Assembly: GCA_905233945.1 (NCBI GenBank)
Contig: CAJOFY010000014.1
Span: 1 to 39,654 of the forward strand
DNA: 39,654 nucleotides
Reading direction: 5' to 3'
From: an uncultured bacterium
GTDB lineage: Bacteria; UBP6; UBA1177
Part shown: piece after piece, positions 1-39,654 of the stretch
Layout: each line of letters starts with the position of its first letter
Numbering within the stretch: the first letter of the stretch is position 1
Position numbers and translations under genes: made by a program
The notes under the pieces: model-generated
Told to the model about the DNA's origin: nothing
Database searches by the model: none
Seen by the model: the letters and a program-made list of their open reading frames with translations, nothing else

Positions 1-1299
1 GGCGGCGAGGACGAAAAAGGCGGTGCAGTCAACATGGAAGAAGAACAGGTTCAGTACACCGGCAAGAAAATCAACCTTGATTTCAAAGAGGTCGATATTC
101 TTGATATCCTTCGCCTTATGTCCGATATCAGCAAACTCAACATCATTGCCGGCGACGACGTAAAAGGAACGGTCACGGTAAGACTTGTTGATATTCCCTG
201 GGACGAAGCTCTTGACGTTATCCTTAAGAGTAAATCACTCGGCAAAGAGAGATTTGGCAACATCATCAGAGTCGCTACAGTCAGAACGATGCAGAGAGAA
301 AAAGAGGAAGAGCTTGCAAAGAAAAATGCTCAGAAGAAACTTGAACCTGTAAAAGTCAGACTTGTTCCTGTAAACTACGCGATGGCCGACAAACTTGTTC
401 CTCAAATCAAAGAACTTTTGACCGACAGAGGAACGGTAAGCTACGACCAGAGAACAAATGTTCTTATTGTAAAGGATGTTGAGGAAATTCTTGATAAATC
501 GGAACAGTTGGTTGATTACCTTGACACACAGACACCTCAGGTTCTTATCGAAGCTAGAATTGTCGAGGCTACTTCGACAGCAGCTCTCGGTCTTGGTATT
601 CAGTGGGGTTCAACCCATACTTATACCGATGCAAATGGTCACCCGACCAACGCGATTTTCCCGTATAACCTCGGTGTCGGTGCGAATGTTGCTGTTCCGG
701 GACCTGCTGATCCGACAGGAACTATGGGTTTCACATTCGGCAGTGTCGGCATGATCAACGACCTCAACCTCACTTTGAACGTCATGGAATCGGACGGTAA
801 AATCAAGATCGTAAGTTCTCCGAAAGTTGCAACACTCGACAACAAAGAGGCTATGATCCAGCAAGGTACCAGTATTCCTATTACGACAAGAGGTACAGGC
901 GGCGATGTAACGACGAAATACGTCGATGCCAGCCTTATCCTCAAGACTACGCCTCACATCACTGCAGACGGTTCGATTCTTCTGAACATCGAAATCAACA
1001 AGAGCGAGCCTGACTGGTCAAATACGAACTACCTCGGTGAGCCTTCGATCATCAAGAAAGAGGCTAAGACCGAAATTTTGATAAAGAGCGGTGACACGGT
1101 TGTTATCGGCGGTGTCTACACCAACCTTACTTCCAAAACGAAAAGACAGGTTCCGCTTCTGGGAAGCATTCCTGTTCTCGGATGGCTGTTCAAGTCTCAG
1201 GAAAGCAGGGTTGAAAGAAGCGAACTGTTGATTTTCCTTACTCCGAGAATCATGAATAAGGTAAAATCATCGATTCCTTTGAAAACAAGTGAAGAGTAA
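1..1299 (+). CDS. pilQ: Type IV pilus secretin PilQ, 5'-truncated
   Basis: This is the C-terminal 432 residues of an outer-membrane secretin, the gated ring through which type IV pili leave the cell. The frame is open from base 1, so the true start lies upstream and the ATG at 34 is internal. In order it holds an STN/secretin N-terminal domain (about residues 15-80 of the fragment), a second N1-type domain (about 115-180), and the secretin barrel domain (about 180-425) ending in the typical 'VPLLGSIPVLGWLF' and 'LLIFLTPRIM' segments. The missing 5' part would carry the signal peptide and AMIN domains. The stop overlaps the aroC start by one base (TAATG), so the two are translationally coupled. 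The PilQ assignment rather than GspD rests on the pilQ-aro context known from other proteobacteria. Confidence 0.93.
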   Translation, partial: GGEDEKGGAVNMEEEQVQYTGKKINLDFKEVDILDILRLMSDISKLNIIAGDDVKGTVTVRLVDIPWDEALDVILKSKSLGKERFGNIIRVATVRTMQREKEEELAKKNAQKKLEPVKVRLVPVNYAMADKLVPQIKELLTDRGTVSYDQRTNVLIVKDVEEILDKSEQLVDYLDTQTPQVLIEARIVEATSTAALGLGIQWGSTHTYTDANGHPTNAIFPYNLGVGANVAVPGPADPTGTMGFTFGSVGMINDLNLTLNVMESDGKIKIVSSPKVATLDNKEAMIQQGTSIPITTRGTGGDVTTKYVDASLILKTTPHITADGSILLNIEINKSEPDWSNTNYLGEPSIIKKEAKTEILIKSGDTVVIGGVYTNLTSKTKRQVPLLGSIPVLGWLFKSQESRVERSELLIFLTPRIMNKVKSSIPLKTSEE

Positions 1300-2330
1300 T
1301 GCAGTTCGTTTCTGCCGGTGAATCCCACGGTTCGGAACTTGTAGCCGTTCTCAGCGGATTTCCGGCGGGTGTCAGATTTGACAAGGTTCTTTTTGATAAT
1401 GATTTGGCGAGACGCCGCGAGGGGCTTGGCCGTTCGGAAAGGCTTGATGTCGAAAAAGACGATGTCAGGGTAATTTCCGGGGTCGCAGCCAGTGTCACGA
1501 CCGGCGCACCGATAGCTTTCCTGCTGAAAAACGCGGCGGAAAGCGCGATCTTTGAAAACGGAGTAATTGATAAAGGGTTTCCGAGACCGGGACATGCGGA
1601 TTACAGCACGTTCAGGAAATTCGGATACGGCAACATTTCAATCGGGGCGGAGCGTTCCAGCGCCAGGGAAACGGCTTTAAGAGTCGCTGCCGGTGCTTTC
1701 TGCAGAATGTTCCTTAACGAAATGAATGTTTCCGTAGCTTCCGAGATTCTTGAAATCGGCGGGGTTCCTTACTGCGATTTCGATGCTGTGCGTGCGCTTG
1801 CCGACAAAGCAAACGGCACTTACGGCGGAGTTCTGAAAGTCGTGGTTTCGGGGATTCCGGCTGGGCTTGGTTCAAATGTCCAGTGGTCGGATCACTTGGA
1901 TTCTTGGCTCGCGGCGGCATTGGTTTCAATTCCGTCGGTTAAGGGGGTCTATTTCGGAGACACTGAACTTCACAGGATGAGAGGAAACAACGCAGCCGAC
2001 GCTTTCACTGGAAGGCACGGTGGGCGGGCGACAAACAGATGCGGCGGCATTGAAGGCGGCGTTTCAAACGGCATGCCTCTGGTTGCGACGCTCTATTTCA
2101 AGCCGATACCTACTCAGCCTTTTGAAGTTGAATCGGTTTCGCCGGTTGACGGCAGAATCGGAAAGTGTCAGCCAGGAATGAACGATCTCTGGTGCATCGA
2201 GCGTGCCGGAGTGATCGCTGAAAGCATGGCGATGCTTGTTGTCGCAGGTGCTTTCTGTGAGAAGTTCGGCTCTGACAGTTTGAGTGATATAAAATCGGCT
2301 TACGCTGTATATCTGGAGAAACATAAATGA
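1299..2330 (+). CDS. aroC: Chorismate synthase
   Basis: It catalyses the last shikimate-pathway step, converting EPSP to chorismate with reduced FMN. The family signatures are all visible: 'GESHG' at residues 7-11, 'RRREGLGRSERLD' near 32-46, 'RPGHADYSTFRKFGYG' near 88-105, and 'RSSARETALRVAAGAF' just after. The length of 343 residues is normal to slightly short for the family. It begins on the last base of the pilQ stop and ends in an ATGA overlap with aroK, forming a coupled aroC-aroK-aroB block. Nothing odd is seen in the active-site region. Confidence 0.96.
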   Translation: MQFVSAGESHGSELVAVLSGFPAGVRFDKVLFDNDLARRREGLGRSERLDVEKDDVRVISGVAASVTTGAPIAFLLKNAAESAIFENGVIDKGFPRPGHADYSTFRKFGYGNISIGAERSSARETALRVAAGAFCRMFLNEMNVSVASEILEIGGVPYCDFDAVRALADKANGTYGGVLKVVVSGIPAGLGSNVQWSDHLDSWLAAALVSIPSVKGVYFGDTELHRMRGNNAADAFTGRHGGRATNRCGGIEGGVSNGMPLVATLYFKPIPTQPFEVESVSPVDGRIGKCQPGMNDLWCIERAGVIAESMAMLVVAGAFCEKFGSDSLSDIKSAYAVYLEKHK

Positions 2331-2827
2331 GGCGGCTCGGTCTGATCGGGTTTTCGGGAAGCGGAAAAAGTTCGCTTTCGGCTGTTGCTTCAAAGAACGG
2401 TTTCACGACGGTTGACACCGATTCTCTGATTGAAAAGCAGAGTCCGGAGGCGTTCAAACTGCTTGAAAACGGCATGGAAGACGAGTTCAGAACGCTTGAA
2501 ACTTTGGTTATAAGCAAAGTTCTGAAGTCTGATTTCGATTTTGCCGCTTTCGGAGGCGGGATCCACTTCGCCCATCCTGCATGGAAAGAGATTTATGAAA
2601 GTTCTCTCAAACTTGTCTATTTGAGAAGTTCTTTTGAAAATCTTGCCGGAAGGTTCGGGGGAAGGCCGCTTTGTAGAAAACTCGGGCTGGAGGGCTACGA
2701 AAGGCTCTTCAAGTCGAGATGTCCGCTTTACGAAAAGGCGGCGGCGTTTGTTGTCGATACCGACGGACGCAGTTTGAATGAAATCTGGTCGGAGGTTTTT
2801 GAGATATGGAACTCACTTTTTCGGTAA
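2327..2827 (+). CDS. aroK: Shikimate kinase
   Basis: It phosphorylates shikimate at the 3-OH using ATP. The P-loop is 'GFSGSGKSS' at residues 8-16, followed by the shikimate-binding 'DTD' at 30-32, a 'GGG' turn (about 85-87), and the lid arginine region 'RFGGRPLCRK'. At 166 residues it has the usual length. It starts inside the aroC stop (ATGA) and its 3' end overlaps aroB by 22 bases. The pairing of aroK with aroB downstream of pilQ matches the well-known proteobacterial order. Confidence 0.93.
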   Translation: MRRLGLIGFSGSGKSSLSAVASKNGFTTVDTDSLIEKQSPEAFKLLENGMEDEFRTLETLVISKVLKSDFDFAAFGGGIHFAHPAWKEIYESSLKLVYLRSSFENLAGRFGGRPLCRKLGLEGYERLFKSRCPLYEKAAAFVVDTDGRSLNEIWSEVFEIWNSLFR

Positions 2828-3804
2828 CGCACACGACGAAAGTCGGTTTTGCGGAATCTTTTTCCGCTTTTGCCGCTTCGTTGAAAGGTGACTGCTGCTT
2901 TGTGATTGACAGTTTGCTGGATTCTGTTGAAAAAACGCTTCCAAGCGAACGGGTTTTTCACGTTGACGCTGAAAAGGAAAAGGATCTGAACCATGCAGAA
3001 AGCTGTCTTGAATGGCTGATCGATCTTAACGCGGGTCGCAAAACGACTCTTGTCGCTGTCGGCGGCGGCGCTACAACTGATTTCGCGGCTTTCGCGGCAT
3101 CGGTTTACAAGCGCGGAATGAGGCTTGTTCTTGTTCCGACGACGCTGCTTTCGGCTGTGGACAGCGCGATAGGCGGAAAAACTGCTGTGAATTTCGTTGC
3201 GAAAAACACCGTAGGCACTTTCTATCCGGCGGACGAAGTCGTGATTGTGCGGGATTTCTTCGAGACGCTGAGTGAACAGCAGGTTGCTTCGGGCAAAGCC
3301 GAGATCATCAAGCTGGCGCTGATTAAAGGCGGCAGGCTTGCGGAAATGGTTTGCAATGCGGAGGATCTGCTTTCGGAAGAGGCTCTGACGCTTGCGATCC
3401 TCGGCAAATACGAGATAGTCCGCGACGATTTTACGGATACCCTTGAAAAAAGAATTGTTTTGAACTGGGGGCACACGTTCGGCCACGCGATAGAGCTTTA
3501 CTACTCTCTGCCGCACGGTCTGGCTGTTGCCGCCGGCATGGTTCTTGTGCAGGAATGGGCTGAAATTGCGGGGGCAAAAGAGGTCTTTCCGGCTAAGGAA
3601 CTTGAAAAATTACTGCAGAAACACGGAGTTAAAAACGATTTGCAGAAGTATAAAACTGAAGAAAAATGGCGTAAATTCATAATGTTGGATAAAAAGAGGA
3701 ATTTGGACAAAATTTCGATGGTTTACCTGAAAAAAACGGGAGTTCCCGGAATAATTTGCAGGAATTCGAATGACATATTGAAAGATTTGGAGGAATTAAG
3801 ATGA
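2806..3804 (+). CDS. aroB: 3-dehydroquinate synthase
   Basis: It makes 3-dehydroquinate from DAHP using NAD+ and a divalent metal. Motifs are 'VGGGATTDFAAFAASVYKRG' in the NAD-binding region, 'LVPTTLLSAVDSAIGGKTAVNF', 'GKAEIIKLALI', and the metal-binding 'NWGHTFGHAIE'. The length is 332 residues, short of the more usual 350-360, mainly at the N-terminus. The ATG at 2806 has a GGAGG about nine bases upstream inside aroK. The stop overlaps the next gene's start (ATGA). Confidence 0.95.
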   Translation: MELTFSVTHTTKVGFAESFSAFAASLKGDCCFVIDSLLDSVEKTLPSERVFHVDAEKEKDLNHAESCLEWLIDLNAGRKTTLVAVGGGATTDFAAFAASVYKRGMRLVLVPTTLLSAVDSAIGGKTAVNFVAKNTVGTFYPADEVVIVRDFFETLSEQQVASGKAEIIKLALIKGGRLAEMVCNAEDLLSEEALTLAILGKYEIVRDDFTDTLEKRIVLNWGHTFGHAIELYYSLPHGLAVAAGMVLVQEWAEIAGAKEVFPAKELEKLLQKHGVKNDLQKYKTEEKWRKFIMLDKKRNLDKISMVYLKKTGVPGIICRNSNDILKDLEELR

Positions 3805-4802
3805 GAAAGTTTTTCATTCTTACCCTGATGGCTGCTTGTTTGATGATGGTTTCGTGCGTTGAAAGACGTAACAGAGTCATCCTTGAAAAATTCGTTCCCG
3901 TTACAACTGAGGACAGTTGTGCCATCAAGTTTGACGGTGACAAGTATTACACGGAAGGAAAGATTGACCTTGCGTTCACTAGAGATTACCAACTTGGTTT
4001 CCAGGTTAAGAACTACATTCCGTCAAGTGACGGCGGAAATACCGACCTGGCTACTGCGGAAGCCAACTATTTCTATGCAAAAGAGGCTGAAGTAGAATAT
4101 GACTGGAATCCGCAGCCTCAGGTTGACGGCAGACAGCTTAAACTCGACCAGAAACTTTGGAACAAGAAGCAAAGAAAAACTCTTCACGGTGTTGTTACGG
4201 GTCCTGACGGCAGCGGTGTAGCCGGTATTATTCATATCTTTGAAGAAGCTCAGATAGTAAATCTTCTCGAAAATAATGATGTCAATAATTACGACTGGAT
4301 AGCAAGTCCGCTTGTTGTTAAGGTCAGAATCATCGGTGAGCTTGCAGACGGCACTTATATCAAGACCAATCAGCTTAAATTCAACATTATGCCGAGTTTC
4401 GGCGGATCGCTTCAGCAGGGTGTTGTTTATCTTATGCCCGACGGAGGATTTCCTGCTCCGACAGAAGGCAACAAGCTGTCACAGGAAGAATACGATAAGA
4501 TTATGGAGCAGTGCTCGTTCCAGGATCCTGTTGTCGGCGGCTGTTATGTCGGCCAGGACACGGCAAGTGTCAACTGCTTTGCAGGAGACTCCAATTGGGA
4601 AAAATATATTGTCGAGTCAAACGGCGGAACTTACACGCCGGGATATGCTGCGGCAGGTGTAGTAGAGGTAATTTACAACTCACTTAAAAAATCCGCTGAC
4701 GAAACCGGATATTATGTCTGCTGTCCTTTAACGGCTCCGGATGCTCCTGAAGAAAAAGAAGAAGACGCCAACGGCGCTAATAGCAGCGAAGGCAACGAAT
4801 AA
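3801..4802 (+). CDS. Predicted lipoprotein, function unknown
   Basis: The N-terminus is a lipoprotein signal with lipobox 'MVSC' and acylated Cys19, so the protein should sit in the inner or outer membrane facing the periplasm or surface. The mature part (about 315 residues) has no domain I recognise. It carries scattered cysteines in its C-terminal third and an acidic tail rich in Glu, Asp, Asn and Ser. It starts within the aroB stop (ATGA overlap), so it is the last gene of the pilQ-aro transcript. That suggests but does not show a link to pilus assembly. It is not PilP: it follows pilQ rather than preceding it, and is longer. Confidence 0.85.
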   Translation: MRKFFILTLMAACLMMVSCVERRNRVILEKFVPVTTEDSCAIKFDGDKYYTEGKIDLAFTRDYQLGFQVKNYIPSSDGGNTDLATAEANYFYAKEAEVEYDWNPQPQVDGRQLKLDQKLWNKKQRKTLHGVVTGPDGSGVAGIIHIFEEAQIVNLLENNDVNNYDWIASPLVVKVRIIGELADGTYIKTNQLKFNIMPSFGGSLQQGVVYLMPDGGFPAPTEGNKLSQEEYDKIMEQCSFQDPVVGGCYVGQDTASVNCFAGDSNWEKYIVESNGGTYTPGYAAAGVVEVIYNSLKKSADETGYYVCCPLTAPDAPEEKEEDANGANSSEGNE

Positions 4803-4876
4803 GGTTCAGTTCCGTTTCTGAAAAACTGCTTCTTTCCGCGATTTTTTATTCAATTCAAAAAAAGTTCCCTTAAAAA

Positions 4877-4904
4877 GTGATTTTTCCGTAATTTTCCGTA
4901 TTAT
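4877..4904 (+). promoter_or_regulatory. Candidate sigma-70-type promoter for the pssA-like operon
   Basis: GTGATT (4877-4882), a 16-base spacer, then TATTAT (4899-4904), in the 141-base AT-rich gap before the CDP-alcohol phosphatidyltransferase. The -10 matches consensus at five of six bases but the -35 is poor. A weak hairpin (TTCAG/CTGAA, around 4804-4822) lies upstream and is not convincing as a terminator. Confidence 0.35.
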
Positions 4905-4943
4905 AGGCCGTTTTTTTGTTTCTGTTCTATTCGGGAGAGAAAA

Positions 4944-5744
4944 ATGAGGCTTGTTCATCTCAAGGATGTTGTAACTTTAGGAAATGTCGCAATCGGTTTT
5001 TTGTCCGCCGTTCTGGCGATAGAAGGCGATGTCCAGAATGCATGTTATCTGGTTATGGCCGCTTTTGTTCTTGATTTTTGTGACGGAATCGTTGCAAGGC
5101 TCACGAAGATGAGCAACGAGTTCGGCAAGGAGCTTGATCTTATTGCCGACCACGTTACTTACGCTGTCTGTCCGGCGTTTGTGGTTTACGCTTTTTTCAG
5201 GGTTCCTGACAGCGGGTTTCTGAATGCTTTCATTGCCTACTGCATGGGAATGGTGCCGCTTGTTTTCGGTTGTGTCAGACATGCGAGAAACGAGGTCTAT
5301 GACATCGATTTTCCGCGATTTTTCCTCGGAACTCCGCGTCCTGTCTCGGCTTTTTATCTTATGAGTTTGATAGGAGCCGGTATTCATGTCGGCAAGTATC
5401 TTCCTCATGAGTATGTTCCGACATACAAGTATTTCCTGATTCCGCTTTTCATATGGATTGCATGGAACAACCTTTCTTTCAGACCGTTCGTAAGCCATCA
5501 CGGACGCAAATTCAATAAAAAATTTAAATTCTTTATGAGTGTTGCGGTTGTAATGCTCGTCATCAGCGGTATCGCTACGGCAAAAACCGGAGAACCGTGG
5601 CTGCTTGACTGCCTTCTTTTCCATATGCTTGTATACACATTTTTGTCTCCGGTCTGCTACGATAAAGGTGATCTTGACGGCTACAAGGAATATGTCATCG
5701 CAAAAAAAGCCGAAATTGCTGAAGATATGAAACCTAAGGCTTAG
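4944..5744 (+). CDS. pssA: CDP-alcohol phosphatidyltransferase, probably CDP-diacylglycerol-serine O-phosphatidyltransferase
   Basis: This is an integral membrane enzyme that moves a phosphatidyl group from CDP-diacylglycerol to an alcohol, most likely serine. The complete catalytic signature is present: D44, D47-G48, A51-R52, G61, D65 and D69, with the expected eight- and three-residue spacings. Several hydrophobic segments follow across the 266 residues. The PssA reading rests on general similarity of the N-terminus ('LKDVVTLGNVAIGFLSA'). A different acceptor alcohol, such as inositol phosphate, is possible given the cytidylyltransferase-like gene seven bases downstream. The start has a GGGAGAG ribosome site. 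Confidence 0.85.
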   Translation: MRLVHLKDVVTLGNVAIGFLSAVLAIEGDVQNACYLVMAAFVLDFCDGIVARLTKMSNEFGKELDLIADHVTYAVCPAFVVYAFFRVPDSGFLNAFIAYCMGMVPLVFGCVRHARNEVYDIDFPRFFLGTPRPVSAFYLMSLIGAGIHVGKYLPHEYVPTYKYFLIPLFIWIAWNNLSFRPFVSHHGRKFNKKFKFFMSVAVVMLVISGIATAKTGEPWLLDCLLFHMLVYTFLSPVCYDKGDLDGYKEYVIAKKAEIAEDMKPKA

Positions 5745-5751
5745 AGGAGAA

Positions 5752-7074
5752 ATGATAAGACAGGGCGTTATTCTTGCAAGCGGGCTAGGCAGCAGGCTCA
5801 ACAGCGAAGGCCGTAACGAGCCGAAACCCCTCATGCCTGTCGGCGGAATGGCTTTGATCGAGCGCGTCATCACGCTTATGCAGGCAGCCGGAATAGAAAA
5901 AATTGTCGTCGTTGTCGGTTACCGCGGCGACCAGATCAAGGAATATATCAGGAACAGCAATATCGGCGGCGTGGTTTTTGCCGACAATTCAGAATACAAC
6001 AAGAAAAACGGTATCTCGCTGCTCAGGGCAAAAGATCTGCTGGAAGACGAGCCGTTTCTTCTTTCAATGTCGGATCATATTTTTTCAAACGATTTTTTTG
6101 TCGATTTTCTGAAAAAAGCGGAAGAAAAACTCGAAAAATACGAGGTCGTCCTTTCGGTTGACAGGAATATCGAGGGCGTTTTCGATCTCGACGACGCGAC
6201 GAAGGTTGTTACCGAAAACGGTGAAATTACGACGATAGGCAAGGAACTGCCCACTTACGATGCTGTTGACACGGGGCTTTTCCTCTGCAAACCGGCAGTT
6301 TTTCCGAAGCTTCAGGAGATTTACGATACGAAAGGCGATGTCTCGATATCCGATGTCATGGGAAAGGAAGCAGAATCAGGTATGTTTGCGTGTGCCGAAA
6401 TGACGGGGCATCTCTGGCAGGATGTCGATACTCCGTCGATGAAAAACGAAGCCGAGGAGCGTCTGATCGACAATTATCTTAAAAGAGAACACTCAGCCAA
6501 TTTCTTTTCAAACAAATTTTTTATAAAAATCGCAAAGGAAACGGCTCTCGTACTTTTCAAAAAAGAGCATTTCGACTGGGATTTCGCCCATGTGGCTGTT
6601 TTCATAGTCTCGCTTGTGATCACGGCTGTTGCTCTTTTCGAGGCACTTCCCTGGCTTTCGATTCTGCCGCTTTTTATCTCAACATTTCTTTTTTATCTCG
6701 ATAAAATCAGAAGCAACGTAAGAACCGTGGCGGTAAAAAACGAAAACTTTCTTCTTTCGTGGAAATTCGGCTTCATACTTTCGGTTCTTCCGGCTGTTTT
6801 GCCGGCGTGTGGCACGGTTTTTGTCGGATTGCCGCTTGTCGCAGGGATGTTTGCCGTTGCTTTGGCAAAGCATTTAGGCTTTATGGATTTTCTCCTTTCC
6901 CAGCGTGATGAACTGCCAGACGTTCCGGAATCTTTGCTGAAAACATTTTTGTCGCCGTCGCTTTTCTGGATTGTTTATTCAGTCCTTGTTCTGGTTCTGC
7001 CTGAATGGATCATCGGATTCGTTCCGTTTCTATACTTTATTTTGTCGCCGTTTTTTTATGAAAAGAGGCGCTGA
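5752..7074 (+). CDS. Membrane-anchored sugar/inositol-phosphate nucleotidyltransferase-like protein
   Basis: Residues 1-245 form a GT-A-type nucleotidyltransferase: 'LASGLGSRL' at 8-16, the 'EPKPLMPVGG' lysine motif at 23-32, 'SMSDH' at 105-109 holding the metal-binding Asp, 'VDTGLFL' at 172-178 and 'WQDVDT' at 222-227. The 'KNGISLL...SMSDH...VDTGLF' set is what I associate with the inositol-1-phosphate cytidylyltransferase half of IPCT/DIPPS enzymes and with LicC-like cytidylyltransferases. Residues about 275-440 hold some five membrane segments but lack the DG-AR-G-D-D signature, so the usual phosphatidyltransferase half is absent here. That activity may come from the gene just upstream. 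Substrate and nucleotide are inferred. The stop overlaps exbD by one base. Confidence 0.8.
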   Translation: MIRQGVILASGLGSRLNSEGRNEPKPLMPVGGMALIERVITLMQAAGIEKIVVVVGYRGDQIKEYIRNSNIGGVVFADNSEYNKKNGISLLRAKDLLEDEPFLLSMSDHIFSNDFFVDFLKKAEEKLEKYEVVLSVDRNIEGVFDLDDATKVVTENGEITTIGKELPTYDAVDTGLFLCKPAVFPKLQEIYDTKGDVSISDVMGKEAESGMFACAEMTGHLWQDVDTPSMKNEAEERLIDNYLKREHSANFFSNKFFIKIAKETALVLFKKEHFDWDFAHVAVFIVSLVITAVALFEALPWLSILPLFISTFLFYLDKIRSNVRTVAVKNENFLLSWKFGFILSVLPAVLPACGTVFVGLPLVAGMFAVALAKHLGFMDFLLSQRDELPDVPESLLKTFLSPSLFWIVYSVLVLVLPEWIIGFVPFLYFILSPFFYEKRR

Positions 7075-7484
7075 TGGAGCTTAAAAAGCGGGCAGGCAGG
7101 GATTTTTCCATCGACATAAGTTCGCTTGTCGATGTTCTTTTCACGCTCCTCATATTCTTTTCGCTGACAAGCACTTTCGTGAAGGAATCGGGGCTCAAAG
7201 TCGATCTTCCCAAGGCGAGTTCTGATACTCCGCTGGTTTCTGCGGAGAAATTCGAGATAGCCATAAGTTCCGACGGAAGGATCGCTCTCGGCGGAACGGA
7301 AGTCGCTTCAATTGAGGAAGTAAAAGATTTTCTTGCAAAATTTGACATGGATATGCGTTTAAAATATGTTATCGTCATCAAGGCCGATGTCACGACTCCG
7401 CACGGCAGAGTGACGGAGGTTCTTGACGTGCTGAAATCCTTGAAATTTGAAAATATAGCAGTGGCGACGAGGTCAAAAGAATGA
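7074..7484 (+). CDS. exbD: ExbD/TolR-family biopolymer transport protein
   Basis: This small inner-membrane subunit belongs to a proton-driven ExbB-ExbD or TolQ-TolR type motor. It has a short basic N-terminus, one membrane span at about 16-38 ('DISSLVDVLFTLLIFFSL') with the conserved proton-path Asp at residue 20, and a periplasmic domain ending near residue 136. No ExbB/TolQ partner lies in the window; a TonB-family gene does, at 36341. It overlaps both neighbours by a few bases and sits between a membrane nucleotidyltransferase and an ftsB-like gene. Its job could be TonB energisation, Tol-type envelope constriction or motility. Confidence 0.9.
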   Translation: MELKKRAGRDFSIDISSLVDVLFTLLIFFSLTSTFVKESGLKVDLPKASSDTPLVSAEKFEIAISSDGRIALGGTEVASIEEVKDFLAKFDMDMRLKYVIVIKADVTTPHGRVTEVLDVLKSLKFENIAVATRSKE

Positions 7485-7759
7485 AAAAAAAGAAAATTTG
7501 GTTTGTTGTTGGTGCTTTGTTTATTTTCATTTCGGCTTTTTTTGTCTATGACATAGCCGTTTCTTACGGCGAATTCAGCCGTGACCGTGAAAATATCAGG
7601 GTGATAGAAGCCAGACAGCGTGCTATAAACCACGAGAGCGGCCGCATACAGCATGACATAGACCGTTTTTCAAAAGACCCGAGAGCCGCTGAAGAGCTTC
7701 TCAGAAGAAAATACAGAATGCTTCGTTCTGACCAATACAAGTATATTCCCGAAAAATGA
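7481..7759 (+). CDS. ftsB: FtsB/DivIC-family septum formation protein
   Basis: The 92-residue protein has a basic N-terminus, one membrane span (about 7-26), a predicted coiled coil (about 35-65) and the family-type ending 'DPRAAEELLRRKYRMLRSDQYKYIPE'. FtsB homologues bridge FtsL and FtsQ in the divisome. It overlaps exbD and the following cyclase gene by four bases each, so all three should be made together. The family call is good; the precise ortholog is less sure because these proteins are short and diverge fast. Confidence 0.8.
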   Translation: MKKKKIWFVVGALFIFISAFFVYDIAVSYGEFSRDRENIRVIEARQRAINHESGRIQHDIDRFSKDPRAAEELLRRKYRMLRSDQYKYIPEK

Positions 7760-9747
7760 CACTTTTATTAGAATACCGTTTTTTCTGGCACATCACGACG
7801 CTGTTGTTTTCGCTCCTTTCGCTTTATTTGAAAGACAGCGTTCCGTTTCTTGTAATTCTTTGGAGTATCTTTGTTCTCTTTGTTATCTATGTGCAGTTTG
7901 TTGAAAAAAAGAAAATTCCGTTTTATCTCTGCATTCTTCCTGTTTTTGTCGTTTCAGGCGGGACCTGTTCGAGTCCTGTTCTGCCGCTTGTCTTTCTTGC
8001 GCTTCCGTTGATTCTTCAGAAAAGCGACGATATTTCCTACGTTGTATTTGCCGTAATTTCCTTCATTCTGATAGTATGCAGCGGAAAAATCGACGATTAT
8101 TCCGTCTTTGCGGTTTATGTTATCTTTGTTCTGGCGGTCATCGGTGTATGGCTTTTTATGAGGAGATCATCACTGTTTGTTTTTTCTCCTCAGCCGGCGT
8201 CATCTGTAAAGGTGAAGTCAAAAGTGAGCCGTCCTCTTGTGGAAGATCCGTTCAGACCGCTGAAAAAATATATTGCCAGAACGAAAAATTTCGACGGCAA
8301 GCCGGTTTCGCTCCGCCTTGTAGAGCTTTTGGCCGGTGACAAAGCTAAAATATACGGTTCGGATACGGAATTTGCCAGAGTGGGTCTGCTTTTCAGTGTC
8401 GTCAAGGAGAAGACCGCCCTTGCGACGAAAACTCCTCTCGACGAGCGGGAGAACATTCCGATGATGCCTGAATACGATTTCAGGATATACTACCCGCTTT
8501 CCCTGGTCGATTCCGACAATTTCGAGCCCGAATATGTTCTTGTTGTCGATATTACGCTGAAGGAGAGGGCTGACAAGGATGAACTTATCGAGAAATTTTC
8601 CGAAATAAAGGAAGATGTCATCGAGCAGCTCAGACAGTCCGAGACTTTCAGCCATATTTCGGTCGAGAAGCAGAGAAATGCAACTCTTTACCGCGAAACT
8701 TCAAACATTGTTGATTCGTTTGAACACGACGGGCTTCTCAAGGCTGCCGCACTCGCTATTTTCAATCTGGCGCCTGAGGCAAGCGGAGTTTTTGTCGCAG
8801 AAAAACGCGAGGACGGTATTTTTTCAGGATATTCTTTTTCTGTAAAACCGGACTCAAAAAGGAAATGGCCGCTTGAAATGTCCGATATATGCGATGCTGT
8901 CAATGCGGACATAAATGACGCCCAGTCTGTTCACTCGATGATGGCGTGCGGAAAAATGGACGATTATTATGAAGCTGCCGATGTGAACAAGCGGAAAAAC
9001 GAGCCTTTGTTTCCTGCAGATTTTGACGAGCTCAACAAAAAGAGCTGCATTATGATCCGCTGTATGACATTTAAAGGCGAGGTGAAGGGGACAATATCGG
9101 TCCTTACCGACACCCAGAAGGATTTCGACGAGCTTAAAAAACATTCAGAATCGGTCAGAATGATTTCTAAAGTCGTAACTTCCGCGCTCAACAATATAGA
9201 AATGTTCCAGAAAATGGAGGAACTTTCCAATATCGACGGTCTTACCGGGCTTTACAACAGACGCTGCTTCAACAATATGATTGAGCGGAAAATAAGCGAG
9301 GTGAGCAGGGCGAAAACCCAGCTTTCGATGATCATGTTCGATATAGACCATTTCAAGAATGTCAACGATACTTACGGTCACAAGGCCGGCGACGATGTAA
9401 TTCGTTTTATCTCCGCAAAGATAAAAAAATCCATAAGAGAAGTCGATTTCGCAGCGCGTTACGGCGGAGAGGAGTTTGTAATCCTGCTCAACAACACCGT
9501 GATCGAAGACGCGGCAAAAATAGCTGAAAAGATAAGAAACATTGTTCGCGACACCACTGTCAACGCAGACGGAACGCCGCTCCGCGTGACTATTTCGTCC
9601 GGTGTGTCTTCCTATCCACAGCCTTCCATGAGTGCCGGAGATCTTGTAAAAAATGCAGATTCAGCGCTTTACTACTCGAAAGAACACGGGCGCGACCAGG
9701 TTACAGTTTACAGCGAAGATATGACAGGACCGGACAAAGAAGAGTGA
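7756..9747 (+). CDS. Membrane-bound diguanylate cyclase (GGDEF)
   Basis: This is a predicted c-di-GMP synthase of 663 residues. Residues 1-140 hold five or six hydrophobic segments. A linker and a GAF-like sensory stretch (about 310-480, by length and pattern only) follow. The GGDEF domain spans about 490-655, with 'GLTGLYNRR', 'FDIDHFKNVND', and the catalytic GGEEF at 570-574. An inhibitory I-site RxxD (R561-D564) stands at the usual distance before the active loop, so it is probably active and product-inhibited. There is no EAL domain. It ends a run of overlapping genes with exbD and ftsB, and converges on rng with an eight-base gap. Confidence 0.92.
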   Translation: MTLLLEYRFFWHITTLLFSLLSLYLKDSVPFLVILWSIFVLFVIYVQFVEKKKIPFYLCILPVFVVSGGTCSSPVLPLVFLALPLILQKSDDISYVVFAVISFILIVCSGKIDDYSVFAVYVIFVLAVIGVWLFMRRSSLFVFSPQPASSVKVKSKVSRPLVEDPFRPLKKYIARTKNFDGKPVSLRLVELLAGDKAKIYGSDTEFARVGLLFSVVKEKTALATKTPLDERENIPMMPEYDFRIYYPLSLVDSDNFEPEYVLVVDITLKERADKDELIEKFSEIKEDVIEQLRQSETFSHISVEKQRNATLYRETSNIVDSFEHDGLLKAAALAIFNLAPEASGVFVAEKREDGIFSGYSFSVKPDSKRKWPLEMSDICDAVNADINDAQSVHSMMACGKMDDYYEAADVNKRKNEPLFPADFDELNKKSCIMIRCMTFKGEVKGTISVLTDTQKDFDELKKHSESVRMISKVVTSALNNIEMFQKMEELSNIDGLTGLYNRRCFNNMIERKISEVSRAKTQLSMIMFDIDHFKNVNDTYGHKAGDDVIRFISAKIKKSIREVDFAARYGGEEFVILLNNTVIEDAAKIAEKIRNIVRDTTVNADGTPLRVTISSGVSSYPQPSMSAGDLVKNADSALYYSKEHGRDQVTVYSEDMTGPDKEE

Positions 9748-9755
9748 TTTCCGCT

Positions 9756-11285
9756 CTATTTTCCGTCCACCGTGAAGGATTCCCTGTGCATTGAATTGTC
9801 AGATTGCGTGTTTACCGATATTTTGAGTTCTTTTTTGAGCTTTTCCAGTTCGTCGGCATAAATCTGTTCGATTGCGAAGACTGTGTCGGGATGAGCTGTA
9901 ACTGTCAGCACTTTGCTGCCGTAAAGTTTCACGTGTTTTTTGATTTCGCGGAAAATCTGGAAAGTTACCGTGTCGCGCGAGCGGATTATGCCGTTCCCGC
10001 TGCAGTACGGGCACGGTTCGGTCAGTGACGAGATGTTGCTTTCAGTCGTTCTTTTGCGTGTGATCTGGATGAGTCCGAGGCGCGTGAAATAGAAAACAGT
10101 GCATTTCGCCGAGTCTTTTTCAAGCTCTTTTTCGAGTTTTGCTATGACTTTTTTCTTGTTTGCCTGATTGTGCATATCGATGAAGTCAACTACGATGATC
10201 CCGGCCAAATTCCTTAGTCTCAGGTGGTATGCGATTTCTTCTGCTGCCTCACAGTTCGTTTTGACGACAGTGCTTTCGAGGTCGCCTTTGCCGACGAATT
10301 TGCCGGTGTTGACGTCGATTACAGTCAGAGCCTCGGTCTGCTCAACAATCAGAAAACCGCCGCTTTTGAGCCATATTTTCTTTTTTATAAGTTTTGCGAC
10401 TTCAGGCTCGATTGAATAGTGTTCGAATATCGGATATGGGAGATCGTAGAATTTCACTTTGTCATCGGGATTTTCGCCGTAGAATGCGAAATAGTCGCGC
10501 ACAGTCTTTTCATCGTTTCTGTTGTCAACGACAATTTCGGAAAGCTCGTCCATGGCGGTATTCTGCACGAAATTGAGCATCGGATCGAGCGCCGGTTCGA
10601 TGAGTGCGGTTCCTTTGCCTTTCTGGAAAGTGTTCTGTATCGAAATCCACTTTTTTATCAGAAAAACGACTTCTTTTTCAATCGTTTTGATATCGGTTTC
10701 TGCCGCGAGAGTCCTTAAAATTATGCCGAATCCCTTTTTCTGGACTTTCTGGCCGAATTCCTTGAGCTCGTCGCGTTTTCCGCGGTCGTCAATCTTCCGG
10801 CTGATACCGATGTGGGTTATTGTCGGAAGGAGTACGCAGTATCTTCCGGCGAGCGATATGTGCGTCGTGAGCTTTGCCCCTTTTTGTCCGATGGGCTCTT
10901 TTACGACCTGGACGAGAATCCGTTTTCCCTCTTTTGCATATTCGGTTATGTCTGCCGGTCTGCGGGTTTCGTTCTTTTGTTCCGGCGCCGTTTCATCGTG
11001 TTCGGCAGGTTCTTCGTCATCGCTCTCGAGATTTTTCTGATACTCCTCGTAAGTTATGTCGAGCCTGAGATCCGTGGCGTGGATAAATCCGGTTCTCGTG
11101 CCTCCGAATTCGACGAACGCCGACTGCATCCCCGGAAGGACACGGCGGATTACGCCGGAATATATGTTGGAGAGACAGCTTCCCTCGTCGGAGTGTATGA
11201 CATGGAGCTCGACAAGTTTCCTGTCTTCAAGGATGGCTATTCTTTTTTCGCCGTAAGTGTTGTTTACGATTATCTGTCTGTTCAT
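9756..11285 (-). CDS. rng: Ribonuclease E/G family endoribonuclease, RNase G type
   Basis: A single-strand-specific endoribonuclease for rRNA and mRNA processing. The N-terminal S1 RNA-binding domain covers about residues 35-135, with an acidic insert around 85-110. The catalytic domain carries the two metal-binding aspartates D324 ('DVNTG') and D367 ('VVDFIDM'), 43 residues apart as in E. coli RNase E. A zinc-link sequence 'CPYCSGNG' lies near residue 430. At 509 residues it matches RNase G and lacks the long degradosome tail of RNase E. The upstream phosphodiesterase gene ends five bases before its start. Confidence 0.93.
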   Translation of the reverse strand: MNRQIIVNNTYGEKRIAILEDRKLVELHVIHSDEGSCLSNIYSGVIRRVLPGMQSAFVEFGGTRTGFIHATDLRLDITYEEYQKNLESDDEEPAEHDETAPEQKNETRRPADITEYAKEGKRILVQVVKEPIGQKGAKLTTHISLAGRYCVLLPTITHIGISRKIDDRGKRDELKEFGQKVQKKGFGIILRTLAAETDIKTIEKEVVFLIKKWISIQNTFQKGKGTALIEPALDPMLNFVQNTAMDELSEIVVDNRNDEKTVRDYFAFYGENPDDKVKFYDLPYPIFEHYSIEPEVAKLIKKKIWLKSGGFLIVEQTEALTVIDVNTGKFVGKGDLESTVVKTNCEAAEEIAYHLRLRNLAGIIVVDFIDMHNQANKKKVIAKLEKELEKDSAKCTVFYFTRLGLIQITRKRTTESNISSLTEPCPYCSGNGIIRSRDTVTFQIFREIKKHVKLYGSKVLTVTAHPDTVFAIEQIYADELEKLKKELKISVNTQSDNSMHRESFTVDGK

Positions 11286-11290
11286 GTTTT

Positions 11291-12061
11291 TTAAGATGCT
11301 GTTATAGGACTTTTCTGTTTCATGGGAATGATTTTCATCGGGCTTTTCATGCTTTTTATGTCTGCGATGATCTCGTCTTCCAGATTAGGTTTCAGATGGA
11401 ATGTGCGGATGGTGCAGCTGCGTTTTATTTTGTTGAGTTCGCCGTCCAGTTGAGACGGGGTCAGGTGTTTTGACACTGTCGCCAGTTTTTCGAGCCTGTT
11501 GGGGAAAGAAGTCTCCCAGCATATTGTTTTTACTGCATGGTCGTCGTTTACGTGGTCGACAAAATTATCACATATGCCAGTGTCGCCGGAGTATGCGATT
11601 GCTTCCCCGTTTTTCCGCAGAATGAAGCCGAGGGACTCAACGACATGGTTCACTTCGACAGGAAGGTATTCGATGCCGTCGATGGAAAAAGTCTCGTCGA
11701 ATTTTATCGGCTTGAACTTTATCGTCGGATTCTTTTTGGTAGGAAGTTTTGTAAAATCAGGCCAGACAAGATCGTTGAAAATATTGTCCATTATCTGCGA
11801 CATTATATTTTCCGTTGTATAGACTGTGAACGAATGATTTCCGAGCGAAAGCATGAAATCGGCGAAAATAGGGAGATTCTTGATATGGTCGAAGTGGCAG
11901 TGGGTGATAATGATGTTTTTTATCGCAAGAAGCTGTGTTTTGTCGAGAGATGACATTATTGAACCGGTGTCAATGACAGTTGAGGGAGTAACAAGCATCG
12001 ATATGCATTTTTTATTTTCAAGATCGCTGCCGTAGCAGCCGAGCGGAACTATGGAAAGCAT
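11291..12061 (-). CDS. Metallo-beta-lactamase-fold phosphodiesterase, class II cAMP-PDE-like
   Basis: A hydrolase of the metallo-beta-lactamase fold with the metal-binding 'HCHFDH' at residues 54-59, a later 'YSGDTG' aspartate segment, and a C-terminal 'FHLKP' histidine region. The 'ITHCHFDHIKNLP' context and length (256 residues) resemble class II cyclic-nucleotide phosphodiesterases (PDE1/CpdP) more than RNase Z or glyoxalase II, but the true substrate is not readable from the sequence. It has an AGGATG ribosome site and leads directly into rng. The upstream nfu gene is 59 bases away, so the three may form one transcript. Confidence 0.75.
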   Translation of the reverse strand: MLSIVPLGCYGSDLENKKCISMLVTPSTVIDTGSIMSSLDKTQLLAIKNIIITHCHFDHIKNLPIFADFMLSLGNHSFTVYTTENIMSQIMDNIFNDLVWPDFTKLPTKKNPTIKFKPIKFDETFSIDGIEYLPVEVNHVVESLGFILRKNGEAIAYSGDTGICDNFVDHVNDDHAVKTICWETSFPNRLEKLATVSKHLTPSQLDGELNKIKRSCTIRTFHLKPNLEDEIIADIKSMKSPMKIIPMKQKSPITAS

Positions 12062-12120
12062 TTCATCCTCCGAACAGAGAAGCTTTTTAAACTTGTCGCA
12101 GTGGGCGTTGTTGAAGATTA

Positions 12121-12357
12121 TTAGACGTTTACTACTTCTTTTACTTCCGGAACGAGGCTTTTGAGGTGCTGTTCAATAAACATTTTGAGAGTCATCTGAC
12201 TCATGGGGCAGCCTGCACAGTGACCCTGAAGAGCGACTTTTACTATGCCGTCATCGGTGATTTCAATAAGTTCGATATCGCCGCCGTCTCTCTGGAGCGC
12301 GGGACGTACTTCTTCAAGAACCTCTTTTACTCTTTCTTTCCAATCGTTTGCAGCCAT
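12121..12357 (-). CDS. nfu: NifU-type C-terminal domain Fe-S scaffold protein
   Basis: A stand-alone Nfu domain of 78 residues that holds and transfers Fe-S clusters. The cluster-binding CxxC is C47-C50 in 'GHCAGCPMSQMTL', preceded by 'VRPALQRDGGDIEL', the usual family N-terminus. An in-frame extension upstream exists, but the ATG at 12357 is preceded by AAGGAG at a good distance, and the extension has no family similarity. It is divergent from smpB with a promoter region between them. Anaerobic enzymes such as the glycyl-radical activase would need such clusters, though no specific client is shown. Confidence 0.9.
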   Translation of the reverse strand: MAANDWKERVKEVLEEVRPALQRDGGDIELIEITDDGIVKVALQGHCAGCPMSQMTLKMFIEQHLKSLVPEVKEVVNV

Positions 12358-12397
12358 TTTTTTCTCCTTAAAACCAGTAAAAAAACAAAAACGGGCA

Positions 12398-12425
12398 ATT
12401 ATAGAGGTAAAAAAGCTCAAGTCAA
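12398..12425 (-). promoter_or_regulatory. Promoter of nfu
   Basis: Read on the minus strand: TTGACT (12425-12420), a 16-base spacer, then a perfect TATAAT (12403-12398). Transcription would start near 12391, leaving a leader of about 34 bases before the nfu ATG. Its -35 overlaps the left arm of the inverted repeat at 12423-12439. Confidence 0.65.
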
Positions 12426-12439
12426 GAGAGAGACTCTTG
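12423..12439. promoter_or_regulatory. Inverted repeat between divergent nfu and smpB promoters, candidate operator
   Basis: CAAGAG (12423-12428), five bases, then CTCTTG (12434-12439). The left arm overlaps the nfu -35 box and the right arm overlaps the smpB -35 box. A dimeric repressor bound here could cover both promoters. No known regulator consensus matches well; it does not look like a classic Fur or IscR site. It could also be chance. Confidence 0.4.
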
Positions 12440-12464
12440 CCTTTTTCAGGTTTTTCCCTAAAAT
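12437..12464 (+). promoter_or_regulatory. Promoter of the smpB operon
   Basis: TTGCCT (12437-12442), a 16-base spacer, then TAAAAT (12459-12464). The start point would be near 12471, about 21 bases before the smpB ATG. It has the same layout as the candidate promoter of the DUF1566 lipoprotein gene. Confidence 0.55.
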
Positions 12465-12491
12465 AATGCGTTTTTGATTTTTGGTGTTGAA

Positions 12492-12947
12492 ATGGACAGA
12501 ATAAAATCGGTCGCAAAAAATAAAAAGGCGTTCAGGGCCTATGAAATCCTTGATAAACTTGAAGCGGGAATCGTTCTTCAGGGAACGGAGATTAAATCGA
12601 TCCGCGACGGCAATATCTCCTTCCGTGACAGTTTCATCGACATCATAAACGGCGAAATGTGGCTCGTCGGTTTCTACATCGCGCCGTACACTGCCGGAAA
12701 CATCTGGAACCACGAGGCCGACAGGCGCCGGAAACTGCTTCTAAACAAAAGGGAAATCAGAAAATGGGACGCCAAAGTGCGCGAGAAAGGCTTTACTGTC
12801 GTGCCGATAGAGATTTACTTCAAAAACGGCAGGGCGAAGATGGAAATCGGCCTTGCGCGGGGAAAGACTTCGTTCGACAGAAAGGACGATCTCAAAGAGA
12901 AAGACATTAAGAAAGACAGCGAAAGATTTACCGAGAAATACAGATGA
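12492..12947 (+). CDS. smpB: SsrA-binding protein SmpB
   Basis: It binds tmRNA and brings it to stalled ribosomes for trans-translation. The start at 12492 gives the family-like N-terminus 'MDRIKSVAKNKKAFRAYEI'; an ATG 18 bases earlier only adds six non-conserved residues. Core motifs are 'GIVLQGTEIKSIRDGNISFRDSF', 'YIAPYTAGN', 'RRRKLLLNKREI' and 'GLARGKTSFDRKDDLKEKD', with the basic C-terminal tail that reads the empty mRNA channel. It overlaps yraN by four bases. The tmRNA gene itself is not in the window. Confidence 0.95.
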   Translation: MDRIKSVAKNKKAFRAYEILDKLEAGIVLQGTEIKSIRDGNISFRDSFIDIINGEMWLVGFYIAPYTAGNIWNHEADRRRKLLLNKREIRKWDAKVREKGFTVVPIEIYFKNGRAKMEIGLARGKTSFDRKDDLKEKDIKKDSERFTEKYR

Positions 12948-13324
12948 ACACTCGTGAAACAGGCTCCGAGGCCGAATCGTTCGCAGCTGCATGGCTGGTT
13001 GAACAAGGCTGGGAAATCCTTGACAGAAACTTCTGCATGAAAGGCGGAGAACTCGATATCATCGCTAAAAAAGGCGATATTCTCGCTTTCGTTGAGGTGA
13101 GAAGCTGGGACCGAGCATTTTGGGACGGCGGCACTCCGCTTGAGACGATACACCCTGCAAAGATAAAACACATAATAAAAACAGCATTTTACTATATGCA
13201 GAGCAAAAAAATCCACATTCAGGATTTCAACATCCGTTTCGATGCGGCGGGGCTTATTAAAAAGAGCGACGGCGGTTTCGATATCGACTACATCGAAGGC
13301 GCTTTCGATGCGACGGGGTATTAG
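12944..13324 (+). CDS. yraN: YraN/UPF0102-family nuclease-fold protein
   Basis: A 126-residue protein with the restriction-endonuclease-like UPF0102 fold. The sequence shows 'GSEAESFAAAWLVEQGWEILDRNF', then 'GGELDIIAKKGDILAFVEVRSW', where the E-D-ExR pattern replaces the classic E-D-ExK, and an 'H..KIKHIIKTAFYYM' helix. The cellular role of this family is poorly defined. It sits between smpB and rsmI; its stop is one base before the rsmI start. Confidence 0.88.
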   Translation: MNTRETGSEAESFAAAWLVEQGWEILDRNFCMKGGELDIIAKKGDILAFVEVRSWDRAFWDGGTPLETIHPAKIKHIIKTAFYYMQSKKIHIQDFNIRFDAAGLIKKSDGGFDIDYIEGAFDATGY

Positions 13325-13325
13325 C

Positions 13326-14120
13326 ATGGCTGGAACTCTTTTTGTAACGGCGACTCCGATCGGAAACATGGGCGACATTTCGTCGCGGGCCGTTTCGGTG
13401 CTTGAAAGCTGCGATCTGGTCCTTGCCGAGGACAGCCGCGTTTCGGGAAACCTTCTGAGCAGGCTCGGAATAAAAAAACCGGTTTTTTCATACCACAAAT
13501 TCACCGAAAAAAAGTATCTGGAACAGCATATAGAAGAGCTCAAAAGCGGAAAAAACATCGTTTTAGTCAGCGACGCCGGAACTCCTGCGGTGAGCGACCC
13601 GGGAAAATTCCTTGTCCGGGCGGCTCTTGACGGGAACATTCCCGTTGTGCCGGTTCCGGGCGCGAGTGCCGCGATTTCTGCTTTTTCGTGCTGCGGTTCT
13701 CTGGAAAACTCATTTGTTTTCGCCGGATTTCTCCCGTCAAAAGGGGCGGAAAGGCTTGCGGAATGTGAAAAATTCCTCTCTTTCGGGCTTCCTGTCGTTT
13801 TTTACGAAGCTCCGACAAGAATAAAGGAACTACTTGAAATGATTAAAGAAAAGTGCTCGAGAATCGTCGTCGGGCGCGAGCTTACGAAGCAGTTCGAGGA
13901 GATTTTTGTCTACACCGGCGGCGAAATTAAGGAGAAAGGAGAATTTACAGTTGTCGCCGAGCCTTTGAAAAAAGAGGAAAAAACGGCGGAAATCGATAAA
14001 GATTTTATTGATTTGGTTGCAAAATCGGGAATTTCGGCTAAAACTGCCTGTGAAATTGTTTCCAGGGTTTACCCGGAATTGAAAAAAAACGATTTGAAAA
14101 AGTTTTTTATGAATAAGTAA
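13326..14120 (+). CDS. rsmI: 16S rRNA 2'-O-ribose C1402 methyltransferase
   Basis: A tetrapyrrole-methylase-fold enzyme that uses SAM to methylate the ribose of C1402 in 16S rRNA. The start at 13326 gives 'MAGTLFVTATPIGNMGDIS', the standard family opening; a longer in-frame ATG at 13242 would lie inside yraN. Further motifs are 'LAEDSRVSGNLLSRLGI', 'LVSDAGTPAVSDPG', 'PVPGASA', 'FAGFLPSK', and 'FYEAPTRI'. The length of 264 residues is slightly short for the family, in the C-terminal region. Confidence 0.95.
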   Translation: MAGTLFVTATPIGNMGDISSRAVSVLESCDLVLAEDSRVSGNLLSRLGIKKPVFSYHKFTEKKYLEQHIEELKSGKNIVLVSDAGTPAVSDPGKFLVRAALDGNIPVVPVPGASAAISAFSCCGSLENSFVFAGFLPSKGAERLAECEKFLSFGLPVVFYEAPTRIKELLEMIKEKCSRIVVGRELTKQFEEIFVYTGGEIKEKGEFTVVAEPLKKEEKTAEIDKDFIDLVAKSGISAKTACEIVSRVYPELKKNDLKKFFMNK

Positions 14121-14145
14121 CTTTTTGATATTATTGGAGATTGTT

Positions 14146-15189
14146 TTGGAAGTCGTTCGCAGATTCAGAAATCATTACCTTCTTTACTGCTATTTGCTTT
14201 TTCTCTGCATTATCGGTTCGTGCAACCTGAAAAATTCACATCAGGATCCGGAAGAAAGGGAAGGCGTCGAGGATATCGACGAGGATTTTGATGAAAACAA
14301 TGATGGAAATAATGATGAATTTGCCGATTTTGATGCGGCAGATAACGGAAACGATGCTGTTATTGACGAAAAAAACGATGTCGAATACGAAGATGAAGAA
14401 TCTTTGAGCGATAACGACATTTGTGACGGTGATTATTCGGCAACGGAAGATTTCGATCAGGATTTTCCCGATATGACGGGAACTTGGGCTAATCTCACGA
14501 TTTTCAAAGGCTCGGCAAAGGTTCCTCTTTTGGGTTCCACTCTTCCTGCCTGGGCGATAATGGTTTCAAAAGTTGACATATATTCGCAGGAAGAAGGTAC
14601 TTTGAAAGCGCACACGGAAATGTGCCGCCTGAAAGCAGGAACGGCAACCGATCTGGTTTATCCGTATTTGCCGGACAGTTATGCTGAAAGCCTCGGAAAT
14701 GTGGATAAAACATTTTATCTTTCGTACGGTGAAAACGGTGGAATCAGATTTCATCAGGACAAGTTGTGGGAAGTGCGCTCATGCACGCTTGAAGATCCTG
14801 AAAACGATCCTCTTCCGACCGACATAAACGACGAAAGGGTTTTTGATGCCGACAATTCAGGAATGAACGGACTTTATATGGGAATGGTCGGAAAAGCGAA
14901 CGGCAGGGCCGAAATCGTGCAGAAAGTAAGTACTATCCTTGACGGAGAGCTTGACGAAAACGGTGAAGTTTACGGTATTACGACATGGTTCGAAGCCCAG
15001 AGCGTTCTTTGGACAGATACTTTCCTGCTTGAAAACGGTGCTCCGACTTCTCCTGTCGGAGCCGATCCTAGCGAAAGTGTTTTTATTTTCAAGAGAATAG
15101 ATTCTTCGTGGGACTGCACGGCGGTAAAGGAAAACAGTGCCGCGCTTTTCCCGGAACAGGCTGCACTTTATCCGAATGAATTCAAATAG
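14146..15189 (+). CDS. Acidic-linker lipoprotein, function unknown
   Basis: I chose the TTG at 14146 because a TTGGAGA ribosome site lies about six bases upstream; no ATG fits. The product then has a hydrophobic signal with lipobox 'IGSC' (Cys26). Residues 30-115 are extremely rich in Asp, Glu and Asn and must be unstructured. A folded domain of roughly 220 residues follows, beginning 'DMTGTWANLTIFKGSAKVPLLG'; it contains a few cysteines and resembles no family I can name. It sits 25 bases after rsmI and nine before the epimerase, so it is likely cotranscribed. Confidence 0.8.
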   Translation: MEVVRRFRNHYLLYCYLLFLCIIGSCNLKNSHQDPEEREGVEDIDEDFDENNDGNNDEFADFDAADNGNDAVIDEKNDVEYEDEESLSDNDICDGDYSATEDFDQDFPDMTGTWANLTIFKGSAKVPLLGSTLPAWAIMVSKVDIYSQEEGTLKAHTEMCRLKAGTATDLVYPYLPDSYAESLGNVDKTFYLSYGENGGIRFHQDKLWEVRSCTLEDPENDPLPTDINDERVFDADNSGMNGLYMGMVGKANGRAEIVQKVSTILDGELDENGEVYGITTWFEAQSVLWTDTFLLENGAPTSPVGADPSESVFIFKRIDSSWDCTAVKENSAALFPEQAALYPNEFK

Positions 15190-15198
15190 GAGGAAAAA

Positions 15199-16236
15199 AT
15201 GAGAGTTCTTATCACAGGCGGAGCGGGATTTTTCGCGCTTCATATGACAAAAAAATGTGTTGAAATGGGTTGTGACGTCACTCTTCTCGACATTGCCGAA
15301 TACCATGCCGAGGATTACGACAAATCGGTCAAACTGGTAAACGGTGACGTCCGCGACGAAAAGAAGATGGACGAGCTTATTTCGCAGACCGACTGGGTCA
15401 TCCATGCCGCTGCGGCGCTTCCTCTTGCGACGAGAGAAGAGATTTTCTCGACAAATGTCGACGGCAGCAGAAACGTCCTTTCTCTCTGCTACAAACACAA
15501 AGTCAAAAGAGTCGCTGTCATTTCTTCGACCGCTGTCTACGGTGTTCCGGACCATCATCCGCTTTTTGAAACTGACAAGCTCGAAGGTGTCGGCAACTAC
15601 GGTGAAAGCAAGGTGCAGCTTGAAGGAATCTGCAACGAATACCGCGAAAAAGGGCTCTACATTTCGACAATAAGACCGAAAACCTTCATCGGAACATACC
15701 GCCTCGGCGTTTTCCAGATTCTTTACAACTGGGTCGAGGAAGGACACAAGATCCCGCTCATCGGAAACGGAAAGAACAGATACCAGCTTCTTGAAGTCGA
15801 CGACCTCTGCGACGCGGTTTATCTCGCACTTTCGCACGAAGGTGACGATGCCAACGACATTTTCAACATCGGCGCAGTCAGCACGCTTACCGAAAACGAG
15901 TATGTCGGCGCACTCTGCGAATACGCGAAAAGCGGTTCAAAAGTTATGCACACTCCGGTATGGCTTGTAATTCCGGCACTCACGATTTTTGAAAAACTTC
16001 ACCTTTCGCCGCTTTACAAGTGGGTTTACGGCACGGCGCACACCGACAGTTTCGTCTCTGTCGACAAGGCAAGAAAAGTTCTCGGCTGGGAGCCGAAATA
16101 CGACGAGTCGCAGGCTCTGATCAGAAGCTACCAGTGGTATATCGACAACAAGGATTCGATTGCGAAAGGAACGGGAACGACCCACAGGATCGCATGGGCG
16201 CAGGGTATCCTCGCACTTTTCAAAAAATTCCTTTAA
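15199..16236 (+). CDS. NAD-dependent epimerase/dehydratase (extended SDR)
   Basis: A Rossmann-fold sugar- or sterol-type oxidoreductase of 345 residues. The nucleotide-binding loop is 'TGGAGFFALH', where the third glycine of TGxxGxxG is replaced by Ala. Then come 'NGDVRD' near 50, 'HAAAALP' near 70, 'SSTAVYG', and the catalytic Y134-x3-K138 in 'YGESK'. The C-terminal part ('HTPVWLVIPALTIFEKLHLSPLY') is more like 3-beta-HSD-type or lipid-linked SDRs than UDP-galactose epimerases. The substrate is not clear. It has a strong AGGAGG ribosome site and is followed 12 bases later by tsaD. Confidence 0.87.
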   Translation: MRVLITGGAGFFALHMTKKCVEMGCDVTLLDIAEYHAEDYDKSVKLVNGDVRDEKKMDELISQTDWVIHAAAALPLATREEIFSTNVDGSRNVLSLCYKHKVKRVAVISSTAVYGVPDHHPLFETDKLEGVGNYGESKVQLEGICNEYREKGLYISTIRPKTFIGTYRLGVFQILYNWVEEGHKIPLIGNGKNRYQLLEVDDLCDAVYLALSHEGDDANDIFNIGAVSTLTENEYVGALCEYAKSGSKVMHTPVWLVIPALTIFEKLHLSPLYKWVYGTAHTDSFVSVDKARKVLGWEPKYDESQALIRSYQWYIDNKDSIAKGTGTTHRIAWAQGILALFKKFL

Positions 16237-16248
16237 TTCCGGACTGAA

Positions 16249-17265
16249 ATGAGCGGACACTATCTTCTCGGCATAGAAAGCAGCTGCGACGACACTTCGG
16301 TCGCCGTTGTTTCGTCAGATTTCCACGTTTTGTCGGTAAAAACGGTATCGCAGACCAGCATTCATAAACTTTTCGGCGGAGTTATTCCCGAAATCGCCTC
16401 GAGAAACCACCTTGCGTGGGTAATTCCTGCGGTCGACGCCGCTTTGAAAGAGGCTGGAATGACCAAAGACGACATTTCGGCGATAGCTGTCACGAACTAT
16501 CCGGGACTTATCGGAAGTCTCCTTATCGGTGTCAGCGCGGCAAAAGGGCTCGCGGTCGGCTGGAAAAAGCCTTTGATTGCGGTAAACCACCTGAACGCGC
16601 ACATCGCTTCGGCTTTTCTCGAAAGGGAAAAAAGGCCTGAGTTCCCGTATCTCGCACTCGTTGTTTCTGGCGGACACACTTCGCTTATCGAAATATCGGA
16701 AGATGAAAGAACGGTGCTTGGCGAAACGATGGACGATGCTGCTGGAGAGGCTTTCGATAAAATCGCGAAGATGGCTGATCTCGGCTATCCGGGCGGGCCG
16801 ATAATCGACAAAATGGCGAAAAGCGGCGATGCTTCAAAATATAAACTGCCGTATTTATTGAAGAATAACAATAAGTATGCCGATGACATAGTTTTTTCCT
16901 TCAGCGGAATAAAATCGGCAGTCAAACGCTTTCTTGACGAGGGAAACGTTGATATGCCCTCTCTCATGGCTTCGTTTCAGAACAGGATCGTAGAACTCAT
17001 TGAAAGAAAAGTTAAACTCGCTTTAAGCAGAAAAAAATACACCGCTTTTGTTGTTGCCGGCGGAGTAAGCGCAAACAGTGCAGTCCGCGGAATGGCCGAA
17101 AATATCGCGGCAAAATACAATCTTGAACTTTATCTGCCTGAACTCAAATACTGTCAGGACAATGGCGCGATGGTTGCCGCAGCAGCGATGAATGATTTCT
17201 CTGCAGACCGCTTTTCATCGCTCGATTTCGATGTTGCTCCGACAGTAAGACCCAAAATCCATTAG
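16249..17265 (+). CDS. tsaD: tRNA N6-threonylcarbamoyladenosine synthesis protein TsaD
   Basis: It transfers the threonylcarbamoyl group to A37 of ANN-decoding tRNAs together with TsaB and TsaE, which are not in the window. The opening 'LGIESSCDDTSVAVV' is diagnostic. Metal ligands are H114 and H118 in 'NHLNAHI' (commonly NH-x-x-GH; Ala replaces the Gly here) and D304 in 'CQDNGAM'. Other motifs are 'GGVIPEIASRNH', 'YPGLIGSLLIGVSAAKGLA' and 'VVSGGHTSLIE'. The length of 338 residues is normal. It ends the smpB block and converges on the DUF1566 lipoprotein. Confidence 0.96.
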   Translation: MSGHYLLGIESSCDDTSVAVVSSDFHVLSVKTVSQTSIHKLFGGVIPEIASRNHLAWVIPAVDAALKEAGMTKDDISAIAVTNYPGLIGSLLIGVSAAKGLAVGWKKPLIAVNHLNAHIASAFLEREKRPEFPYLALVVSGGHTSLIEISEDERTVLGETMDDAAGEAFDKIAKMADLGYPGGPIIDKMAKSGDASKYKLPYLLKNNNKYADDIVFSFSGIKSAVKRFLDEGNVDMPSLMASFQNRIVELIERKVKLALSRKKYTAFVVAGGVSANSAVRGMAENIAAKYNLELYLPELKYCQDNGAMVAAAAMNDFSADRFSSLDFDVAPTVRPKIH

Positions 17266-17376
17266 ATAGTAATAAACAAAAACTGGACAGAGGTTGAAGT
17301 GTAAATAGATTAACCTTTGTTATGAGAAAGTTTACATTGCTGGAAGTTTTGGCGGACAGTCAAGTACAAAGATTAA
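17266..17376. other. Intergenic gap between convergent tsaD and DUF1566 gene
   Basis: This stretch of 111 bases separates two converging genes. It contains two copies of GATTAAC and short A/T runs, but I see no convincing hairpin-plus-T-run terminator and no RNA gene. Confidence 0.5.
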
Positions 17377-19830
17377 CTACCTGACACAGCGGACAAGAAT
17401 GTTCGAGGTGTCATTCGCATTACCAATCTGAGCATTGTCATAATTCACGTACCAAAACCGGGAGTAACTTGTATTTGAGGCTGTATGATATACTCTCTCC
17501 AATGTCGAAGACCAGATTTGGTGGTAATATGCTCCATCCAAATTGAATTTACTGTAAATGCCTGTTTTGTCTTCAGTGCATCCACACGAACCGTTATCGT
17601 CATACAAAGAATTGTAAAGATCGTCACCGAAACAATCAATGGACGAGCAAGCGTTTGTTATCGGGCAACTTCCTCCGGAAGCTGTTTTATTGCAGTTTCT
17701 GATGGTTGTTCTAAGTTCGTTCAGCGTTGGAAGTCTCCAGTTGGAATATCCTCCGACAGTCAGATTGGCACAAAAATCGACAGCTTTTGAATGAACTTTA
17801 ATGTCAGGAAAATACGGAATCCACATAAGCCCTGTTTCAATATCTTTGCATACGCCTGCATTTTCGATGTAGCTTCCGCAGTCTATTTTCCTGCACATTG
17901 ATTCTACATTGTCCCATGCGTATCCGTTTTTGCACTTGAAAACACATTTTTCGGTGCTTGCGGTTTCATTATAAACACCTTCAGATGAAGGCAGCCATTC
18001 ACCTGTTGTTGAATCTTTCGTCTGCGTGATTTGGGAAACTGTGTTCCACTCTGCATTCGATGGAAGATGTGTGCAACTGGTACTTCTTACAGTAGATCCG
18101 CAGCCTGAACCGTTCCATTCATAGTTCTTTTTGCATTTGAAACGGCATTCTGTCGTGCTTGCCTCTTCGTTGTAAACACCTTCGTTCGAAGGCGACCATG
18201 TTCCGGTTTCGTCACTTCTTGTCTGTGTGATTTGGGAAACTGTGTTCCACTCTGCGCTTGCCGGAAGACCTTCGCATGGCACTGTTTTTGTTTTAGATGC
18301 ACATCTTGTGCCATTCCACCAGAATCCGTCTTTACATTTAAAATGACAGTATTCCGTACTTGGATTTGTATCGTAGACTCCGTTGTTTTGAGGCAGCCAT
18401 GTATCGTTACTCCAAAGCGTCTGCGTAATTTCGCCGCTACTGTTCCATTCCGCATTTGCAGGAAGTCCTTCACATTTTGCCTGTCTTGTTTTCTGCAAAC
18501 ATTTTTCTGTCGCCGAATCCCATCTATAATTCGAATAACACTGGAAGCAGCATTTATAAGGATTTTTATTTTCACAATATTCATATTTTGTATTTGCAGG
18601 GATCCATTGCCCGCTATCCACATCCCAAGTCTGTGTAATCGTATCATTCAGAAGAGGATTGCCGACTGCGTTTTCAGGAAGATCAGAACACATGATTTCC
18701 TTTGTCGCCGGAACACACTCGAAGTTGCCGTTAAGCTCATAATGTTCAGGACATTTGCCGCTTCCAAGACAGCGGATATTTCTTGTTCCGGTGTGGTTCG
18801 CACTTATTGCTGCCATGTGAATATCTGAAGAAAAAGTCATGTAATAATACATTATGCTGTTTTCCTGAGCCTGTGTTGATGACCACAGACTGAAATCATT
18901 GCCTTCTCCCTTTTTCGTGCCGAAAATACTGTATTCAATGCCTTCTTCAGGATCGCATCCGTTGCAGTCGTCAAGGTTCGGTTTGCAGTATGTGTTATAG
19001 TCAAAATATTCCACGCTGACAGGACATGTTCCGCCGAATTTAGTCTTGTCACAGTTTCTGACAATCTTGCGAAGTTCATCAATAGTCGGTGTTCTCCAGG
19101 AAAGATTGTCTGTTTTCAACTCTTCTTCGCAGTATGTAACGATATTTTCTTGTCCTAATTTTTCAGGAGACTGTGCCGACCAGATATAGCCTGTTTCGTA
19201 GTCTTTGCAGGTTTTGTCTGCATTTTCGGCATTGCACTTCGGGATGAAAACCGCGCATTTTGCACCGTCCCACTCGTATTTGTCTTTGCATTTGAAACGG
19301 CATTCCGTCGTGCTTGCCTCTTCGTTGTAAACACCGATGGTTGAAGGTATCCATCTTGACCAGTTCCACTGCTGTGTGATTTCACCAACGCTATTCCAAA
19401 CCGCATTTTCGGGTAATTCTTCACATGCAGCCTGTTGAGTGTTACCTACGCAGTCACCATTATTCCAAGTGTAGTTTTCCCGACATTCGCACTCGTAAGT
19501 TTCCCCTTTTTCAGTACATTTTCCTGTCGCAGCAGATATAAACCAGCACGGATTGGGATCACACGGAGTTGTTACGACTTCCTCATCCGGCATTGAATCC
19601 GTTGTATCACTGTCATCTGGTGTGGTGTCCGGATTATCAGGATTGTCAGGCTCAGTGTCACTTGGTTCTGAATCGTCTGACGGATCGTTGTCATCAGCAG
19701 TATCATTGTCCGTCACGGTTTCGCCTGAGTCAGGTTCATCACCTTGATTTACGCTTTTTGAGCTGCTGCCGCAAGCAGAAAAGAAAACCATTACACAAAA
19801 CAATGCAAAAACAAGACCAAAACTCTTCAT
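17377..19830 (-). CDS. Large Cys-rich lipoprotein with two DUF1566 domains and five internal repeats
   Basis: The ATG at 19830 has a GAGG site upstream and yields a lipoprotein signal with lipobox 'FSAC' (Cys20). Of its 817 residues, about 21-88 form an Asp/Ser/Pro/Thr-rich linker, followed by an EGF-like Cys-rich stretch (about 90-130). Then comes one copy of a roughly 60-65-residue repeat of the type C-x-x-LP-x-NA-x-WN ... ITQ ... W-x-P ... GVYN ... C-x-FKC ... Y-x-W ... C, a DUF1566 domain ('WRTPTIDELRKIVRNC' to 'RNIRCLG'), four more repeat copies, and a second DUF1566 domain at the C-terminus ('WRLPTLNELRTTIRNC' to 'RCVR'). DUF1566 is common in secreted and surface proteins. The design suggests a disulphide-stabilised surface protein; a binding role is inference. 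Confidence 0.9.
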   Translation of the reverse strand: MKSFGLVFALFCVMVFFSACGSSSKSVNQGDEPDSGETVTDNDTADDNDPSDDSEPSDTEPDNPDNPDTTPDDSDTTDSMPDEEVVTTPCDPNPCWFISAATGKCTEKGETYECECRENYTWNNGDCVGNTQQAACEELPENAVWNSVGEITQQWNWSRWIPSTIGVYNEEASTTECRFKCKDKYEWDGAKCAVFIPKCNAENADKTCKDYETGYIWSAQSPEKLGQENIVTYCEEELKTDNLSWRTPTIDELRKIVRNCDKTKFGGTCPVSVEYFDYNTYCKPNLDDCNGCDPEEGIEYSIFGTKKGEGNDFSLWSSTQAQENSIMYYYMTFSSDIHMAAISANHTGTRNIRCLGSGKCPEHYELNGNFECVPATKEIMCSDLPENAVGNPLLNDTITQTWDVDSGQWIPANTKYEYCENKNPYKCCFQCYSNYRWDSATEKCLQKTRQAKCEGLPANAEWNSSGEITQTLWSNDTWLPQNNGVYDTNPSTEYCHFKCKDGFWWNGTRCASKTKTVPCEGLPASAEWNTVSQITQTRSDETGTWSPSNEGVYNEEASTTECRFKCKKNYEWNGSGCGSTVRSTSCTHLPSNAEWNTVSQITQTKDSTTGEWLPSSEGVYNETASTEKCVFKCKNGYAWDNVESMCRKIDCGSYIENAGVCKDIETGLMWIPYFPDIKVHSKAVDFCANLTVGGYSNWRLPTLNELRTTIRNCNKTASGGSCPITNACSSIDCFGDDLYNSLYDDNGSCGCTEDKTGIYSKFNLDGAYYHQIWSSTLERVYHTASNTSYSRFWYVNYDNAQIGNANDTSNILVRCVR
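17893..18482 (-). repeat. Three tandem copies of the LPxNAxWN-FKC repeat within the DUF1566 lipoprotein
   Basis: Coding repeats of about 195 bases lie head to tail, at roughly 18482-18300, 18287-18100 and 18080-17893. Shared landmarks are a starting Cys, 'LP.(N/S)AEWN', 'ITQT', a Trp-x-Pro, 'GVY(N/D)', 'C.FKCK', an aromatic-Trp pair and a closing Cys. Two further, more diverged copies lie at about 18695-18500 and 19435-19255. Boundaries are approximate. Confidence 0.8.
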
Positions 19831-19876
19831 TCTAAACCTCACTGAAACAACCGGGTTTTTAAACAAAAAACGCAGT

Positions 19877-19904
19877 ATTTTAGATATTTTGGCAATGTTG
19901 GCAA
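19877..19904 (-). promoter_or_regulatory. Candidate promoter of the DUF1566 lipoprotein gene
   Basis: Minus strand: TTGCCA (19904-19899), a 16-base spacer, then TAAAAT (19882-19877). It lies in the 118 bases between the nrdD stop and the lipoprotein start, so the gene can be transcribed apart from nrdD. Confidence 0.45.
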
Positions 19905-19948
19905 GTTTTTGCAGGCTGAACACCCGCATGTCGGCATTACAATTGATC

Positions 19949-22387
19949 TTACTTCAGATTCTTTTTGAAGCTGATGATGTCGGAAAGACCGGAATAGGTT
20001 TTATATGCGTTGTTTTCGCAGACAACGACTGTCGGGACGCTTCTGATTCCGAATTTTCTCGCAAGATCCAAATGATCTGCTGCGTCAAGAACCTGAAGAT
20101 AAGGAGTTCCTTCCATCTCTTCCTTTGCTTTTGGGCAGTTGGGGCAGGTTTTCTGGGTGAAAAGGTAAACCTGTTTGTCGCTGCACGGTGCTGAGGACAT
20201 TGAAGCTGCCGGCTGAACGAAAGATTCGGGAGCAACTGTTGAGTTTAGGAAAGTTCTTTCGCAGGTTTTGCCGCCTTCGCTACCGCCGTTGCCGATATTG
20301 ACTTCCTTGGCGATGTCGGAAGAAATCTGGTATTCGGTTCTCTTCTCGAATTCCTGTTTTTTGCCGTCGTTCCAGTGTTCGATCGGTCTGTAGTAACCGG
20401 TGATTCTGCTGTAAACTTCAACTTTGCCGCCGCATTTCGGGCAGGAGTCATGCTCGCCTGCGCTGTATCCGCATTTCGGGCAGATCGTGTATGTCGGGGA
20501 AATCGTGAAGTAGGGGAGTTTGAAGGTGTAAGCGATCTTTTTGACAAGAGCCGCAGCCGACTGCCAGGAAGGAAGTTTTTCGCCGAGGAAAGTGTGGAAA
20601 ACCGTTCCGCCCGTGAACTTGGTCTGAAGCTTGTCCTGGATTTCGAGAGCTTCGAAAGGATCGGTCGTGTAGTTTACCGGAAGGTGACAGCTGTTGGTGT
20701 AGAAAGGTTTCTCGTCTTTGCCAGTAGCAGCTGTGATGATGTCGTCCCATCTTTCTCTATCCATCTTCGCAAGACGGTAAGCGGTCGATTCAGCCGGGGT
20801 CGCTTCAAGGTTGTAAAGGTCTCCTGTTGTTTCCTGGTAGTTTTTAAGTTTTTCGCGCATGAAATCAAGAACATCCTGCGAGAACTTGAGTCCTTTGTGG
20901 CCTGCGATGTTCTCTTTGATCCAGCATGCGTTGAGGCACATTTCGTTCATGCCGACAAGACCTATCGTCGAGAAGTGCGAATTGAAGTTGCCGAGGTATC
21001 TTTTGGTGTAGGGGTAGAAGTTCTCGTTGAGGAGTTTCGTGCAGACTTTTCTTTTGATTTCAAGGCTTCTCTTAGCGATATCCATGAGTCTTTCGAGTTT
21101 TGCGTAGAACTCTTCCTCATTTTTCGAGTTGTATGCGATTCTCGGAAGGTTGATCGTTACAACACCGATGCTGCCTGTCTTCTCGCCGCTTCCGAAGAGA
21201 CCGCCTGTTTTCTTGCGGAGTTCTCTTTTATCAAGCTGGAGTCTGCAGCACATGCTTCTGACGTCGCTCGGTTTCATGTCGCTGTTGATGAAATTCTGGA
21301 AATAAGGGGTACCGTATTTTGCAGTCATTTCGAAAAGAAGCGGAACGTTCTCGCCTTCCCAGTTGAAATCCTTCGTGATGTTGTAGGTCGGGATCGGATA
21401 CTGGAAACCGCGTCCTACCGCGTCGCCTTCAAGCATGATCTCGATGAACGCCTTGTTGATCATGTCCATTTCCTTCTGGCATTCGCCGTAGGTGAAATCC
21501 ATTTCTTTGCCGCCGACAATCGCAGGAATGTTCTTGAGGTCGTCCGGGCATACCCAGTCAAGCGTGATGTTGCTGAACGGAGACTGAGTTCCCCATCTCG
21601 ACGGAGTGTTTACGCCGAAAACGAAAGCCTGGATAGCCTGTTTTACACCTTTATAATCAAGCTGATCGACGCGTGCGAACGGAGCGAGATAGGTGTCGAA
21701 GCTAGAGAAAGCCTGTGCGCCAGCCCATTCGTTCTGCATGATGCCGAGGAAGTTGACCATCTGGTTTGCGATTGTGTAAAGGTGGTTTGCAGGAGCGGAA
21801 GTAAGTTTACCGGGAACGCCGCCAAGACCTTCCTGAATGAGCTGTTTAAGCGACCAGCCTGCGCAGTAAGCGGTGAGCATCGAAAGATCGTGAAGGTGGA
21901 AGTCGCCGTTTTTGTGGCACTGCGCGATTTCGTTGTCGTAAATTTCGCTCAGCCAGTAGTTTGCAGTGATTTTTCCACTGTTGTGAAGGATAAGTCCACC
22001 GATGCTGTAGGTAACGGTCGAATTTTCCTTGACTCTCCAGTCTTCGTTGTTGACGTAGCTGTTGATTGTTTCTTTGTAGTCAAGGATGGTCGATTTCATC
22101 TCACGGAGTTTTTCACGCTGCTTTCTGTAAAGGATGTAAGCCTTTGCAACTGTGGTGTATCCCGCTTTTTCAAGCGTGTTCTCTACACTGTCCTGAACAT
22201 CTTCGATCTCGATTACGTTGTCGTGGATCTTGCCCTGAAAGTCCGCCGTTACTCTGAGCGAGAGAATGTCAAGAATATCGTCGTTAAAAAGCATATCAGC
22301 GGCGACGAATGCCTTTTTGATAGCTTCCTTGATTTTGTTAAGGTCGAAATCCGCTAAAGCGTTGTTTCTTTTTCTGATTTTGAACAT
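19949..22387 (-). CDS. nrdD: Anaerobic ribonucleoside-triphosphate reductase with C-terminal redoxin domain
   Basis: A class III glycyl-radical enzyme that makes dNTPs from NTPs without oxygen. Residues 1-95 are an ATP-cone ('FKIRKRNNALADFDLNKIKEAI'). The barrel includes 'FHLHDLSMLTAYCAGW' and the Cys pair in 'MCCRLQLDKRELRKKTGG'. A zinc ribbon (two CxxC, 'CPKCGYSAGEHDSCPKCGG') is followed by the radical site 'RITGYY' with Gly664. Instead of stopping soon after, as usual, the protein continues through a linker into a glutaredoxin/thioredoxin-like domain (738-812) with active site CPNC at 748-751 and a cis-Pro at 785 in 'SVPT'. The fused domain is probably the electron donor, replacing formate; this is inferred. 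No nrdG activase is in the window. Tandem NrdR-box-like sites lie upstream. Confidence 0.95.
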   Translation of the reverse strand: MFKIRKRNNALADFDLNKIKEAIKKAFVAADMLFNDDILDILSLRVTADFQGKIHDNVIEIEDVQDSVENTLEKAGYTTVAKAYILYRKQREKLREMKSTILDYKETINSYVNNEDWRVKENSTVTYSIGGLILHNSGKITANYWLSEIYDNEIAQCHKNGDFHLHDLSMLTAYCAGWSLKQLIQEGLGGVPGKLTSAPANHLYTIANQMVNFLGIMQNEWAGAQAFSSFDTYLAPFARVDQLDYKGVKQAIQAFVFGVNTPSRWGTQSPFSNITLDWVCPDDLKNIPAIVGGKEMDFTYGECQKEMDMINKAFIEIMLEGDAVGRGFQYPIPTYNITKDFNWEGENVPLLFEMTAKYGTPYFQNFINSDMKPSDVRSMCCRLQLDKRELRKKTGGLFGSGEKTGSIGVVTINLPRIAYNSKNEEEFYAKLERLMDIAKRSLEIKRKVCTKLLNENFYPYTKRYLGNFNSHFSTIGLVGMNEMCLNACWIKENIAGHKGLKFSQDVLDFMREKLKNYQETTGDLYNLEATPAESTAYRLAKMDRERWDDIITAATGKDEKPFYTNSCHLPVNYTTDPFEALEIQDKLQTKFTGGTVFHTFLGEKLPSWQSAAALVKKIAYTFKLPYFTISPTYTICPKCGYSAGEHDSCPKCGGKVEVYSRITGYYRPIEHWNDGKKQEFEKRTEYQISSDIAKEVNIGNGGSEGGKTCERTFLNSTVAPESFVQPAASMSSAPCSDKQVYLFTQKTCPNCPKAKEEMEGTPYLQVLDAADHLDLARKFGIRSVPTVVVCENNAYKTYSGLSDIISFKKNLK

Positions 22388-22438
22388 TTGTTTTTTTCTC
22401 CTTCGGGTTAAAAGTTGTAAAACACAAAAAGCACGGCG

Positions 22439-22466
22439 ATGTTACACAAGCAATTGTGGCTGTCAA
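22439..22466 (-). promoter_or_regulatory. Promoter of nrdD
   Basis: Minus strand: a perfect TTGACA (22466-22461), a 16-base spacer, then TAACAT (22444-22439). The proximal NrdR-box-like site occupies the spacer, so a bound repressor would block RNA polymerase. An AAGGAG ribosome site is at 22403-22398, before the ATG at 22387. Confidence 0.55.
22444..22459. promoter_or_regulatory. NrdR box-like site, proximal
   Basis: This 16-base site matches about 12 positions of the palindromic NrdR consensus as I recall it (acaCwAtATaTwGtgt): ACACAA on the left and ATTGTG on the right, with a diverged centre. It lies between the -35 and -10 of the nrdD promoter and starts 32 bases from its partner. Confidence 0.55.
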
Positions 22467-22475
22467 CAAAAAAAT

Positions 22476-22491
22476 GCACAATATCTTGGGT
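22476..22491. promoter_or_regulatory. NrdR box-like site, distal
   Basis: GCACAATATCTTGGGT matches 13 of 16 positions of the NrdR consensus as I recall it. With the proximal site it forms a tandem pair, start to start 32 bases (linker of 16), the same-face spacing reported for NrdR-controlled RNR promoters. NrdR represses RNR genes when dATP is plentiful. Confidence 0.6.
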
Positions 22492-22559
22492 TTTTTGTAA
22501 ATATTTGAAATCTCAAGGAAATTTTTTTCTTATTTTTTTCGCCGCCGGAAAATCATCAC

Positions 22560-22584
22560 GCCGAGACGACGTAACGTCGTTACG
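22560..22584. repeat. REP-like intergenic element, copy A
   Basis: A 25-base stretch with a perfect ACGACG-TAA-CGTCGT hairpin (alternatively CGTAAC-GTC-GTTACG), lying just beyond the lepB stop. It aligns to 30253-30280 at about 21 of 25 bases with one 3-base gap. The remainder of this 200-base gap (22492-22559) is AT-rich, with no other feature seen. Confidence 0.4.
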
Positions 22585-22589
22585 AAAAA

Positions 22590-23588
22590 TTATTTGAAGA
22601 AATGTCCGATCCTGTTCAGACGAAGTTCTTTGACATCAAAAACCGAGTTGCCGAACTGTACCGAGAACCACACGAAAAGCGGCTTTCCCTGGATGTTTCC
22701 ACGCGGAACAAAGCCCCAGAAGCGGCTGTCAAGGCTGTCGTCGCGGTTGTCGCCCATAACGAAGTAGTTTCTTTCGGGAACGGTGAAAGAGCGGTTGCAG
22801 TAGGGGCATTTCGCGTTGATCTGCTCCCTGAGTTCGTCGTTGAAACTGTCGTTGTAGATAATCTTATAGGTGTTGCCGTTCTCGTCCGTTTCTTCGTATT
22901 GGGTCGTTTCTTCGATTCTGCCGCGTGACGAGTAGTAGGAGACTTTGCCGGTTTCTTCCCGTACGAGTTTGTGTCCGTTTACGTAAATTTCCTTGCCGTG
23001 GATGAAAATCGTGTCGCCGGGAACGCCGATAACTCTTTTTACAAGCGCTTTTTTGTCAGGGCCGGGCTCTGTGAAAGTGATTATATCGCCCCGTTTCGGG
23101 TCTGCGAATTCGACAAACTGGCTCTCGGCAAAAGGCAGAGTGAGACCGTAGTAGAACATTGAGACAAACAGATTATCGCCGATTTCTATCGTATCGACCA
23201 TGCTTCCGGTTGGAACCCGGAAAGAACCGATAACGAAAAATTTGAGAATCAGCGCAACAAGGACAACGAGCCAGAGTTCGTCAAAAAGCTCCCACAGTGC
23301 GTTCTGCCTGAATTGTTTGAAGTAGTGCTCCATATTGTAGCTTGTTTCACCGAGCAGTTTTCCTATGTATTCCGGCGAAAGTTTTGAATCCCCGCTTTTT
23401 ACGGTACCTCCGCTTTCCTTTAACTTGTTTTTTTCCTCGAAAACTTCGGAAATTTTTCTTATGTTTTCGTCAAGTTTCTTCTCGGTCTGCTCAGGCAGAT
23501 TTTTGCGTTTTTTCTTTATCCATTCAAGTCTGTTGCCCTGAATAGCCAGCTTTTTAAGCAACTTTCTCAATTTGAGTTTTCCAAGCAT
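22590..23588 (-). CDS. lepB: Signal peptidase I
   Basis: A membrane-anchored serine protease that removes Sec/Tat signal peptides. I chose the ATG at 23588 because a GGAGGGG site precedes it closely; an in-frame ATG six codons earlier lacks one. A long basic and acidic N-terminal region (1-100), partly coiled-coil-like, precedes the single membrane span (about 103-121). The catalytic Ser129 is in 'VPTGSM', and the general base Lys184 in 'KALVKRVIGVPGD'. 'YFVMGDNRDDSLDSRFWG' completes the active site. An insert carries a single CPYC just before the GDN box. The cytoplasmic N-terminal extension is unusual. The length is 332 residues. Confidence 0.93.
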   Translation of the reverse strand: MLGKLKLRKLLKKLAIQGNRLEWIKKKRKNLPEQTEKKLDENIRKISEVFEEKNKLKESGGTVKSGDSKLSPEYIGKLLGETSYNMEHYFKQFRQNALWELFDELWLVVLVALILKFFVIGSFRVPTGSMVDTIEIGDNLFVSMFYYGLTLPFAESQFVEFADPKRGDIITFTEPGPDKKALVKRVIGVPGDTIFIHGKEIYVNGHKLVREETGKVSYYSSRGRIEETTQYEETDENGNTYKIIYNDSFNDELREQINAKCPYCNRSFTVPERNYFVMGDNRDDSLDSRFWGFVPRGNIQGKPLFVWFSVQFGNSVFDVKELRLNRIGHFFK

Positions 23589-23615
23589 GAGCCCCTCCGT
23601 TTTCAAAGCCCGGCA

Positions 23616-23643
23616 AAGATAGTCTAAAGAGCCTCAATTGCAA
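23616..23643 (-). promoter_or_regulatory. Weak candidate promoter of lepB
   Basis: Minus strand: TTGCAA (23643-23638), 16 bases, TATCTT (23621-23616), in the 67-base gap between the outer-membrane-like gene and lepB. Each box matches consensus at only four of six bases; I list it because the spacing equals that of the better promoters here. Confidence 0.3.
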
Positions 23644-23655
23644 AATTTTATTGCG

Positions 23656-24555
23656 TCAGAAGAGAAAAACCGCAGACATAAGAAAGTTGTATGTCTGCAT
23701 TTCGTGCCTTGCACCGAAAAGACCGAGTTCGATGTGCGTAGGCGAAACATTGAAAGATGTTGCGATTTCAAACCATTTTATCCGGTAGGCAACCCTGAAA
23801 ACAAAAAATTCGCGGTGGAAAAGGACTCCTTTCGCGCTGTAAAGGGCAACCTCAAAGCCTGAAGAGAAGCGGACATTGTAGATGTCGGTTATGTCAAACT
23901 GGATATTCAGGCTGTACGATTCCCACGGAACCGAGTTTTCGGCAAGTTTCAGGTTTATTCCCTTTTTGAAGCGCGCTCCGAATCTGAGAAATGAGAATCC
24001 GACAGCGAACTGCGCTCCGAAAGCCCATTTTTCCTCCGATGTCGCGAAAAGCGAGATGCTGAAACGGTCGCTTTTTGTTGCCCATGGAAAAAATTCAATA
24101 TTTTCGGTGACTTTTATGCCGCTTTTTAAAAATATCGGTTTTGGTTTTTCTTCTTTTATATCATTATCATTTTCATAAAAACTTTTTTTGAAATCATCCT
24201 GCTGCCGCTTCGAAGAAAGGTCTTTAATTTTTGCCAGCTTCTTGGAATCTTTTGGAATTTTGTCGAAATCCTTGTCTTTTTCATAGATCACGGCAACCAT
24301 TTCATCCATGAGATTGCATACATCTTCGGCAGTTATTTCGTTTATCGGAAGATTTTTTGCAAAACCGTTTTCGGCAACGATCGAAAGGGTGTTTTCGTCC
24401 TGCATTTCTATAAGGAAGCTTATCGAAAATTTCTTTTCCTTATAAAAAGAGGTTATTTTGCCGCGGAGTTCTTCGGAGATGTTTTCGTCAAAAAATATGT
24501 TGGCTGAAAGTGAAAAAGAAAAAAGTAGGAATAGAGTAAATAAAAAAAGTCTCAA
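23656..24555 (-). CDS. Predicted outer-membrane beta-barrel-like protein
   Basis: A 299-residue exported protein with a cleavable signal ('MRLFLFTLFLLFSFSLSA'). Residues about 20-150 are polar and charged, ending in a Lys/Asp-rich hinge. The second half alternates aromatic and polar residues in short strands ('SLNIQFDITDIYNVRFSSGFEVALY') and ends in a terminal Phe ('SAVFLF'), the usual signature of a BAM-assembled barrel. No family is recognised. The start lies 11 bases after the stop of the lipoprotein gene, so the two are cotranscribed and may work together. Confidence 0.75.
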   Translation of the reverse strand: MRLFLFTLFLLFSFSLSANIFFDENISEELRGKITSFYKEKKFSISFLIEMQDENTLSIVAENGFAKNLPINEITAEDVCNLMDEMVAVIYEKDKDFDKIPKDSKKLAKIKDLSSKRQQDDFKKSFYENDNDIKEEKPKPIFLKSGIKVTENIEFFPWATKSDRFSISLFATSEEKWAFGAQFAVGFSFLRFGARFKKGINLKLAENSVPWESYSLNIQFDITDIYNVRFSSGFEVALYSAKGVLFHREFFVFRVAYRIKWFEIATSFNVSPTHIELGLFGARHEMQTYNFLMSAVFLF

Positions 24556-24566
24556 TTCAAATTCCG

Positions 24567-25091
24567 TCAGTCGTTTTTCTGAATAAATCCCATATTTTCC
24601 GAAGTTTCAAGAACATCGGGGTTGCTGCGGTCTATTCCAAGCATAACATCCGAGAAAAACTTGGCTTTTTTCATGTCTTTTTCTTCTATCGCCTTGCGGA
24701 GCGAAACAAAGGCTACGTGCGGAAAAACAATTTTACCGCCTGATATTCTGATCCGTTCGATATTTTTTGTCATATAGAAAGTGTAAAGTTCGGTGCTCCC
24801 TTTTTTATATTTTTTATCGTAAAAAGTGTAGGAAATCGGGACGTATCCGTTTTCTTCGGGAAGAATTTCAAATTCGGACGGTTTGAATACGAAGCAGTAT
24901 TCCTCAAAATCCTTTTCGGAAAACGCGGCCTGTGTGTTTGTATCAAGCAGAAGGTATGCCTTGTGCGTATTTCCGTCAAGACGTGCCTGCATGAAAAGAG
25001 TCGCGGTATCAGGCGATTTTTCCGATTTTGTACATGCGGGAAAAAACAGTGAAAAGAATGTAAAAATAAGAAAAATCTTTTTTAAAATCAT
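24567..25091 (-). CDS. Small predicted lipoprotein
   Basis: A 174-residue protein with a lipoprotein signal ending in 'FPAC' (Cys20). The mature part opens with 'SPDTATLFMQARLDGNTHKAYLLLD', a pattern like DUF4878/NTF2-like lipoproteins in which a helix pair precedes a curved sheet; I am not certain of it. It starts four bases after deoC ends and is followed by the outer-membrane-like gene. Confidence 0.75.
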   Translation of the reverse strand: MILKKIFLIFTFFSLFFPACTKSEKSPDTATLFMQARLDGNTHKAYLLLDTNTQAAFSEKDFEEYCFVFKPSEFEILPEENGYVPISYTFYDKKYKKGSTELYTFYMTKNIERIRISGGKIVFPHVAFVSLRKAIEEKDMKKAKFFSDVMLGIDRSNPDVLETSENMGFIQKND

Positions 25092-25095
25092 AACA

Positions 25096-25869
25096 TTACC
25101 AGTTTTCCATTATTGAAACAGAACTGCTGCAGCCGATCCTGTCGGCTCCGGCTTTCATCATTGCGACGAGTGTCTCCTTGTCCCTGATTCCGCCGGCAGC
25201 CTTCACTCCGAGCCTGTTTCCGGCAATCATTCTTAAAAGTTTCACGTCTTCGGCAGCCGCCTTGCCGTTTACTCCGGTCGAAGTTTTGAGCATGTCGGCT
25301 CCGGCAAAGACCGCAAGAAGCGCCGCATCGATTTTTTCTTCTTCCGAAAGAGCAGATGTTTCAAGTATTACTTTGACGTAAGTTTCCGTTTTTACGGCAC
25401 TTTTTAAAATTTCAAAGCACTCTTTCAATTTTTTGCTTTTTAAAAGGCCGATATTTATTACGACATCTATTTCGTCTGCTCCGTCAGCGACTGCCTGCTT
25501 TGATTCGGCCTCTTTTGCCGCAGCGGTCGAAGCGCCAAGTGGAAAATCGATGACTGTCGCGATTTTGAAAGAGGCATTCTCTTTTTTTCTGAAATCAGCC
25601 GCTGTTTTGATCCATACAGGATTTATGCAGACTGCTTTGAAGCCGTAATTTTCAGCTTCGAGGCAGATTCTGAGAACATCGTTTTCGGCTGCGTTGAAGG
25701 AGAGAATAGTGTGGTCGATCGCTTTCGCGGCGGTTTCTTTTGAAATTTCGGGAACTGTGTATCCTGTGTTCAGATTTTCTTCGATTTTTTTTGCTTCAAC
25801 CGGTGAAATTCCGAGAATATCAGCAAGTTCTTTTGCTCTTTTTGTGATTTTTTCTTTCAAATTATCCAT
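25096..25869 (-). CDS. deoC: Deoxyribose-phosphate aldolase
   Basis: It cleaves 2-deoxyribose-5-phosphate to glyceraldehyde-3-phosphate and acetaldehyde in deoxynucleoside breakdown. The ATG at 25869 has a GGAGAG site and gives 257 residues. The Schiff-base lysine is K195 in 'MLKTSTG', the proton-relay K166 is in 'VKVILE', and 'IDHTILSF' plus 'AAGGIRDKET' complete the barrel. A roughly 45-residue helical extension precedes the core. Its start overlaps the deacetylase 3' end by eight bases. No other deo genes are nearby. Confidence 0.93.
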   Translation of the reverse strand: MDNLKEKITKRAKELADILGISPVEAKKIEENLNTGYTVPEISKETAAKAIDHTILSFNAAENDVLRICLEAENYGFKAVCINPVWIKTAADFRKKENASFKIATVIDFPLGASTAAAKEAESKQAVADGADEIDVVINIGLLKSKKLKECFEILKSAVKTETYVKVILETSALSEEEKIDAALLAVFAGADMLKTSTGVNGKAAAEDVKLLRMIAGNRLGVKAAGGIRDKETLVAMMKAGADRIGCSSSVSIMENW

Positions 25870-26827
25870 TTTTCTCTCCTTTTTTCTGCTGATCAAGTTT
25901 TCCGTTCAGTTTCATTTCAGCAACTTCCGCAAGGGTTTTAAATTCAAATCCCTGATTTTTATAAAAATCTATAACTCTTTGAAATCTTTCTATTTTTCTT
26001 CCGAGTGAGAAGGCCAGGTCGGGCTGCTTTCCTTTCAGCGGATCAAAGTCGGACGACTCTCCGGCATCGCAGAGGTCTATTCCGTGGGCTTCGATGTTGA
26101 TGAAACTTCTGCTTTTCGAGATTTTAAGCATCCAGCCCAGCAGGAATGAGGGGAATGTGATTATTGAAGTTCCGATGAGCGGGATGTTTGCGATAGGAAA
26201 GAGCGAAGTCATCGGCAGCTCGACGAAATTTCCCTCTTTTTTCGTGTCACGCACGGTTTTATCAATAAATTCAGGCGTGTATTTCCCGAAAGCGTCTGCG
26301 AACGATGAAATTATCGATTTCGAGTTGTGGCCGGAAAGTTTTTTCAGGTTTATGAGAAGCCATTTTGCAATGTAGTATGAAATCGACGGGAAAAGTGATG
26401 AATCGTAAGTGTAACCGACTGATTTTAATACTGAAATCAATTCTTCTGAAGAGTTGTAGCCCGGACTTCTGAACCCTTTGCAGACTATCCCGGCAGTCTC
26501 TTCAAGAAAATCCTTGTTCTTTTTTATTTCCTGAAAAATCTCCTCTTTCGGAAGCCTTGTAAGCTGATAGTTGTGAGAAAACGAGTGGTCTGCGATTTCG
26601 TGTCCGCTGCGGACTATTTCCTGTAAAATTCCGCTGTTTTTTGCATCGAATCCGTGGGCCGTAATGAAAAAAGTCCCTTTAACCGAATTTTTGTCAAAAA
26701 GTTCGATGAATCTTCTGATTCCGTGAATGTACACTGGATCTTCGGCGATTCCTGAAGTTTCGATTCCGTGTATCGCGTAGTAACAGACTAGCGGATCGAC
26801 ATCGACATTTATACATGCAGTTTTCAT
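25862..26827 (-). CDS. Polysaccharide deacetylase family protein
   Basis: A NodB-fold (CE4-type) carbohydrate N-deacetylase candidate of 321 residues. The ATG at 26827 follows a GGAGG site. Motif 1 is 'NVDVD' (D9, D11), motif 2 the metal-binding H81-S-F-S-H85, and motif 3 'RSPGY' at 120-124. No signal peptide is seen, so it may act in the cytoplasm on a lipid-linked sugar precursor, like ArnD- or DUF3473-type relatives. The stop of the GNAT gene lies just upstream of its start. Its target is unknown. Confidence 0.87.
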   Translation of the reverse strand: MKTACINVDVDPLVCYYAIHGIETSGIAEDPVYIHGIRRFIELFDKNSVKGTFFITAHGFDAKNSGILQEIVRSGHEIADHSFSHNYQLTRLPKEEIFQEIKKNKDFLEETAGIVCKGFRSPGYNSSEELISVLKSVGYTYDSSLFPSISYYIAKWLLINLKKLSGHNSKSIISSFADAFGKYTPEFIDKTVRDTKKEGNFVELPMTSLFPIANIPLIGTSIITFPSFLLGWMLKISKSRSFINIEAHGIDLCDAGESSDFDPLKGKQPDLAFSLGRKIERFQRVIDFYKNQGFEFKTLAEVAEMKLNGKLDQQKKGEKNG

Positions 26828-26838
26828 GAATGCCTCCT

Positions 26839-27267
26839 TCATGCGGAAGTTTTTCTCATTTCCAGGTAGGGAAGGCGCGTCATCCGGCAGATTCCGCTTC
26901 CCACAATTTCAAATCCGTGTTTTTGGTAAAACCCGACCGCCCTTTTGTTGTCAGCATAAACCTGAAGTGAAATCTCGTCTTTTCCGGCAGTCGCCGAGTT
27001 TAAAAGCTCTGAGCCGATTCCTTTGTTCCAGTATTCGGGCAGGACAAAAAGTCCTTCGATGTAGTCCTGCGAACAGGCGATGATTCCGACTGCTTTTCCT
27101 TCACGCTCGCAGACAAGACTCCGGCAGCTTCTTATGGTTTTTGCAATAAAGTTTCTGCTGTCATGTCTGAAAAAATCAGGTCCGACTTTCAGGGAAACGG
27201 CGCTGTTTGACCTTTCGTAAACATTTCTGATGTCGTGCAGATCTGATTCCCTGAAATTTCTTATCAT
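26839..27267 (-). CDS. GNAT-family N-acetyltransferase
   Basis: A single GNAT domain of about 142 residues with the acetyl-CoA-binding signature 'LFVLPEYWNKGIGSELLN' (Q/RxxGxG/A type) and the C-terminal 'LQVYADNKRAVGFYQKHGFEIVG'. The substrate is unknown. I place the start at the ATG at 27267; a GTG two codons earlier (27273) is also possible and neither has a strong ribosome site. It follows the ankyrin gene by about 27 bases and precedes the deacetylase. Confidence 0.88.
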   Translation of the reverse strand: MIRNFRESDLHDIRNVYERSNSAVSLKVGPDFFRHDSRNFIAKTIRSCRSLVCEREGKAVGIIACSQDYIEGLFVLPEYWNKGIGSELLNSATAGKDEISLQVYADNKRAVGFYQKHGFEIVGSGICRMTRLPYLEMRKTSA

Positions 27268-27294
27268 CAGCACAATAGTTTGAATTTATTGCTG

Positions 27295-30174
27295 TTATTC
27301 ATAAGCTCCGGCTCTTTTCAGCATATCGACGATATGGTAGTTTCCGGTGTATTGAGCCCTTGTCAGAGCAGTTCTTCCTTTGTCATCCTTTGCGTTTATG
27401 TCGGCTTTCTTGGAAATGAGGAACTGAACGACTTTCTCAAAACCCCTGCCTGCGGCAATCATCAGCGGAGTGCTTTTTTGCTTGTCGAGGATTTTGAAGT
27501 CCGCCCCTTTGTTGAGAATCAGAAGAACAACATGTTCCTCACGTTTCGTGCAGGCATAGAGAAGAACCGTTTCGCCTTCTTTGTTTTTTGCTTCAAGGTC
27601 TGCACCTGCCGCAAGAAGCATGTCGATCATCTTTGCGTCCCCGTTGCGTACCGCATACCAGAGCGGGAAGAGCCCGTCAGGGAATCTGCGGTTTACCGAA
27701 ATCTGACGCTGAATGAGGTTCTCCGCGATGTCGTGATAGCTGTTCAGCGTTGCATAAGCCAGAAGTTCGTCCTGCTCGGAACGTTTTTCGATAAGCGCCT
27801 CTTTGTTGAGGAGATAGAGGACGACATCGTGCCTGTTCTCTCTTTTGGCGAGAATGAGCGCAGTGTCGCCGTTCTTGTCGGCGGCGTCTATCGCGGCACC
27901 TTTTTCGGTGAAAGTTTTCACGAATTTAATGTGTCCTTTCTTTGCCGCAACGATAAGCGGTGTCTCGCCGTTGTTGTTAGCCTTGTTGAGATCTGCATCC
28001 CTGCTGAGAAGAAGCTCCGTTATATCGTCGAAATTCTTGTGAAGCGAAATGAGAAGCGGCGTGTTGCCGTACATATCGGAGGAGTTGACAAACGATCCGT
28101 GCTCAAGGAAGAGCTTTACAAGTCCTGTGTTGCCTCGTGAAGCCGCGACAAGAATCGGTGAGTTGCCTTCGTTGTCCTTGAGGTCGATTTTCGCGTCGTT
28201 TTTGACGAGCATATGGACCATTCTTGGTTTGTCGGCAAGGACTGCGGACATAAGCGCCGTTCTCTTTTTGTTGTCCATCAGATTGACGTTGGCGCCGTGC
28301 GTGATAAGCGTGTTGGCAACTTCTTTCTTGTCGTTTTCAACTGCCCACATAAGGACGGTTTTGCCGTTTTTGTCTTTGATGTTCATGTTCGCCTTGCCTT
28401 CAGCCAGAACCTCGATCATGTCGCGGTTGTTGGTGAAAGCCGCGATCCAAAGCGCGCTGAGACCGTCGCTGAACTTGGTGTTTACGTTGACGCCCGTTTC
28501 GATAAGCGCTTTTACAAGCTCACCGTCGCCGATTACAAGGCCGCGCTGCATGAGAAATACTGCTTCCTGCTGTTTCAGTTTTGCGCCGTGGCTCCCTAAA
28601 AGTTTTGCCATTTCGTATTTTCGTCTTTCCATGCAGTATGTGATGAGATTTTTGCCGGTTTTGTCGGTTATGTCGGCTTTTGCCCCGGCTTTGAGAAGAA
28701 GTTCTGCGATATCGGTTCTTTCCTTGACTGCGGCATACCAGAGAAGCGTAAGTCCGTCTTCATAAACTCTGTTCACGTTGACTTTGAGGAAAGTGAGCGA
28801 GCGGACTTTATCGACATCCTCGCTGATTACAGCCTGTTTCAGCATCGAATCGGCATCGGGCGAAGCAAAGCGGACACCCGATTTTATAAGTCTGTCGATA
28901 ACTTCGGTGTTTCCTGTTTCTATTGCCCAGACAAGGATCGATTGTCCCGCCGAATCCTTTATTTCAACGTTGACGCCCCCTTTGAGATATTCGTCAAAAG
29001 CATTCCACGCCTTCTTTTCCGCAGCAAGCCAGAGAACTGTTCTGCCGTTTTCAAATGTGAGGTTGAGCATACTTTTCTGCTTTGTAACGATTGAAGCGAG
29101 CCAAGCATCGTCCTTTTCAACTGAAACACGCATCAGAGCTGCGCATTCTGTCGACGAAAGCAGCGCGCCTCTGCCTGTAAAGTAGCCTGCCATGATTTTC
29201 TGACCGCCCAGAACGGATGCGAGAAGCGGCGAAAGCCCTGTTTTGTCGTGGTAATTTATGCTTGCACCTTTTTCTAAAAGCTCTTTCGCATGGTCGAGAT
29301 CACCCGATTTTGCGGCTGAAACGAGCTCGTTGTTGACGTCTTCAAGACTTTTTATGACGGGGATCAGTGTGATTTTTTTCTCAGCTTTTTTGCCGGAGAG
29401 GATTTCGATTGCTTCGTCTTTTGTTGTGTGACCTGCAAGCTCGAACCTGACTGTGTGGGTGCCTGGTTCGATGTCGTTTATAGTGCACGGAACTATGCAG
29501 CTTTTCGGTGAGGTTCCGGAAACATCAAGAGTAACTTTTACACCTTGTTTTTCGGATGAAAACGCTGCCGAGCCAGGAAGAATGACTACCGGAGCCGGTG
29601 CCGGAGCAGCAGGTTCCTCGGGTACGACATAATCTTCTTTCGGAGCTGTCTCCTTGAAATTTTCGGCTTTGTATTTTTCGAGTTCCTTGTTTTCTTCGAC
29701 AAAAACCGGAGTTTCTGTCTTTTTGCCGTGGATCATCAGAACAACTGCTTCAAGTGCGCTTTTCATTCCGGCAGCAGTTCCGTTGAAATCAGTTGCTCCT
29801 GCTTCAGTCTTTCTTTTGCCGTCAACGTAGATGTAATTTACGGTGAGGGTGAAAATTCCGGCAAAATATTCAACCGAGGGAAGAACAATAATATCGGCCT
29901 TCAGAGCTTTTCCGATTTCAACCTGGCACTCCATCTGGTTACATTTTGACCATTCAGGGGAGCGTTTTTTTACGTCGGTAAGCGTGCTGTCGGGAATTAT
30001 AGTGTATTTGCCAATACTTTTCAGAAGCTGCGTGATGTATTCTTTAGAGCCTTTCACGACATCCGGATGAATCTTGCCTGTGTTGTCAGCGGTGTCCATG
30101 ACAACGAGCGTTTCGGCAAACAGACCTGAAGTGACAATAAAAACAAGGAATAAAATCCCAAACAGTTTTTTCAT
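27295..30174 (-). CDS. Exported PEGA and ankyrin-repeat protein
   Basis: A 959-residue secreted or periplasmic protein. The ATG at 30174 follows GGAGG and gives a cleavable signal peptide (1-20, 'SGLFA'). Residues about 21-150 look like the N-terminal domain of TolB/CsgG-type lipoproteins ('VVMDTADNTG', 'LKADIIVLPSVEYF'). A Pro/Ala/Glu linker leads to a PEGA-type domain (about 198-272, 'PCTINDIEPGTHTVRFELAGH'), and from about 280 to the end some twenty ankyrin repeats run ('G.TPL..A...G....V..L...GA'). Ankyrin arrays bind proteins or peptides; the partner is unknown. Confidence 0.9.
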   Translation of the reverse strand: MKKLFGILFLVFIVTSGLFAETLVVMDTADNTGKIHPDVVKGSKEYITQLLKSIGKYTIIPDSTLTDVKKRSPEWSKCNQMECQVEIGKALKADIIVLPSVEYFAGIFTLTVNYIYVDGKRKTEAGATDFNGTAAGMKSALEAVVLMIHGKKTETPVFVEENKELEKYKAENFKETAPKEDYVVPEEPAAPAPAPVVILPGSAAFSSEKQGVKVTLDVSGTSPKSCIVPCTINDIEPGTHTVRFELAGHTTKDEAIEILSGKKAEKKITLIPVIKSLEDVNNELVSAAKSGDLDHAKELLEKGASINYHDKTGLSPLLASVLGGQKIMAGYFTGRGALLSSTECAALMRVSVEKDDAWLASIVTKQKSMLNLTFENGRTVLWLAAEKKAWNAFDEYLKGGVNVEIKDSAGQSILVWAIETGNTEVIDRLIKSGVRFASPDADSMLKQAVISEDVDKVRSLTFLKVNVNRVYEDGLTLLWYAAVKERTDIAELLLKAGAKADITDKTGKNLITYCMERRKYEMAKLLGSHGAKLKQQEAVFLMQRGLVIGDGELVKALIETGVNVNTKFSDGLSALWIAAFTNNRDMIEVLAEGKANMNIKDKNGKTVLMWAVENDKKEVANTLITHGANVNLMDNKKRTALMSAVLADKPRMVHMLVKNDAKIDLKDNEGNSPILVAASRGNTGLVKLFLEHGSFVNSSDMYGNTPLLISLHKNFDDITELLLSRDADLNKANNNGETPLIVAAKKGHIKFVKTFTEKGAAIDAADKNGDTALILAKRENRHDVVLYLLNKEALIEKRSEQDELLAYATLNSYHDIAENLIQRQISVNRRFPDGLFPLWYAVRNGDAKMIDMLLAAGADLEAKNKEGETVLLYACTKREEHVVLLILNKGADFKILDKQKSTPLMIAAGRGFEKVVQFLISKKADINAKDDKGRTALTRAQYTGNYHIVDMLKRAGAYE

Positions 30175-30203
30175 AAAATCCTCCACACACAAAAAGACTG
30201 AAG

Positions 30204-30231
30204 ACTATACTTCAAAGAATTTTTATTTAAA
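30204..30231 (-). promoter_or_regulatory. Candidate promoter of the PEGA/ankyrin gene
   Basis: Minus strand: TTTAAA (30231-30226), a 16-base spacer, TATAGT (30209-30204). It lies about 30 bases before the ATG and downstream of the palindromic element at 30241-30300, which would separate it from ribE transcription. Confidence 0.4.
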
Positions 30232-30240
30232 GAAAATTCC

Positions 30241-30300
30241 GCGCGCTATGTCGCCGTGACGATGTAAAGGCGTAACTACGTGACATCGAAGGCGCGCGCC
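30241..30300. repeat. Nested inverted-repeat element downstream of ribE, REP-like copy B
   Basis: GCGCGC at 30241-30246 can pair with GCGCGC at 30292-30297, and ATGTC at 30248-30252 with GACAT at 30282-30286. The inner part (30253-30280) resembles copy A at 22560-22584. It begins three bases beyond the ribE stop (minus strand). It could be a terminator-like or mRNA-stabilising stem, or a member of a dispersed family. Confidence 0.5.
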
Positions 30301-30302
30301 AT

Positions 30303-30929
30303 TCAGAGTTTTTCAATGAGTGATTCAAAATCGGCGTTCCCGGCTTTTTTCACCATTTTCGCCGCATATTTTCCCAGAATATCGAACTCAAGGTTGATTG
30401 ATGTGCCGGTTTTAAGGATTTTCCCGAACGAAGTCCGTTTCATTGTTTCGGGAATAAGCGAGATTTTGAAGGAGTTTCCGGCGAGCTCAGCGATAGTTAG
30501 GCTCACTCCGTTTACCGCAATCGAGCCGCGCGGCACTGTGAAATTCTCAAAATTTTTGTCAAAAACAATCTTTATTTCTGTCCCGTCACCGATTTTGTTT
30601 ATTTCGGCGACTTTTCCGCAAGAATCTACATGACCCTGCACGATGTGTCCGTCAAATCTGCCGTTTGCAGGCATCGCCCTCTCTAAATTGACAGTCGTTC
30701 CAGGTTTATAGTTCCCGGCAATCGTCTTATTGAGGGTTGATTTTGATACAAAAAACAATATGTTTTCGTTGGAAAACTTTTCAACGGTGAGACATATCCC
30801 GTCAACTGCTATCGAATCCCCTGTTTTTATATTATTTCCAAACGGATTCTTTATACCGATACGGCATTCAGTTCCACTTTTTTCAACTCTTGTTATTTCT
30901 GAAACGGCTTCGATTATTCCTGTAAACAT
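30303..30929 (-). CDS. ribE: Riboflavin synthase, alpha subunit
   Basis: It dismutates two 6,7-dimethyl-8-ribityllumazine molecules into riboflavin. Diagnostic features are the opening 'MFTGIIE' and two tandem lumazine-binding domains: the first with 'GDSIAVDGICLTV' and 'GRFDGHIVQGHVD', the second with 'GSIAVNGVSLTIAE' and 'NLEFDILGKY'. At 208 residues it has the normal length. GGAGG precedes the ATG. It stands alone, without other rib genes, and I see no FMN riboswitch in the 193 bases before it. The gene is divergent from the ankyrin lipoprotein. Confidence 0.95.
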   Translation of the reverse strand: MFTGIIEAVSEITRVEKSGTECRIGIKNPFGNNIKTGDSIAVDGICLTVEKFSNENILFFVSKSTLNKTIAGNYKPGTTVNLERAMPANGRFDGHIVQGHVDSCGKVAEINKIGDGTEIKIVFDKNFENFTVPRGSIAVNGVSLTIAELAGNSFKISLIPETMKRTSFGKILKTGTSINLEFDILGKYAAKMVKKAGNADFESLIEKL

Positions 30930-31053
30930 TTTCCTCCGGCTTGAAAATTTCTGTGAAAAATCAAAAAATCAGGCAAATATAGAAAAAAAAGAGCAAAGAA
31001 AAAGTTTTTTTGGAAAAAATTGAGAGTGCATGAGGCATTTTAGTATAAAAAAA

Positions 31054-31082
31054 TTGATAAAATATAATCTTATGGTTATAAA
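31054..31082 (+). promoter_or_regulatory. Promoter of the ankyrin lipoprotein gene
   Basis: TTGATA (31054-31059), a 17-base spacer, TATAAA (31077-31082), giving a start near 31089 and a 34-base leader. The rest of the ribE-ankyrin gap (30930-31053) is AT-rich, and I saw no clear minus-strand promoter for ribE in it. Confidence 0.6.
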
Positions 31083-31122
31083 GCGGCGGTTTTTTGTGTT
31101 TACTTAACTTTTGGAGTTAAAA

Positions 31123-32733
31123 ATGAAAAAATTTTTCGTGATTTTGATTTGTCTGCTTTCCATGATTGCATGCGGAGACGGCAAGGATCCGATGATGAAG
31201 AAAATGGAAGAGGCCGCTGAAAGAAACAAAGCCTACAAAGAGGCTGAAGAAGCTAAAAAGAAAGAAAAACCGAAATTCGTCGATGACGAAATCAAAGAGG
31301 AGCTTCCTGCAATCGTAGACGCTGCGGCGAAAGGTAATCTGGCTGCTGTAAAAGCCGAGATCGGCAAGGGAACTCTCGTCGATACGAAGGACGGACGCAG
31401 CAGAACGGCCCTCTACGTGGCTGCTTCGGAAGGCAAAAAAGATGTCGCTGCCTATCTCATTGAAGAAGGGGCTAACGTCAACACGAAGCGCGACGACGGC
31501 GACACTCCGCTCATGGCTGCTGCAAGAAGAGGCGACAAAGAACTCGTTGAAGCACTTGTCAATGCAAATGCCGACATCGCTCAGGCCGACAACTTCGGCA
31601 GAACCCCGCTTATGATGGCTGCCCAGAGCGGTTCGAAAGAACTCATTGACTATATGCTTTCAAAGGGTGCAGACCTCAACGCAACTGACAAATACGAGCT
31701 TTCGGCTCTTATTTTCGCTATGAAAGCGCACAAAATGGACCTTGCGAAGTATTTGCTCGGCAAAGGTGCTAAAGTCTGGAAACAGAAACCTCTCGTAATC
31801 AAGGAAAAACCCCTCGTTCTCAAAATCGAAGGCAAAGTACAGCCCGGAATGGAGGAAGTCATCGAGAATCTTGACAAGAAAGACGTCCATCTCCGCCAGA
31901 AAACAGAGCTTTTCTACGCTGTTGAAACCGGTGATCTCGATCTCGTAAAACTTCTCGTCCAGAAAGGCTCTCCTGTTCTTGTTGATGATGTCGAGCAGAG
32001 CAGAGAAACGATAATTTATGAATTCGGGCAGGGCAAGGAAGAAGAACGCGATATGCTTTTCCAGAGAAAAGTCACGAGAACTTCCTATGACCGCGACCAG
32101 AAAAACCTTCTTCACTATGCGGCTGAAGGCGGATATGTCGAAATCATGAAGTTCCTCATCTCCAAAGGCGCAAGACTTGAAGAGACCGACGGCGAAAATG
32201 TCCGCGGACCGCTTTTCTATGTCGTAGCTCAGGAAGTTGACCCGAAAGATCCCGGCAAAGAGGCGAGACTTGTCGCAACTGCCGACTACATCATCGAAGA
32301 AGGCAAAAAGACCTGGACGAAGAGAGTCAGACTTACCAAAAAAGAACTCGACAAGATGAGAGAAAAGGAAAAATCGAAAAACTGGTGGGAAAAGAACCCG
32401 TTCGATACCGAATGGAAAGATGTCACCGCTCCGAAAGTCGATATCGAGGAATATGACTACGAAGGCTGGCACGTTCTTGCTCTTGCCGCTAAATACGGTC
32501 ACACCGACATCGTAAAACTTCTCATCAAAAAAGGCGCGAACATCAACCATAAAGAGAGAAAGATGGGAAATACCGCGCTTATTTATTCGAGAGTCGGAAA
32601 ATTCAAAGAGATGGAAGAATTCCTTCTTGCAAACTGCGCTAAGGAAGGCATCAACTTCGACCACGAAGAGCTTGCGAAACAGGGCTGGAAATGCGTTGAC
32701 GGAAAGGAAGTCTTCGAAAAACCGGCTGAATAA
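31123..32733 (+). CDS. Ankyrin-repeat lipoprotein
   Basis: The ATG at 31123 follows TTGGAG and yields a lipoprotein signal with lipobox 'MIAC' (Cys17). Residues about 20-60 are a charged coiled-coil-like helix rich in Lys and Glu. Ankyrin repeats run from about 62 to 210, resume around 260-370, and a last group lies near 440-510; the stretches between are charged linkers with no recognised fold. It differs from the PEGA/ankyrin protein across ribE in domain build and in being lipid-anchored. Anchoring with a peptide-binding repeat surface suggests an envelope scaffolding role, which is inference. The length is 536 residues. Confidence 0.88.
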   Translation: MKKFFVILICLLSMIACGDGKDPMMKKMEEAAERNKAYKEAEEAKKKEKPKFVDDEIKEELPAIVDAAAKGNLAAVKAEIGKGTLVDTKDGRSRTALYVAASEGKKDVAAYLIEEGANVNTKRDDGDTPLMAAARRGDKELVEALVNANADIAQADNFGRTPLMMAAQSGSKELIDYMLSKGADLNATDKYELSALIFAMKAHKMDLAKYLLGKGAKVWKQKPLVIKEKPLVLKIEGKVQPGMEEVIENLDKKDVHLRQKTELFYAVETGDLDLVKLLVQKGSPVLVDDVEQSRETIIYEFGQGKEEERDMLFQRKVTRTSYDRDQKNLLHYAAEGGYVEIMKFLISKGARLEETDGENVRGPLFYVVAQEVDPKDPGKEARLVATADYIIEEGKKTWTKRVRLTKKELDKMREKEKSKNWWEKNPFDTEWKDVTAPKVDIEEYDYEGWHVLALAAKYGHTDIVKLLIKKGANINHKERKMGNTALIYSRVGKFKEMEEFLLANCAKEGINFDHEELAKQGWKCVDGKEVFEKPAE

Positions 32734-32772
32734 TTTCTCTTTTTTTTAATCCAAATAATTCCGAGGCATTAT

Positions 32773-33816
32773 ATGAAAAAAATCATTTTGGTTCTTTTCT
32801 CCGTTTTTTTGATTGCTGCATGCGGAGGTGATGATCCTGCTCCTGTTGCTGCGGCTCAGGGCACTTTGGGCGGGAAGTGTTACCCCAACAATACCTGCAA
32901 CGACGGTCTGATTTGCTCAGAAGAAAAAAATATCTGCATAAAAGATCCTTCAGTTAGCGGAAACGATTCAGACGACGCGCAGCAGAATGACAGCGACCCT
33001 TCTGACGGCGGAGATTCAACAGAGGATAGCGATTCTACAGATTCAACTTCTGATGACGACGCTGGGGAAAACGAAGTCGGATGCGGCAACGGTACAAAAG
33101 AAGCTGGCGAATTTTGCGAAAAAGGTGACTATCTCAAGTGTTCAGAAGTGGATCCGCTGTATTCGGATTCTAATTTCGCGACCTGTAACGAAACTTGCAG
33201 CGGTTGGAATACGGAAAAATGCGGGTACGCGTCTGGTGCTACACCGCTTGCTACTTTTCCTGCAAGGACACACGAGCTGACCTATCTTTACGACGGAATG
33301 ACCGCGTATGAAAATGCGGAAAATCAAGGTGACGAACTGTGGAAACAGGCTCTTTTCAGCACTTCGATAACAATGGAAGGTGGAACTTATACAATTCCTC
33401 ATTCGCAGGCAAACGCGCATTGGATTGCGGGTTATTATGAAAACGGATTTTTCATGTTTTCTCAAGAATCCTATTTTTGTTCTGATATTGACAATCTGAC
33501 AGGATGTTCCCTGACTGCTCCTGTTGTTCAGTTCGGTGCTGCGGTTTCTGATTTAAAGGCCGGCGCAGAACTTAAAGTCGGGATTTCAGACAGCAATAAG
33601 GTCAACTTTCTTGTTGTCGATTTTATGAACGAAAAAGACTGCGTAATGCTTGTCGGTTACGGCACTTTGAAAGTCGATTCGGCCAATATTTCCGCCGGAT
33701 CTGCCGGAAATTTCAAATTCACGACTTCGGAAATAGGGATTTATCTTCCGGTTCTGACGCCTGAAGGCGATGTTAGCGGAGAACTTGAGACAGCGGGGTA
33801 TACGATATGCAAATAA
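32773..33816 (+). CDS. Lipoprotein with Asp/Ser linker and DUF4215-like Cys motif
   Basis: A 347-residue protein with lipobox 'IAAC' (Cys17). A short Cys-rich knot ('GGKCYPNNTCNDGLICSEEKNICI') is followed by a low-complexity Asp/Ser/Thr linker (about 60-98), then a second Cys cluster starting 'CGNGTKEAGEFCEKGDYLKC', which resembles the myxobacterial Cys-rich repeat DUF4215. The C-terminal 180 residues form an unrecognised domain. A CGAGG precedes the ATG. It overlaps the next gene by ten bases, so the two are coupled and probably work at the same surface. Confidence 0.85.
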   Translation: MKKIILVLFSVFLIAACGGDDPAPVAAAQGTLGGKCYPNNTCNDGLICSEEKNICIKDPSVSGNDSDDAQQNDSDPSDGGDSTEDSDSTDSTSDDDAGENEVGCGNGTKEAGEFCEKGDYLKCSEVDPLYSDSNFATCNETCSGWNTEKCGYASGATPLATFPARTHELTYLYDGMTAYENAENQGDELWKQALFSTSITMEGGTYTIPHSQANAHWIAGYYENGFFMFSQESYFCSDIDNLTGCSLTAPVVQFGAAVSDLKAGAELKVGISDSNKVNFLVVDFMNEKDCVMLVGYGTLKVDSANISAGSAGNFKFTTSEIGIYLPVLTPEGDVSGELETAGYTICK

Positions 33817-35084
33817 TAAGAAAAACATTGATAGTTTTGGCTTGCTGCTTTTTTTTAACCTCTGTAGTTTCATGCGGCGGGAGTTCAAATTCATCTAATG
33901 ATGATGACAGCATACAGAATGACAGCGATTCTGTCGAAACGCCTGATGATACCGTGGAAGATGATCCTTCGGCCAGTGTTGCTTCGATAAAGTTTACAAT
34001 TCCGGAAGAAGCAGTCGCTGTAACCGATTTTTCGGGGCATTTTGCGTTTCCTGATGTTGTGAAGCTTAAAAGTGGCAAACTGATGGTTGTCTATAGAACA
34101 GGTGTTTCCCATACCGATGCAGGAGGTGCAATTCTCGGCTCTTTTTCAGATGACGGAATAAATTGGAGTGAACCCGCTATTCTGCTGGATGACGAGACGA
34201 TAGACGACCGCGATCCTTCGATAACTGTTCTTTCAGACGGAAGAGTTGCGATGAACTGGTTCAAATACCGCTATCCTGCTGATTATTCTGAACCTTGGGT
34301 GCATCACCTGTTTTTTGCGGTTGCCGACAAAAACGGAAAAAATTTCACTGATGAAGTTCAGGTTGACACAGGGGTTTTTGATTACTCCGAAAACTCGGAA
34401 ATGAATGAAAACGGAATCTGGGTTGATGAAAACGGAGACGAAGTAACTGTCGCGGCATCTTCAAGTTCGATAGTTGAACATGAAGGAAAACTTATAATTC
34501 CCGGTTATTTCGGCAACGCGCTCAACTGGCAGTCGATGGCCAAAACCCCTAAGACGAGAGTTGTTCTCTACGAAAGCGCAGACGGCGGTAAAACGTGGAC
34601 ACCCAACGAAGTCAAAGCCGAGATCGACGCAAAAACCTGGCTCCAGGAGCCGGCTCTGCTCAAAGTCACCGAAAAACGCTGGATTCTCCATGTAAGAACC
34701 GGTGTCGGGGCAAGTCCCAGCAACAAAGGCGACCTTGTACAGAGCATTTCCGAAGACGGCGGCGAAACATGGTCGCCGTACAAAAGTCTTGGGTTTGTCG
34801 CACATGCTCCGGAACTTCTGAAACTTGAAAACGGCGTCATCATCAGTTCTTTCCGCTGGCTTGAATGGGAAGGAAGCAAGGCGACCAGCGAATCTGTCTC
34901 GATGATTTATTCACTTGACGGCGGCGAAACATGGTCGGATGTGATAGAAATTCTTAACTGCGGTGCGGCAGAATGCGGCTATCCCGGCATGGTTGAGCTT
35001 CCTGACAATAAAATTCTCGTTGTTTACTACACTCCCGGTGGCACCGGAATCGAATCCAAAATCATAAGTTTCGAGGCCGAATAA
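33807..35084 (+). CDS. Sialidase-fold (BNR/Asp-box) lipoprotein
   Basis: A 425-residue surface lipoprotein with lipobox 'VVSC' (Cys23) and a short Asp/Ser/Asn linker (25-55). The rest reads as a six-bladed propeller with Asp-boxes: 'SDDGINW', 'SADGGKTW', 'SEDGGETW' and 'SLDGGETW'. The opening blade has 'FPDVVKLKSGKLMVVYRTG' where GH33 sialidases have an R-I-P motif, so the first catalytic arginine seems absent or moved. It may be a glycan-binding protein or act on another sugar. It starts within the preceding lipoprotein gene. Confidence 0.82.
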   Translation: MQIIRKTLIVLACCFFLTSVVSCGGSSNSSNDDDSIQNDSDSVETPDDTVEDDPSASVASIKFTIPEEAVAVTDFSGHFAFPDVVKLKSGKLMVVYRTGVSHTDAGGAILGSFSDDGINWSEPAILLDDETIDDRDPSITVLSDGRVAMNWFKYRYPADYSEPWVHHLFFAVADKNGKNFTDEVQVDTGVFDYSENSEMNENGIWVDENGDEVTVAASSSSIVEHEGKLIIPGYFGNALNWQSMAKTPKTRVVLYESADGGKTWTPNEVKAEIDAKTWLQEPALLKVTEKRWILHVRTGVGASPSNKGDLVQSISEDGGETWSPYKSLGFVAHAPELLKLENGVIISSFRWLEWEGSKATSESVSMIYSLDGGETWSDVIEILNCGAAECGYPGMVELPDNKILVVYYTPGGTGIESKIISFEAE

Positions 35085-35108
35085 CTGTCGTTTTCTTCTT
35101 TAGCAAAT

Positions 35109-35136
35109 TTGATTTTATTTTTTTTATAATTATAAT
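35109..35136 (+). promoter_or_regulatory. Promoter of the lipoprotein gene at 35181
   Basis: TTGATT (35109-35114), a 16-base spacer, then a perfect TATAAT (35131-35136), in a very AT-rich 96-base gap. Transcription would start near 35143, about 38 bases before the ATG, which has an ACGGAG site. Confidence 0.6.
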
Positions 35137-35180
35137 ATTTTGCTTATGTTTTTTGTAACACTTTATTTACGGAGTCAAAA

Positions 35181-36041
35181 ATGAAAAAAATTTTGTCAGT
35201 TATGCTTATTTGCTCGCTGTTTTTCGCTATTTCCTGCGGCAGCAGTGAAAAGAAAGACGGAAAAACTTCCTTGATCGAAAAGAAAGTCGAGATGATTAAG
35301 AACGACAATCAGAACAAACCGGTAAAACAGATGGTTGAAATTCTCAAACTCAAGGGCGAGAACGAGGAATTTGTAAAGAAATCGGTTATGAAGATCTATT
35401 CCGAAATCACAGGAAAGGTCGCTCCGCATCAGCTTGCAGAGTTTAAGGAATCACCGAACAGAAACATTCAGGTCCCCGGCAATGTTTCAAGAATCCACAT
35501 CAAAAGCGACTACATCTCCAGCGCGAATGTCATGCTTTTCCTCATGAAGGGCAAAGAGCCTGTCATCTGGGACGAGCTTGAGTTCAACACCGAGAAAAAA
35601 TACGATTTTGCTCCCGGAAACTATGATTTTATTATGATCGTTGACAGACCTGACAACAACAATGTCTATGTTTTCAAGTATGACCGCAGCTTCAAAGGCG
35701 GCGAGCTTTACCTCGGCGAATTCAAAATTATCGGAAAATACAGCAATTCTGGCGAATGCATGAAAGGTTTCCTCCGCGACGATGCTGAGACCTGCATTGC
35801 TCCTTCGTTCAAAATTTTCGACAACTGCGATGCCGGAACACACCTTGTAGAGCATCTCTGTTGCGAAGAGGGTTTCAATTTCATCATGGATGGCCAGTGC
35901 TCGAGATACAGCGACACGGTTGAAAACGTTATCTGCCCGGCCGGATACCATGAAGCAGGAAAGGGAAGATGCTGCCCGACCGGTCAGCTTTTCATCGACA
36001 ACAAATGCCAGGTTCCGCCAAAAGAAGAGCCGGCGAAATAA
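35181..36041 (+). CDS. Predicted lipoprotein with C-terminal Cys pairs, function unknown
   Basis: A 286-residue protein with lipobox 'AISC' (Cys19). A Lys/Glu-rich helical region (about 25-85) leads into a beta-rich central domain (about 90-190, 'VSRIHIKSDYISSANVMLF'), and then a Cys-rich tail with spaced single and double cysteines ('HLCCEEGF', 'GRCCPTGQ', 'DNKCQVPP'), likely disulphide-bonded. No family is recognised. It has its own promoter and is followed after 12 bases by a small hypothetical gene. Confidence 0.82.
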   Translation: MKKILSVMLICSLFFAISCGSSEKKDGKTSLIEKKVEMIKNDNQNKPVKQMVEILKLKGENEEFVKKSVMKIYSEITGKVAPHQLAEFKESPNRNIQVPGNVSRIHIKSDYISSANVMLFLMKGKEPVIWDELEFNTEKKYDFAPGNYDFIMIVDRPDNNNVYVFKYDRSFKGGELYLGEFKIIGKYSNSGECMKGFLRDDAETCIAPSFKIFDNCDAGTHLVEHLCCEEGFNFIMDGQCSRYSDTVENVICPAGYHEAGKGRCCPTGQLFIDNKCQVPPKEEPAK

Positions 36042-36053
36042 CTGATTCTCCTT

Positions 36054-36392
36054 ATGGTTCAAAAACTTTTTCCCGAAATAGAAATCTTTAAAGAGCGTTT
36101 CCTCGATTTTTTTGAAAACGAAGCTGCTCTCAACGGAAAACTGCTTGTCAGGGAACTTATTTTCCGTTTTGCAACGGTGCAGTTCCGCGATACTCACGGT
36201 TTTACTGCGGGAAAAGTCGAATATATCGCCAAGGTTTTTGACGAGGCTCAGGCGGAACTCGGGAACATTTTCGAGGAGTTCGCTGTTTTCTGCATTGAAA
36301 ACGGCCTGGATGAGACTTTTATCAACTCAGAGATGAAGGGATGGCTTACGGAAATTTCGGAAGAAATGGAGCTCGAAAAGGCAGAAGACTGA
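36054..36392 (+). CDS. Small helical cytoplasmic protein, unknown
   Basis: A 112-residue, acidic, apparently all-helical protein without signal or membrane span ('FPEIEIFKERFLDFFENEAALNG'). No family is recognised. Support comes from its fit between the lipoprotein and the TonB-family gene, which it overlaps by 52 bases, and from codon use like its neighbours. No clear ribosome site precedes the ATG at 36054, so the start is uncertain. Confidence 0.6.
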   Translation: MVQKLFPEIEIFKERFLDFFENEAALNGKLLVRELIFRFATVQFRDTHGFTAGKVEYIAKVFDEAQAELGNIFEEFAVFCIENGLDETFINSEMKGWLTEISEEMELEKAED

Positions 36393-37420
36393 TTCTTTTC
36401 ATTCTTCTTTCGGTGCTTCTCCACGGTCTGGTTTTTCTTATAAAAATCGACCTTTCAACCGATAAAAGTGACGAGGAAAGCCTTGTTTCGATAAGGTATA
36501 TCGACGATTCCGCAGCGAAACTGCCTTCGACCCCTGTTCTGCCACCTAAACCTGAGAAGAAGAAAGATGATCTTAAGCCGAAAGGGCAGGTTGTCGATAT
36601 CGCAAAGCCCAAAATCGAGAAAAAGCCTTCCAAAAGCCGCTTTCTTTCAGAATTTGACAGCTCTGTCGAGAATGAAACTGTTGCAGCCGAGCACGATGAC
36701 AACATCAATGTGCGCGGCGAAAAGCTGAAAAGACAGCTTGCAAAAAAGGCGGAAAACGTGAACGCCGAGTCTGATGAAAACATGGTCGTGCCGCTTCAGG
36801 CCAACAACAACGAGAAAAACGAACCTGCCAAAGAGCAGAAAATCAAAAAGGGCGAACTCAAAGGTTTTGAGGGAACTGACGGAAACTATGCTGCCGGAAA
36901 AGAGAAGGAAATCGCCGGTAAAATCGATGCCAAAGACGACAAAGACGAGGAAGGGCGCGTGAATGTCGGCGGAAGGTGGATCCCGAAGAAACTTCTGCCG
37001 TATCTCAACGGTTCCGACGCAGTGCTCATGAGCCCGTCGAACGACTTTCTGGAAGATATCAAAAAAGGGAACGAAACCTATCTCAACACGAGAAAATTCG
37101 CCTATGCGGCATATTTCAACAAGATAAAGCAGGCGGTTTCGAGAAACTGGAGTCCGGGAACTGCGATAATCGTAAACGACCCGACAGGCACTATGTACGG
37201 GAGAAAGGACCGTTTTACGAAACTCAAAGTTTTCATTTCGTCGAAAGGAAAGCTCGTAAAAGCAAAAGTCATCACGAGCAGCGGAGTCGATTTCCTCGAC
37301 AGAGAGGCGATAAACGCGTTCAAAATGGCGGCACCTTTTGCTCCGCCGCCGGAAGTGCTTTTAAACGAAGATAAACAGTTGGAAATTCAATTCGGATTTA
37401 TGGTGACAACACATGAGTAA
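36341..37420 (+). CDS. TonB-family energy transducer
   Basis: A 359-residue protein anchored by one N-terminal span ('RRLILFILLSVLLHGLVFLIKI', about 15-36). A long Lys/Glu/Asp-rich periplasmic stretch with some Pro (about 45-215) spans the envelope, and a TonB C-terminal domain covers about 245-355 ('YFNKIKQAVSRNWSPG', 'LKVFISSKGKLVKAKVITSSG', 'DREAINAFKMAAPFAPPP'). It would link an ExbB/ExbD motor to an outer-membrane receptor, or work in a gliding or Tol-like system as in Myxococcus relatives. The only ExbD here is 29 kb away. It overlaps queC by eight bases. Confidence 0.87.
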   Translation: MAYGNFGRNGARKGRRLILFILLSVLLHGLVFLIKIDLSTDKSDEESLVSIRYIDDSAAKLPSTPVLPPKPEKKKDDLKPKGQVVDIAKPKIEKKPSKSRFLSEFDSSVENETVAAEHDDNINVRGEKLKRQLAKKAENVNAESDENMVVPLQANNNEKNEPAKEQKIKKGELKGFEGTDGNYAAGKEKEIAGKIDAKDDKDEEGRVNVGGRWIPKKLLPYLNGSDAVLMSPSNDFLEDIKKGNETYLNTRKFAYAAYFNKIKQAVSRNWSPGTAIIVNDPTGTMYGRKDRFTKLKVFISSKGKLVKAKVITSSGVDFLDREAINAFKMAAPFAPPPEVLLNEDKQLEIQFGFMVTTHE

Positions 37421-38099
37421 TTTAAAAAAAGCGGTCGTTCTTTTCAGCGGCGGTCTCGATTCGACGACTGTGCTGGTCTATGCGATGAAGCAGGGTTACG
37501 ATGTTTATCCGCTCACTTTTTCTTACGGACAGAGGCACGCGATCGAGATAAAACAGTCCGAAAGGACGCTTGAGAAATACGGGCTTATGAATCGCCAGAC
37601 GGTGTTTTCAATTGATCTGACGCCGTTTGTGAACTGTTCGCTCATCAACAAAAATCTGGAAGTACCGGAATTCGCGGAAAACAGGATCCCGTCGACTTAT
37701 GTGCCGTCACGAAACATAATTTTTCTTTCGATTGCATCCGGTATGGCTGAGACTTTAGGCGCTGAAAAAATTTTCATCGGTGTCAATTCGGTCGATTATT
37801 CTGGTTATCCCGACTGCCGTCCTGAATTTGTCGATGCTTTCAACAAAACGATTGCTGTCGGTACGAAGCAGGGAGTCGAAAGCGGAATAAAAGTCGAGGC
37901 ACCGATTCTCAACATGTCGAAAAAGGAGATAATCGAGCTCGGAATGTCGCTCGGAGTCGATTATTCTCTCACGCACAGCTGCTACAATCCGACTCCTGAC
38001 GGGCTTTCATGCGGAGTGTGTGACAGCTGCCGCCTCAGACTTGAGGGCTTCAGACAGGCAGGATTCACCGATCCGCTGAATTATGCCCGCCGAAAATAA
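37413..38099 (+). CDS. queC: 7-cyano-7-deazaguanine synthase
   Basis: It converts carboxy-deazaguanine to preQ0 with ammonia and ATP, on the path to queuosine in tRNA. The PP-loop 'SGGLDS' is at residues 12-17, 'TFSYGQRHAIEI' follows, and 'PSTYVPSRNIIFLSIA' and 'NSVDYSGYPDCRPEF' are family hallmarks. The zinc site is the C-terminal set in 'SCYNPTPDGLSCGVCDSC'. The length of 228 residues is normal. It starts inside the TonB-family gene. The other que genes are not in the window. Confidence 0.96.
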   Translation: MSNLKKAVVLFSGGLDSTTVLVYAMKQGYDVYPLTFSYGQRHAIEIKQSERTLEKYGLMNRQTVFSIDLTPFVNCSLINKNLEVPEFAENRIPSTYVPSRNIIFLSIASGMAETLGAEKIFIGVNSVDYSGYPDCRPEFVDAFNKTIAVGTKQGVESGIKVEAPILNMSKKEIIELGMSLGVDYSLTHSCYNPTPDGLSCGVCDSCRLRLEGFRQAGFTDPLNYARRK

Positions 38100-38147
38100 C
38101 GGGATCTCGAGATTCCGGGATTACGGGATTACGAGATTTCGGTATCC
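38100..38147. repeat. Six tandem 8-base repeats after queC
   Basis: Units of eight bases with consensus CGgGATTa run head to tail: 38100-38107, 38108-38115, 38116-38123, 38124-38131 (identical to the previous unit), 38132-38139, and a degenerate unit at 38140-38147. They begin on the base after the queC stop. The first two units also form a 10-base palindrome, ATCTCGAGAT. No transcription feature is obvious in them. Confidence 0.7.
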
Positions 38148-38174
38148 AGATAGGGTTCTTGGCGGCTGAAATTT

Positions 38175-38202
38175 TTGATTTTTTTTCAAAAATGGATAAA
38201 AA
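38175..38202 (+). promoter_or_regulatory. Candidate promoter of the lipoprotein gene at 38235
   Basis: TTGATT (38175-38180), a 16-base spacer, then TAAAAA (38197-38202). A start near 38209 would leave a 26-base leader holding the GGGAGG ribosome site. The -10 is imperfect. Confidence 0.35.
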
Positions 38203-38234
38203 ATCCGCGTGTTGACCTTTTTTGGGAGGAAAAA

Positions 38235-39380
38235 ATGAAAAAATTTTGGCTGTTTTTAGCAATTGTATGTTTATTCGTGCTTTCAAGCTGCGGTGAAAAC
38301 TCAACCGCAAAAAAAGTGAACAATGAAGAACCGGCGCCTGAAGAAGATGCTGAGATGAATGATGCAGAGATGGATCCGGAAGGTTCGGGCGGGTCATCAG
38401 ATACCAAGCCGGATCCGAATCCTGATCCGGATAACGAATTCGCCAGAGAGCATCCGGGCTACACTGTCGAATTCAACATCATTGACACCGAGATGATGGG
38501 ACAGGGTCAGTCTATGGCTATCGGATACTTTATGAGGACGGCGCGTGAAGATCTTGAAGAGGAAGAGGCTGAAGATGTTACGCTTGACACTTGTGTCACC
38601 GGCGAATCCTCTCCGCGTGTTCCGGAATGTACAAGCAATGCAGACTGCGGGCCGGAGCAGGAGTGCGTTCCTGAATACAACCAGGGACAGGCGGTGGAAA
38701 ACAGCGAACACTGCGAAACTCCGAACAGAGCATCGCTTGATGTCGGTCCTGTAATGATTGCCGGTTTCAACGGCGGTCCGTACCAGTTCGCTTATGAGCC
38801 CGGGGATCAGGTTTACAAACTCAACGGAACCGGTGACGGAAGCATTGACCGCTCTCTTATTGCCTACAATACCGAATATACGATAAGTGCAGACTCCATG
38901 ATTCCGGAAGACCTTGAATCACTTTCGGCAACATTCACGATGCCTCCCGCACTTTCGCTTATCGAGCCGCAGATGGTCGAGGGCGGAACATTCGGTGCGG
39001 CAGTGGAAGTCGATAACTCGAAGCCGCTCACTTTCAAGTGGGAAAGCAACGGCGGAAAGGGCTACATTGATATTACTATAACGGCAGCCCAGTCGCTTAT
39101 GAACGTAGTTTCTGTAACCTGCAAAGTCAAAGACGACGGCGAATTCACAGTTCCGGAAGAATTTACGTCCCAACTTGTTTTCGGCGGCGGCGGTGACGGA
39201 ATGATGGATCAGATGCTTCAGATGATGAACATGATAACGATGGACAGACACTCAGAAGCTCCGATTACAGGCGAAGGTGTTTTAAGCGGAAAAGTCACTT
39301 CCGAGCAGCTTGTTATGATCAATGTCATTCCGGCAGGCGGAGCAGCTGAGCCGACACCTGAACCTGAAGAAGGGGAATAG
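38235..39380 (+). CDS. Acidic lipoprotein, function unknown
   Basis: The ATG at 38235 has a GGGAGG site and yields a lipoprotein signal with lipobox 'LSSC' (Cys19). Residues about 20-75 are a Glu/Asp/Pro/Gly-rich linker with a Pro-Asp run. A small Cys motif 'CTSNADCGPEQECVP', of a kind common in myxobacterial surface proteins, lies near 135-150. The C-terminal domain (about 160-360) is beta-rich with a Gly- and Met-rich stretch ('GGGGDGMMDQMLQMMNMI'), and the tail is again acidic with Pro. No family is recognised. The length is 381 residues. Confidence 0.85.
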   Translation: MKKFWLFLAIVCLFVLSSCGENSTAKKVNNEEPAPEEDAEMNDAEMDPEGSGGSSDTKPDPNPDPDNEFAREHPGYTVEFNIIDTEMMGQGQSMAIGYFMRTAREDLEEEEAEDVTLDTCVTGESSPRVPECTSNADCGPEQECVPEYNQGQAVENSEHCETPNRASLDVGPVMIAGFNGGPYQFAYEPGDQVYKLNGTGDGSIDRSLIAYNTEYTISADSMIPEDLESLSATFTMPPALSLIEPQMVEGGTFGAAVEVDNSKPLTFKWESNGGKGYIDITITAAQSLMNVVSVTCKVKDDGEFTVPEEFTSQLVFGGGGDGMMDQMLQMMNMITMDRHSEAPITGEGVLSGKVTSEQLVMINVIPAGGAAEPTPEPEEGE

Positions 39381-39400
39381 TCCTTTTTTAATTCCAGATC

Positions 39401-39654
39401 ATGAAAATTCTCACAGTCAAAGACGATATTTTTCTTAAAGAACTCGAAATCAGTGATGCCGCGCACATTTTCAAGGCAATAGATTCCCAGCGCGAATACC
39501 TCGGCGAATGGCTTCCGTTTGTCGAATTTACAAAAAGTGTTAAGGATTCTCTGGATTACGTCAATTCAGTCGTAACGATGCCCGAAGATTGCAAAGAATG
39601 GCAGTTTTCGGTTTTCTGTGGCGACGATTTTGCGGGGCTTGCCGGATTCAAGGG
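39401..39654 (+). CDS. RimJ/RimL-type GNAT acetyltransferase, 3'-truncated
   Basis: The frame opens at the ATG at 39401 and runs off the window end after about 84 residues. The visible part ('LKELEISDAAHIFKAIDSQREYLGEWLPFVEFTKSVKDSLDYV') is the usual N-terminus of RimJ/RimL ribosomal-protein N-acetyltransferase relatives, with the 'REYLGEWLPFV' helix. The acetyl-CoA-binding motif would lie beyond the edge, so the exact substrate class cannot be judged. No strong ribosome site is seen. Confidence 0.8.
   Translation, partial: MKILTVKDDIFLKELEISDAAHIFKAIDSQREYLGEWLPFVEFTKSVKDSLDYVNSVVTMPEDCKEWQFSVFCGDDFAGLAGFK

Follow-up and report, generated by a model that had tools for sequence, protein, structure and literature searches.

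Several lectin-fold lipoproteins are diversified by diversity-generating retroelements (DGRs), among them LdtA of Legionella and TvpA of Treponema, and lipoproteins carrying the Fib_succ_major domain (TIGR02145) have many paralogues within a single gut genome. Titles on LdtA and TvpA are among the works cited by PMC8144416, and passages of PMC4159848 describe DUF1566 as a common DGR target domain and Fib_succ_major as a domain related to it. According to PMC11162425, Lcl of Legionella is a surface adhesin, a trimer with a collagen-like stalk and an N-terminal amphipathic helix, and it ends in a C-type-lectin-like domain that recognises glycosaminoglycans.

The protein studied here is encoded on contig CAJOFY010000014.1, of which positions 1 to 39,654 constitute the whole stretch of DNA analysed (hereafter, the window), and it resembles each of these systems in part. 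Like Lcl, it ends in an Lcl_C domain that scores over Pfam's cut-off, which makes a role as a surface adhesin plausible; unlike Lcl, it has a lipid anchor, cysteine-rich modules and two Lcl_C domains, and it has no collagen repeats (no collagen family among its Pfam matches up to an E-value of 10, and no Gly-X-Y run). As with the DGR-diversified lipoproteins, its lipoprotein relatives in sister species have a DGR cassette and an Lcl_C tail at the C-terminus that is hypermutated, but the window gene itself is without DGR marks, its module is not in the libraries searched, and the heads come from an expanded paralogous family. The Fib_succ_major lipoproteins share with it a DUF1566-related domain and large paralogous expansions; however, TIGR02145 was matched by only 1 of 33 modules (best E-value 0.001) and did not match the window protein at E-values up to 10. 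Finally, EGF-like domains (PF00008 and relatives) have a counterpart in one six-cysteine knot in the chain, and the C-terminal part of the module is like the end of such a knot, whereas the module has four cysteines and a conserved LPxNAxWN...ITQT..W.P half, and falls under all Pfam cut-offs.

Among open-licence PubMed Central articles (CC0, CC BY, CC BY-SA), we found no paper on the module or on the expansion. What is new is the module family, its restriction to a single phylum in what was searched, and how large the repertoire is; Lcl_C heads and DGR-mutated lectin-fold proteins were already known.

A modular lipoprotein with two Lcl_C domains

The original prediction, made from the DNA letters, placed a lipid anchor, an acidic spacer, an EGF-like knot, five modules and two DUF1566 domains in a single chain. 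Open reading frame, profile and Pfam analyses bear out this architecture, which is laid out along the window gene as follows (module scores are from a profile excluding the copies).

17377..19830, minus strand: coding sequence of the module/Lcl_C lipoprotein, 817 aa, coordinates including the stop codon
19771..19830, minus strand: signal peptide with a lipobox-like FFSAC, read from the sequence; Cys20 putatively lipidated
19573..19770, minus strand: acidic low-complexity spacer, read from the sequence
19450..19563, minus strand: EGF-like six-cysteine knot, residues 90-127, from the cysteine pattern and a family alignment
19255..19425, minus strand: module copy 1, residues 136-192, 83.7 bits
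18760..19236, minus strand: internal Lcl_C (DUF1566) domain, residues 199-357, from Pfam, between copies 1 and 2
18499..18690, minus strand: module copy 2, residues 381-444, divergent, with two extra cysteines, 37.7 bits
18301..18474, minus strand: module copy 3, residues 453-510, 65.7 bits
18100..18276, minus strand: module copy 4, residues 519-577, 77.1 bits; DNA homology with the sister gene L061b stops inside it, at 18118
17893..18075, minus strand: module copy 5, residues 586-646, 69.8 bits; absent from L061b
17380..17880, minus strand: terminal Lcl_C (DUF1566) head, residues 651-817, from Pfam and the sister comparison

We place the start at the ATG at 19830 (MKSFGLVFALFCVMVFFSAC), with a GAGG read from the sequence at 19837-19840, 6 bases upstream; the mechanically called frame is longer and extends back to an ATG at 19929. 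Judged by eye, the lipobox FFSAC follows a hydrophobic signal, and many paralogues start with a similar ...SC. Pfam's Lcl_C model (PF07603, DUF1566) matches two stretches of the protein at 68.9 bits against a gathering cut-off of 34.9. The six cysteines of the knot stand in EGF-like order and are all invariant in 28 aligned knots of the family; taken alone, the knot scores under the Pfam EGF gathering score (18.1 versus 21.5 bits).

A cysteine module under all curated cut-offs

Each module is roughly 60 residues long and carries four cysteines, with the consensus CxxLPxNAxWN...ITQT..W.PS..GxYNE..S..ECRFKC..xYxWxGxxC. The cysteines are conserved, and the unit may be closed by disulphides. As had been proposed with the original prediction, a profile of the module was searched and the structure of a single module predicted. 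The profile comprised 25 rows, with the five copies of the window protein and three rows from the L061 locus left out, and it recovered all five copies at the scores listed above; the top score among 1000 shuffles of the window protein was 11.9 bits. The module is a real unit that has been multiplied. Copies 4 and 5, thought to be the closest pair, are indeed close (38 of 59 residues and 123 of 177 bases identical, with an identical DNA run of 18 nt), but they are tied with copies 1 and 4 (36 of 57 residues, 120 of 171 bases, run of 23 nt). Likeness between copies is a patchwork in which each close pair has its own long identical DNA run, and copy 2, the copy with the extra cysteines, is the outlier.

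Whether searched within the whole protein or as single copies, the module stayed under every curated Pfam and NCBIfam cut-off, so that no significant match to an existing family emerged from these libraries, and a sequence search of the PDB with the module returned no match. The AlphaFold model of a single module, built from 14 sequences, has a pLDDT of 77.9 and found no matching fold: nothing in the PDB or among viral protein models was better than an E-value of 0.99, the single PDB match up to an E-value of 10 stood at 8.8, and no viral protein model fell under 0.001.

The last 13 columns of the module align to the EGF-like knots of the family (hhalign probability 95%), and 6 of 33 module members reach EGF_MSP1_1 at E-values up to 1, the best being 3.3e-4 and under the cut-off; the module may thus be EGF-related and not wholly new. 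It is conceivable, although we doubt it, that the module is simply a divergent EGF domain with no claim to a separate family, a reading that would be compatible with an adhesin. The alignment is limited to those 13 columns, the cysteines number four versus six in EGF, the conserved 40-residue N-terminal part of the module has no counterpart, and the module model has no fold match. The suggestion that the module may be new stands as far as curated cut-offs are concerned, and is tempered by the EGF-like character of its C-terminal part.

A large family within one small phylum

The source genome has a size of 2.65 Mb in 56 contigs and is 99.7% complete. A profile search gives 91 module matches in 37 of its open reading frames, and a home-made Lcl_C profile identifies 92 frames that together hold at least 182 of these domains. 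The census of open reading frames covered about 480 kb of the genome including the window, with some frames cut at the ends of the stretches. Both module and Lcl_C are present in 32 frames, modules only in 5 and Lcl_C only in 60; EGF-like knots number 78 and lie in 34 of the 97 family frames. Pfam's own Lcl_C model gives at least 152 matches in the genome. The description of a new surface module, drawn from one gene, was thus correct in that the module is real and incomplete in view of these genome-wide counts: the larger story is that of the lectin heads, not of the module alone.

By profile search, the module is present in 23 of 28 genomes examined from the phylum: all 15 of the genus, all 4 from elsewhere in the family, 4 of 6 from elsewhere in the order and none of 3 outside the order. 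It was found in none of 33 genomes of other phyla, and no relative was confirmed in plasmid, phage and viral collections; look-alike modules may occur in other candidate phyla. Within the genomes and collections searched, the module is confined to one small phylum. Lcl_C, for its part, is present in all 28 genomes of the phylum, at no fewer than 47 to 112 matches per genome within the genus and 1 to 3 outside the order; 1 of 14 control genomes gave a match, which was under the cut-off.

Conserved body and divergent head in a sister species

The only named relative found is L061, a tandem gene pair (L061a and L061b) at 3522-8238 in the yak-rumen isolate RGIG10212. The two genes differ in their heads, and their surroundings do not match those of the window gene; outside the gene, the window has no DNA match to the other genes of L061, so the gene is placed differently there. 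A comparison of copy number, which the original prediction had envisaged between strains, was made between species and gives five modules in the window gene, five in L061a and four in L061b, which is without the fifth.

From the EGF-like knot to module 4, the body of the window protein is 77-95% identical to L061b. More specifically, identical residues amount to 38 of 44 in the knot, 53 of 57 in module 1, 151 of 159 in the internal Lcl_C domain (42 of 42 in its final 42 residues), and 53 of 64, 46 of 58 and 41 of 53 in modules 2 to 4. In the terminal Lcl_C domain, by contrast, only 60 of 153 residues are identical (39%). At the DNA level, blastn aligns the window gene with L061b at 87% over 18118-19570, the alignment ending inside module 4. 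Furthermore, the head of L061b shares 35% identity with the window head but 42-46% with a number of other heads encoded in the source genome. Taken together, the contrast between head and body, the breakpoint in module 4 and the nearer paralogue heads form the trace expected of a head exchange located at a module. The signs of recombination that had been anticipated are present both in this end of DNA homology and in the patchwork identity among copies. A single gene pair carries the breakpoint, and for this pair an exchange at the module may be proposed from the sequences compared.

Across the two genomes, body and head could be separated in 71 of 92 Lcl_C frames on the source side and 40 of 55 on the sister side, which yielded nine reciprocal-best pairs. 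The head is less conserved than the body in seven and more conserved in two, so a genome-wide rule that heads always diverge faster does not hold cleanly. In-frame TAG codons occur in some matches from the sister genomes; the one inspected (G013:C6) marks where one tandem gene gives way to the next and is not a case of readthrough.

DGRs in related genomes

RVT_1 matches occur in 15 of the 28 genomes of the phylum (22 rows at 21 places). Seventeen of these places were examined, leaving aside G017:C203, G020:C155, G025:C174 and G027:C235, and 11 have a DGR-type repeat pair with differences at the adenines of one copy. Over 13 template/target pairs, 222 of 568 A sites are changed versus 15 of 945 other sites, 9 of those 15 coming from one pair. 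Within the genus, DGRs are present in 7 of 15 genomes (G002, G003, G004, G005, G009, G012 and G014). The end of the DGR target is Lcl_C-like in ten loci, among them L165, whose target is truncated where the contig starts, and of another type in L167; modules were detected in the target at 2 of 11 loci, L156 and L157.

These two loci are complete cassettes, each with a variable module lipoprotein, an Avd-sized open reading frame, a template and a reverse transcriptase. The targets are lipoproteins with 3 and 4 modules, respectively, and a terminal Lcl_C domain, and in each locus 21 of 22 differences between template repeat (TR) and variable region (VR) are at A. Translations of both reverse transcriptases contain YVDD and GLPIGNLTSQ, the latter of which we take to be a mark of DGR reverse transcriptases, and that of L156 scores 70.6 bits with RVT_1. 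Between VR and TR lies a 128-aa frame, a candidate Avd accessory protein, that matches NF033474 under the cut-off, at E-values of 0.0098 and 0.0041. The template encodes WSSSTKSDNTDNAWNVNFNNGNVNNNNKTNNNNVRCVR, which places its AAC codons in the lectin-like tail. The repeats end differently, the VR in ...CCGCATTTT and the TR in ...AACGCAAACATTTT: after the stop codon, targets read CCGCATTTT and then a hairpin, and templates read AACGCA without a hairpin, with folding energies of -8.7 kcal/mol on the VR side and -0.1 and -1.5 kcal/mol on the TR side. We take these distinct ends to be IMH and IMH*, with the hairpin after the VR only.

Two further features of related loci were observed. In the DGR target of L156 (1550-4108), the acidic spacer and the modules are separated by a VWA domain, which scores 25.7 bits against a cut-off of 23.8. 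L167 (G015:C86), from another genus of the family, has a DGR with TR at 2738-2842 and VR at 4926-5030; its target end is not Lcl_C and reads RGGSW...CRSANR, presumably resembling the formylglycine-generating-enzyme fold.

DGR traces in the source genome

In the draft assembly of the source genome, neither a DGR reverse transcriptase nor a template was found: the one gene that matches RVT_1 encodes a reverse transcriptase of the UG26 defence type (510.8 bits), and no template-like DNA exceeds 75% identity. This RVT_1 gene stands amid Lcl_C genes and was considered as a DGR, but there is no convincing template/target pair within its 20-kb stretch, and the repeat pairs listed near it consist of coding or low-complexity sequence.

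Nevertheless, an identical 32-base DGR-type 3' end is shared by three genes, each on a different contig.

C1:105098-107215: gene with 6 modules, DGR-type 3' end at G000:C1:105074-105105
C10:75608-77965: gene with 2 modules, DGR-type 3' end at G000:C10:77958-77989
C16:1592-2101: gene with DGR-type 3' end at G000:C16:2094-2125

In addition, 7 of 59 tails in the source genome have C in at least 7 of the 9 slots that are AAC in the template, against controls of 0 of 59 at 60 codons upstream and 0 of 57 at 120; the register of the slots is fixed from the stop codon, so that tails of changed length are misaligned, and a few high scorers are without the AW...G motif. These ends and C-rich slots indicate that DGR action was recent, or that the cassette lies on unassembled DNA.

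The window gene has neither mark. Its tail has C in 3 of 9 slots versus 4 of 9 in its own control, and the VR end motif is missing after its TAG, from which we conclude that it is a member of the family and not a present DGR target. That its head nevertheless diverged by adenine-directed mutagenic retrohoming is very improbable. DGRs do act on module/Lcl_C lipoproteins within the same genus, and the tail of the window gene shares a 26-residue register with the sister variable regions; however, the searches for a reverse transcriptase and for a TR, the codon footprint and the VR end motif all speak against it, and the divergence spans the whole head plus a module, well beyond the tail.

A candidate adhesin with a putatively exchangeable head

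We consider it fairly probable that the window protein is a surface lipoprotein adhesin in which a stalk of modules bears a lectin head open to exchange, and that it is part of a large repertoire. The lipid anchor and the acidic tether would hold a rod composed of the EGF-like knot and the four-cysteine modules, and the rod would present the two Lcl_C domains at the cell surface. The C-type-lectin-like fold assigned to these domains is borrowed from the published Lcl structure; an AlphaFold prediction for a construct of three modules plus Lcl_C (3 sequences) left the Lcl_C half unmodelled, with pLDDT mostly below 50 from residue 197. The internal Lcl_C domain is the one kept between species, and the terminal one would be a variable head with a putative binding function. 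Modules may act as rigid spacers and may also supply the repeated DNA along which heads could be exchanged among paralogues. The repertoire numbers about a hundred genes, whose products probably differ in the rumen glycans or surfaces that they bind. In the sister species, DGRs hypermutate the heads of some members; in the source species they would have done so in the past, or would act from DNA missing from the assembly.

Two other accounts of the same observations have to be weighed, both of which we regard as unlikely. The head could have diverged rapidly because selection on it was relaxed or positive, with no exchange involved, as would suit the lower conservation of orthologous heads in seven of the nine pairs; such a process would hardly produce an abrupt drop from 77-95% to 39% that coincides with the gain or loss of one module and with a break in DNA homology within module 4, nor a head of L061b that is closer to those of other paralogues than to that of the window protein. 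The modules and Lcl_C domains could instead form a structural surface coat without specific ligands, with paralogy leading to antigenic or phage-receptor variation. The very high number of genes fits a coat, as does their turnover, which left nine reciprocal-best pairs at ≥50% between the 71 and 40 split proteins; but DGR hypermutation in the sister species is confined to the C-type-lectin-like tail, in passages of PMC8144416 and PMC4159848 the usual signature of binding-site diversification.

Building on the adhesin with an exchangeable head, we tentatively raise a further possibility, which we think less likely than the adhesin itself: a two-level repertoire in which whole heads are swapped along a clade-specific module track among about a hundred lipoproteins, and a few tips are then hypermutated by DGRs. 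If true, it would unite combinatorial joining with targeted mutation in a manner loosely comparable to antibody diversification. Lectin-fold lipoproteins and DGRs in any case meet in one small phylum, where a genome of 2.65 Mb holds at least 182 lectin-like domains. Should module-guided exchange of heads be real, this uncultured gut lineage would be one in which domain swapping and targeted hypermutation of one surface family could be tracked in population data.

Other observations at the UG26 locus and beside the window gene

The UG26 reverse transcriptase of the source genome (L063, G000:C21:1-20000; gene at 5660-6931) lies within a cluster of cassette-like genes at 1754-15297. Genes of this cluster have common N-termini and zinc ribbons, and end in Lcl_C or DUF6273 domains; the cluster may serve defence or sensing as an island that uses this lectin fold as well. 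An AgmX/PglI C-terminal domain is also found within the reverse transcriptase locus and gives a slight hint of kinship with myxobacteria. In the window, the neighbour of the lipoprotein gene (19949-22387, minus strand) is an anaerobic ribonucleotide reductase-like frame with a glutaredoxin-like C-terminal stretch (LFTQKTCPNCPKAKEEM) that, by eye, is apparently fused to it.
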